DNA from: Diphasiastrum complanatum
Lineage: Eukaryota; Streptophyta; Lycopodiopsida; Lycopodiales; Lycopodiaceae
Length of the DNA stretch: 64,000 nt
Direction of reading: 5' to 3'
NCBI GenBank assembly: GCA_029204225.1
Contig: CM055106.1
Location: 41,928,368-41,992,367 of the forward strand
Part shown: piece by piece, positions 1 to 64,000 of the stretch
Position numbering within the stretch: the stretch's first letter is position 1
Layout: each line of letters starts with the position of its first letter
Position numbers and translations under genes: made by a program
Notes under the pieces: model-generated
What the model saw: the letters and a program-made list of their open reading frames with translations, nothing else
What the model was told of the DNA's origin: nothing
The model's database searches: none

Positions 1-142
1 TTGTAGTGGCCCTTGGAGTTTATATGTTCTATAACACACATGGATGAAAATGGAGTTTGTACGCCATTCGACACACACACCACCTACTTATAATTGGGAC
101 TGTGCTAGACTCAAATTTGGGATGAATCAACAACATAAAGAT

Positions 143-481
<339 letters not shown>

Positions 482-2158
482 ACCAACCATACCCACAGCT
501 AGCAAAGTCTCTTAGGGGGCAGTTAGCACCCCTAAGATGGAGTGCTAACTGCCCACCAAAAGCAATTTAGCATTTTTTGGTAAAGTAAACTTGAGTCCAG
601 GGAACAATTTGTGTAGGAATAGGTTGTTTATAATCTCATATAGCCTTCCTCTCATGAAGCCATTACATTGAAAAGCAAGAACGATGTTTCCGACCTCATC
701 CATAAAAGTATCATGTTCGCTACAACAGTACATGACAGCAATAATTTGAGCAACAATAACTTTATACGAGTTCATAATTGGCCTATTGGTAGTCAAGTAA
801 GTGTATATATTGAAAAAACGAAAACAGAAATCACCTTCGCTTGTCAAATTTTTTCATATGAAACTTACCTGATAAAGAATCAAAGGTAGTGGTAATATTC
901 AAAGAATTGACCATATTATTCGAAGCATCTTCATTTTCTATGGTGAGGTACTCCAAAGGATAGATCCATAAGGCATTATCATCGACACGAGGTTGCTCCT
1001 TGTCCACAAATAAAAGAGTATCCGTGTTGTTTATGAAACAAATATCATCAATATAACGGAAAGTATGCTTGAAGACACGTAGGTATTCCACCTTTCCAAG
1101 TCTGGTGAGTCTTTTCATAAAATCTAATTCAAAGAATGACAGATACCAGTTACACCATGTAGGGGAACACGCAAAACCCATAGGAATACCACAGACCTGT
1201 TTCCAAGTCATGTTTCCTAATCTTACTCTGCAATTGTCAATCGGTATATCATTATATTGGCAAAGAGGTTCCATGTCAATCACAGTCCAATTATCAGTTT
1301 GATTGACAGCCCATTTTCAATCAAATTGCTTAAGGCTCGGTTTCCATTGATAGGCAACTTTTGTTTTTACAAGACTTGAATGCATACCTGATCATTCTCG
1401 GTATTATTATTTTTTGCCCATCAGGACCATTAAGAAGAATATTCTCATAGCATTTTGCGATGTCAGTAGACCACATCCTGGTGATTTTGTTAGGCACATT
1501 AAGTTAAAATTCAGTGGATGAATCACACTGCCAGAATAGGTTGGTATCCACATTTAGGATACTTCGGTATGAAGTTGCCTTAAGGCCTGCCCTCTCCATA
1601 AGGAGAGGAGTCAGTATATCAAGAGCTCCAAAAATAGACGTGGTCAGGCCACCTTAGAAAAACAACAGTCACGTGCATTTGTAATCCATCTGAACGTATT
1701 TTTATGTGCTTTGAAAGTACAGAGTAAGAAAGATAATTCTTCTTTCCCTATAAGAAAATCAAGTATTTTAGTAACAAACGTATCTCGGATCTTAACCATA
1801 GCCATGTCCAATGTATTGTCATTTTCTTTCAGAAATGGGGCAAAATCTAGAGTAGACAGTCTAACCAAAGCCAAATTTCTTAAAAGTAGATGCACATAAA
1901 ACACGGGTTATGTTGAGCCTTATCCACACCATTCACATACAGATTGGTAGTAATCCAATTACGCTCATCAATGGCATATGTAAGTTTGTTATTTATTATA
2001 CTTTTTTCATGTAGCCACTTGGTATTTTTCAAAAAGTTTGTTGCAGCATCTTTGCAAATCAAGGCATGTTCCGTAACAGTCTCATGATCAATATTTTGAT
2101 AAGTAGGTAAAAAACTTGCCAATTCAAACCATCCACAATAAAGTTCTAAAGCTACCTC

Positions 2159-2275
2159 ATTTATATTAGACTGACCCAACGGGGTTGGCTCAACTGGTTA
2201 GCTTGGCATCCAAAGTTTCTTTGGTCCCAGGTTCGAGCCTCCCCTTGGAAACCAAGAAGCATTTATATTAGACTG
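2159..2275. repeat. 15-bp target-site duplication around the tRNA-like insert
   Basis: The sequence atttatattagactg occurs at 2159-2173 and again, without mismatch, at 2261-2275. Size and exactness fit target-primed reverse transcription by LINE machinery, the usual route for SINE insertion. Confidence 0.85.
2174..2260 (+). mobile_element. tRNA-derived short insertion (SINE head or retro-tRNA) in the PLE
   Basis: This 87-bp insert splits the reverse transcriptase. It has a box A-like TTGGCTCAACTGGTTAGC near its start and a box B GGTTCGAGCCT about 31 bases further on, the internal RNA polymerase III promoter of tRNA genes. It is flanked by an exact 15-bp direct repeat, atttatattagactg, at 2159-2173 and 2261-2275. 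Removing the insert and one repeat rejoins the PLE protein across NHIPLRQSNINEVALE. There is no clear poly-A or simple-repeat tail, so it is shorter than a normal SINE. It could be a truncated SINE or a retroposed tRNA-like RNA. Confidence 0.8.
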
Positions 2276-2702
2276 GCGCAATGGGATGTGATTAAGTCCT
2301 TTGTTCAAGTCATTCTTTAAAACTTTGCTTCTAATAATTTCAGTATCCATCGAGACAACATGCCCAAAAATTTCGGAAATGAACTCTTTAAAATGTTTAT
2401 TGTCAATGCAAGTACAAGGTGGAATGTTGTCAACATCGAAATCACAAAAAACCATTGATGCTTCAAATGTAGAAAGTATGACCAACTAAACACAATAAGT
2501 TTAAAAGTCTCATCAATATGACCAAAAAACTGAAGTAAGGTTTCAGCATATAGTCGTTTAACATCAATCCTCTCAAAGCATCTGTTATAATAACGTAAAT
2601 GCAAAAAAAACTTCCCTCTGTCTCTTCTAACCACTAGTCGTCATCTACCAGTATTGTTGACCTCCAATATCCTTGTTTCTTCTATGTCCTCATGCACATG
2701 GA

Positions 2703-3860
2703 TCAATCACGATAAAAGTTTAGCCTTCTGATAGGAAGATCCCCCTTACCACCACTACTTTGCCCATTTTTGCCTTTGTTCGAAAAGTACTTTCTCTTCC
2801 TATTATTGCCACTGCCTGATATGACTAAGCTTGGATTGTTCAGATTGAAGGAACCCATTTTTTTGCTAGTATTTTGGAAGTATTTGTCTTGCAAGGTAGA
2901 GAAGCTGGGTTTTTTCAAAAGGCGTTCAATTTCTCGAACATTTTCAGCATCGTCAAGGTGTGCAAGGAGCTTAGCAGTAGGGTTAATGGAAAGTTCAATG
3001 GCAGCATCAATCATGTATTGTCGGATATACAGAAAAACAAGGTGGGACTTGACAACCTCTCTAGCAGGTTTATGCAACCAAAGGAAGAAGACATTAAGCT
3101 GATTTTGAAAAGACGCACCAGGAAAGAAAATGGAAAGATTATTCATTATGTACCAGATAGAGTGATCAAACCATATGATAGAAGAATTGTTTTTGCATTA
3201 ATCACCACATCTACACTTAACGAAGGGTCTTTTCCAGTTCCAGATTCTAGCCTGATGAAGGTTCATTCTATTAAAGCCAGTGTCAAAATGGCCTCTAGTT
3301 CTAGCCCAGGTCTGCTCAGAAGGACATCTTGAAGGTTCAAATATGCTCGTCTTGATGACAGTATCAAAGGCAATATGAGTATCAAAAGAAGGATTCTTAT
3401 GCAAAGCAGCAAGCTTGCATGCTTGGACTTCTACATCAGTGAGATGAGCAAGAGCAATCCAAAGCTCAATAAAGATAGGTGCTAGGAAGTTGACAGAGGG
3501 AAGGCTCCAAAGTTTATAAGCAGTTTTTGCAGATTTAAACTTAATGATACGGCTAGGTACCAATGGTACTTGGCAACTATTGGCCTGACAAAACTCAAAG
3601 GCAAATTGATTTCCCACATCACATATTTCTTGTGAGAAGGACTCTAACTAAGAAGCACTGTCTTCATCAAGGTCTTCGGTAAAAATCAAAGGTTGAGGTG
3701 AAGTAGGAGCAGTAGTAGGGACATGAGTATCAATAGAGGAGTCACCATTTTCTTTTTCCAAGCAAGCAAATACTTTCCAAATATGCGTATTACAGAAATT
3801 TTTCTCAACAGCAATTCGTTCGGCATAGTTTGAGAGGTCCATATAAATTTTTTCAACCAT
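2703..3860 (-). pseudogene. Upstream coding region of the Penelope-like element, unrecognised
   Basis: Three minus-strand frame fragments (3860-3648, 3617-3198, 3146-2703) lie directly upstream of the reverse transcriptase, in the same orientation. The last contains an acidic, helix-prone stretch with DDAENVREIERLLKK and a basic tail with GNNRKRKYFSNKGKNG, plausible for nucleic-acid binding. No known domain was recognised. Position and shared strand suggest the N-terminal or first ORF of the Penelope-like element, but it could be a separate fragment. Confidence 0.45.
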
Positions 3861-4600
3861 GCTAAGGGTTTTCTTCTTTTTAATAAAATCCGTATAAATT
3901 TTGATTCAATCCATGATGCACATCATATCAACAAGGCAAATAATTTTATCATCTGGGCCAACAACATTAGAAGTAGTCATATCATAAGCTGTAATCAATT
4001 TGTGAACTTCAACAACTTTTTTCATGCAACATATAATAGTCTAAACAAAAGCACTAGGAGGAGGAAGGGGCTCCCCATAGCCATACAATAGATACTGTTA
4101 GCCATAAAATACAAGTAAAGGTAAAGGTTTGGTGCTGCCCCGACCAAAGGGTAGCCGGGGTGGCATCAGAGATGCTAGAGAGAGAGTAACAAGATTTCGC
4201 ATAGTCCCACTTGACAAGTCAAGACCAAACCCTTTGAACCCTTCAATTTATAGCATAACAAGTAAAAATACAATTGTATAAAGTTTAACAGTACAAAATA
4301 CCATAAAGCAAAACAAGTTTGAAGACACCCAGTTGTTACCTACCACATCCCACACAACAAAATCGCACAAGTTAGTCGTGTGAGGAAGACAGGTGTCATG
4401 GCTGAGCATCAGTTGTTATCCATGTCCGAAACAAGATTCACTACTTTATCAGCAAGATTGAATTAACAACAAGTATGTCCAATCTTCCCAATTGTTCATT
4501 TTCTAAATTAGCAACATGTTCCACTCTTTAATGAAGCCGTATCAGGGTAGAAGCCATTATGATTAGTAAAAGAGCAAAAAGGAACATATTAGGTTCACAA
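3861..4600. other. Gene-free stretch between PLE and Copia remnant
   Basis: AT-rich sequence without a convincing coding region. Near 4137-4157 there is a short GC-rich run (gaccaaagggtagccggggt). The part next to 3861 may still belong to the 5' flank of the Penelope-like element. I see no promoter, RNA gene or repeat boundary that I can defend. Confidence 0.5.
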
Positions 4601-5650
4601 GTGTATTCTATACGTAAGTAACTGTTTTTCATTACACAAATGGACAATGACTTGATGTTGGTCACAGTGCTAGGTACTAGAGCACCTCTGTGCTATATAA
4701 AATTTGATACACTTATGTACTCTATTTTTTATTAATCAAAGAGTGCAATTTTTGTCTACACTACTATTTTTACTCATTGTGCATTTTCTTACAGATTTTA
4801 AGTCATCTTAATTCTTGCTACTATGCTGACACACTTCCGATCTACAGCTCATTCGTTATATTCTTCTGCTGCCTTGATCTAGATTTCGATTATGGACATC
4901 TATCCCTGAATCGATTCCGATTCAAATTAAGATACTAATTTCCAATAATGTATCAGAGCACATTTTTTATACACCACCATCTTTTGACATGGTATCAGCA
5001 TTGATGGTTCAGTAGTCTGCATTGTTTTCGTGCAAGTCGTTAGTCTTGTTTCTACCAAGACATTGTTTGAAAGTGTGCAACTAGCAGTATTTTGATATTG
5101 TTGTTTCTACCAATGATCTCATTCTCTTCACTAGAATGGATCCATCTTCTGGTTAATCTGTGATTGACAACCTCGATGGAGAGAAAACTACCATCTCTGA
5201 AAGTTCAAGATGAAAGTTGTATTACTTGCCAAATAATTATGGGACATCGTTGATGGCATAGAGGTCCATCTGAGGTCGATGCAACCAACATCACCAAATG
5301 GAGACAAAGGAATGGCAAGGCATTTTTCTTGATTACTATTCTCAAAGAAAAATCAGAAATTTAGATCCAAAAAATCTACAAAGTCAGACTATCTTGACAA
5401 AAAGAGCAACATGCAGCCTTAATCAAATTAAGGATCAAATTTAGAGACTTCATCATTCCAGCTAGCACAAAAACTATTCTGCAAATATTGTAGGAGGACT
5501 GATCATCAATATTTGACTATGGTTGAGGTGGAAGAGCACTGGAAGCTTGATTTTATTAGAACAGAACTTATGCTATTACAAACCAATCTACCAACATATT
5601 TCAGATTTATCATCAACAGAAGACTCGTAAGTACTTTATGTTTATTGCCA
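4600..5650 (+). mobile_element. Copia-type LTR end, primer-binding site and gag remnant
   Basis: A TATA-like tatataaa lies near 4693. A primer-site-like tgtatcagagcac at about 4950 resembles the plant initiator-tRNA-Met primer site (tggtatcagagc). From 5137 a broken frame opens with MDPSSG and continues with VIDNLDGE, an LWDIVDG-like segment and KWRQRNGKAFFLI. This is the usual layout of Copia gag. Several stops and shifts destroy the frame and no protease, integrase or reverse transcriptase follows. The LTR's 5' edge was not found. Confidence 0.6.
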
Positions 5651-5995
5651 TTTCAAAATAGAACAAAATAATAGAAAATGTCATCATTTACAATTGCACA
5701 TTCACTAATATTTGTCGTGTCACAGATGTGAAAAAGACAGGAGCTGATAACGTGCTGCAAAGATCTACCTACAACAATCACCATTGTGGGAGAACAATAG
5801 TTTCAAATAAACTTTAGTAAAAATCTGTGTATACACCCTTTCATTCAATAAATGAAAGCCCAAGTTGGGCATCTGTACATGTATTTTGTGCTCCCAAATT
5901 CATAAACTGGAGCGGCATTTGATATATCAATGTATATTTTTCTATGAAGTCTATACATGTATTTTTGTTCTATTCTATCTATATTTTTTCTGATC
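5651..5995. other. Gene-free stretch 3' of the histone-protease gene
   Basis: AT-rich sequence with no coding signal, between the Copia gag remnant and the stop codon of the minus-strand gene. It would include that gene's 3' UTR. A polyadenylation signal could not be fixed by eye. Confidence 0.5.
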
Positions 5996-7750
5996 TTAAT
6001 TTAGTACAACTACATCATCCTTTGCACCATCATCAATAACGGGAGGCTGAAGCCTTGCCCTAACCAGTATACTCAGGATAATTTCTTGTCTAAATCTGTA
6101 CACCTGGCTTGATGTGTACTCAGGAAGTGTAAACTGCAAAATAGAACATTCATGTATTAGTAATGGCCAATAACATCACCAGAATAGAAAACTAATCATG
6201 ATTTCAAAATAAGAATAAACAGAATTTATTACCTTAGAAATATCAACATCTTCCTGAAGGTTGAACCACTCAAAAAATAGTTTGTCATTGTACAATGTGT
6301 ACCACCCACAGCTGAATGAATCATTTTGCTGGGGTGACTGCAAAATAATTCAGAGCACAAGAAATCAATTATGAAACAGAATGAATCAGATTGAAAATAT
6401 TTCATTAGAATATTGATTTCAAAATGCTATTAAGAAAGATAGAGTTTACCTCCAAGCTGACGATCTGCCAATCCACGGAATGGGGAATGTCTGTAAGAAT
6501 ATATTTACTTAGATATGGAATGAATATATCTACATCCTTATGCATATTTCTCGTCGAATTCATCTTGACACAGGAACATTTAATAATATTATTTACAGAT
6601 CTCTTAATAGAGATCAGGTTTAAACTCCAGTGGTCACTGCAAAATAAGATTGAAAGTACTTTAGCGGCAATTCTAAGAACTATTTAAATTGAAAATGTCA
6701 ATGTTAATGCATAAAACAGGAAGAAGCACTTAATATATCTTACTTGGTATGATAAGGAATGACCAGATACTTTGTTGTTGGTGTGAATCCACTTGTCAGA
6801 CACTGTGACAATGTGTCACTATTATCCTCGAAGGCCTGGAGCAGAAAGTTACTCAGCACCAACAACTCGTTTGATGAATTTCTTGCAATGTCAAATTGCA
6901 AGAATGTCAGCCCGGACTCTATCACATGATCACTGATAGGAGCCCGTCTGTCTTTGAAATCCAGGCAATCTAGAACTCTAAAATTAATACTAAAATCAAG
7001 TTCTTCTAGTCTAAAACAAAAAGGAGTACCGATTGTATCTATAGCATCCGATATGGCTTTCTCAAATTTAAGATAATCATCTGAATCTATATATGTATAG
7101 AAATTGAGAGGAGGTGGAGGAGGTGGATGTCTAGTATCTACAACAACTATAGGAGTATCCAAAACAGAGGTAGCTATATTTACAGCATTATCAACAGTAG
7201 CATTATCCACAATGGATTCTGGGATAGGCTTCACTTTCTTAGGAGCACGCTTGGGGGCTGTCTGCTTCCTAGGACACTTCGTAGGAAGATGAGTCCTATC
7301 TACAGGAGTTGGTCTAGGAGCAGCAGGCTGAGATACATGTAACCTACAGTACCTATCCCTCATTCTCATCAGAAGCTAAAAATCCTTGGGCATTATGGTA
7401 ACCCTCTTGGTATGGATGGCAAGCAAAAAAGAATCCTGAAAAAAAAGGCTAATATAATCTTCAGCAGCCTCCTAAAGGCACTGAAGAGCACTCGGTGTGA
7501 ATCTAACGTGCTGTCTGAGATCATTTCTTGTTATGTTCCGAATAATACGGTAGAATGGAGCTCTTGGGATCAACAGAGCTGTTGACCTCTGATACTTGCG
7601 TATCTCAGAGAGCCACCTATTGCGGTTGCACGTTCTAGGTCTAGCAGGTGGTGTGATGGCAACCGCAGGAGATGAGGATGAGCCAGGAGAGAAGAAATCT
7701 CTCCTTGTCTGCTTTCTCCTATCCGTGGACGTGAACTATGTGATAGTGGA
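5996..7750 (-). pseudogene. CenH3/H3-like histone fold fused to a Ulp1-type (C48) protease
   Basis: Four minus-strand exons, about 7750-6744, 6636-6450, 6337-6233 and 6133-5996, are joined by GT-AG introns of 107, 112 and 99 bp; every join keeps the frame. The first part reads as histone H3: EIRKYQRSTALLIPRAPF, an RFTPSALQCL / EAAEDY helix, then IHTKRVTIMPKDF and LLMRMRDR. LIPRAPF resembles plant CenH3 more than canonical H3 (LIRKLPF). After a basic, proline-rich linker comes a Ulp1-like domain: DHVIESGL, NDHWSL (histidine), PQQNDSFSCGW (glutamine and catalytic cysteine) and a C-terminal YRFRQEIILSIL. The usual aspartate (YDS) appears as MNS. About 475 residues. In-frame TAGs replace the conserved glutamines of LQEA and KDxQL, and another lies in the N-tail; no start ATG was found. 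Ulp1 enzymes cut SUMO-like proteins; a fusion to a centromeric-type histone is not a family I know. Decayed copy, or less likely read-through. Confidence 0.7.
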
Positions 7751-8558
7751 CTTGTGCGTGAAGGTTAGGATGAGAAGGAAGGGATGATAAAGAACTTGCA
7801 GAGGACCGCTATGTACGGACAAAATGTTCGGTATATCAGACCTATGCGAGCCGAATATAAGAGAACGATTAGATTTGAGGAAAGACGCACAAGTGCAATA
7901 TGGGGTGACACGTAGGCAGACATATCGGACCTGTGCGCATGGAAGGTAGTAGGAGGAATTTTCATTGTGAAGGACGCGCACAAATACGATATGCGGAGCG
8001 AAAAAAAAAAAGTGAAAAAAATTCATCGAAATTTGTGATTTTAAATCGGGGTTCGCACGTGCGAAAGAACGTCCTGTCACACGTGTGGAAGTTGTACGGA
8101 CAAATACGAGAGCGACACATGTCACCCTGTCACACTACACGTGTGAGATTTGTACGATCAAATGCGAGAGCGACACGTGTTTGTGAGCAATCAAATGAAC
8201 ATGCGACATGTGTCTAGGTGTCATTTCACACGTGTGCAGGTGTCATCTCACACGTGCCTGCGCCTATTGTCGAATTGAAAGTAGACACATGTCATAAGTC
8301 CGTTGACCACACGTGTAAAAATATAGTATAAATGGCACGGAAACTGAATAATCTTTTACCTTTTGCGTTCTCGAAATTCACAACATATCGCTTTTGTGCA
8401 CGCTCATTGCTGTCCGTTTGCTTGCAAGTATACCTACTCGCGCACAGGTGCGATATTCTGTATCTGTTTGCCATACATATCCATCTTCAGTGCCATTTTG
8501 ATAGTTAGTTTTGGTTCAGTTCTCCCGCGTGGACAAGTGCGATATTCACGCTACTGTC
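7750..8558. promoter_or_regulatory. Divergent intergenic region with clustered CACGTG palindromes
   Basis: This stretch separates two genes transcribed away from each other. Between about 8050 and 8320 it holds a cluster of cacgtg or acatgt palindromes: gcacgtgc near 8055, cacacgtgtg near 8077, acacatgt near 8114, acacgtgt near 8137 and 8173, gacatgtgtc near 8205, cacacgtgtg near 8227, cacacgtg near 8248, acacatgt near 8285 and acacgtgt near 8309. Some sit in degenerate repeats sharing gtacg-caaat-cgagagcgaca. CACGTG is the G-box bound by bZIP and bHLH factors. A shared, strongly regulated bidirectional promoter or enhancer is the natural reading; a replication or protein-binding array is an alternative. 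A TATA-like tatagtataaat lies near 8322-8333. Confidence 0.55.
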
Positions 8559-10074
8559 ATGGCCTCTTCCTCATCATCCTCATGAGAATCAGGCTTGAGT
8601 TCATTTTTGAGTGAATTTGGGATTATTGAAAGTCTGGACTACTTCCATAGCCTATTCAGGCCATATCTACATGTTTTCAGAACTGCACAACCAAATTCTG
8701 ACGTATTTTATGAACATTATGTCAAATTCAGAGATATACTTAGCAAGCCTGTTTTCTCCATAGGTCAACTCCAGTACATGCATTATACTGATCTTGTTCA
8801 TTTCTTCCCAGCTTTTAGACATAGACTGGATAGAATGTTCACCAAATTGTTTGATCTTTTCAAAAGTAGTTCTATGTGTTTGTATTGCAACAAGAAATGT
8901 CGATTGGTTGAATATCAGAGTGGTTTCGTACTTTTTTTTTTAGTTCAGATCCCAAATAATGATGAAGGTCCTGTTGTTGACCCTCTTTTTGCACCCTCCT
9001 CTGTTTAGTCAGCCATTAAGGAGATCAGTCACTTTCTTATCGACACTCCTGATAAAGAAAGTGACTTCATTGATTTAAATACTGATGTTCTCCGGGATTC
9101 TTTCATTGGCCAAAATACATCTGATGAGGAATCCAAATCTATGGAGGATTCGAAATGTCTTTTCAATTTGTCTGTATATTATATTAATGACGATGTATAT
9201 TTTGCTACTGCTGATTTATGTAAATTTTTTGACTATCGTGAGGACGAGGTTCTATGTTTATTATCCGGCACAATTTCCAAATTCTCCGACTTTGTAGATT
9301 TTGAGACAGATGACCTTGTTGCTGGTATTGATTTTGATGATGAGGGGGGTCTTATGACCGGTGAAAAATGTCTGAATAAGACTTTATCAAATATAGCTGA
9401 GGATGGGCAAGGCAGACCATTCGATGAAGAATTCACGGCATTTCAATCCTAGATGGGCTTTCCTCGTCCATCATTAATGCATTTCACTGATGATTCCACT
9501 TCAATACGTGGTCATTATATTGATCATCCTGATCTGGTTGCTGCTATGATGAAGAATGTGTAAGTGTTTAATTTTCCTTGCATTTAAATGTTTTCAATCA
9601 TTGAATGTGTGTTTGCTAGCATATTTCCTATTGCAGGATGCTCTCATAATAGATGATTTTGCTACGAGACAAGGTGGTTTCAGACAACACGCATCCTCGT
9701 TCCAAAGGGACAGTGGATTGGGCCACTATCTTCGGCATTTCTTGAAGAGTGAGATCTGTATTGCTCATTCCAAGCTGAGCCCAGTCGGGGAGAGTCTTAT
9801 AATGGCAGTTAAAGCTTTATCATTTTATCTAGGAGGACATAAATTTGTTAAGACAAATAAGATTATTTTTGTCAAAAGATCTTATGTTTTGAACATTTTA
9901 GGCTTTACTGATGGGAATGTTCCTTTAAGGAACTCCCATTATTCATTGTATTCCACTTATATTGAGCTTAGTGGAAATAAGGATAATGCACATCTATTAG
10001 ATGCATACGCTAGCAGAGAATTTCTTCATGACAATACTCCCATAGAATCTGATACAAGATCTGATGATGAATAG
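8559..10074 (+). pseudogene. Unrecognised two-exon gene paired with the histone-protease gene
   Basis: Exon 1 runs from ATG at 8559 to 9557 and exon 2 from 9637 to 10074. The intron has GT at 9558 and ttgcag at the acceptor, and the join stays in frame, giving about 478 residues. Exon 1 begins MASSSSSS and contains a C-x2-C-x3-C knot (CLYCNKKC). It then has an acidic middle with DDVYFATADLCKFFDYREDE, loosely like the fold of viral Bro-N/KilA-N DNA-binding domains, too weak to assign. Exon 2 includes DDFATRQGGFRQHASSF and a basic KTNKIIFVKRSYVLNILGF stretch. Exon 1 carries three in-frame stops: TGA at 8583 and TAG at 9006 and 9450. The rest of the frame is open and amino-acid use looks protein-like on both sides of each stop. 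Function unknown; the head-to-head layout suggests co-expression with the minus-strand gene. Confidence 0.5.
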
Positions 10075-10560
10075 TTGACACTTTGTATAATACAGTCAAT
10101 ACATTTACATTGGGTATTGCTCCTCTCTTGTTCAATGAATTTGCAAGACAATTTTGAACATGTCATGATAATCTTCTACTCAGCAATGATGATCTTCTAT
10201 ACAACAATCATCTAATTTTCTCTTCCTGTATGAACTTGCATGCTTTTCTAAACTTGTTGTATTGTGTGGACTTTGTCATATGTCGAATCTGAACTCTGCG
10301 GTAGAACCACTGAAACAATTGACAAATGTAGTTTCGTTTTTCATTGGTTCCTCCATGTTGTGTATTTCGATGAAATGTTGTTCGTGCTTGCCAGTGTGAC
10401 TTCTCCATCCCTTGTGATGACCATACACTCAAGCTTCCATATGTATTTGCAAAAAATGTTGTATGATCTCTTAGTATGTGCTGCATATGTCAAAATCATA
10501 ATGTTTGTCTTATGTTTAGATCTAAATATATATGAAAATTTGAAAGCATTTGAAAATTTT
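10075..10560. other. Gene-free spacer, 3' end of the divergent partner
   Basis: AT-rich, no recognisable coding region on either strand. It carries the 3' flank of the plus-strand gene and runs into the C-terminal end of the minus-strand CACTA-type transposase. Confidence 0.4.
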
Positions 10561-12637
10561 ATACTAATAATGTAATGAGTGATGTGATCTTCTCCCCATG
10601 CTTTTGATATTGCATTAACAAACTTGACACAAGTCCTTTGGACAGCTTTCTTATCAATATCAGAGTATTTTTCTTTTCTTAAAATAACAATCATACTATC
10701 AAGCTTTTTCCATATATCAACTTTTAGTACTTTGGTTTTGTCGTCTTTCTCGAAGTCCTGAGTGGCAGCAATAATATCTGTCCAAACTGAGTGTTGAATA
10801 TTAGAAGCCTTACCAGTATTATTTGATAGAAAACGACGTGATTTTCTCCTCCTATGCTTGGCTTAGTTGGCATGTTCCCATTCTTTCCTGAAAGCTTTTC
10901 ATCTTTTTGAATTTTGACATGTCCTTTATGGAGTCCTGCTTTTGATCAAACATCTTGTAATCGAGAGATAGCTTCCTTTGCTAATGATGCTGGCTTAGTA
11001 TTCCAAGCAAAAACTATATGAAGATAAATGATCTTTTCTATTAATCTAACTTCTGCATGAAGAGTGCAAACATGCACATTTTTTAAGGGGATAGGCAGCA
11101 CAGGCTTCCAGTTTGGATCTGCATATTCTCTAGTAATTCATGTACTCCTAGTTACATCTTTTGCCATTTTCATGCAGTACAAACAAGGGTGTTTTGATGT
11201 AGCACCATGAGAGACATTATACATACATTTCAATGTTTTCAAATCACCTGCTAAGTGCCATTCAACATTGAAGTCTCCAACTCCTAGAACATTGAGAAAT
11301 TCTCCATCCATATGGTCCTTGATGATCCTAGGATAAGATGTCCTTGAGAATATCCATGATAATATATCATGATCCTCTTTCAGCACCTGTCCAAAGAATT
11401 AATCATACTTAGTTTACAATGTATTAATACTATTCAATGAATGTAATGTAATAATGAGGCTAGTTACCTGAAACGCTGCCAACCACCATATATCATTTTC
11501 TGATTGGACACTGAATTTGAAATCTTCTTGGTTCTCTGTTTGGGATAGAGCACCATTCATGAGAGTTATACTAACCCTTTCCATCTTCTGCCCTTTCACA
11601 ATTTCTGACTCGTCTAACTTAAGTACTATGATTATTTTGCCATTCACCTTTTCATAGGTTATATCATAGAATGTGACGATGTATCTCAGCAAGTAATTTA
11701 GATCAACAAATAAATTGTTTGATGAATAATAGAATATCGATCTTCCATCAGTTTCATACACCTCCTCAATATGAAATGGAGTTCCAGTGATCTTATGCAT
11801 ACCTATGTTTAATGTATCCCTCTCTTTCTTCAAGTGATATGTCCTAGGAATTGGGACTTTTCTAATTTGAACTTGCTTAAAAGCTTCTCTAATTAGTTTA
11901 AATATTGTTGCATATGCTTCCCTACTAATACCTGCAAAATCACAAGCACCCTGAACTATAGTCTTATCTAAAATATTTTGAATGTCCACCATCAAAGACT
12001 CTGCTATTTTACACTTTACATTTGAAATCCTATTGTTCATCATGGGACATTTCTTAAGTGATCCATACCTTCCTTGATATAAAATACAATCTTTTGGACA
12101 TGCATGATATTGCTTGTAGTCCATCCCGATGTTAGACAACATCTTTCGTGCCTCATGTCTTGTCTCAGGCATGACATTCCCTTCTGGGAGAATTTTGTTT
12201 TTCAATAAAAAAATTATCACTAGATGTTCAAATTGTAAATTTTGTTTCAAAGCAAAAATGACAAGTAGATGAAAAAAAATTTACTCAAATAATGATGTGA
12301 GGCTTTGGTCACTCCATCTATATTTGGTTTGAAGATTTAATAGAAGTAGAGAAGTCGCCAAACGAGATGTCTTTGCTCCAGGATACAATGCAGTTTTTGA
12401 TTCTTTTCGCAATTTCTTTTTTTCTTTAGACAAAAGTGCCTCCTCATCTTGTTCATTGTGTCTAGCTGCACTATTGTTCTTGTACATATCATCCAACATG
12501 TCTCCCATGACTTCAAATTCATCATTCATTGGAAGCTCATTTTCATAGTTAGAACTTGTTTGCGAAGAAGTAGATCTAGATGAGCTAGATTCAGATGCAT
12601 TACTCTCTTGATTAATGTGCTCATCAATTTCCATCAT
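10560..12637 (-). mobile_element. CACTA (En/Spm)-type transposase gene, decayed
   Basis: Minus-strand fragments lie in order from 12637 to about 10560. The N-terminal piece (12637-12281) has a serine-rich acidic start, then KTALYPGAKTS and LLNLQTKYRWSDQSLTSLFE. The next (12250-11414) gives ILPEGNVMPETRHEARKML and the strongly conserved YHACPKDCILYQGRY, hallmarks of Tnp2-like CACTA transposases. Downstream (11386-11138) are GDFNVEWHLAGDLKTLKCMY and HPCLYCMK, matching the later zinc-binding part of that family. The C-terminal piece (about 10694-10560) includes DKKAVQRTCVKFVNAISKAW. Stops and shifts between the pieces are partly introns, partly decay. The enzyme would cut and paste an element ending in CACTA repeats; I could not identify those ends. 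Confidence 0.75.
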
Positions 12638-12639
12638 CT

Positions 12640-13255
12640 CTTTTAAGCCTTGACGTAGACGACGAGGTAATTACTTTATATGAGGACCGTTGTATTGCAT
12701 TCGTCATCTACGTCGACCATTACGAGGATTATTGTCTCCAACTCTAAATAAGGATGAAGAATCCTATATACCAAAATAACAAGAAGTAGGTTGAAACAAT
12801 GCTTGATAAACATTTCCTCCCGATACTTGATAGATCTAAATGTTGCATATGAATATAAACTAACTCTTTGTTTAAAAAGTATGAACATACCAATGTATCT
12901 ATTAGACCATTTTTCTTGTCAACTTGTTAACTCAAAGAATTGCACACTTCTACATATTTACATATTTATGAATTTCACATTCATTAGCTTTCACTTATTA
13001 TCTTATGTAAACATCTAGGCAAATGACGAATAATGTTTGACGAATAATGCTCCTAACATTTGACATATTTAATGACACAAACCAAATACAATCAAGATGC
13101 ATGCATTATATATCTCTACATATCAACAAAATTTAAATCTTCACATTTGACTTATTGTCTTTTGCAAACATTTGGGTAGAGGACGGTTGAAACTATACTT
13201 GATGAACAATTCCTCCCCAAACTTGATAGATCTAGTGGCGCAGACCATTACATAA
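12640..13255. repeat. Repeated segments 5' of the CACTA transposase
   Basis: Two similar stretches, about 12789-12842 and 13183-13236, share the pattern ggttgaaac-at-cttgat-aaca-ttcctccc followed by cttgatagatcta. They lie in the same orientation some 390 bp apart. Repeats of this kind are common in the subterminal regions of CACTA elements. The rest is AT-rich, with a small duplication of tgacgaataatg near 13024-13048, and no gene. Confidence 0.5.
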
Positions 13256-14195
13256 GTGCCCTTTACATTCCTAGTAAAATATTCTTCTTTTCCATTGGTG
13301 CGTTCTTCAAAATATCACAATTTGTCAATAGATGGTGGCCAATGGAACTATTTATGTATGCAACAATGTTTTCATGCACATCTGGATGTCCATCAATGTA
13401 TGTACGATTTGCCCTTGAGATGTTGTCTCCTTGCATGCGTTGCTCCTCTAAAGAACAAGCATTTGAATTCAAGCCATATACTTGCATCCTCCATTGGTGA
13501 CGACACAAAGCATGCCAATCACCCCAATTGTATTGACGTCTTGCATATGGCATCAATGTCACAACACTATTTAGAGGGACCTCAATGCAACTCAATGTAA
13601 AAAGGCCCAACCAGCCTCAGGAAAGTGTTCACTAGGCATGATCATGTACATTCGACCCCAATACGTAAATGGTGTTCCATTTAATGGTAATGGTGATTGG
13701 AGTGGCCAACACGAATATCCACTTCTAATGAAAGTTTTTACTAATGGTTGCAAGTTAGGTGGAAGAGGAAGGTCAGACAAAGGACCTAGAATGTCTTTTG
13801 ACACATCAACAGTGCGTAGTAATTTGCAATTATCTTTCAAACTAGTCATAACGTCCAAGACATGTTCTCTTTTTTAAAAGGGTGGTCAAGTTTGTGGAAT
13901 CCACATGAAGTATCGTGGAAGACTCATGTGCAACATGTAGGATAGGTGTGGTTGGGTGGTAAGAACGTTCTAGAGATTTTGAGACATGGATTGAATCACA
14001 AGGCATTGATGAACTAATTATATCATACAAGGGGTCATCATTAACAAGAGCATCATCTAACGCCAATGATGATCCAAAATCAATATTCATGTGATTTATC
14101 CTATCAATAATATTCTCGATCTCTCTTGCAACTCTTTTCCTTGAAACCAGCTTATGTTTCTTCTTCTGCAAAAGTTGAAAATGTTAGATGTATCA

Positions 14196-14335
<140 letters not shown>

Positions 14336-14665
14336 CATAAAACATAAATTAATATATAACACAAACCGTAAATCAGTAGCATGAAAGACACACACGCACA
14401 TACACAAACACCACACGGACACACACACCCACCCACACCCACCCTAAACACACATGAAGAGAAAAACAGAGAGAACATTATAGAGTGCTAATCAAAACTC
14501 CCAAACCACACGACTATATCCTACTCCAGAATGTTACCACATGCTCCCTCCCTTCGGCATTTGAGCTTTTTTCTGGAACTCATCTTCCAACAAAAAGCAT
14601 TTGAACCACACCTTTAACGAAAGAAAACAAGGGCTACACACCTTCCTAGAATTGGGAGTGTTGGT

Positions 14666-14668
<3 letters not shown>

Positions 14669-14759
<91 letters not shown>
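14669..14759. repeat. (CT)n microsatellite
   Basis: An uninterrupted CT tract of about 91 bp, same orientation as the tract 340 bp to its left. Confidence 0.98.
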
Positions 14760-14763
<4 letters not shown>

Positions 14764-15301
14764 GACAAAATAGTCTTTGTACATTTAGTGCATTTGCAAC
14801 CTTCATTTGTGATGGAGTGGTGTCTTGGCTTTCCAAAGAGCAATATACTATATCACAATCCTCAACCAAATTGGAGTACATCACTACTATTACAAATAAA
14901 AAAATTATGACATAAATCAATATACATACATGTGAAGGATCAATAGGCAGTCTTGATTGATGGAAGAGCTTGAAGATGAACCAGTCAATAGTTGTTCATT
15001 GTACTTTAGTCTTGCTTGCTCCTTTTTTCTGTGATAGAGCTCAATTTTTTTTTCTTTCTCTAAATCACGTAGAGGTACGATAATTTTCCTAGAATTCATA
15101 ATTCCAATCAAATGTCATTGTAAGAATAAATTTGCAAGAAATTAGACACTCATATTCAAATAACAAATAAAGTGCAATTGATGTCAATATCAATAACAAT
15201 ATATACCTGCTATTGCGATCATGAGATAAATCGCTATCTAATGATGATGACATCGTCGATGACATATACACACTGTAGCCAGCTACTCTATACCACATCA
15301 T

Positions 15302-16620
15302 AAGTAATCATTATGAGACCATATGTACTAAACAAATATAATAAAATTTGTTAAAGACATGCCAACATCTAATCCATGTATATTCTAGTTATGCTCATGT
15401 AAATCTAATATTCTAGTAACATTGTTATAAAAAAAATTGCTTGGGTGGGGCAACACATAATGAGCAATCAAAATGAGATTCATACTGACAAATGCTAGAC
15501 ATCAGTAGATAGTGCGCGCAGGCCTATCTCAACTAATTTAAAGACCACATAGCAGTCAATGTTCGAAGCTTTCAGTTTGAACTCTTGTCCAAGATGAGTG
15601 ATGATCTCACTCAATCTTTCTTTCAAGATGGAATGATTAAAATTAAACAATCAGTCATATACTCAATTGATTCATTGCCCACTCAATCACTGATTTGATT
15701 AATTATTACTTGGCTCGAGTTAGTTAGGGATAAATCTCTTTGGATTGGCCTAGTGTGCCATGGTATCTCATGACGAGCAATATGCATTCGCCCTTTCTAT
15801 CTATGGTTGCTTTGTATGCAAGATGATGTTCCTCGAATCGAAAAGAAAAGACGAGCAATTGGACAATGTCAATCAATCATATACTAGATAGCACACCATT
15901 GATCAACATCTTTATTACAATGCCAAATGATATTTCAACTAATTACTATGATTTCATATAAGGTTATATAGGTCACACACCAACAATTAAAAAGATATAT
16001 CATATAGGTCACATATCACTAAGGTCCTCGATATAACATAAATGCTTTTGATCATGAATCTAAATGATCCCATGCAACCATTTAAGAGGCCACATGACAA
16101 AAGCAAATTTTTTCTATTTGGCCATATAATTATGTCATCAAATTATATCAAATCTATGACACCTAGATTATTAATAAACTAAATGTTTTATGACATCACC
16201 GATTTGACATAATATTATGTCATAAAATCTTAAAAAACTTGTCAAATTACTTGTTTAATAATAATATGTACTATTTTTTATCTCATAATTTTGTCTTGTA
16301 TGTCAAATCTCAAGAAAAATAAAATTTATAACAATATAAAACTAGTTTTAACAATTAAATACTACCATAATGATCTTTGAATTGATTTTTTATGTTCCAT
16401 CATATTAAAAAATATATTTGATGTAAAATCCTACAATAAAATATTCTCATAAAATCTAGAAAAGATTATGAGAATATTGAATGACATTTAAAGCATGCAA
16501 GCCCATGTGGGAGACCCTCTCACGTGTGAAGAGAGGGAAAAAAAAAACTGCGTGGAACATCCATGTGTGGATATCACGTGGATAACTACTGCGTGGATAA
16601 TCCACGCGAAACTTAAATGC
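15302..16620. other. Gene-free AT-rich stretch with a GC-richer palindromic end
   Basis: No gene seen. The last 110 bp contain several cacgtg and gtggat motifs: ctcacgtgtgaag near 16520, atcacgtggataac near 16573, and the perfect palindrome gcgtggataatccacgc near 16592-16608. This may be a promoter for the coding-like stretch that follows on the plus strand. Confidence 0.4.
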
Positions 16621-16639
16621 CAATAAAACAACATTTCCG

Positions 16640-17135
16640 TGAGCATTCTTGTTCCGCTTCTTTTGCTTTCAAGTTTTATAGGTTTTCCTAATCTAGTGTT
16701 TAGTGCTCTTGCTTGCTATTGCTCTTCCAAGCTCTATAGATCTTGCTTGCTTGCTTTTGGTTGCTCTTCCTTGCTAGTGATCTTGCTCTTGCTATTGTTT
16801 GCTCTATTGATCTTGCTTGTTCTTGCTTACTATTGATCTATTGCCTTCTTGTCATTGCTTACTCTTCTAATCTAACAGTCTTCACTAGTCTTTCACTCCC
16901 ATTCTCCACTACTTTCTAACTTTTAAAGTTTTTCTTTGATACAGCGTCTTCAAGTGGTAGGTCAAGTGGAAGGTCAAGTGGGAGACCATCTAGGAGAAGA
17001 GCTCGTGAGGAGCCCGAATAATATAATCAAGAGTGGTTTGAGAATCTATCTCCTCAACAAAGAGATAGAATCAAAAATCTTGTGTAATCTTCTTCGGGTG
17101 AATTATCCGAGAGAAGAGCTTCCGAAGATGCCCTG
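16640..17135 (+). pseudogene. Broken RS-rich ORF cut by an LTR
   Basis: After a run of degenerate cttgcttg and ctattg repeats (16680-16860), an acceptor-like tttgatacag at about 16943 precedes a frame reading ASSSGRSSGRSSGRPSRRRA, then EEPE, a TAA, YNQEWFENLSPQQRDRIKNL, another TAA and SSSGELSERRASEDAL. Composition suggests a low-complexity, basic N-terminal region followed by a helical domain, as in many transposon or gag proteins. The frame stops where the LTR copy begins near 17136. No family recognised. Confidence 0.35.
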
Positions 17136-17640
17136 TTATGGCCATATTCGGTTAAGGACCTGGAATAGTCCTAATATGGTAGACCGGCCCTCCAATGTTC
17201 GAGATTATTTGTCATGCCTAGATTTTATTCTACATCGAGGCCTGTTGGTGACCAATGACCTTGAGAGGACCCAGACACTCTAATTGAGACATATAGAGCA
17301 GTGCATATATGTGTGACTGATATAGGCAGGAGGTATGCATGAAGAGATGTGACCTTTTTATAGTTGACCAGCATGGGGATTGCATGTACTCATGCACCAG
17401 ATCCTACTCTTTATATATTGAGGTAGTGATTATTCCATCGACGACTTTGGTCTAGGTTACCAATGAGTTCTTCTCTTCTTGCTCTCACATTGGCATAGCT
17501 TGGGGGCTAGAGCCAAGAGGATTCTCCAAGAGGGATCTAGGTTTGGTTGGGTGGTTTTGCTTCACAGTCTCTCTTGTGTTTTCCTATCCTCATCTTAGGG
17601 GATTGTCCCTAGTGGTCATTAGAGCCCGACTAAGATGCAG
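17136..17640 (+). repeat. Copia-type LTR copy A (forward) with a degraded primer site
   Basis: About 480 bp that match 21920-22410 in reverse complement with roughly 85-90% identity by eye, for example around ttgaggtagtgattattc and tttggtctaggttacc. It ends with ggggattgtccctagtggtc, followed by attagagcccg, a shortened form of the primer site seen beside copy B. TATA-like sequence lies in ctctttatatattg. It is probably a solo or truncated LTR; no coding region follows in the correct orientation. Confidence 0.7.
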
Positions 17641-18875
17641 TTTTTGGATGGGATGGAGAGAAATTCTACATCAAATCGGAATTGGGACGCACTTGGATTC
17701 ACATCTTGGATAAAGTGCTATTTTTTCAAGGGAAATTGGGTTTGGATTCACTAATTCTTGTGTTGAAGCATGTTTTTCAAACTTGGTGGTAGAGTGCTCT
17801 TCTCCTGGTTTGATTTTTTAAAGATGTTGTGGATTAGTGTGGAATTCATTCTTATTGTTTCTGAGTCCTTGAAAAAATTTCCATTTGAATTAGAATGATC
17901 TGCATGAGTAGATCCACTTTTATGTCTAAATTTTTCTTTTGGACTAAGCAATTTGCATGAATCCATAATGTTTTTGAGCAGATTGGATTCAGATTTGTAG
18001 TAGAATGTTTGTTGATAGATTGATGAAGAATCTATATATCCTGTGTAAATAAACTGATTGCTACTGGAAATCTTGAAATTTTTTGTTGCATGTGAGGATT
18101 TAAGGTTTTATATGACTAATCCTCTTGTATTTCATGCAAACTGAAAACAAGACATGGATTCGGAAATTGAAGATTCTCTAGAAAAACAGATTAGGATCTG
18201 GAAAAAGTGTTGCATGCAGTTGAGACCCTGTGAAACCTTTTCTGGTTTGTGATTGCTGACGATGTAAAGAGTTTAGAACTGTAAAATGTACAATAACTCT
18301 TTCTTTTTTCTTTGGTTCATTGATATGGGTTTTTAAACCTCTGAAAAATTTGATTTTTAAAGAGGTTGACATCTGCTCAGTGCAAAGAGAGGCTGGTGAA
18401 GGTCACAATACTATTAGCAGACTTGCTAGGAAGAGGAAGGTAGCCTTGTGCTTTGAACCCTGTGTAAACAAGTCTGGAATCCTCCTTTTAAAATTGTTCT
18501 GAACCATTCAAGAATTTCAGCCGTTAATAATGTTAGTTTGCTGAGGACTTCTTTGGAAGCTATATCCAATTTGTTGGATAACTTGCAGTAGACACAAACA
18601 TGTAGTTGCTGTTGTAGATGATGCTTTGAACATTTAAAGGCCTGCATGTTAGAATCTAGTTCATTACCTTTGTATTTGAAGCCCATTTGCCAAGAAGATG
18701 GAAGGCGAGTTGATCTGTCAAGGGCATCAATCCTTTTAGCCTTGAAATAAACTTATCTTATTTTAGAGATCGTTGATGTTGATATCACATGATTGTGTAG
18801 AACCGCATGTTATGCATCCTGATTGGCAACTGGGGCATCGAGAGGTGAGGTAATCTGATTCCTGGAGCAGGAGGA
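17641..18875. other. Gene-free stretch after LTR copy A
   Basis: No convincing coding region on either strand. It may be the non-coding leader of the element whose LTR lies just upstream, but it does not visibly match the internal region next to copy B. Confidence 0.4.
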
Positions 18876-18995
18876 TGTGGATGACAGATTGTTTGAAGTC
18901 ATCGGAGCAGGGACGGTGAAGCTAATCCGCAGCAGAAATGCATGGAATGTTTTTTTAGAGCTGCTGAGAATCGAGGAGGTGTGTCATCCCCACCT

Positions 18996-19115
<120 letters not shown>

Positions 19116-19237
19116 ATGGAGCCTACCTTCCCTTGATTGCTGGCGGTGGCTGTACCTAAGGGCTGATCTCCCTTTCCTCTTACAAAACCTTTTAGGGCTT
19201 TTGAATACGGGTCTAGGCTTTTCCTTGTGCATGCATC

Positions 19238-20391
19238 AGGGCCCTTTTTGAACTCAAAAAGGGCCTCTTCCTTGCCTAAACATGTATGATAATCTGGATT
19301 AATTAACTTGCTAATAGTCCTATGTGGCAGTTCACCTTGGGTTTAGCTTGTGTTAAAACCTAGTCACATAGGTTGCACTTGAACCTAGTATATTAAATAA
19401 AGAAATAATTAAATTCAATGCTTGTAAAAATATAGATTTATTTTTGAATTTGTGGGGGGCTGAAATTTTTTTTGCACTTCATTGGTCTTCTTTTGAACTT
19501 TATTTTTGGTATAAAATACATTGCAAATTTTTTTATTCTTCAATTGGAAGTTTAAGGAAAGGGGGGGGGGATCTACACGTTAACACATTATAAAAAAAAA
19601 AAGTTTGAAAATGAAAAGGGGAGGGGGTACACCCTCCCCCCACCCCACTCCCCTGCACGGCCCTGCCCGCCCCTCCCTCACCACGCTCCCCCTGCACGGC
19701 CGTCGTGCAAGGCTGTTGATTCTCTCAAGGTACACCCCGGGCCGCTGGCCTGGTTCGCCTCCCAACCACCCATAAAGGTACAACAGGTGGTGGTCTGGGT
19801 GGTTGGGAGCTACGCAGGGAGCGTGGGCTGCTATGGGTGGTGGGCGACGAACCGGGCCAGTGGATGAAAGTGTGGCTGCGAGCAACAACAGGGTGGCCGT
19901 GCAGGTGAGCAGGGTGAGGGCTGTGCAGGGGAGCGGGGTGAAGGGGGTGGGGAGGCTATACCCCCTTCCCATTTCATTTTCAATTTTTCTTTTTAGTACA
20001 AGGTGTTAAACCCCCACCCCAACCCCCAACCCCCCACCCCCCACTGAAACTTTCAAATGAAGAATAAAAAAAATTGCAACTTATTTTATACCAAAGTAAA
20101 GCTCAAAGGAAGACCAATGAAGTGCAAAAAACATTTCGGCCCTTCACAAATTCAAAATTTGAATTTGGGTCTTGCTTATGAGTGTGACATTGTTATTAAT
20201 AAGGGGCTAGGGGAGTATAGTTAGAGTGTGCTTAGTGGTGAGGTAGATTTTGGAGATCTCATCTAGTCTATTGAATGTCCCATGTCATATGGACCATTCC
20301 ATCTCAATTGTCACTCTTTATTGGTACATATGTCATCATTAACACTAATTATAATTACTGAAGAGGCCCTTTTGAGTCCAAAAAAGGCCCT
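19238..20391. mobile_element. Foldback element with nested inverted arms
   Basis: The outer ends are inverted copies of a 32-bp sequence built on gggcc-tttttg-actcaaaa-gggcctcttc (19238-19270 and 20360-20391). Inside, the left arm (about 19445-19772) and right arm (about 19796-20160) are long inverted repeats: an AT-rich outer part around tgcacttcattggtctt, then a GC-rich inner part ending in ctcccaaccaccca against tgggtggttgggag. Only about 25 bp separate the arms. No transposase frame is present, so it would move, if at all, with another element's enzyme. No clean target-site duplication was found. Confidence 0.75.
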
Positions 20392-20789
20392 AATGAGTTT
20401 CACTTATATCTAATAGATAGAAAACTAGCACACAATTCAACCTATTTTGCATCTGATTGGCAAGAGCTTTTGAACACCACAATAAAACTAGAAATAATTG
20501 ATCTTCACATCCTGTCACACACGTGGAAAGTATAGTACTTTGTTCAGATTCAAATCTATTCATTAGACACAAAAAATATCACATTCATCATTCATCAATT
20601 TCTCATTAAAGAGCAAACTTGCCAAAATCACCATCTCTTGATAATCTCTCAAAGTATGTACAAAATGAGCTCTCAATCCATATCAAATCCTTCAAGAAGA
20701 TCCTTAACCGCATTATCCAATAATCCAGAGATCTAAAAACTCTATCTGGAGTTCCAATACCAGATATGCACATATCTATTCCACCAAGT
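20392..20789. other. Gene-free spacer
   Basis: No gene, RNA or repeat boundary recognised between the foldback element and the start of the dispersed repeat. Confidence 0.4.
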
Positions 20790-21900
20790 ACTAGAGTACT
20801 CCCATATTTGTTCCTAATGGATTCCAATAATCCAATAACAAAATTGTGATTTAACAAGAATCTGCACATGGCTTTACCGTCACATAAACAACCCATCCGG
20901 TTGGTACTAGCATTCCTAAATTCCTACCATCTAAGAGTTCTAACTCTTAGGAATAAAGCTCTTCACAGTACAAATGTAAACCAAGTGTCATTCTCGTTCC
21001 ATGTCACAATTTCCAATAACAAGTAGGGTCAATTCATGGTCCTATATATATTAAAAATAAATTCAAGTACTTAAATATTTCAAATAAACTGGTGCTATGC
21101 AATTTTCTTATAGGGATTATTTTCCAATTCAAATTACATAACACAATCACATTTACCTACATAAGTGTGACATTTTCTTCCTCCCTTAGATTTTTCAGTC
21201 ACCTAAAAAAAGTCATTAGCAAAGGCACCGAAAACTACTTTGACACAAGTAAATGCTAGGTTGCTATCATTTTGACCACGCTATCTTAAGTATTACTCTA
21301 TTAAAGTTGCCTGAAACTAATAGAAAATCAATAAAATTTGGATCCGAGTACTTTGTACAATATTCGATACACCTATTTTTTAATCGAATCTAGAGCTACC
21401 TCTCAAAAATTACGACCTTATTCCATTTGTTCACTTTAACAAGTATTTGAAAAGCTTTAGTTTGCCCAATCTTAACGATCAAAATCATTTGAGATAAGCC
21501 TATCGGTGCAACACCGAAGTTGAAAAGGAAGAACCCTAAAAATATCATTTAACTCAATTTATTGGGAGTAATCTTACTCCAAAGTTAAATCGATAAAAAG
21601 CACAGTACCAGGCACCCAAAATCTCCACTAACTGGGTACTTGCCTGGAGAACCAACCCACTACCATTATTTTGTCAAGATCGGTTCAATAAAATTTTAAT
21701 CGATTACTACAGCTTGACACAAAAACAACGGTATTAAGTTCTCAAAAAGCTAGGCTTACAAGTAATTGTCAAGTTGATAAGGACTTTATAGCTTTGACAC
21801 TCATGCCCAAAGAAACCGAAATATCTCTCACTAGGAGCTAGTAACTCAAATTTTCTGAGCCTCCAAAATCACTTTTGGGAACTATTTTTGAAGTCACTAC
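20790..21900 (-). repeat. Dispersed non-coding repeat, copy 1 (internal region of an LTR element)
   Basis: About 1.1 kb matching 60340-61266 in reverse complement over its whole length, with several shared landmarks: the aagtaaatgctaggtt block near 21240, the cagtaccaggcac block near 21604 and the tttgtcaagatcggtt block near 21672. It directly follows, on the minus strand, a primer-site-like ttggtatcaaagcttgac at the inner edge of LTR copy B. It is therefore the leader or non-coding interior of that retroelement. No gag or pol frame survives. Confidence 0.7.
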
Positions 21901-22410
21901 ATGTCAAGCTTTGATACCAATGTAAAGACCACTAGGGACAATCCCCTAAGATGAGGATAGGAAAACACAAGAGAGACTGTGGAGCAAAACCACCCAACCA
22001 TCACCTAGATCCCTCCTGGAGAATCCTCTTGGATCTAGCCCCCAAGCCATGCCATGTGATAGCAAGAGGAGAAGAGCTCTACTGGTAACCTAGACCAAAG
22101 TCATCGACAGAATAATCACTACCTCAATATATAGAGAGTAGGATCCTGTGCATGAGCACATGCAATTCCCATGCAGGTCAACTATAAATAGATCATAGCT
22201 CATCATGCATATCTCCTGCCTATATCAGTCACATGTACATGAAATACTCCATATGGCTCAATTAGAGTGTCTGGGTCTTCTCAACGTTATTAGTCACCAG
22301 CAGGCCTCGATGTGGAATAAAATCTAGGCGTGACCAATAATCTCGAACACTGGAGGGCTGGTCTACCATATTAGGACTATTCCATGTCCTCAACTGAATA
22401 TGGCCGTAAC
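21901..22410 (-). repeat. Copia-type LTR copy B (reverse) with primer-binding site
   Basis: Reverse complement of the LTR at 17136-17640. On the minus strand it ends in ccctagtggtctttac and is followed by attggtatcaaagc, close to the plant Copia primer site, so this is a 5' LTR reading toward lower coordinates. It abuts a forward-oriented Copia pol fragment at 22424, which shows that at least two insertion events met here. Confidence 0.7.
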
Positions 22411-22423
22411 TCTACACCTAGGG

Positions 22424-22900
22424 AAACTCATTGGAAGGCCGCAAAGAGAATTTTTTGTTATATTAAGGGAACACCCACCCATGGATTGTTGTATGAGAAA
22501 CAACAAGCTTCATCAGTTTAACAGAGATTCTTAGATTCAGATTGGGCATGGTGCATAGATGATAGATCTACCACTAGTTACATTTTTTATTTTGGCATTG
22601 GTGTACTTTCTTGGTCTAGCAAGAAACAAGAAACAATTGCTCTTTGTATGATAGAAGTAGAATACAAAGCCCTATGCGCAACTAAGCAGGAGGCAGTTTG
22701 GCTAAGAAGGATGATGAAAAAATTGGCATCATCTAGAGTAAGCCTACAATGAGCAGGTCTAATAGCTAGAGTGCTATTTAGCTAGCTAAAAACCTTGTAT
22801 TTCATGCATTGTACACCAAACATATAAAAATCAAGTATCATTTCAATAGAAAAAACTTACTAAAGAGAAACTCTTCGTATGTAAAATAAACTAGGGCTGA
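22424..22900 (+). pseudogene. Copia pol C-terminus (RNase H domain) remnant
   Basis: The plus-strand frame reads HWKAAKRIFCYIKGTPTHGL, LLYEKQQASS, then shifts through DRSTTSY, SWSSKKQETIA, EVEYKALCATKQEAVWLRRM, AIQLAKNLVFHA and HTKHIKIKYHF-like words. This is the ordered motif series of Ty1/Copia RNase H. Several in-frame stops are present. A purine-rich ggctgaagggagag tract at about 22891-22904 fits a polypurine tract, with an LTR beginning tgataaatttgg after it. Confidence 0.8.
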
Positions 22901-22904
22901 AGGG

Positions 22905-23170
22905 AGAGTGATAAATTTGGTAAGCCTAGTTAAATTTTCAAATTTATGTACATTTTTGGTTTTAGTAGTTTTTAGTTTTTCGCTTATAAGATAGTGTGTG
23001 TGCCTTGTTTATGACACATAGCTACTAAGTGGGGACATGCACCCCGTAACGGGGACCGCTTTACCATGCAGTGGTAGCCCTAGAAAAGCCCAATGTCTAT
23101 GTATCTACCTTTTTCGCTCTTTGTGATATATACAATTCTTGAGAGTTGTTTGGGTGGTGGTGCATTATTT
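22905..23170 (+). repeat. Probable 3' LTR of the Copia fragment
   Basis: Begins tgataaatttgg directly after the polypurine tract. Length and right edge are uncertain, and I found no second copy in the window to confirm it. Confidence 0.4.
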
Positions 23171-23177
23171 TCTTCTG

Positions 23178-23384
23178 TTAAATGTGAATTTGATCGATGA
23201 TTGGTTTGATAGATTGCTCGTGAAAACTACAAGATCTATCATTAACAGGTATCCATTGACCTTCTAAATCTTTTTCATTGCAAACACTGATAACATCAAT
23301 CCTGCTTCTTGGTCTCCAATATGAGTCACCATCTCTACACAAAACAAGCACCATAAGAGTGAAAATGAAAAGGATCCTAACCAT
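23178..23384 (-). pseudogene. Unknown family 'SVCNEKD': first-exon fragment with signal-like start
   Basis: A 68-residue minus-strand frame opens with a hydrophobic MVRILFIFTLMVLVLC, plausible as a signal peptide or anchor. It continues WRPRSRIDVISVCNEKDLEG, QWIPVNDRSCSFHEQ and then stops next to the Copia LTR. The words RPRS, SVCNEKD and WIP recur at 58979-59050 on the plus strand. It looks like a 5' fragment cut off by the retroelement. I do not recognise the family. Confidence 0.4.
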
Positions 23385-23460
23385 AGTGGTTAATTTAACT
23401 ATAATTTATAACAAGTGACCAAGAGGTTACATGTGTAGGCAACCAAAAGAAATAGGGGCA

Positions 23461-23504
23461 GCAATTGTTACCCAATCATATATAAATGATTAGGTAACAA
23501 TTGC
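23461..23504. repeat. 44-nt near-perfect palindrome
   Basis: gcaattgttacccaatcat (23461-23479) pairs with atgattaggtaacaattgc (23486-23504) with one mismatch and a 6-nt loop. It could be a foldback remnant or the footprint of a small inverted-repeat element. The surrounding 23.4-23.9 kb holds no gene. Confidence 0.8.
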
Positions 23505-23921
23505 TTCTTGATATTCAACACCTATTCAAAAATGGTTTGAAAAAGACACCTTTTGACCCTCCAAAAGCAACTTTGAGCTTCTTCTATTTTGGAAGCTCAA
23601 AAAATAATAAAAAAGAATTTAAATTTAAGTGAAAAAAATGAATCCCGTTTGCACTCAATTTGAAAGTTTTCATGGAAAGCAATGAATTCAAAGGTTAAAA
23701 ACTTGAAAGGTGAAGGAAGTGGTGAAGTTTGGGCCCAAGCAATTTTGGCCATAAACCTTGGCTTTGATCATCGAATCTAAGCCCTTGATAAATTGTTCTC
23801 ACTCTTTTGGTGCGCTTAGGGGACCCACACCTAGATACACCAAGTGACTACACCTGATGTCCTCCTACACGAAGCGATGCCCAAATTGGTTGTTGTCGCC
23901 TCTTTTTAGTGCTTATAACGT

Positions 23922-24205
23922 ATTATGGAAGGAGCCGGGCAGAAGCCATTCTGCCCGGTAAGGATTTCCAAAATAATTTAGGCTCGGCCCGGAGCCTAAA
24001 TTTTTTTGGAAAGCCGAACCGGGCAAAATGGCCTTTGCCCGGCTCCTTCCATTGCATAATGGATACCTGAATTTTTTTCAGAAGCACATTACGAAGCATA
24101 ATAGGCAGGTTTGACTTTGACTGAGCAACACAAAATGTGCCACGTGGCAGCTATACAGAATCCGTACGGACAGGCACTGACAGGCAGAAAAAAAAAAGGC
24201 AAAAT
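23922..24205. mobile_element. Small palindromic element (MITE-like), copy 1
   Basis: Arms 23922-23959 and 24017-24060 are inverted repeats built on attatggaaggagccgggc and tgcccgg, folding into a hairpin. The segment to its right (to about 24205) and the hairpin itself match 43095-43338 in the opposite orientation, so hairpin and flank moved together. No coding region. Confidence 0.7.
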
Positions 24206-25110
24206 TTGCCTTTGAAAAAAAAGCATGCATTTTTTGACTTTTAATTTATTTGAAAATGGGCATAATATGCCATATCCATGACTGTCCTATTACTTGACAT
24301 CTATACTGGTGGTGACGTGGATAGCAAACAGTGGCGTGCCCTGTTTACTGGAAGATCATCTGAGCTTTGAAGCAACAAAAATGGTGCCCAATTAAAGTTT
24401 TCAAAGACTTTCAAATCTCTTTTTTGCATGGATTAGTCATGCTCATTCCTTGATACTTAACTGTCCATGCACTCTGATGCTGTCTTCTACGCATGATAAG
24501 ATGTCAATCATGCCAGGGATTTGACTAAGAATGGACTGATTTGGAGCGACTCTTGAACGATACTGCTGAAAGAACCCAGCAAAACCTCTGTAAACATGTT
24601 TCTTGCGCTCTGGTATTGCCTAGCATTGGCACGACGTGCAAGTTCACGCCTCCTTTCGACCTTCTCATCTCCCGAGTCCCATGATCCATCAGCATCATAA
24701 GCACCTCCACTCCATCATGCACTTTGAACTTTCAATGCTATAAGACAATGTCCGGCCTTCTTGTGCTTCTCCATCCTTGTTTTACGCTCTATTTTGGATC
24801 TTCATATCTAGTCAACTCTGTAACTAAAGCGGAACACCCACCTCTCCATATCTAGTCAACTCTGTAACTTAAGTGGAACTACCCACCTCTCCATTAACAC
24901 TTGTTTGTCCACACATGTTCCAAAGTTGTTGAAAGTAAATTATGTTGATACTTATTGGTGGCAGAGTGGGGCATGTGGGTTTGTCCTGCTAGATCATTCC
25001 ATTTTGTTCCCTTCTGTTTTTTTTTCTTGTTGCATGAACTTTGAAGGCCTATTCGTTCTTGGAAGTAGATTATTTATGGGTTGTTGACCTCGTTCTTATG
25101 AACTAGTTTT
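24206..25110. repeat. Gene-free stretch with a 46-bp tandem duplication
   Basis: No gene recognised. A duplicated stretch at about 24801-24895 shares tctagtcaactctgtaact and cccacctctccat, with small differences between copies. Confidence 0.6.
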
Positions 25111-25120
25111 CTTGTTCTCG

Positions 25121-25780
25121 AGGTAAACAACCTGAGTGCTCGGGAAACATCCCTTAACTTTCCCTTTACTATTCGACATTTGAAAAATGAATGTCAGATT
25201 TTGAAAAATAATTCTTTCTAAAACCTTCAACTCAAAAATGTTGCATTCTAAAATTCTACAACTATCATAAACTGTCGGTTATTGTAGTAGCTAGCTTTGT
25301 TAAAGAATAGTGCAAAAATTAAAACTATTTTTGATCTACTAAATTATATTCATCACAATAATCTTTTTCATAATTTTCAGAGATCGTTGGCATCGAGCTA
25401 TATTTCTTGGGCATCAATGTTGCTAGCTCCAACAATTATTTTCATGTTACAATGTGTTATAAGGTTAGAAATTAGCCTAGTGTTAACTTATATAAAAAAA
25501 TTGTGCAAAAGGTCAAGCACTTGCAAGGTAGCACTTTTAGATTTCAAAATTTTGCGTGGTTTTTTAAGTATTATAGTGATCTACACGCATCCTATATATT
25601 CAAAAGCCAATAGATCAAAATCCTACATATATCTTACTAGACATAAAATTCTTACAAAATCAAAATTTTATCGGTTTTTAGGAAGTCAACATCTTGTCTT
25701 ATATCCCTGAAGCTGGTTTTTGAGAAAATTTGCCAGTTCCATTCCTATACTATGCTGGCTTTCCCGAGCACTAGTTTACC
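25121..25780. mobile_element. MITE-like element with short terminal inverted repeats
   Basis: Left end aggtaaacaacctgagtgct plus cgggaaa (25121-25147) is inverted at the right end as tttcccgagcactagtttacc (25760-25780). The arms share gtgctcgggaaa and ggtaaac. The roughly 600 bp between them are AT-rich, and the 137-residue frame there resembles no known protein. Size and ends fit a non-autonomous DNA transposon. No target duplication resolved. Confidence 0.5.
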
Positions 25781-25840
25781 TTGCGCTTTGAGGGTAATGT
25801 ACTAGGCATTGGGCTTTGAGGGTAATGTATTAGATTACGA

Positions 25841-25925
25841 GCCCTGGAGGGCCCGTTATGAGATTTTGGGAGGCGATCCTGGGAGGGTGAGCCCTCCCCA
25901 AAATCTCATAACAGGCCCTTCAGGG
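25841..25925. repeat. Hairpin of about 33-bp arms
   Basis: Left arm gccctggagggcccgttatg and agattttgggagg (25841-25873) pairs with cctccccaaaatctcataac and aggcccttcagggc (about 25892-25925), with a loop of under 20 nt. It is immediately followed by the left end of the next element. Confidence 0.75.
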
Positions 25926-26030
25926 CCCGTTATCTGACGTTATGGTCAGATGCTGCCCTTCAACAGAGAAATAGACAAATTGAGATGGGGCGCACAAAGA
26001 GAGCGAGAGAAGAGAGAAAAGCTATGGAGC

Positions 26031-26133
<103 letters not shown>

Positions 26134-26808
26134 GTGTGGATGGTGTGGAGCAATATGTGATAATTCTGGTATCTGTTGCTAATTTTTGCGTGGCCAGGGC
26201 GATCCTCTGCACAATTCTATCTATGGCTTCATGGTTTTGTTGCTCATTCATCATTATCATGATTTATTTGATTTTATGTTGCGCTCCTATATGGCTTGGT
26301 CCTTGCGTGTGTAGCTTACGATCGTTTTCATTCTTTAATCTTTGCTTTCTTGCTTGTGATCACGTTTTTTTTTAATCACGCTCTTTGATCGTATCATTGA
26401 TGTCTAATTGAAGCTTGCATGTGCTGATAATGCAGTTCATTTTTTAATCGTTGCTTTGTAGCTCCTCGGTCAGGATTTCTTTTCGTCAGGCCATGTAATC
26501 GTAAGCTGATGTATTGACGCTTGCCTTTGCTAATAATCCTATTCGTTATTTTGATGCTCGTCAATATTTGTTCTTATCGCACTGCGTAATCGTATGAAGG
26601 ACTTAAACCTCTGAATGTCAATCATCTCAAAACACTTCCCTACAGATTCGTTTCCCAGCTACGAAATCGTCTAGAATTTCACAATGTCAAATTGTGCTGA
26701 TGTATTTTGGATTGTGTTGATCTATCCTGCCCACAGCTTTGGTGTTGTTAGTTTTGCAGATTTGTGTTGATTTCTTAGACGCTTTGGTTGAGAGGAGCGA
26801 TGGCTCTG

Positions 26809-26921
<113 letters not shown>

Positions 26922-27079
26922 GAAACTCCTGCACCTTTCACTTTTTTGAAAGGTAGAAATGCATGCACCCTTCAAATCTTTGTTTCTAAAAATAGTAAGG
27001 CTCCTTATGACATATTAAGCGTCCTGTTTTTTGTGAATAAACTGCAGCAGCTGACCATAACGTACTAGGCATTGAGCCT

Positions 27080-30000
27080 CATCCATAGTTTGCTCAATTG
27101 TTCTCACGTATTCACTATAAGATTATTGCATAAACAAGCCAATGTCAAATGTCAAAATACATAATTTGTTGGATAAATGGCTAGAGATGACCTATTTTAT
27201 GTTCTTTTATTTTATTATCATGGCGCAAGATCATGCAAACACTATTATTAATTGATCTTACATTGATAATGAGAACAAAATCACACAAAGTTTATAATAC
27301 ACAAATTATTCTTCTTATGATATCTTGGTACTAGCATTAAAAGTCAAGACTAAGAAATATCAATCCAAATCATCATAGTTCTATATTACATACATTGCAC
27401 ATTATTTTGAAAAAATGATTACCACAAATTGGAATGAGGTATTAGGAATGATTGCTTTTGAGGATATGCATATTATTTTTCCAAAAATTGGAATGGTGGT
27501 AAATACTAAATACAAAAGCACACAGATCTAATCATACAAATTATAAAAGTGCACAAATTGTTTAGCATATGCATATGATTGTTCTTACGTTATGTCATAT
27601 TAACACTAAGAAATAGCCAGTATGCACATATTTTGAAGAACCATTGCTGCAAATTTGAATGAGGCAAGTAACAACTCTTAAGAGATTGAGAAATGTTGAT
27701 TAGATGCAATATTAGAAAAGCGGAAGAATTGTCGGTTTTAAGTACCAAAAAAACAAAAAACAACATTGAAGGCTAGAGTTGTTGACATATGATGTGATGT
27801 TTGTGTGTACTCTTATAAATGTTGCATGTTCTCATGAAGATTCTCAAAGAAATGATATTGTAAGATATGCCAACTCTAAATGTTTGAAGGATGTCCCTTG
27901 CTTTTGGCCCTTCATGCAATAGAAACGGGGCCACAAAATTAAAAACACTTGTTAGGCCATCCATCCACCACGATATTTAGTGTACCTAGGTATTCATGAA
28001 CATGCATGGGTTATTGTGAAATCTAACATACTTTTGATGGTCTTATCACTTCCTTTATGCATTCAAGCTATTGTCTTGTCCCTTTCATAAATTTTATACT
28101 TAGTTATTTGCAATAAAAAAATGATCAATTTGTAGTGATCATGTGAGTGAGAATGAGTGTCTCAATGTGTTTAATATGTGACTTGTCTTTCAAAATGGTG
28201 AAGACATGATTTATTGTGAGGGCATGTAAGATTGTCTTTGTGATGCCATTTTTCATATTCTTGTACAATGACTTCATTTTGACAAGGCTTCCGAACACCT
28301 CACACTTCACATTGGCGTTCACAAGGCATTTAAATTCATGACAATTTCAAAAGGGCTTTACAACCCAAACATATATTCAAACTTCATCTTTCAAGTTCTA
28401 TTAGGCATTTGTGTTATATAATTCTTTTACATGAGCAAATATTTTATGCATATTAACAGAAGAAAAGAAACTAGCATTAAAAAAAGAAAGGATTCGGTGG
28501 CCCCCTCAACATCTTTGAACTTGTGATGTTTTAAGAGCCAAGTCACTTCCAAAAACGGACCTACTCCTCACAACTGCTCCACAAATAGGAGTTGAAGACT
28601 TTATAGACAAGGAACTTTAATGGGCCTCATTCTAAATATGGATAATGTGGAAAGGGGCCTCATTGGATAAAGAAATATGGTGGCATTAACTTACCTAGGG
28701 ATAAGTTGCACCTAGAGTGAAAGTTGGTAGGCCAACCTTTTGGAGAGAGAAGAAAACGGTGGTAGGAGTGGCCTTAACCAATCAAAGAAGAGTATTTGTG
28801 TCTTTTCTCCTATGTGAAAACACCCTCAAAATATGTCCTAGACAACTATGTATACTAAGGGTTGTTTCAAACTATTAGCAAGTTCCTTTGCCTAGCCCTT
28901 TCACTTGCCACGTATTTTTGGAATTCTGGCAAGTGAGTTAATGGGCAATTGAACCATTTCACATTTGGTTGGTTAGTGTTAAATGAAGGGCTACAATATG
29001 ATTGGTCCATTTGAATCTTGAAATATGATTGGTCCATTTTATTTAAGGTGTTGTGTTTTGAAATGCAAGTATGAAAATTTTCACGTTCAAAGGTTGAAGG
29101 GTGCCTAAGTCTTTTTTCAAGAAATCATCTTTCAACTGGAAAGGTCAAAATTGAAATGCATTTCATTGATAGGAATATTGGCTGTGAAGGGTTAAAAAAC
29201 CTTCAAAATGCAGGCCAACATGCCAGGGGCAACTCAACATGCCGAGGACATTGGCTAGCCCAAAAAATGAATTTGCCTTGCCCCTATGTGGCAGTGGGTC
29301 TGCCATGTCATCTGTCACATATTGTGAAGTGGATGTTAATGTGAAAGAGTGGGAGTCCCATTTTTTATCCTGGACCAATAGGAGAGCTCTATTTTAAAAT
29401 TTGGACCTAAAATACATGGTATGTCCTAGATGGCTATGTATACTAGTACTTGAAAAGGTTGGAACCCATACATTTTAAAATTGAGTCTAACAAAAGAAGT
29501 AACCATCTCAAAGTTATTGTTGTGATAATAATAGAGCTACATGTCATCCTGATCAATTGATCCAAGTACTAAATAGGTGAGAACTTATGTGAACTGAAAC
29601 TAGTAGGGGGTATATCTTTCAATAGGTCGCTTTATGGGATTGTTGCTATATATGAAAATCTCTCAATTCTTTTGTCTCACATGACACAACATTCTATGCC
29701 AATAACAACTATATTGTCACTCTATTCCTAATTTTCTAGAGCATGATGGTACCACAATCGAACTCATATCCAAATTCTAATTTCATTACATCACATGGCA
29801 TAGTTTTTGCATAAACAAGAGATAATGAAGATCCAACCACAAATACTCCTCAAGAAAGCGCAATTACAAGGATATTCTTTCAAATGAGCATCAATAATTG
29901 ATAAGATATGGCTTTTAAGAAGCTGAAAATGTCAACCTTATCCAGAGTTCTAACAAAGTGAATGTGCCTTGAAATGATCCAATTAAGAATGGGAAGGACT

Positions 30001-30380
30001 TAGCCAACTCTGAAAGTAAGGGATATGTTCCACAAGAATTGGGAAAATGTAATGAGAAACCAATTCATTGATTAGAAGTTGATGTGAAAGTATTTTGAAT
30101 GAGTTTTCAAGTTAATTACCTAAAAATGGCACCTTCTAAAATCCTAGAGAACAAGACAGTAGGAAGTAGCTCTAGGTTTTGAAAGCCCCACTCTCATGTA
30201 GACCACATACATCAATAACAAACAAAATGTGCTCTTTAAAGCAAAGTTCTATGATCAAAGCTCAAACTAGATCCAAGAAGATTGTGCATTACAAGAATGG
30301 AAAGGGCCTTCCTGAAAGATGCTTTTATGTATTTATAACTTTGGCTTCCACATTTGATCCAACAAAATTTTAATAATTAT
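27080..30380. other. Long gene-free AT-rich stretch
   Basis: No gene recognised on either strand. Small internal repeats: aatatgattggtccattt twice at about 28995-29040, and a longer similarity around cctaga-ctatgtatacta at about 28838-28857 and 29427-29446. Probably old, unrecognisable transposon sequence. Confidence 0.5.
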
Positions 30381-30406
30381 TTAGAATCTCATAATTTGTT
30401 GTATCT

Positions 30407-30705
30407 TTTAGTTTTATATCCATCAAATATAAATGAATGGGAGCCCACAAAATCACTTGTCGGTATATTGAATGTCATACATTTAGACATAAGAAAATTG
30501 TACTACCAAAGAAGATCTCCAAAATAACTTGCTGATAGCGGTGTCTACATTTATGAATCGCTTTACATTCCAAATATGCATGAAAACTGTGGAAATCTTT
30601 AGGTCATTGCACTTCTGAAATTGGGCAGTGATGAATATATTATTCCTGACAACACTATGTCAGAATCATTTTGATGCAAGCTCTTTACTGATGTTAAGAA
30701 TTCTA
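30407..30705 (+). pseudogene. Unknown family 'SVCNEKD': second-domain fragment
   Basis: The plus-strand frame from 30407 reads YPSNINEWEPTKSLVGILN, then VIHLDIRKLYYQ, a stop, and VYIYESLYIPNMHENCGNL, ending TMSESF and LFTDVKNSMN. It parallels, word by word, the segment at 59380-59680 (YPSSIIEWQPIQSLVGIMD, FFYDSFYTP, STIVESF, FFMDIQNHM). An acceptor-like tatcttttag just precedes it, as at 59377. In-frame stops mark it as dead. Function unknown. Confidence 0.5.
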
Positions 30706-30899
30706 TGAACGAAGTACTAGTATCAAATGGATAGACATTGGCAAAACAATCAAAATAGTGGAAGAACAATAGAATCAATCATTTAATTATTACAAGTCTA
30801 TGATCAATATTGAAACAACCATAAAAGCAAAAGACAAGTTTCAATGTCACAATCCATATTTCTAGAATGAAAATCCTATGAATGGATTGTGTACATGTC

Positions 30900-31640
30900 T
30901 GAATATAAAGCATTTTGTTGGATTATTCTCCTTCCTACTAATCGACTAATCGGTTTTTAATCTTCATCCAACTGTTTATCCAGTTCTACAAATTTTCCTA
31001 TGTTTTTATACAGTCTGCAGAAAATACACGGAGTTTGACAACAGTGTTGGTCTTTCTCTCTCTATAAAAGCCCGACAACGTCACATTTTTCGCCTGTTAG
31101 GAATTACGTGTAAAACTGTAGTGTCATCTTTTTCGCATTTTTCGCCTGTCAGGAATTACGTGTAAAAATGCAGTGTAATCTTTTTCGCATTTTTCGCCTA
31201 TCAGAAATTATGAGTAAAAATGTAGTGTCGCATTTTTCGCTTGTGACAATTTACGTTCATTTATGCACATAGACGGTTTACAGCCAATTGTCGCCACTTA
31301 TCAACAAACAACTTCTGAGAAGAACTGGATGAATGCCAACAGACTCCAGCCAACTGGTAGTTGCATTCGACGACCTAATTACTTAGTATAAATCAGTTGT
31401 TCATACATCTCATTATAATGATATATTGTGAATTGTGAAGGAGTTGAGTGTTATTACACGACGCTTCATGCGCTCTTATCAAGCAGATCATTCACAACTA
31501 GAAAGTATTGTAGTTAGCCCTCTATCAAGCTTTCAAGCCTGAACTCTCTTGAGCATTCTAGCTCAATCTTTTAGAGATTTATTTTAGAGTTGCTATTGCG
31601 CTACTGCTTATTAGCAAAGTCGCTTATTTCGGACTTATTC
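30900..31640 (+). repeat. Probable Copia LTR containing 52-bp tandem repeats
   Basis: A promoter-like ctctctataaaagcccgac is followed by repeats of a unit starting catttttcgcctgt: copies at 31084, 31136, 31188 and a shortened one at 31231, with periods of 52, 52 and 43 bp. Each carries gaattacgtgtaaaa and gtagtgt. A Copia pol fragment in the same orientation begins at about 31870, so this is probably its LTR or leader; the partner LTR was not found. Confidence 0.55.
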
Positions 31641-31863
31641 TCAGTTACTCAGAGATAGCTTTAGAAAGATTTTCTGTCAAAATTGATTGCTCTTGTATTT
31701 TTTGTACATCAACAGCTTGGTATAGGACTATCTCTGTTTCTATTATTTTTGTTTCCTTTTCATTAAGAATGATTTCCACTCCCTTCTCTTTGTATATAAT
31801 TACATCTACATCCCAAACAATCATACTTGGACAACGTAGCATCACAGCTACGTATGACAATTT

Positions 31864-32300
31864 ATGATTTATGTCTCTAAACACATCTCATCAAAAAACA
31901 AGAACATCTATCCTGGAGACTCAAGTAGTCATAAGGTGAAAGCCAAAGGCACCATCAAGTTGCAGTTCAAAAATAGTTCTTTTAGAATAATTAAAGATGT
32001 GATGTATTTCCTAGAGCTCACCAAGAATCTGCCATCAATAAGTAGGATTGTAGATGAAGGATACACTATTAAGTTTACAACCATGAGTGTACAATATTTC
32101 AATAGTGATTTGAGTGTTTTTACTAGAGGAACTAGACATGAGTACTTGTGTATTCTTAGTCTAAATTATGCCTTACTATCAAATGAAATACCTACTTTTT
32201 CTTTTAACAATTTATAACATTGTAGATTAGGGCACCTCAATATGAGGTCTATTTTGTACATGTCTAACAACACTTTAGCAACCAAAAGGACACCTCTGGA
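31864..32300 (+). pseudogene. Copia gag-pre-integrase fragment
   Basis: The frame gives GDSSSHKVKAKGTIKLQF, RIIKDVMYFLELTKNLPSIS and GYTIKFTTMSVQYF. After one stop comes HCRLGHLNMRSILYMSNN. SH-x-GxG-like spacing, the KNL-S pattern and the RLGHLN block are typical of the region between protease and integrase in Ty1/Copia polyproteins. The sequence breaks off into unrelated DNA after about 32300. Confidence 0.75.
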
Positions 32301-33270
32301 GCAAAGCCACCCAACTAAAAAGAAATGGCTAGTTGTTAGCAACTGTGCAAACACAGTGAAAAATATAAAAAAAGAAATAAAACTCTGTGGCATGTGTATT
32401 GTGGGCCCATGTAAGAGTATTGGCCAATAAACTTCTACTATGGCATGTGTTTTGTAAGTCCATGGCTAGAAGCTTAAAAATAAAAAATAACTTCTCTCCA
32501 AGTCTTCCACGAGCTATTGAGCAACCTATCAAGCCGAGGGGAAGCAACAAAAGTGTCAAGTGACCCAAGTGACATTTTTTTTTGACCAAAGTGACGTTTT
32601 TTTTTACCAAACAGGTATATGAAAATCCGCTGAGCTGTCTGCAACCATAATAGACACTAATCTTCGATTTTATCACCTCCATGAATTCTTACCCTGCTTA
32701 GAGTTTTTGAAAACACCCTTATATACTGTCAAAATCCATTGTTTCCAAACAAATCTTGGTTTTAGAAATTGCCGACTTCATTGAGACTAGATCTATTAAA
32801 GATCAATCCTCCAGCAGCTCCGCGAATTCTATCTCAGAGATTCAGCCTATTTTCTGTCAAAAAACTACTTTTTTCACTATTTCTCTTGTCTGTTTACAAA
32901 ACCTCAGTATCATAAATTGTCGACCATACCATGAATTCGCCCACAGTTTGTACGATTTCTCTGCACCCTCTGCGAATTCTATCCCTTAAAAAAAGATTCC
33001 AAAAAAACATAAAAAAATTAGTATTTGGACAAAGAGCACTCCTGTCAGAATTCGCGAGTACTGTAGCCTAATTTATCTAATTGTCCATGATTTCTGTTAC
33101 TCCAGAAAAATCTAGTTTTTTTTTTTCAAAATTCTGTGTTCTGCAAGAAAACTAATTTTTTTGCCCTTTTTGACCAAGTATAGTATTGTCCTGATCATTT
33201 ATATTGTTACTTTATTTCTCAAACTACATTATGTCTCAGGATTGTGATGAATCTTCCAATCTTGTTCCTC
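32301..33270. other. Gene-free stretch, possible retroelement leader
   Basis: No recognised coding region. Three occurrences of gaattct or gaattcgc in similar context (near 32825, 32935, 33050) hint at decayed repeats. It may be the LTR or leader of the Gypsy element whose gag starts at about 33225. Confidence 0.35.
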
Positions 33271-33992
33271 CATGACTAGAACACAGAATTTCCCGTATCG
33301 ATGCACCAAAGTACGATGGAGAATCTGACCAAGCTCTACATTGGTGAGATTGGTAGTGTATTTCTCTTTGTAACTCAAGATCTTTCAAGTGGATTGGATC
33401 ATAATGATTCAGGTTATGAAGGAGGAAATCAGATCTATCAATGATTTGGTGAAGATATCAAGGCTAGAGCATGCAGAGGGGATTCTACACCAAAATCGAG
33501 TTCTTTGCTTTTGTAGATTTGGATCTTTTGTAGATCAAAACTCTAAATAGGTTCATAAACTTGATCAATTTCTATTTTTGAATTCACATACTGAATTTGG
33601 CCGATTTTTGGATCATTGGATCAACCTAAGTGGTGGTTAATAGATTGCATATCGAATTTTCAGCATTTGCATATAGATTTGGAATATTCAGTTTTTTGTG
33701 ATTTTGTCAAAACCCTAATCTTGATTGGATCTCTAGATTGTGAGGTTGCTGGACTTCATTTGAGTGTGTTTCAATCTTAGGAAGTGGCAAAAGTCATTAG
33801 ATTGAGGATAGATCATAGATTGATCAAGATTCCATGATTCTATGTGTTGATTTGCTTGGTATAAGTGCTAGAAGAGAATTTGTGAGATAGTTTCAAATCT
33901 TGGTGATTTCTTTTGAAAGCATTTGTTGTTGTTCAAAGGAGTGCTTTGTGCATTAAAATAGGTTGAAATAGAAGATTAGGTCAATTGGAGTC

Positions 33993-34391
33993 ATGTTGGA
34001 AGCCAATGATAGGCTTACCTTAAGTAACTATTCATTGGGGAAAGTGAGGATGGAATCACTTCTTGAGATGAATGATGTTTTGGATATTGTTGTAGGTTTG
34101 GAGGAGAGACCAGCAACACAACATGATCAAGTGAGGTATGACAAGAGGGCCAAGAAGGCTCTACACATTATCAAGATGAATGTTACCAATGAGCTTCTCA
34201 AAGAAGTTGGTAAGTGCACTTCATCTATGGATGCTTGGGATTCATTGAAGAAGCTTTATGAATCCAAGTCTAATTCTAGAGTGTTGACTCTAAGAAGGCA
34301 AATCTTTTCTTGTTTGCAAAAGAATTTCATCAAGTCAAAAGCCAAGGAGAACATCAAGGGAAAGACAAGTACCTTCAAGGCTCACATATGA
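33993..34391 (+). pseudogene. Copia gag (UBN2-like) fragment
   Basis: A 132-residue frame with MLEANDRLTLSNYSLGKVRM, DEVVGLEERP-like and KKALHIIKMNVTNELLKEV, then STSMDAWDSLKKLYESKSNS-like words and RRQIFSCLQ. This is the helical capsid region of plant Copia gag. It joins directly, in the plus orientation, to a reverse-transcriptase piece at 34444, so zinc knuckle, protease and integrase are absent. Confidence 0.75.
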
Positions 34392-34443
34392 TCAAAAGGG
34401 TAAGCAAGTAGTTTCTGGAAATTATGTTGCTTTCCTAACCTCT

Positions 34444-34840
34444 TTGGATGAACCTACAAGTGTAGATCAAGCAAGGAAAGAAGAGGAGTGGATTCAAGCA
34501 ATGGATCTTGAATATCAAGCTCTTATGAAGAATGGAACATGGAGATTGGTGGAGTTGCCTAAGGACAAGAAAGCTATTGGATGCAAACTTGATCTTCAAG
34601 GTGAAGACAAACCAAGATGGGTCTATCAACAAGTACAAGGCAAGGTTAGTGGCAAAAGGATATGCTCAACAACAAGGGATTGACTATGATGAGACCTTTG
34701 CACCCATGGCAAAGATGGTAAGCATTTGAGTCATCATTTCACTTGCTACACTTTATGGATGAGATCTATGGCAAATGGACATTTCAAATACATTCTTGAA
34801 TGGTGATCTTGAGTAGGAAGTATATATGGAGTAGCTTGAT
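34444..34840 (+). pseudogene. Copia reverse transcriptase N-terminal fragment
   Basis: Reads [39 protein letters not shown], then after a shift [32 protein letters not shown] and LWQMDISNTFLNGDLE. This is the invariant start of Copia reverse transcriptase. The YVDD catalytic box and everything after is missing. One frameshift near 34610 and stops near 34727 and 34815. Confidence 0.85.
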
Positions 34841-35589
34841 GTCGAAAATAGGATGGAATAATTGCAGCGGAAACTCCTACTTCTAATGCATGACTACGCC
34901 TATCAAAAATTGAACAAAGCGGTAGTGATGATAATCACGTTCAATCTTTAACAACTAACTTTGAAATCGCTAGATACTAAGTGATTACATAGCCAAACAT
35001 AAAGAATTGAATTCTCAGACAATTCTTCTAGTTACAAAAGCAATATAGAGATGCATGCATTCCGACATATACTGAACGCAATAAGAAGATTGTATTGATT
35101 CAGAAAAAAACAAAATCAGACGGTAATGAGTGCAAGACAATAGCGGACAGAAACCACTCACCCAAATAGGTTTTGGACCTACTATAAAAGGATGTAACTT
35201 GTGGAGAGAGTGACCTTCTCTCATATATCTCATTTCATGCTTATACATGGTTCTCTTGGGTTCTACTATCCATTGGTGCACTATGCTTGTGATTGCATGC
35301 AATTTTATGTGTAGAATGATATATAATTGTTATTTTTGGATCCACACACGTGAAATACAGTAGCTTGTTGGTTTTGTATGGACAACAATAGTACTTTATC
35401 ATTTCATTCAAGTTTGATCAAGTTCTATTTGAGTTTGCATCTCATTTTGTGTGTAGATGCTGATTTTTCTACATTGGTGAGATTGGTAATGTATTTCTCT
35501 TTGTAACCCAAGATCTTTCAAGTGGATTGGATCATAATGATTTGAAATCCTTCACACTTTATGATCAGCTTAAAGATGTATTGACCGAT

Positions 35590-36635
35590 GCCATTCATGA
35601 AGAAGTCAAGTAGAGGTCTACGTACTTAAATGTGCTAAGTGCCAATTAAATAAAGCAGAGAGGCTAAAAGCTAGTGACCTATTACATCCTTTAGATATTC
35701 CTACTAGAAACTGGAAAAGTATATCTATGGATTTTATGGTCGGGCTCACACGTACAGGGAAGGGCCACAATTTTATTTGGGTCATTGTTGATAGACTTAC
35801 GAAGTTTGCTCAATTTATCCCAACAAAAACTATTGTTAAAGCTCCAAAACTAGCTCAAATATTTGTTGAGAAGCTTTTTCGACTGTACGGGTTGCCTTGC
35901 GATATTGTCAGTGACCGTGACGACCCAAATTTCACTGGGAAGTTTTTTGGCAAGCAATATTTGAAAAGTTGAAAACGACTTTAAGTATCAGTTCTACAGA
36001 TAATCCAGAATCAGACAGTCAAACGAAAAGGACCAATCAGATGATGGAGGATATGCTGTGAACATATGTGGGCCATCGACAATCTGATTGGGAAAATTAC
36101 CTTCCACTGGTGGAATTTGCATATAATAGTGCAAACATTCAACGACCGAATTCAATCCTTTCATGCTTATGTATGGTTATCAACCTCGATCACCGATTAG
36201 TATTGGCATGAAAAACCTTAGGGTGCATGCCGTAGCTGATTTCCTTGCGGATATGCAAGAAATGTTATAGCTGGCTAAAGATAGCATAAGAAGTGCCCAA
36301 GACAGGGCAAGGCACTATGCCAATCTATCTTGGAAGCACAAGATATTCTTGGTCAATGACTGGGTGTTTTTGAGGGACCTAGTCACTCAAAAACTATTAA
36401 GTGTGAAAAGTTGGCACATAGGTATTGCAGTCCTTTTAAGGTTATCCAAGTGATAAACAAGGTCGCTTACAAACTAGACCTTCCAGCTAACGTTGGAATT
36501 CATCCTACTTTGCACGTTAGTAAGTTGAAACCCTCATTGGGGGTTGGGAAAACCCTACTCCCTGTGGAAGATCTAGTGGAGCTTCTTTGTGATGAGTCCG
36601 CGAGTTGCAGGATTGCATGTGCTAGCTAGCTATGG
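35590..36635 (+). pseudogene. Gypsy integrase fragment
   Basis: After CAKCQLNKAERLKASDLLHP (end of the zinc-binding part) comes MDFMVGLTRTGKGHNFIWVI and VDRLTKFAQFIPTK with the first catalytic aspartate. LFRLYGLPCDIVSDRD carries the second, and after a shift ESDSQTKRTNQMMEDML gives the glutamate region. YSPFKVIQVINKVAYKLDLP and HPTLHVSKLKP-like words (36411-36560) are the C-terminal domain of plant Gypsy integrases. Frames shift at least three times. No chromodomain recognised. Confidence 0.8.
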
Positions 36636-36639
36636 TTGG

Positions 36640-38400
36640 GTGGTGAATACTTGAGGCCACTTGTTATCTACCTTTGTGATTGAGATTAGGGTCACAGGTG
36701 GAGGAGAGATCTATGGAGGCTTGAAGATCCTTACTTGCAAGTGGAGGCATCCTAGCTTGGAGTTGGGGAACATCTTGGAGGTATTTTTACAAGGGTTCAT
36801 TTTGGAGTTTAGAACCACTCTAATGCACAAGAAATGTGATCAGAAGCAGGGATGTTATCTTTGATGAAAGAAATGTGCCAAAGCTGGTTGTTGATAATGT
36901 AGTTCCTAACACTCTTGATAATGATGGTGGATCTTTGGATGCTGATGATAGAGATCCTTCTACAAGTCAAAGCCAATAAGGACATCAGGGCATGGGGCAA
37001 AGCCATCAAGACTCGTTCATGATGTCAAGCGTAAGCAATTTGTGGAAGGTACAAACTTCGCTTTCCTTATTTCTTTGATGATCCTACTTGTGTAGTGGAT
37101 GATAGACAAGAAGAGGTGTGCTTTATCTTTTGTGACACAATCATTAAAATGGAATCATGCAATGGAGATCTAGATTGTGTGTCTATTAAGGGTTGGAAGG
37201 GACTAAAAGGGACAATAATTAACATGCTTGACACTCACCTTCACCTATTCTATCTCGTTTTGGATGTTCTTAGTTTGTGTCATCAACACCAAGTAAAAAT
37301 TGTCAATTTGGAATTAGGAAAAGACATCAAGAAGGAGCCAAAAGTTCAAAGAATTGAGGATTTGTTTTTGCATGTTGTTAAAGGTTTGAGGAGGCCAAAG
37401 GAACAACAATGAAGAGTTCTTGTATCCTAACTTACTCATCTTATCTCCTGTATGGACACACTATTCCTAGATGATGTTGCTAACTAATTTGGTATCACTC
37501 GTGGAATACCCATTCCAATTGATACATGTTTGCAACCGATAGATAATGTAGTATTGAGACTTGGGTGGTATGAAAAATTCAAGATGTTTGCATCAACTCC
37601 CAAAAAAAAAAATGATCTATTTCAACAATATGACTTGTAGCTTGACTAGTTTAAAAGAAAGCGATGTCAGATACTATCCAATGTTGTTGGTACACACCTT
37701 ACAGTGCTCAGGAAAACCAGCAAACTATAGGAATGGAATCGGCAAGTTTTCTCAAAAATCAACATAATAAAATGTGTGACGATTTTTTATACAAGCAAAT
37801 ATACCTTTTTATAAGTAAAAGTCTTAAAAAGTTGAGAAGTTTTATAAAATGCAGTTTTTTTGAGGATAACTCAAAATAGGTTTCCCACGCACTCCACACC
37901 TACATAACTATAAATAAATGAATAATTAACTTCCCCACAAAAGTTAAAATGCTTCTTGTTATTATCAAGCTATGGGATCATCTCCAATCCAACCTAGGTG
38001 GGCGAGCTCATTCAAGCACCTTCAAACACCACACGCCAACTTCAACACCAATGCCAACTTACCACACCAATGCCAACTCACCACACCCCAACTCACCAAC
38101 TCACCACATGTCACATGTGGATGGTGGGAGGTTGCAAAAGTTAAAATGAATGAGTGAAAATCTAAACAGTACAATAAAGAGTTTATACACCCAATTTTAT
38201 GTCAACGGGAATGGAACCGGCATAATGTTTCTGAAACTGATTTCATATAATATTTATCAGTTGTTTATGTAAGCATATATAAACGTCTCATGAGTAGTAG
38301 TCTTCAAAAAACCCAGAAGCTTAAGAAAATGTAAGTCTTTTGAGAATAAGGCCAAAGAGGTTTCTAGACTCTAGACCATGATAAGAAGGGCCATGATAAG
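36640..38400. other. Stretch without recognised genes
   Basis: A 105-residue plus-strand frame at 37095-37412 (MDDRQEEVCFIFCDTIIKME ...) resembles nothing I know and may be chance. Two decayed copies of one sequence lie near 37815-37890 and 38300-38370 (gaggataactcaaaataggt against gagaataaggccaaagaggt). Around 38020-38110 there is an impure run of accacaccaatgccaactc units. Confidence 0.45.
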
Positions 38401-39712
38401 AAGGGCCAAGTCAATAGTTGGCACTGAAGGTGCTTAAATTAGGGCCATTGGTACTTAAAAATTGGGCCGCCATTGAAGTTGGACAGGTTGGCTGTAGAGT
38501 GCCTGCTCCTATTTATGAACGTTGCGGCGATAGAATTGCCCCACGCGCTGCTGCTGCTTTTCTTCATTATGAAACTTGGCATATTTGGGGTGGGGCCTGG
38601 GCCTTTCTCTCCACTGCAAGCATAGCTTTTATCTTTTGGCAGAAAAGCTTCAAGTCACTAAAGATAGGCGAAAGGTAGAAACTGTATTTACTACTGAAGG
38701 GTATATTCCGTTTCAGTGCCTTTCTTATTGATGGGTAGGCATCCGATCTATTTCACACTTCAAAATGCAATTTGATGGAATTAGTTTCACACTTCAAAAT
38801 GCAATTGGATGGAATTAACTTTCATCGCTGCAGGGCTCAGCGATGAAAAGGCGAGACATATCAGGTGGGTCAATGCTGATCACTTCCGCCTTCCTCGACT
38901 TCGACTTCGCCGATAACCCCATCTGGACTCTCCTCTTTTGTGTTGATCGGTGGGTTTTTCATAAGCTTTGTATCGTACTCGTCTTTTGATCTCTGCCTTC
39001 ATGTTTCATGTTGCAGCTTCTTGAGTGTGCAACTCAGGTTCGTCCTGTTATCTGCTGGCTGTTGAATTGTACTCTCAATGCCTTATTCCCCTCCCTTGAC
39101 AGCAGTCTTAACTGTTAAGTCTTTCTATGTGGAAGTTGCTTAGAAAGTTTATGAAAGCCAGCAGGCTACGGATCAGTCCGATATTTTCAATCATGCTAGT
39201 TTTGTCATTAGGCAGCTGAGTCTCGTGGTCGCAATGTACAAACTCTATTGACTATAGTTGAAGTGATGGTCTTTCTGGCATTCCATTTAATGCAGGCGAA
39301 GTTTCCTCGTTAGGACTTGTAAACAAGTCTGTTCGTTTCTACTTTATAATTCTTGAGCTGATTGTTTATCATTTCTAGGACTGACTATACCTTTTCCAGG
39401 CTCTTTGATTTCAAAGCCAAAGCAATATCTCCGCCAGAGGTCTAGAATCTGCAATGCTGCAACAATGTATGTTTAATAGCGTCTCCTTTTTCCGAGATAT
39501 AAGCTTAGAGAACAGTAATTCCACTGCTCATGCTCTATGTAACGGCAACAATGCTGCTAGCTAGGTTAGTCTCTTGGATGCTGTTATCAAGCACTCGGGT
39601 TTGTGAATCTTTTCCTTGCTTGCTGTCCAAGTGAAGGTGGTTCCTGAAACGCCTTGCGTTCGCCTGTTGACTTGCGTACTGCCATCTTCAGATTTGGAGC
39701 TCATTAAGCACA
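38401..39712 (+). promoter_or_regulatory. Upstream region of the P450 gene with a 34-bp tandem duplication
   Basis: More balanced base composition than the transposon-rich flanks. A unit beginning tttcacacttcaaaatgcaa is repeated at 38751 and 38785. The P450 promoter and 5' UTR must lie here. No TATA box or transcription start could be fixed. A palindromic catcgctg-agcgatg lies near 38833-38855. Confidence 0.45.
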
Positions 39713-42700
39713 ATGTCAATGATACGCAATTATGCAGACATGGCTATATTGCCATCCAATATAGACGAATTATACGCCGGCTTCACTACTTCTCCATTGA
39801 GCTTCATCACATTCTTGCTGATTGTGGGTTGGTGGATTTTCAGACATCGATTCAATCAAAGGCACAACAAAGGACCAAAGACATGGCCAGTTATCGGTTG
39901 CATTATTGAGCAAGCGAAAAATTTCAATTTTCTCCATGATTGGCTGCTTAATTACTTCAAAGAGACACCCACATTTTCGGTGCCGATGATGACGGTTAAC
40001 AACACATTCACTTCTACTCCTGCTAATGTGGAGTACATTCTCAAGACCAATTTCGCCAACTATCCAAAGGTCAACTTCTCTCTGTGTTGCTCCGTTTTAC
40101 GTTCAAAAAATATGAGTGATCAGTACTGTGATACTTATAATCTATCAATCTCGTCCCAGTTAGACACTGAAGCTTGATAAAATGGTCATTGATGCATCGA
40201 AAATGTTGAGAATTTAGAAGTCCCTTATGTATCTGTATATCCCGTCGATTTGACGAAACCTTTGCACATTATTTATTACTTAGAATATTTGTTGAACTCT
40301 ATGGACAGGACCTTTCTGATCACTTAAATTTTTTACACAAGGTAAAAAATCGACTTGTAGTTCTCGTCATCATTGAGAGAGGATGTTTACCTTGCAATGA
40401 TAGTAGTCTGTTTGTTTGTCTTTCGAAGATATCAACGAGTAAACTATGGGGAGCTGGGACGGACGACGCACGTACGATTTAATGGCTAAATCAGCAAATC
40501 TGACAGTAGACTGTGTGAACCTTCAAAACTAGGGATCTCACTTGCTGTTCCGTGTTTTGCTTCGTATTCTAAGCTGATTAATGTGCCTTGAAATGAATTG
40601 GGAATTGGATGGGCGCCCTCTAAGCTGCCATTCTTCGTGTACAATCATTCCATGAAAATGGAACATCTAAACATCTCCACTCTAAGGTTCTCACAAAAGC
40701 AATGCGATTACTATAATGTCCTTAAGCTTTGACCTGATTAAGAAAATATATCTCAAGCATCTCTCGTGTTATGACATTTCTAAGAGGTCTCTTCATCCAG
40801 CAAATTATGATGAGCGTGGTTTTCTACGTCTAATTTAGAAGTCCCGTCTTGTAACTTTTTGTCTCTTGTTTCCTGTCTTCTATCTAGTAATGTGTAGAGG
40901 ATATCATGTTTACGATCCCTCTGGATGATAGCAAGATCCTGAAACAGAGAACTAGAATCCAGGATTTTTTCTGACTGCAGAAAAGTATACAGACCCGCGA
41001 CCTACACGTGATACTAATTACCACCTGATAGTTTTGTCTGTTCGCTTTTGGCGTGCCTTCTAGAAAGCTTGAAGCATCTATTAGTCAAAAACTCAATCTA
41101 GTCTCGGGTTACTATGAGCTGGCAAATGATGGCGAGTGGTGTTGTGAAAGCCTTTTCAGTAACTGATCTCTAGCTGAACATGCATTACGAGTTTTACGAT
41201 TTGCTGTCAACCCTGGCTTCTGGCAACTGATCTATCCTCGTTTCCATATCTATGTTATGTGTGGTTAACTTCCATCCAGTATGGGGAATTTGCACCGTAT
41301 AATTAGCTCAAAAGTTTCCTGCACTAATCAATCCTCCTGTGAATTGGTGTAATCTTTGGCACTGGAGATTGGCAACACCGACTGAACAAAAAAACTACTA
41401 AGTAATACTTAAAACAGTGATAATGTGGTTCTAAGGTAGTGAAGATGGTGTTGTGTGAGATTGGAAAACTTCAATCTAAGGTTTGGTCTACAATTTTAGT
41501 TATCATGTTGGTTTCACAGCAAGCACTCTAGACTCTTTCTAAATTTGGCTAAGTACTTTACTGAATACATGATGAATACACCGTCGTGGCTGATGTAACG
41601 TTTTACAAGGAGGAAGATAATGCAATGAAATGCTCCTCTGATGTGCTTTTGGGAACTACTGTAGGGTGAAAGAATACAAGAGCGATTTATCGATATGATG
41701 GGGCTGGGGATTTTCAATGTTGACGGGGATTTATGGCACCAACAACGAAAAGTGTCGACCGTGGAGTTTGCATCATCGAAGCTTCGGGATTTAAGCACGC
41801 AAGCTTTCCGGGAGCAAGCACTGAAGCTGGGAAAAGTTCTGTTATTGGCTACTCAAACCTCGCAAGTGGTGGACCTCCAGGTATGACTGACAATCAATGT
41901 AAAATTCTATGAGATAGCTTCCTTTCATGCGTGTTGAAATCACGCGGAAAAATAGATTGCAATTGCATCACTCCATGGGGAGGTTGCTGATCTTCCTAGT
42001 GATCTAGCTGCTCTCACATTTGCATCTCAGTTGATCGGCAAAATATCTCATATGTGCAGGATCTTTTCATGAGATTGACACTGGACTCCATCTGCAAAAT
42101 TGGATTTGGAGTCGACGTTGGGTGTCTGACACCATCACTACCTATAATACCCTTTGCAGCAGCCTTTGATGAAGCCAATGAGCTACTTATCCGGAGATAT
42201 GTGGATTTCACTTGGAAAATAAAGCGAGCTTTGAATATTGGCTCAGAAGCAAGGCTTCGCAAATGCATTGAGGTGGTGAACTCTTTCCTGTATGAGGTGA
42301 TTGAAGCAAGGAGAGCAGAAATGCAGCTCAACTCTTTTGAACAGAATGAGGTAAGAACTGCCCACATCATGCATAACTCACGCGCATTGAAGATCACATG
42401 TGAAATTTCTGCAACTCTGAACGAGAGAGAAGTAAAACAGTCGTCTCTGTAGTGATACTCTTTATGAGCAAAAAGGTAGCCCCCACATCTTCAATGCCAA
42501 GCGCTTTTGTTTTTTTTTTTCTTTTGGCGGCCTACTTTCTTAAGGCATAGAGGGTCCAGGTCCAAGGACTTCCCTTAGAGGAAGGGTCCTTCCTCCACAT
42601 AAAATCAAGTGTTTTATTTATTTATGATTTTCGTTTTTGGTTGTATTATTTTCCAACGCCGACGGAAAGTGTGGAAAAGTAGTGATTCTTTTACGTGCAC

Positions 42701-45700
42701 CTTTTGATTGATGGAGGTTCACTTTTGGCCGTAAAAGAATTTGCTCCACCGATTCCGTTTTGTGAGGTGCCTCCAGTTCCTTCCTCAAAAATTAAATATA
42801 AAATCTACGTTATTAGAACAATAGATCTTTTTGTTTTTAGCCTCCAAACTCTTACAAAGTTCATTTGGTTATTTTCTTTTTCACAAAATTTTCAATGGGT
42901 TAACTTTCAATGATTCCAAACTCTTACAAAGTTCATTCGGTTATTTTATTTTTCACAAAATTTTCAGTGGGTTAACTTTCAATGATTTCAATGATAAAAC
43001 ACATTGAAACCAGTAATGGATACCTTTTGAATATTATGCCCATTTTAAGACAAATTAAAAAGCAGAAAATATGTGTTTTCTTAAAAAGCAGATTTTGCAC
43101 ATTTTTTTGCTGCCTGTTCGTGCCCGTCCGTATGGTGTCCGTACGACTGCCATGTCGCGCATTTGTAGTGGTCAGTCAAAGTCAAACTGCCTATTATGCT
43201 TCATAATGTACATGTGAAAAAATTTAAGGTACCTATTATGCAATGGAAGGGGCTGGGCATAGGCCATCCTGCCCGGTCTAAATTTTTTTGGAAAGCCAAA
43301 CCGGGTTAGAATGGCATGTGCCCGACCCCTTCCATAAAACATAAAAGTTTGATTCTTTGACCTAGGTTGTTCTCTAGGTTATAGCATATCCTAAAGTATT
43401 ACAACTTAGTATTGATTACTAGATAGAAGCCATAATGAGTTTGGAAGTTTGGAAGTTGGGACCAACTTTTTACCTATGAACATGTTCAAAAAGTCAAAAT
43501 CCACCAAGCTTTATGACAATATGGGAATATGGACCCTATATTTACCACTTAAATTTTGTTATATAAAAAGAATAAATCTTTAGTCCTTGATATTCCTCAT
43601 TTACTCTAATTATTTTCCTTACATTTTTCTATGAAACCAATTAAAATTATTCATTTAAGAAAGACAAATGGTCAATTTACTCCTATCAAAGTTTATTATT
43701 GTTATTAAGATTTTTGTGCAAATTTAGAAATTACTTGGATAGATTTCAAAATCCGCAGATTGTTTGTAAGACTTTGTTGATTCTTTGTGAGTATCTAATT
43801 ATATTTAGATCAATGTAAGTATTTTGTGTACCAATATCCTCAAATTATATTGAGTGATTTATTTCATTGTGAATTACATTTGTTCGCCATTGCAAGTATT
43901 ACAAATTTTTTGAGTTTAAGTTCAAGGCATCCTCAGGAAATTATGTGGTGTGCTGCGTTTGATGGACTCAGTGAACGCATAAACATGAAACCTCGCATTA
44001 TTAACTTTGAAATTGAACTCACCTTGATTTCCTTGGATATTATGAAAGTTGATAATGAATTGACTATTTTTTGTGGCAATTTATGAAATCTAAAATCCAC
44101 CATAAAAAATTTCAAGAATATTTAGCTTATAAAAAGGTCGTAAACGGACTTGAAAGACATACTATGACTCATAAAAATTCATAAGTGAGATTGGTAAACA
44201 ATTCTGGCCATAAAACTAGGTGTTCTTCACCATCTTTCATGCTAACCTATGCTAACCTTTACACTCGATAAACGGCCGTAGACTCATGGCAAGGCTTAAT
44301 AACCTTGCCATAATTATACTAGGTGCAAAGGTCACTTCATTTTACAATTTGAGTACGATAAATGCAAATGTATGCCACTTTTCATAATCGCATGTTACAG
44401 TAATCCATATGTACGTAGCTCAATACTTAGGCGTCGAGTCCATCATAGTGGGGTGTATAAGTAGAGTTGTTGACTGCCACCAGGAAGGTGGAGGCTCGAA
44501 TCCCGACCATTGTGTAGTGACATCTAAGGAGCTTAGCACCATAAATGGCTTCACCAAGTTGTATATATGTTCTATAGAACCATTGAGTTCCTTAATAATC
44601 TATGCTTAGGCACACTACATTTTCAACTCCCAAAAATATGGTACAGGGGGCATGATTTACTCTGCCTGGGGGCTTTCATAATACAATAACTTCTCGCTCC
44701 AAAGTTAAAAACCTTCAAAGACTTTAACGGTTTTTATTAATGGTTTTTGGTCAAAAGTTGTATGTTTCAGTTGTTTTTTTGAATTTTGAATAGAAGAGCA
44801 CACCTCTTGGGTTTTTGAATTTTGAATTATTTGGTTTCAGAAAAGAGCAGACATACTTTCCCGGTTCATGAGCCTCACTGGCCCTGACGCCTACGACGAC
44901 AAAATGCTGCGAGATGTGGTTGTGAACTTCATCATTGCTGGACGAGACACCACCGCGCTCACTCTCTCCTGGTTGTTCTCTCAGCTTTGTAAGCATCCCG
45001 ATGTGATTCACAAAATCCTCTTCGAGGTTTCTGCAGTCCTAAATGAGGAAGACACAAGCTGTATTGCCACTGAGCAGCTTGGGTTGTGGGATAAGATGGT
45101 TAATTTTGCACAGCGCTTGAATTATCAGAACCTGAATAAGATGCAGTATCTGCATGCTACCATCACTGAGACTCTCCGCCTCTATCCTGCTGTGCCGCTA
45201 GTATGGCCTCTTGCTATAGTTTTCTTCTTTAATCCTCATTCATTTCTAGTCAGGAATAATGAATCATGTGTGGATGGTTTTAGTTGTACTTATTACAGAA
45301 AAGGCTTCAAGTATGTACTATATACAGAGTCGAAAGCTTCATCATCAAAGGCTAAAGCTGTAGGTTGCCTCTGGCCTGAATTAATCACGTGTTCTGTTGC
45401 AGGAAACTAAGAAGGTTAAATCTGACGACACTTTGCCTGATGGAACACCTGTAAAACAAGGCAACTTTGTTAGCTTTGCTCCGTACTCTATGGGACGGTT
45501 GGAGCGAATATGGGGACCTGATGCGGACGAGTTCAAGCCAGAAAGGTGGCTTGTTGATGGAGTCTTCCAGCCACAGTCGCCTTTCAAACTTACAGCATTT
45601 CAGGTGAGGTGCATTCTAAACATCTATTCGCTTCATTAGAAATTGGCCGACGACAGCCCCTAGCTCTCTTGAATCAAGTTCTTCACAAAAGTAGTTACAA

Positions 45701-46234
45701 TATCGATCGCAATGTAGATAAAACTTGTAGTAACCTTGTTGCTCGTCTTGCTTCGTTCAAATAGTAGCTTACCTATGTCGGTATCTATCCATGCAATTTC
45801 CCTAGAACAAGTTCTGTTTGGTTCAGATGTTTTATCTAAAGAATTTCATTCATACAACAAATCAATGTTCTGATATAATGTCCCAACCTTGTCCTTGATC
45901 ACCCCTCTTCTGCTCGCCTTTGTGCCTCTCGTTTATCTGTAACTCAGTGTTCTGATATGATCCTATTCTTGCATCCCTTCAATAACTTATTAAATGAATT
46001 GATACCTTGTCCTAATCTTTGACCATGATTGGTTGAGTGCAGGCTGGACCAAGGATATGCCTCGGTAAAGACTCAGCATACTTGCAGATGAAGATGACTA
46101 CTGCGATACTTCTGAAGTTCTTCAAATTTGACCTGGTTGTCGGTCAGTCTCTTAGCTACAGGATGATGGTGGTGCTATACATTGCCAACGGCTTGAAAGC
46201 TGTTGTCTCACTGAGACAAGGTGAAGCCCTATGA
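39713..46234 (+). CDS. CYP704: Cytochrome P450, CYP704-type fatty-acid hydroxylase
   Basis: Six exons: 39713-40069, 41665-41880, 42060-42350, 44841-45200, 45403-45603 and 46043-46234. All joins are phase 0 with GT-AG ends, giving 538 residues, normal for the family. A hydrophobic anchor (about residues 27-44, ITFLLIVGWWIF) places it on the ER membrane. PKTWPVIG, GIFNVDGDLWHQQRKVS and FASSKLRD are typical of the CYP86 clan. The I-helix has AGRDTT (321-326), the K-helix ETLR (398-401), FKPERW follows, and the heme loop FQAGPRICLG carries Cys481. AGPRICLGKDSAYLQMKM and the ending match CYP704. Characterised CYP704B enzymes hydroxylate long-chain fatty acids for sporopollenin; this role is inferred. 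A second ATG at 39743 is possible. No stop or frameshift seen: the only intact host gene here. Confidence 0.92.
42843..42986. repeat. 72-bp tandem duplication in a P450 intron
   Basis: Two nearly identical units starting tccaaactcttacaaagttc at 42843 and 42915, differing at a few positions (catttggtt against cattcggtt). Confidence 0.9.
43095..43338. mobile_element. Small palindromic element (MITE-like), copy 2
   Basis: Opposite orientation to the copy at 23922-24205. It shares the flank gtcaaagtcaaactgcctat, the arm attatgcaatggaagggg, the centre aaatttttttggaaagcc and the closing arm ccccttccat. It lies in the third P450 intron and evidently does not disturb the exons. Confidence 0.7.
44440..44515 (+). 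mobile_element. tRNA-like stretch, possible SINE remnant
   Basis: Contains ggctcgaatcccg, one change from the box B consensus, preceded at suitable distance by a weak box A-like gtataagtagagttg. No target duplication or tail could be seen. It may be chance. Confidence 0.3.
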
Positions 46235-47600
46235 TTCTGCTGTGTACATATTGACAACTATTCTTTGTACCTCCAATTTCTGAAGCCATGGAGGACACTA
46301 AAAATGTGGTAGCTATTGAAATTAGCGACTAGAAAAATAATAAGTTTAGTCAAGAATGGATACATAATTCATGCCCTTGCAGCTAATTATTGAAGATATT
46401 TTTTAGCTTTTGCTATCTGAAGGAGCTTCTGTTATGTAGTAGCGTTTCTGGCATGGCATGGCTTTCATAATGTGCTATTTACTGCAGCAGATTGATGAAA
46501 ATTACTTCTCAGAGTCTATTTGCTGGGTTCATTAGCCAAGCTTACAAATTAGTGGCTATTACCTCGAACTCTATTTCCTGCTATCAAATTTGCAACATAA
46601 AAACAATCTTGAGAGGACTATGCAAGAATATTCGCTCGGCTTTCAGCTTTACATATACTTGGATAAAGAGAGCAATATATAGATAGATTTCGCAATTCAC
46701 ATGCAATTAGCGGTTCAGCTGAGCAAGGCGTAGTTACATGGTCGTGGCCTACTGTCCGACAGGCCGGCACCCATAGTGGTTTTCTTTTACTGGGATTTGA
46801 AAACTAGAGGAATCTCTTTTAAGTATTGGCATTTGAAAACTAGAGGAATCTCTTTTAAGTATTGTGAATTGGTTTTTTTTTTAGTGACCTTTGCAGTCGG
46901 TCATGAAATTATGGCAAGGCCGTAGGGCTGAGCCATACTTGAACGGCCATTGGGTGATCAGGTCACTATAAAGTCACTTTTGCACTGGGTAAAGTGGATT
47001 TAAAATTATGATGAAACTCTTAGGTCGACCCTATATCAAAATTCAATGATAATGCCTTTTTCCCATTTCACATGAATGATTGTCTTGACATTTCACATTA
47101 GGGCTAAAAACCTTGTGAAGCCTATGTGCTTCTCTTAATTTCAGTGATCTCTGTCTTGAGAAATTAGATTGTGATAATGTGGGCTTGCTATCTGTCCAAT
47201 GATTTGAATGATGTCTCTTGCATACCAAATTTGCTTGTACTCAATGCATAATGTTTAATCTCACACAAGTGTGAGATTTCCAATAGACCCAACAATGGTT
47301 ATGGGCCCACAAGGGTGACTATTCGACACAAGTGCAATCATTTCATTATGACAAGTAGTGTGGCATAAGTAAAGTGATTAATGTCCTTCAGGATTCAAAC
47401 AACTTCCAAATGTCCTTATTACATAGGAGAGTACGATGTCTATTCAGGATCATTAAGTAATGTTCAATGGAAATATTTGCAATATCAATGTGACATGGGC
47501 AAGTACCAAGAAAAAAAACTTATTAGAGAAATTCTCAATCCAAAAAAGATCATATAAAAAATGCCACTTAAATTGACAAAGTTTATTAATGTAAATTACC
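46235..47600. other. P450 3' flank, no further gene
   Basis: Contains the 3' UTR of the P450 gene and a 36-bp-period tandem duplication at about 46795-46864 (unit atttgaaaactagaggaatc). No coding region recognised. Confidence 0.6.
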
Positions 47601-50600
47601 AAAATAAATTCATTTTCTGCGCAAATGCTTTTTCATTTTTGCTCGCACTATTTTCAATGCTTAACCATTCTATGTACATTGCTGTTTGTAGTTCATTAAA
47701 AATAGTATAACTTCTTAACCGTAGATCCGATTGAGACGAAAATTATATCATTGGAAAGCGCTCGTCGACGAGAGTTTTCCAACGGTAGCTTATATATATA
47801 GCTACTTCAGAGCTGCCGTTCAAAAGTTACGGCCGGTCAAAGTTTCTAAAAAATTAAAATATTGCTTATGTGTTCGGATAGAGTGCTCTCTCAGTGAGAG
47901 GGTACTCTATGGTCGCACATAAGCAATATTTGACTCTTTTTTTAAAAACCTTGACCGGCCATAAATTTTGAATGGTAGCTCGGAAGTAGGTCATGTAGGG
48001 TATCCTTGGAAAGCTCTCGTCGAGCACTTTTTAACGGTATAATTTACGCCTCTCAATCGGAGCTAGAGAGTTAATATTATTTTTAATGATAATTGCATAT
48101 TACACTATGAATAATATTTCATGCTTGCGAGATGCCCCTGAGCCCCGAATTATAGCATTATTAATGTTAAATTTACACAAGCTAGTTTGCAAACATTCCA
48201 CTTATTAACGACTTTTAGGCCATGATGTGGGATGTCACACGTGCCAAAGGCATAGGATACCTTATTCTAAGTCAAATCATTAACCTAGCTTTGGAATGGT
48301 ACCTTTGGAATGTGTTTGATTGGGGTGTCTGATTTTGTTGTTTATGGTTAAAGAATAAAGACGTTAAATAGAGAGAGACACACACACTCAGTTTCTCATC
48401 CGATATTCGATTAGTGAGCAATGCTCTGGCTGTGGTCTTGCTATTTGGAATGTCTTATTCTCTAACAAATTCCTGATATACCCAGATAGAGTCAACTCTT
48501 AATGGTAGCTACTGCTGCAAATTAAGATCTATCCTCTTCCAAGATATAGACAAACACTATACATTTTCTACGCAAATGCTTTTTCATTTTTGCCTGCACT
48601 ATTTTCAATGCTTAACCATTCTATGTACATTGATGTTTGTAGTTCATTAAAAATAGTATAACTTCTTACCCGTAGTTCTGATTGAGACGAAAATTATATC
48701 ATTGGAAGGCGCTCGTCGACGAGAGTTTTCCAACGGTAGCTTATATATATAGCTACTTCAGAACTGCCGTTCAAAAGTTATGGCCGGTCAAAGTTTCTAA
48801 AAAATTAAAATATTGCTTCTGTGCCCGGATCGAGCACTCTCTCAGTGAGAGGGTACTCTATGGTCGCACATAAGCAATATTTGACTCTTTTTTTAAAAAC
48901 CTTGACCGGCCATAAGTTTTGAATGGTAACTTGGAAGTAGGTCATGTAGGGTATCGTTGGAAAGTTCTCGTCGAGCACTTTTTAACGGTATAATTTACGC
49001 CTCTCAATCGGAGCTAGAAAGTTAATACTATTTTTAATGATAATTGCATATTATACTATGAATAATATTTCATGCTTGCGAGATGCCCTTGAGCCGAATT
49101 ATAGCATTATTAATGTTAAATTTACACAAGCTAGTTTGCAAACATTCCACTTATAAATGACTTTTAGGCCATGATGTGGGATGTCACACGTGCCAAAGGC
49201 ATAGGATACCTTATTCTTAGTCAAATCATTAACCTAGCTTTGGAATGGTACCTTTGGAATGTGGTTGATTGAGGTGTCTGATCTTGTTGTTTATGGTTAA
49301 AGAATAAAGACATTGGATAGAGAGAGACACACACACTCTGTTTCTCATTCGATATTCGATCAGTGAGCAATGCTCTAGCTGTGGTCTTGCTATTTGAAAT
49401 GTCTTATACTCTAACAAATTCCTGATATACCCAGATAGAGTCAACTCTTAATGGTAGCTACTGCTGCAAATTAAGATCTATCCTCTTCCAAGGTATAGAC
49501 AAAATAAATTCATTTTCTGCGCAAATGCTTTTTCATTTTTGCCCGCACTATTTTCAATGCTTAACCATTCTATGTACATTGTTGTTTGTAGTTCATTAAA
49601 AATAGTATAACTTCTTACCCGTAGTTCTCGTTGGAAAGTTCTCGTTAAAAATAGGGTATCGTTGGAAAGTTCTCGTCGAGCACTTTTTAACTGTATAATT
49701 TATGCCTCTCAATCGGAGCTAGAAAGTTAATACTATTTTTAATGATAATTGCATATTATACTATGAATAATGTTTCATGCTTGCGAGATGCCCTTGAGCC
49801 GAATTATAGCATTATTAATGTTAAATTTACACAAGCTAGTTTGCAAACATTCCACTTATAAATGACTTTTAGGCCATGATGTGGGATGTCACACGTGCCA
49901 AAGGCATAGGATACCTTATTCTAAGTCAAATCATTAACCTAGCTTTGGAATGGTACCTTTGGAATGTGGTTGATTGAGGTGTCTGATCTTGTTGTTTATG
50001 GTTAAAGAATAAAGACATTGGATAGAGAGAGACACACACACTCTGTTTCTCATTCGATATTCGATCAGTGAGCAATGCTCTAGCTGTGGTCTTGCTATTT
50101 GAAATGTCTTATACTCTAACAAATTCCTGATATACCCAGATAGAGTCAACTCTTAATGGTAGCTACTGCTGCAAATTAAGATCTATCCTCTTCCAAGGTA
50201 TAGACAAAATAAATTCATTTTCTGCGCAAATGCTTTTTCATTTTTGCCCGCACTATTTTCAATGCTTAACCATTCTATGTACATTGTTGTTTGTAGTTCA
50301 TTAAAAATAGTATAACTTCTTACCCGTAGCTCCGATTGAGACGAAAATTATATCATTGGAAAGCGCTCGTCGACGAGAGTTTTCCAACGGTAGCTTATAT
50401 ATATAGCTACTTCAGAGCTGCCGTTCAAAAGTTATGGCCGGTCAAAGTTTCTAAAAAATTAAAATATTGCTTCTGTGCTCGGATAGAGCACTCTCTCATT
50501 GAGAGGGTACTCTATGGTCGCACAGAAGCAATATTTGACTCTTTTTTGAAAAACCTTGACCGGCCATAAATTTTGAATGGTAGCTCGGAAGTAGGTCATG

Positions 50601-51145
50601 TAGGGTATCGTTGGAAAGCTCTCGACGAGCACTTTTTAACGGTATAATTTACGCCTCTCAATCGGAGCTAGAAAGTTAATACTATTTTTAATGATAATTG
50701 CATATAATACTATGAATAATATTTCATGCTTGCGAGATGCCCCTGAGCCGAATTATAGCATTATTAATGTTAAATTTACACAAGCTAGTTTGCAAACATT
50801 CCACTTATAAATGACTTTTAGGCCATGATGTGGGATGTCACACGTGCCAAAGGCATAGGATACCTTATTCTAAGTCAAATCATTAACCTAGCTTTGGAAT
50901 GATACCTTTGGAATGTGTTTGATTGGGGTGTCTAATCTTGTTGTTTATGGTTAAAGAATAAAGACATTGGATAGAGAGAGACACACACACTCTGTTTCTC
51001 ATCCGATGTTCGATCGGTGAGCAATGCTCTGGCTGTGGTCTTGCTATTTGGAATGTCTTATTCTCTAACAAATTTCTGATATACCCAGATAGAGTCAACT
51101 CTTAATGGTAGCTACTGCTGATCTATCCTCTTCCAAGGTATAGAC
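47601..51145. repeat. Array of four tandem units, 0.7-0.95 kb each
   Basis: Units 47601-48551 (951 bp), 48552-49500 (949), 49501-50205 (705) and 50206-51145 (940) begin near cattttctgcgcaaatgctt and end at ccttccaaggtatagac or close variants. Units 2 and 3 look almost identical in their right-hand parts, so the last duplication is recent. Unit 3 lacks about 245 bp spanning most of the hairpin. Short frames inside (for example MRRKLYHWKALVDESFPTVA) recur only because the DNA recurs. It resembles neither rDNA nor a known plant satellite by eye. Confidence 0.95.
47690..48090. mobile_element. Foldback element inside each tandem unit
   Basis: In unit 1 the left half (ttaaaaatagtataacttct, then ccgattgagacgaaaattat) is the inverted copy of the right half (ataatttacgcctctcaatc, then gttaatattatttttaatga). 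The centre pairs tattgcttatgtg with cacataagcaata around ctctctcagtgagag. The total stem is near 190 bp with mismatches. The same structure occurs in units 2 (about 48640-49040) and 4 (about 50295-50700), and is half-deleted in unit 3. It looks like a MITE captured before the units multiplied. Confidence 0.75.
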
Positions 51146-51700
51146 AAACACTATTGATCTACTATTGTTTTAACTAAGTTGAGCCTTTATGCGGAAAAAC
51201 AAATGATAGCTGGTTTCGTAACAAACATTATATAAGCATAATGCATTCAAATATTATACATAGTAGGCATGAGCTAAGAAAAACATCTGTTCGATTATAG
51301 TGATTCCTATAAGCGTTGTTTGGCATACCGCACAATGCATTACCACAAGAGAAACTTTGTCTCTTACGAATAGAATTGATGAGTAGTGCTTACTAGCAAA
51401 TAACTCTACCTATATCTCTCTGTGTCTGACCTTAGAGGTCTGATTAAGTCAGCTCGTCTCGCTTACTAGTGGATGATTTTTGTCCTCACATTCAACACTC
51501 AATCACTTAACCCATCTATCTCTGTGTCTCTATCTGTCAGTCACCTTTTTCTGTGTAACCATCATTCTCCCATTCATCCTCTATATATAGGATAAGAGGA
51601 AGGAAGTGGTCTTTAATATAAATGAATGATTACAAGCACTACTTAACCCACTATCTGCAACATTTAGTTTGTTGTCTGCTTCATCCATGGTGTTAGTCTA
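51146..51700. other. Spacer between tandem array and Copia remnant
   Basis: No gene recognised. The part next to 51700 is probably the 3' LTR or flank of the minus-strand Copia element. Confidence 0.4.
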
Positions 51701-51705
51701 TTCTA

Positions 51706-52385
51706 CTAGTACTTCATTGATCGTGGGTCATAAAGATGCACCAATTTCAGGGCCGCCTTTGTAACTATAGTTGAGCCATTGCGGTTGGGCTTCAGTCGTT
51801 GCTTGGTTGTGGAGCAGTATTGAAGGATCACTTGGCTTGAGAAAACTTTCTCCTGAATGAAATGATACTGGATTTCTGTGTGCTTAGATTTGCCATGAAA
51901 TCTGGGATTCAGCGATAGTGAAATATAGCTCAAGTTGTCACACAAAATGGTGATAGCATTAAACTGAGTGTGATGTAAGTCGTGAAGTAATAACCTAATC
52001 CATACAATTTCTTTTGAAGCTTGACATGCTGTGATGTACTCTGCCTCGGTTGAAAAAAGCGAAACTCATTTCTGCTTTCTTGAGTTCCACAAAATCGGTC
52101 CCCCTACCAAATAGAAACAGAACCCGAAGGTAGATTTTCTAGTAGAGACTGTTTCTCCCCAATGCATCATCTACGTAAAGAGCTATGTGAACTAAATGGG
52201 TACCTATATGCTTGGAATAAATGTTATAGTCAGCTGAATTGTTTGCAAAATTCAATGAGATAAAGTAAGAGTTGATTCTATTGAACCATGCTCTTGCAGC
52301 CTGTTTCAAACCATAGATTGCTTTGTGCAGCTTGCACACTATGTGCTCTTGGCCTTTGACTTCAAATCCTTCCGGTTGGAGTCTC
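51706..52385 (-). pseudogene. Copia reverse transcriptase / RNase H remnant
   Basis: On the minus strand: QPEGFEVKGQEHIVCKLHKA and IYGLKQAARAWFNRINSYF, then HIALYVDDALG with the catalytic YVDD box (52373-52140). After a deletion of the connection region comes TEAEYITACQASKEIVWIRL, then LCDNLSYISLSLNPRFHGKS and KHTEIQYHF of RNase H (about 52050-51780). Order and wording are typical of plant Ty1/Copia. The upstream part of the enzyme is replaced by the palindrome array. Confidence 0.85.
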
Positions 52386-52640
52386 GACCTATGCTTAGCA
52401 TAGGTCGAGACAAGACTTATGCTCAACATAAGTTCGAGCTCGCTCAGCATAGGTACGAGCTCCAAGCTCGACCTATGCTCACCATAGGTCGAGCGATAAC
52501 TTATGCTGAGCATAATTCTTGTTGCGACATAGGTCGAGACAAAATCTTTTTTAAGCATGGGTTGAGGCAGGTTTTATGCTTAGCATGGGCTTGTGCTTGC
52601 AAAACCCCTCGCTACACCTATGCTCAACATAGGTTTGTCA
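52383..52640. repeat. Cluster of small palindromes built on CCTATGCTnAnCATAGG
   Basis: About six hairpin-forming units in 260 bp. Clear ones are cctatgcttagcatagg inside a 27-nt perfect palindrome (52383-52409), acttatgctcaacataagt (52415-52433), cctatgctcaccatagg inside a 29-nt palindrome (52466-52494), ttatgctgagcataa (about 52501), gcttagcatgggc (about 52580) and cctatgctcaacatagg (about 52617). Further loose copies occur near 53180-53210. They form a block that interrupts the Copia reverse transcriptase. Confidence 0.8.
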
Positions 52641-52965
52641 ATAAATAATTTAAAAAGCCAAATGAGAAATAGAAATTTATGAAAAACAAGCTTTATCTCG
52701 TAGCAAGAACGTAAATGGAGGTCCCTCAATCTTTGCTGGGCATAGAGGATGGTCGAAGCATATGCTAAGATCAATAGAAAGGAAAGGCGACGAATAACGA
52801 GGGCTCCAGAGTGCAAGCTGAGATAACCAATGGGCAAAGGTGACTTATGTCGGGCGAAGCACCCTTAAATACTTTTTGGGCTGTGGGTACATCCCTTGCT
52901 GAGTGGGTGGTTTGGACCATAGTGGGTAGGTGTCGTGCTGACAAACCTTAGTGCGTTGCTGAAAG

Positions 52966-52995
52966 CCTAACCCTAACCCTAACACTAACCCTAAC
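52966..52995. repeat. Short TTAGGG-type (CCCTAA) tract
   Basis: About five units of CCCTAA, one with a change (cactaa). The period is six, not the seven (CCCTAAA) of the common plant telomere. The tract is short and interstitial. Confidence 0.8.
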
Positions 52996-53316
52996 TGTAC
53001 CTTGATTGTGACTTCGACCCTAAATCTCGAAGACTACTGAAGAAAGAGTTACTAGAATGAAACTCAGTGTCTACTCTTGGCTTGAAATATTTGATTTTGC
53101 TCTGATATTTGTGGTCCTATGTTTTCTATGCATTTTGGCATACCTCCAATCAGTGAAATGGCCAGCATTGCTTTCCATGCCAAGCATAGCTTCCCATGCT
53201 TAGCATAGAATTAATTTTGGAATTTCTTGTTTGTTTGTTGTTACTTTGTTTTTGCATGTTTTGACCGTAAATGTAATATTTCAATTATCTTGCATCTCTT
53301 AGTTGTGAGCTAGTAT

Positions 53317-53860
53317 TTGACTATTTTTCCAATGAAAAGCTCATCTTCTTTAATTCTTCCCGCTCCAACTTACTTTGATGTAGTTTCTACTAGTTCTTTG
53401 TCTGACATTAAAGCTACAACTGTGTACCATGAAATGACTCTAGGCTCAATTCAAGTTTGTACTAGCTCTTCATCTCTGTGTCTCATGAATTCTCAAACAG
53501 TGTACTATTCTCCCTCCGATGAGAATTGCAGCGGTTCAGAAACAAGCGAGCACTCAGTTACTGATTCAAGTCAGTGTACAATCCCACGTCAAGGAACTCG
53601 TTCTTTAAATAGGGCAAGACATACACGAGGAACCATTAGATCCAATGTTATGAAATAAAAAATATCAATATTTTTTAATGTAGAAGATATTTCTGATAGC
53701 ACAGAGTCTTCTGGTGAAAATCAAGGAGATGATGCAGTTGACATTCGAGAAGCACACGTACGAGTTATAGCTTCAATATTAACAGAGTTGTTAGGTGCTA
53801 ATGTACCAAGTTCTTCTTACAGAGCAAAATCCAAGGGCCAAGACAAGTTTTGAAAGAATT
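53317..53860 (+). pseudogene. Unrecognised ORF, serine-rich
   Basis: A 113-residue frame (MTIFPMKSSSSLILPAPTYF ...) rich in serine and threonine ends with RSLNRARHTRGTIRSN. A continuation after the stop reads VEDISDSTESSGENQGDDAV and IREAHVRVIASILTELLG. It may be an N-terminal disordered region of a transposon protein. No known domain. Confidence 0.3.
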
Positions 53861-53877
53861 TACAAGCAAGTCGTGAA

Positions 53878-54222
53878 ATGACGGGGCATCAAAATCAGTT
53901 GCTCGAACTTCAAGAAATTTGTAAAGTCAGAAACATAGGTTGTTGTGTTTTCTCATATCTACAAAAGTTAAGCTTTGTTGAAATTCAGGCAAACTCGAAC
54001 AAAGTTTTTTCAAAGACAAAAAATGATCAAAATTATTATCTTCAAATAAATTTATTTTCATTGGCTATCCTGAACATAAAGCTTTGCAAAGTTTATGATC
54101 CATCCACCAATGTAGTATTTGTCTCTAGGGATGTAATCTTTCAAGAGCATACATACTATAATTTCAAACAACCATCGATAAACGATGCCGTGTCATTTCA
54201 TTCTAAACGCAAAATCATTTGA
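53878..54222 (+). pseudogene. Copia fragment downstream of integrase
   Basis: Within a 114-residue frame, KLCKVYDPSTNVVFVSRDVI followed by FQEH (about 54079-54155) matches the conserved YDP-T-V-SRDV-F-E block between integrase and reverse transcriptase in Copia. Sequence before and after is not recognisable. Confidence 0.6.
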
Positions 54223-54571
54223 AATGGGTCAAAATCCTAAAAAAGAGTAATGAAATTTCAATTTTTTTAATTTTTGCCCAAAAACTTGATTTTTCATGGA
54301 AAATTTTTGGAAAATCACAAAACATTCTTGCAAAATATAAGCATTTTGGCCAAAAACAGATCAATATATCATGTCCAAAAAAATTAAATTTTCCAATAAA
54401 ACTTTCAAAATTAAAAATATTCAAAGTGAACAAAATATTGACAAACAATTATGATATTTTAATAGTCTAAATTGAATCTCATAAAATAACTCACATAATA
54501 CATTTGAAGCCAACTATGCTAACTGCACAAATGTTGAAACACTAAAATTAATTTTCATATTAATTTTTTTT

Positions 54572-56617
54572 TTACAATTTAAATTCCAAGGAATTCCCAC
54601 TAACTCCTCTTAAGTCACTGCTTGAAATATTATCAAGGCTCTTCTTTTCAGCTGAAGAAATTGATGACCCATCTTCTTCATTAGAGTCTATCGACAAATT
54701 CTCATCCGAATCAGCATCCAATGTCGAGAGAAAATTGTTTATTGTGGCTTTGCTACGTTGAAACCGAGTCAAAGATGGTTGTGCACTTAGCCCAAGTCGT
54801 TCTTGTAAAATAGATATTGTGGACTTTCATAAATGGTTCGTCATTGTTAACTCCAAATTAAATGCAAGCACATCCACATCTTCAAGATGTATGTCATCGA
54901 CTCTAGGTTGGTTCTTTGTTGCACATTTTCGCTTGTCTCTTGGATCTAATTGCAACAATTTTAGCTCGTACCTTTCCAAGAAAGCATTTGTTGAAATGGT
55001 ACGCATCCAATGCACATACAATCTTGGTGTCGTTGCTCTGAATGAAGGCAATCACTTTAGCAATCCCAAATGGATGACTTTCACTATTAAGTGCAATGAG
55101 ATTCCCGACCTTTAATTCATTGAAGTTACCAGACCATTTAGCCTTGGCAACATTTATAATTCATTGACTTTTTCTTGAACCCAAATAAATTTCAAAAGAA
55201 AGTTTAAAGACTCAGTCTGTTCTGGAACAACAGAGGAATCAACGGTCGTCGTTGGAATTGAAGATTTGGTTGGCCACTGAAATTCTTCAGACAAGTTTGA
55301 GTCTCCCAAATCAAGCAAACGTATTTTTGCTTCTCAAAAAAGTTCGTCCACCAATGTCGATCAAACTCGTCAAAACATTGGTATGTTGTCTGAATGGTTG
55401 TTTCCAAAAAGTTTAACGCCGCAAATGGATCGACTGGCCTCCAAGACAGAAAGGTGCAGACTTAACTTGAGAAGAAGACACAAATTGTAAAAAATTGACT
55501 CCTTCAAAAGGTAGCCATGCCACTGAGTTAGAGAATTGCTTTCCCCACAATAATGTGATGCCAACAACATTATTGGCAATTTTGAACTGATGTTGAAAAG
55601 TCATTTATTGGTGCAATGCAATGTCCTTCCGACGTTTTGATGTAATCTCTAAAATCATATGTGAAACGCAATAAACCCACATTTGGTGTAGGGGTGTACA
55701 AGTCCTCGATAATACTCTATAAGACTGGTAAAGAAAAGGCTTTTTTTGCGTCTTAGCTTTTTCAAGAAACAACTGAACATTTGGTCAATTTGATCTTGAG
55801 TGTGACCCACCAGTAAAAATCCTATTTTGATTTTTTCAAAAATTTTCAGAGGGACTAACATTGATAAATATGCCAGCACTATTTGATTTTTATTTTCTCT
55901 GGCAGTATTATCAAGTTGCAAGTAGAGAATCTCAGGAAGACTATTACCAGATTCAAGTATTATTTTGTGAATTATGGTAATGGTCAAGTTTGGATCATTT
56001 CAAACATTTGGATAGTTGAAATACACTTTAGACTGCAAAGTGTTGTTGAATATAAGAGCACCAATCAAATGAACTTGAATAAAATCAGCTTCGTTTAAAT
56101 CTTACAAAATGTGACATTAGTGTTTTCTTTTGATCCATCCCATCAATTACGAGTACCCAAATACTTTTGAGAAAACTCCAAACACTTTTTTCGGTGTTTT
56201 GCAAGCTTTTGTCTTTCTATTGTATGTTGCTCTTTGTGGATTTGAAGTGACTTGGTAATGTCTGCTAAAAAAATCACAAAAAAAAGTAATTGGAAGCGCA
56301 AAAGAAAGTTAATTTAATGAGTGAAACAAATTTAAATAGCAAATACATTTTTCTTGGGACGTTTTTGCTTGTTTTCTAAGTGTTTTTAATTGCTCACAAA
56401 TAGTACAAACAGACATTCGAGATTTTTTTGGAATTTTTACTAGACCAAAATCTCTTTTCCACAGCTTCACGAAATAAAATAACTTAGATGTGTTGGTGGC
56501 CAACGATTCATAAGGATACGGAGGAATACTTGAAAAAGTGCGATGTGTGCCAAAGGGCGAGGAGACCAACGAGATTGAATTATGACCTACTGCACCCAGT
56601 CTTAGCCCAAGCACCAT
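54572..56617 (-). pseudogene. DUF7869-like transposon protein, decayed
   Basis: Minus-strand fragments in order: FYFVKLWKRDFGLVKIPKKS and RMSVCTICEQLK (56520-56380), then QVHLIGALIFNNTLQSKVYF (about 56075), LPEILYLQLDNTARENKNQI and LVGHTQDQIDQMF (55900-55760). Next come SVAWLPFEGVNF (55600-55410) and an acidic tail with SIDSNEEDGSS (54772-54572). The LQLDN-ENKN-VGHT-DIDQ series recurs in uncharacterised mobile-element proteins of plants and other eukaryotes (DUF7869-like) and may be an RNase H-type transposase core. Stops break the frame. It overlaps the start of the Gypsy integrase at about 56480. Confidence 0.65.
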
Positions 56618-57420
56618 TCGAAAAGTGGGACAAGGAGTTCTCAGACTCGATACATAATCGTAGCCATAGACTATCTCACCAAGTGGGTCGAAGACAAGCT
56701 GTAAGAGTAGCCGATGCTAGGACCACTGCCAAGTTCCTTCATGAAAATATCATTGTGCACTTCGGATGTCCGGTGGAGCTAGTCAGCGATCGTGGGAGTC
56801 ATTTCATCAATGAGACCATCAAGGTCTTGTTGGAGGAATTCTTCATGATCCATAGAACCAGTACGCCTTATTACCCTCGTGATAATGGGCAAGCATAATC
56901 ATCCAATAAGATCCCGTGTAGCGTGCTCACGAAAATTGTTGAAGCTAGCAAATCAGATTGGGAACATAAGTTGCATGCTGCTCTATGGGCATTCAGGACA
57001 GCATATAAGGGAAGCACTGATCAAACACCTTTTCAATTGGTATATGGTCAGGATGCTGTAATGCCAGTAGAGTTTCTAGTTTCTTCATTAAGGATTGCTA
57101 CAATGCAACGTCTGAATGAATCCAAATCTCTACAACTACGCCACGAAACTATGCATAAGCCCTATGAAACATGCTTACTAGTGGTTCATGTACTGGCTGC
57201 TGAAAAGGAAAGACGAAAAGCATGGCATAATCACAGGTTACAAAAGAAGGATCTTTGCTTCGAAGATCTGATCCTGATGTATAAAACCAAGGCAATCAAA
57301 GGAAAAGTAAAATTCACAAGCAAAGGTCCTTATCGGATCAAGGAAATTCTTAATCATGGAACTACGAATTTATAGAAGCTAGATGGGACACCGTTCGATA
57401 CACCCATCAATGGTAGCTGG
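56480..57420 (+). pseudogene. Gypsy integrase and pol C-terminus
   Basis: WWPTIHKDTEEYLKKCDVCQ is the zinc-finger end. After a damaged stretch, ARTTAKFLHENIIVHFGCPV and ELVSDRGSHFINETI give the integrase core with the second aspartate. STPYYPRDNGQA leads, after a shift at about 56895, to SKSDWEHKLHAALWAFRTAY, STDQTPFQLVYGQDAVMPVE and KGPYRIKEI. The polyprotein ends near 57420 with DGTPFDTPINGSWLQKYWPP. The first core aspartate region is frameshifted. One or two shifts and a premature stop make it dead. Confidence 0.85.
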
Positions 57421-58740
57421 TTGCAGAAGTACTGGCCACCATAGTAAGATAGATCCAGATTGGTGGTGGCACGATACGAAAATCTATTTTGATAGACCAT
57501 CACCACTAGATCTAGGAAGATCAAGCCAAATCAAACTAGATCCATCAAGATTCGGCCAGATCTGGCAAGATATGAAAAATACATCAGAATTCAAATGGGA
57601 TCTAGATCCAGATGGGATTAAACAGGAAGCAGGTCATTAGATTATGCCATTAAGCCCCCTTTTTTTGCAGATCAGAGACCTCGATCTCAGTAAGTATGGC
57701 AAATTGAGGGCAAAAATTCACCAAAGACTGATGGATCTGTCACCGGATGTCCATCAAAACTTCTAGAGAACTACCAACAGTCAAATCAAGCATGGATGAA
57801 GCTGATTACCAGTTTGTAAAAGTTAAAAATCAGAAAATCTCAAGATCTCGTCAAAAAACACTCTAAAAGAGCACTTTTTTCATGATTTTTGGAGATCCCC
57901 TGGGAGATAGCTCTTGAAACTTGGACAGTCACTAGATCTAACCCAGATTGCATCCATAAAAATCTTTGCAAGAGTTCCTGATGGAGGAAAGCAATGAAAT
58001 TGAGCATTTGAGCTAACCTCCATCTCATCTCTCTCTCTTTCTCTCGTCTCCTTCTTCTTCCTCTTCTATTCTATCCTCTCTCTTCACACAAAATCATGAT
58101 GAAGCTAGTTAGGGGAGTAGAGCTAGTGTGAGTAGTGCTAGTGGAGGTAGAGTTAGATGCAAAATAGGAAACTAACTAGAAATAGCATCTATGCATAGTT
58201 AGGTGCCTATCTAGTGAACTAACCCTTGTTGAATGACGGGAGGGCTATACTACGCAAGATCTTCGACCCTACAAATCCACAACAAAATAGCTTACCCTTT
58301 CTCTCTCTCCCTTTATCTCTCATAAAAAGTATAACTACACACAATCCCAATAACATTCAGATCCAACAATTAGCAAATCCAAAGAAAGCATGAGAGTTGG
58401 AGAAAAAGTGATAGAGAGAGCAAGGACATTCATCAATCCATTCCTGAAGAGAACCAATCTGCTTATTGAAATGAGAAAATGAACATGAGGAGCAACTCGA
58501 GTTGGTTCCTTTTTATAGTAGAGAGGAGGACCCTGGCCTCTGAATCCTATTGGTCCATTTCTGCCTCCCTAATTATTCAAATTTAAAAAAGAGTGAGAAC
58601 CATCCAAATTGGAGGGAAACCCAACTTTATTCACTAACTTGACATTTATGCCCTGCGACATTAAAAGTCCCGCAAAAAGGCCTAAAGTCCTTTTATTGAC
58701 TTCCTAATTAATCAATCTCTATGTGATCATCGGGTTGGAC
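57421..58740 (+). repeat. Probable Gypsy 3' non-coding region and LTR
   Basis: Directly downstream of the Gypsy pol end. Contains an impure ct-rich run at about 58022-58070 and many tagatcca/agatc words. A polypurine tract and LTR edges could not be fixed. Confidence 0.4.
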
Positions 58741-58966
58741 TTACACACGTAGGGTGCCAAATCCCTCTCACTTATTAACTAGGGTTAGGATTGCCTTGGG
58801 ATTTGCAAACCCTCCAACAATCTATTTTGATCTAACCATAGTTAGAGTAACATATATGATTTATGAAAGACCGCCAACATTTATTACAAATTTGGTTTTT
58901 TATTTTCATACTGATTCATCTACATTTTGTTTCAGACTCTGTTGTTCATCTTCTTTTAGTCTTGCA

Positions 58967-59731
58967 ATGGCTTCCGAAAGTCGTAGACCACGAAGCGATA
59001 TTGTCTTAGTTTCTGTTTGTAATGAAAAAGACTCTAATGGCTCTTGGATACCATGTATCTATAGAAAATTTCACTGGGTTCTCATGCATCCCTCATGAAG
59101 AGGTGTTTTTGGTAAAAAGAGAAAATCAAATATGGATTATAGGAATTTTTAGAAAGGTAGAATTTTACACTTCAAAGTTTCACTCGGTGGTCGATCCATT
59201 TCAGAGGTCTTGGTTCAACATGTCTACATACATAAGGAAATTAGAGTGGAAGGCATAAGTTCAAATGACAGACTCGCGATTGTAAGCTTTGGAGAATTTT
59301 TTGCTTTCAACTTTGGATTAATCATTTAGATGTGTATTTGAGTATTTAACTGACATATAGTTTTATGGGTTTGTGCAGATTTGTATCCATCAAGCATAAT
59401 CGAATGGCAACCTATACAATCCCTTGTTGGCATCATGGACATTATTCATTCTGATATTGGTCTTCTGCACTACAAGAACCACTCCACGAGATCACTTTTG
59501 GATTCTTGTATTTTCTTCTATGATTCATTTTACACACCATCCAGTTTAGGTGAAAATTTAGAGGCGATTTCATTACCCTCTTTCTCAAGTGAAAAATGGA
59601 TTCCTCTAGATTCCACCATAGTAGAGAGCTTCCGATCAAGGTTTTTTATGGACATTCAAAACCATATGAAATGTAACACACAGGTTCAAAAAATAATAGA
59701 TTGCACTGGTCTCTGCCTTTTGCAATATTAG
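58967..59731 (+). pseudogene. Unknown family 'SVCNEKD': longest copy
   Basis: The first part opens MASESRRPRSDIVLVSVCNE and continues KDSNGSWIP. After a frameshift near 59055 comes ENFTGFSCIPHEEVFLVKRE, NQIWIIGIFRKVEFY and RSWFNMSTYIRKLEW, then a second break and SNDRLAIVSFGEFFAFN. An intron-like gap ends at tttgtgcag (about 59379), followed by YPSSIIEWQPIQSLVGIMD, FFYDSFYTPSS and ending HMKCNTQVQKIIDCTG with a stop at 59731. It shares its beginning with 23178-23384 and its end with 30407-30705. I recognise no domain; a mobile-element-borne plant gene is one possibility. Confidence 0.45.
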
Positions 59732-60339
59732 TAGATTTTTTTGCTTAATGTAATATTTGTAGAACAGTGAAAATGTTTATTTGTAATGTTTATTTGTAGT
59801 GAAAATGTTTATTTGTAGTAGCGCCTCGATGCTCTCTCTTTCTCTCGTTCTTTCTAGCCTTGTGGTGTCTCCTTTCTCTCTTTGATGGCAGCTATAGTGC
59901 GACTATGGCAAGAACTGCCTTTTTTCCTATTTCAAAAAAATTCTTAGGGTTTTGTGGAATCAATGCACGTGTGACATTTTGGAGTTCTATGTTTTTTGCC
60001 TTGTGCATGGCTTTTTTGGTGCTTATTGTTGATTTGGTGCATGTTACCAAAAGGACAGCAGTTGAGAAATTGCATGAATGTCCAATCAATGCTTTGCATG
60101 CCAGTTGACCGAGGGTTTTTTAGGGCTTGACAAGTGGTAATTTTTAAGTTGGTTCCAAATTTTGTTTCGAAATCAATTCGAAAATTTTAGTTACAAGCAC
60201 CCAGTTAGTGGAACTTTGGTTTCTTGGTGATCGGTAGTCAATGTTGTAACCTTGTCGTTTTGAAGGTAGCTTCCCGGTCTTGGCAGGAGGAATTTACTTT
60301 TTTCTTCTCCATGGGCATGCATGAGGCCTTATCAACTTG
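59732..60339. other. Spacer with small tandem repeats
   Basis: A unit containing gaaaatgtttatttgta is repeated at 59769-59820. An 82-residue frame at 59860-60108 has two hydrophobic runs but resembles nothing known and is probably chance. Confidence 0.4.
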
Positions 60340-61266
60340 ATAGTCACCTGTAAGCCTAGTTTTTTGAGAGCTTAATACTATTGTTTTATGTCAAGTTGTA
60401 ATAATCAGTCTAAATTTTGTGAAACCGATCTTGACAAAATAATGGTAGTGGTTTGATTCTCTAGGCAAGTACCCAATTAGTGAAAATTTTGAGTCCCTGG
60501 TACTGTGCTTTTTATCGATTTAACTCTAGAATACGATACTTCCCAGTAAATTGAGTTAAATGGTATCTTTAGGATTCTTCCTTTTTGACTTCGGTGTTGT
60601 ATCGATAGGTTATCCTAAAAGATTTTAATCTTTAGGATTGAGGAAATTAAAGCTTTTCAAATACTTGTTAAAGTGAATAAGTGAAATAAGGTCATAATTT
60701 TTGAGAAGTAGCTCTATATTCGATTAAAACACGTATATTGAATATTGTAAAGAGTACTCAGATCCAAATATTATTGATTTCCATTGATTTCAGGCAACTT
60801 TAACGAAGTAATGGAGTTGGTGTGGTCAAAAGAGAAGTAGCCTAGCATTTACTTGTGTCTAAGTAATTTTTGGGGACCTTTGCTAAAAGAATTTTCGGGT
60901 GACCGAAAAATATGAGGAAGAAAATGAGACACCTGAGTAGGTAAATGTGATAGTGTTGTGTAATTTGGATTGGTTATGAATCTCTATAAGGAAATTGCAT
61001 AAAGTTAAATATGTATAGGACTATGAGTTGACCCTATTTGTTATTGGAAATTGTGACATGAAATGAGAATGACACTTGGGTCACATTTGTACTGTAAAAC
61101 ACCTTATTCCTAAAATTTGTAACTCTCAGATGGTAGGATTTCGGGAGTATAGTACCAACCAGATGGGTTATTTTATGTGACAGTAAAGCCATGTGCAGAT
61201 TCTTGTTAAATCACAATTTTGAACTGGATTATTGCGATCCATTAGGAACAAATTTGGGGGTACTCA
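60340..61266 (+). repeat. Dispersed non-coding repeat, copy 2
   Basis: Matches 20790-21900 in reverse complement. Shared blocks include gtcaagttgtaataatc, ttgacaaaataatggtagtg, tggtactgtgctttttatcg, cctagcatttacttgtgtct and ccattaggaacaaat. There is no LTR at its left edge, unlike copy 1. Probably the interior of the same retroelement family. Confidence 0.7.
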
Positions 61267-62600
61267 GGTAACGATTAATCTTGTTTGGATCTACTATGAA
61301 TTCCTGGTTACTAAGGTTATCTGGTGCACTTAACCTAGTCGTTGAACATAGACATGTGATCAAATATTGTGTTTGACAATTACTTGCAAAGTTAACAGAT
61401 CTATTCTAATAGATCTATAGTTTAACTTAAAAAAGTGATTTGGATATGGGTCTAAATGTGGTGTTGTACATGTATAGTTGAGGTCTGCACCTAGACATTT
61501 AAGATTTCTAAATCATGAGCATTTAACTTGAGTAGTTGATTTACTCCTGTGAAAGTTAATTGGTAAAACGGACAATGTGGAGAGCATTCACTAGAAACTG
61601 TTTGTTTTGTGTGTATTGCTTGTAAGACACATAATTTATGAGTCATTTAGATTCATTAGAGATTGTGTGCATAGGATACTAAATTCTTGGATGATATTTC
61701 TCAGTTGAGAACTAGACTTGATTCATTAGTAATAGTATCTCTGTGAGCTCAATTGGATATCGGATCCTAATGGTTCCAAGAATGGTAAACTGAATTTTGG
61801 GAATTCAGCATAACTTTGTAATCTCTAGATGTTGTTCTAGGAGATTGTATAAAGTTTATATTGTTAGAGATGAATGTTATAATGGTCTTTAATTACTTGG
61901 ATAATTGTAGAATTTGGAACTCATAATCTGGTTAAGAATCGAATTGGAAGGATATTCTTGGAATTCAGTTATTTTCCTTGTGGAAAAGATTTCAGAATAA
62001 TTCTTGTATATTTCCTTGTTGTATGTTGTGCATATACTTTAGTACGGGAGATTCTAGATGACTGGATTATGATATTTTATAGTATTTTAATATTCTAAGA
62101 ATATTTGTACCAAAAAGCCTTATTTTCTACTAGACATTGACATGGAATTTCTTTAGCTTTTGGATTTGATTTCTGGAATAAAGTAAAGTCATCCAGTATT
62201 TCATGTATTTGAGATTACGTGGAGGTGATGAGTATTTATTTTGAAAAAAATCTACCCATTTGAAAAAATTATAGCTTGGTGTATCTTTGGGAATTTGAAT
62301 TAGTATTCATGAGTAGAGGCAAACAATTTAAATATTGTTGCATCTCTGAGTACTAATTCAAATGGAAAAATCAGACTAAGAATAATGGTTCATGGGTAAG
62401 ATTTGAAAGCTTAAGGAATAGTTTCATGTTTTCTTTTTCCCATTTTGAGGACAGAAGAAATCTCCAAAAAAAAAAAAAAAAAAACCCAAGAAAAAGGGCT
62501 AAAATCACACTATTAGCCAACTAAAACTGATCAGATCTTGTCAAATCTATATTGCAGTCACATTATCCATCAAGATCCAACATCCTTGGAATGAATCAAG
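61267..62600. other. Gene-free AT-rich stretch
   Basis: No coding region recognised. It may continue the retroelement interior that begins at 60340. A run of about 20 adenines lies at 62465-62484. Confidence 0.45.
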
Positions 62601-63146
62601 TGAATGAACCTTAGATCAAGCCGATCAGTTCCTCCACATCAACCACTATCCATCCATCATTCTTCTGTCCCATCTCTATTCCATCTTCTATCTCCATCTC
62701 TACTAGATAAATCCATTTATGTCTCTATTCTCATCCATACTGATCCACCATTTACTGATTCTCTTCTCTTTTTCTTCTTCTCCATCTCCCACAAAAAAAA
62801 AAAAAAAGTTTGGAATACTAGAGTCATTGAGCAGACCTTGAAGCAATTCACAGAAGGCAGATGGTAGAATCCATCACGCCAATGGTAGGAAGTCAAGAAA
62901 TTGGCATCCGACGAAGTCCAATGGATTTTACCAAGTCTCTTGGCGCAATCACTGCAAAGAATTCTTACTGATGAAGTACAAAGAGGACTAGCATCAATAG
63001 GGCAACTTGAAGGCAATTAAGCACAAGATCCAAGGAAAAGTGCCATCACGTAGCCTTCAACAGGGAAGTGCAATGACCAAGGGAAGACTAAAGTTGATGA
63101 TTGTCCCTCAACGAGCAAGATTCAACCAAAGTCTCATTGTTCCATA
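62600..63146. other. Region with weak coding signal
   Basis: A serine- and proline-rich plus-strand frame (62604-62867) beside a second oligo(A) run of about 15 (62793-62807). I see no family resemblance and treat it as non-coding. Confidence 0.3.
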
Positions 63147-63542
63147 ATGCAACAGCCCAAACCAACGTCAAATTTGCGTATATCCATTCTTCAAAGGCCA
63201 AATCTAGGGAATCCAAGCCCAAATAGGCCTCCAGTACATCAAGCACCAGCACCTACAATGACAAAGCCTTGTCCTAAATCTTTGATATTGACTGCTGAGG
63301 AAAGTCTTCAGGTTATGGCATACCATAAATACCTAGACAAACAAGAGAGTCAAGCAAGCATGTCATATCCACATTATGATTTGGGGGAGTCCATGATGTT
63401 GGGACCAGTTGCGCCAATCTATGAGGAACCAATTTTATCTTGGGATACTCTGATGGAATGCCTCAACTACCCAATTGTTGATAAAACGAGATTATCCAGA
63501 ATGGCCACCAGAAACTTATGGGTATTATTGAAAATCTGGTAA
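63147..63542 (+). CDS. Unrecognised ORF, possible gag-like protein
   Basis: A 131-residue plus-strand frame: proline-rich start (MQQPKPTSNLRISILQRPNL ...), then TAEESLQVMAYHKYLDKQES and PHYDLGESMMLGPVAPIYEE, ending LSRMATRNLWVLLKIW. No known domain recognised. The proline-rich start followed by a helical stretch would suit a retroelement gag or a transposon accessory protein. Start codon uncertain. Confidence 0.3.
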   Translation: MQQPKPTSNLRISILQRPNLGNPSPNRPPVHQAPAPTMTKPCPKSLILTAEESLQVMAYHKYLDKQESQASMSYPHYDLGESMMLGPVAPIYEEPILSWDTLMECLNYPIVDKTRLSRMATRNLWVLLKIW

Positions 63543-64000
63543 GTCCCAGTTCTTGTTGATCATCCACTAATAAAGCCTCAGATTTTACGTAAGCGAATTC
63601 TATCCACGCTTATCCTGAAGCACCCATGTCCCAGCAATAAAAGAACTGACAACAGCGTCCCTTCACGACAGTTCCAGCTTAGTGCCGAGGGACCGGCACT
63701 ACTTTGGGTGGTGGACCCTGTTGTGGGTATTTCCTGCACAGTAATAAACAAGTGGGTCCCACCACTTAAAATATTGTTGGCCAAGCCCTACCTAATGGGC
63801 CTCGTCACAGTACATTGTAAGTAGGGAAATAAGTGCGAGGGCACTGGCATCCTGCGCGTGTAAGCCCAACCCAGCACAAGTAGCAAGTTGTAATTCCTAG
63901 AAATAAGAGACTAGGGGCTTGAAACTCTAAAATGACATTAGAGGTCCTAAGTCAAGTTGCAAATAGAAAAGCTAAACTGGTCCAACTTAAAACTTACATG
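63543..64000. other. Window end, nothing recognised
   Basis: GC-richer than the preceding kilobases, with no defendable gene, RNA or repeat boundary before the window ends. Confidence 0.4.

Follow-up and report, generated by a model that had tools for sequence, protein, structure and literature searches.

This locus of Diphasiastrum complanatum raises the question of whether a single gene can encode both a histone of the H3 type and a protease of the Ulp1 type, and what kind of gene this would be. The window, i.e., the whole stretch of 64,000 nucleotides that was analysed, had received an initial annotation in which a minus-strand frame with the peptides of an H3 fold is joined by three GT-AG introns to the boxes NDHWSL and SPQQNDSFSCGW of Ulp1 proteases. 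Every quoted peptide is present on the minus strand, and the four exons of the gene (window 7735-5996, minus strand) do join in frame via three GT..AG introns:

6744..7735, minus strand: H3-Ulp1 exon 1, with the N-tail, the H3 fold, the linker and the N-terminal part of the C48 domain
6450..6636, minus strand: H3-Ulp1 exon 2, with the His box NDHWSL; splice sites compared over 32 aligned rows
6233..6337, minus strand: H3-Ulp1 exon 3, with the Gln/Cys box SPQQNDSFSCGW
5996..6133, minus strand: H3-Ulp1 exon 4, terminating at TAA, codon 474

Domains of the H3-Ulp1 gene

The H3 fold occupies codons about 41-128 of exon 1 and is followed by a basic and proline-rich linker. With stops read as X, the product of the window gene matched the Pfam family Histone (PF00125) over residues 28-126 at 4.8e-26, above the curated cut-off, and Peptidase_C48 (PF02902) over residues 320-431 at 6.1e-9 (36.5 bits against a cut-off of 20.7). 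Both matches are far beyond chance. They bear out the proposal of one gene with an H3-type fold, alpha-N included, and an Ulp1-type protease, a reading that was to be given up if an HMM search found no histone fold. When the product was compared with PDB using phmmer, the best matches were H3 chains (1.4e-22), and Ulp1 (1EUV) was matched at 8.9e-4 with the His, Gln and Cys aligned. The parts of the C48 domain that correspond to 1EUV are HWS, a Gln six residues before the Cys, and SCGW. These His, Gln and Cys residues, which we take to be the catalytic ones, are kept in the family of the window copy (family A), in copy L072 of the related group A' and in one copy of a more distant family, D. 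The canonical catalytic Asp, placed by eye, is Cys in family A and Asp in L072, with none evident in D. The conserved H3 N-tail ARTKQTARKS is absent from family A, which reads MDRRKQTRRDFF.

A structure prediction had also been suggested; an AlphaFold prediction from the sequence of exon 1 by itself, in which Gln was put for TAG, returned a pLDDT of 34 and no usable fold. A genome search with the C48 HMM, in which 150 of 520 candidates were scored, gave three matches, none of them at the window, where C48 is distributed among four exons; these three loci (L001-L003) gave no match as BLAST targets. A search of IMG/VR with exon 1 of copy L010 returned eight pattern stretches with no relative among them, and Rfam and tRNA searches gave no match.

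Decay of the copy in the window

The histone frame had been described as continuing without a break, which is not the case. The window copy has an in-frame TAG at codons 88 and 120, both within the histone fold and each directly 3' of a fragment quoted in the initial annotation, and its start is lost, with ACG at codon 4 where most aligned relatives have ATG. Since both stops fall where H3 has Gln, an altered genetic code with TAG as Gln would render the window copy intact. Among the 32 aligned rows, however, stops at codons 88 and 120 occur only in the window and in its near-identical duplicate L005, and the family majority has an ordinary Gln codon at both places, so that the TAGs are mutations. 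The lost ATG speaks against an altered code as well, as do C>T plus G>A changes, which account for 666 of the 1082 differences from the majority and follow the pattern seen when methylated DNA decays. The altered code is refuted by these observations and has next to no probability. The same excess of C>T plus G>A is as expected of methylated, silenced copies. The window gene belongs to a transposon and has decayed; it lies in a dead, internal fragment of the element.

The duplicate L005 (C15:46772558-46776550) lies on the same contig as the window, 4.8 Mb away, and shares with the window copy the break at 5508. It is 99.975% identical to window 5243-9235 over 3993 bases, which may reflect a segmental duplication or an assembly duplicate.

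The carrier transposon

The genome searched comprises 1,744,706,496 bases in 5176 contigs (1.74 Gb). The parent of the window copy is a DNA transposon of ~9.4 kb. It is bounded by 35-bp terminal inverted repeats (TIRs) and carries at least the following four genes: a putative transposase, ORF2, H3-Ulp1 and ORF4. The following parts of it lie in the window in addition to the four exons:

5508..12044, no strand assigned: transposon part in the window, 94.1-94.7% identity to three other copies
8559..10071, plus strand: element ORF2 (MASSSSSS...), interrupted; by tblastn 90% (8559-9077) and 92% (9637-10071) to the ORF2 of other copies
10341..12044, minus strand: putative transposase gene, in pieces; by tblastn 98% (11896-11471) and 95% (11398-11045) to other copies
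5508..5650, plus strand: ORF4 remnant, C-terminal end; by tblastn 48% to the family D ORF4 (1.2e-10, match 5495-5650)

The span of 5996..7750 in the initial annotation thus matches the gene but not the repeated unit, which is larger, as 5508-12044 is common to other copies; this stretch also aligns in large part with 30 shorter loci. Positions 5508 and 12044 were rejected as element ends, since other copies run on past both borders, and are breaks of the window copy. The TIR core was not found in the window, and both element ends, with their TIRs, are missing from this copy.

Full copies end in inverted repeats of 35 bp, CATTAGAGGAGTTCTCAATATCAAAAAGACCCTTT, which are perfect at both ends in two of the three, c18 (9386 bp) and c10 (8681 bp, with an internal deletion), while the third, c12, is truncated at one end. 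The flanks differ between copies bounded by these same repeats, and all 40 scored genome candidates match the 5' end of the element. Three copies were read at both ends, and none has the matching flanks, of at least 2 bp, that a target-site duplication would leave; for three further copies, no 3' end was detected within the sequence stretches read. The gene order in c18 is ORF1/putative transposase (plus strand, pieces between 491 and 2830), ORF2 (minus strand, 3283-4846), H3-Ulp1 (plus strand) and ORF4 (minus strand, 7681-8532), with ORF2 transcribed away from the H3-Ulp1 gene; exon 1 of the latter corresponds to 5592-6584 in c12.

The role of the putative transposase is suggested by its position and its D- and C-containing motifs (LKLDES and GDLK...HPCLYC). 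Apart from the histone and C48 domains, nine ORF pieces of family A matched no Pfam family convincingly (best E 0.13) and no transposase family at E<=1, and among the window ORFs no hAT, MULE or CACTA transposase domain was detected at E<=0.1, a result compatible with remote homology. No Pfam family was found for ORF2, and a fragment of the putative transposase gave two chance-level matches in PDB (0.59). The window ORF 12280-11417 was rejected as a single transposase because it extends across 12044, the border beyond which the window has no homology to other copies. Its part beyond the border (12045-12280, minus strand, MLSNIGMDYKQYHACPKDCILYQ...) runs in frame into the transposase part of the element; it was not flagged by Pfam, and we presume a resemblance to the CACTA Tnp2 protein.

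Other features of the window

Two ORF4 relatives lie elsewhere in the window on the plus strand, one at 59357-59787 (82% to the family D ORF4 in its main stretch) and one at 30402-30707 (57% to the family A ORF4). No histone was found near either by tblastn, and by their resemblance both read as further pieces of related elements. A reverse transcriptase fragment at 834-1316 (minus strand; RVT_1, 1.9e-4, below the curated cut-off) is presumably Penelope-like, judging by its motifs. Pieces of a cytochrome P450 gene lie at 42003-45407 (plus strand; PF00067 at 2.6e-20 for 44826-45407 and at 2.8e-4, below the cut-off, for 42003-42449). Pieces of LTR retrotransposons were detected at 33972-34388 (plus strand, copia-type gag, 2.1e-15), 52142-52573 (minus strand, RVT_2, 9e-18) and 56488-56895 (plus strand, integrase zinc-binding domain, 9.8e-7).

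Copy number and intact copies

A 32-base tag from the family A histone, searched with up to three mismatches, occurs at 437+432 = 869 places genome-wide, compared to none for the reversed control. When the whole protein was used as the query, exon 1 was matched in all 90 scored candidates (E below 4e-146), 20 of them without an in-frame stop and 70 with stops. We aligned 32 rows, consisting of the window, 29 other A copies and two A' copies; L004 was dropped as the window's own place. Eight rows (L006, L007, L010, L012, L023, L024, L025 and L030) are intact, with ATG, a frame that stays open up to codon 474 and three GT..AG introns, and correspond to about six independent copies, as L006/L007 and L023/L024 look like duplicates. 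Intact copies hold both domains in a single gene. The possibility that intact relatives would have the histone and the protease as separate genes, raised in the initial annotation, is therefore not what we observed, and its suggestion of a selfish cargo or a captured histone fits best with a gene of a TIR transposon present in hundreds of copies. A TAG at codon 100, within the histone fold, is common to 15 of the 32 rows (L009, L013, L015-L022, L026-L029 and L031). A lineage whose histone is interrupted has thus multiplied, so either the protein would be dispensable in cis or the lineage would be moved in trans.

That some copies are intact and bear marks of past purifying selection might also be expected of a domesticated family of host genes whose copy number had simply grown. 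The gene, however, lies inside units bounded by the 35-bp TIRs, within flanks that are unlike one another, and it is present in hundreds of copies, most of the scored exon-1 matches having stops; we regard domestication as very improbable. That the gene is an H3-Ulp1 fusion belonging to a transposon is, in our judgement, close to certain.

Selection on the two halves

For family A, a majority sequence was built with the near-duplicates L005, L006, L024 and L027 left out. Compared with the two A' copies, its dN/dS values were 0.11 and 0.08 for the histone fold, 0.22 and 0.24 for C48, and 0.38 and 0.50 for the linker. Silent changes, judged against the mutation spectrum of 26 family-A rows, were in excess in the histone (p = 8.7e-5 and 3.5e-6), in C48 (p = 0.0022 and 0.005) and in the linker (p = 0.0028 and 0.016). 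These ratios indicate purifying selection in the past on both halves of the protein. Among seven near-intact A copies (L007, L008, L010, L012, L023, L025 and L030), dN/dS was 0.91 for the histone, 1.18 for the linker and 0.38 for C48; between the majority and the window it was 1.13, 0.85 and 0.57, respectively, and between the majority and the remaining decayed copies 0.48, 1.17 and 0.36. The values of 0.91 and 1.13 point to little constraint on the histone in recent copies. In family D, the one pair compared had uncorrected ratios of 0.40-0.79.

The relaxed histone in near-intact copies and the amplified codon-100 stop are what one would expect if the histone were a passenger, i.e., a transduplicated host exon placed before the Ulp1 gene of a transposon and having no histone function. 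Captured H3 genes are indeed carried by fungal hAT elements, and in Pseudocercospora fijiensis all captured copies are described as inactivated (PMC6710886). The low histone dN/dS between A and A', with its excess of silent changes, speaks against a passenger, as does the persistence of the fusion at the same gene position in family D, where the histone has diverged to about 38% identity. We consider the passenger explanation unlikely.

The same fusion in a distant element family

Family D was first met adjoining copy L007. Its identity to family A is 57% and 68% in parts of the putative transposase, 38% in ORF1, and 28% and 41% in ORF2. Copy L086 has an H3-Ulp1 gene at the position and in the orientation of that of family A, followed by ORF4 at 50% identity; its histone frame is shifted and a canonical intron-1 acceptor was not seen, while by eye the intron-1 donor and the exon-3 acceptor are at positions matching those of A. 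In two more D copies, exon 1 is open over 379 and 373 residues. Copy L087 begins with MARTKQTAR, as H3 does, although its N-tail is H3-like only in these first nine residues and some fold residues are missing; L088 begins with MARAKQTAK. Pfam Histone was matched in L087 and L088 at 2.4e-16 and 4.6e-23, respectively, and C48 was not reported for the exon-1 piece of L088, which is without the His and Cys boxes. A tag for family D occurs at 193+206 = 399 places genome-wide (control, 0), and the N-terminal 98 residues were matched in all 150 scored candidates. By sequence comparison, the fusion appears to be old, being conserved in this distant family, which suggests that the elements manipulate host chromatin with it.

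Thirty-two of the 150 listed D histone matches lie within 2.9 Mb of one contig (C3:18.5-21.5 Mb), and six further listed matches lie at C3:29.98-30.15 Mb. This cluster may be the result of local duplication or may mark chromatin of a special kind, for instance a centromere.

Related elements, host H3 and the descent of the transposon histones

The genome gave 13 full-length, single-exon host H3 matches (95-96%) to a canonical H3 query; in addition, there were some split H3 genes and over 100 single-exon matches of divergent sequence. Two host H3 genes (L061 and L066) have Tyr at position 41 (HRYRPG). Plant H3.1 is described as having gained Phe at this position from ferns onwards (PMC5809374), and Tyr thus fits an early-diverging land plant.

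Fifteen divergent H3 loci were read, of which 12 belong to a family B, one to a family C and two to A'. The histones of B and C lie in proline-rich or basic ORFs, PF00125 was matched in B, C and D, and tblastn with the C48 pieces of A and D found no Ulp1 in the B and C loci (about 2.9 kb each). A family B tag occurs at 93+104 = 197 places genome-wide (control, 0). An ORF2 relative is present in 6 of the 12 B loci (31-33%, 2e-8 to 1e-6), and in L081 the H3 is joined to an ORF1-like part (37%, 5e-8). Based on these two observations, family B, and possibly C, seems related to the A/D elements, with the H3 placed elsewhere.

A tree was built from 17 rows and 96 columns. In it, the ten transposon histones all fell into one group (92/88), within which A grouped with D (95/88, starred) and B with C (100/99, starred). 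The transposon histones were placed with CenH3 and away from H3 at moderate support (85/91, not starred), the CenH3 rows being two plant sequences and an H3/CENP-A chimera from PDB. In loop 1, which in CenH3 is longer and has Trp in place of Phe, family A has one extra residue and keeps Phe, D has four extra residues and Trp, and B has neither an extra residue nor Trp. The label CenH3-like, used in the initial annotation, is thus moderately supported: the tree and the longer loop 1 of D with its Trp favour it. As for a host CenH3, a first degenerate pattern gave no match in the genome, and a second occurred at 23 places, 20 of them within H3-type matches, with no clear CenH3 among them. A single capture from a CenH3-like gene, with the fusion made later, would fit the tree at its moderate support.

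The CenH3-like features of D, the grouping with CenH3 and the D cluster on contig C3 could also mean that the histone half targets integration by guiding the transposase complex to particular chromatin, e.g., of the CenH3 type, where the protease would trim SUMO off chromatin proteins. Such targeting seems improbable, since 100 listed places of the 869 for family A are distributed across contigs C1 to C12 and none of these falls within C3:18.5-21.5 Mb, and since the D cluster may be a local duplication.

Proposed role of the H3-Ulp1 protein

The explanation that we prefer is that of a decayed transposon gene whose H3-Ulp1 product would act against silencing; taken as a whole, we hold this to be reasonably probable. 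The ancestor of the H3-Ulp1 lineages would have taken up an H3-type histone, for which a CenH3-like gene is the most likely source, and fused it to an Ulp1-type cysteine protease, the fusion presumably being kept since. The histone half is predicted to pair with H4 and enter nucleosomes, and would stand in for a DNA-binding domain by fixing the protease to chromatin. The protease, if SUMO is its substrate, could then strip SUMO from silencing or assembly factors, and the element might in this way escape silencing. This anti-silencing step, taken alone, is tentative, with the balance somewhat against it. With its catalytic Asp substituted in A and none evident in D, the enzyme may be weak or only SUMO-binding.

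In the contest between transposons and silencing, chromatin assembly is a main target; if the explanation is true, a gene combining a histone and a SUMO protease would attack it with a part of the nucleosome itself. H3-Ulp1 is a compact protein kept across two distant element families, and transposon H3 folds, as counted by the tag places of A, D and B, far outnumber the full-length host H3 matches, with a direct bearing on the evolution of H3 variants and CenH3. A bolder reading, which is conceivable but rather doubtful, is that these elements form an undescribed transposon superfamily that made one capture of a centromeric-type histone and uses a nucleosome-borne deSUMOylating chimera by which chromatin on the element's own copies, perhaps at centromeres, is opened or re-specified. 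In that case, transposon copies bearing an H3 fold, many in a decayed state, would number well over a thousand in a genome that has a few tens of H3 genes of its own.

Comparison with known systems

Like two plant CENH3 sequences, the transposon histones have LLIP, EAAEDY-like motifs and KDF/KDM; D has a longer loop 1 with Trp and, in L087, the start MARTKQTAR. In contrast to plant CENH3, they are fused to a protease, are multi-copy in transposons and have a histone fold encoded by a single exon.

Each half has been described in transposons by itself, H3 in fungal hAT elements and Ulp1 in plant MULEs and Ginger1. Among the matches listed for open PMC papers, there was no H3-Ulp1 fusion and no H3 in plant transposons. 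A plant DNA transposon gene with an Ulp1 domain is known from the Kaonashi/KIU and VANC genes of Vandal elements (non-TIR MULEs), where some KIU/VANC proteins have this domain (PMC13317346), and VANC-type proteins counter silencing and cause hypomethylation of their own elements (PMC13317346, PMC5735166, PMC10398659). These are MULE elements, and the review PMC13317346 mentions no histone. Ginger1 transposon proteins likewise contain a protease domain, Ulp1 or OTU (PMC2836005), which is fused to an integrase-like transposase, with no histone mentioned in the main text of that paper.

Viral H3 genes have been described (PMC9145170). On the histone side, the likeness is to TIR DNA transposons that carry and multiply an H3-like gene beside the transposase: a hAT element of Pyrenophora tritici-repentis has the H3-like gene H3L beside its transposase and an extra ORF (PMC3538342), and H3-like genes occur in hAT elements of Pseudocercospora fijiensis and its relatives (PMC6710886). 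In the fungal elements, as described there, the H3 is a separate gene and its copies are young or inactivated, whereas in the Diphasiastrum element the H3 is fused to Ulp1, no hAT domain is detected by Pfam, and the fusion is found in two deeply diverged families.
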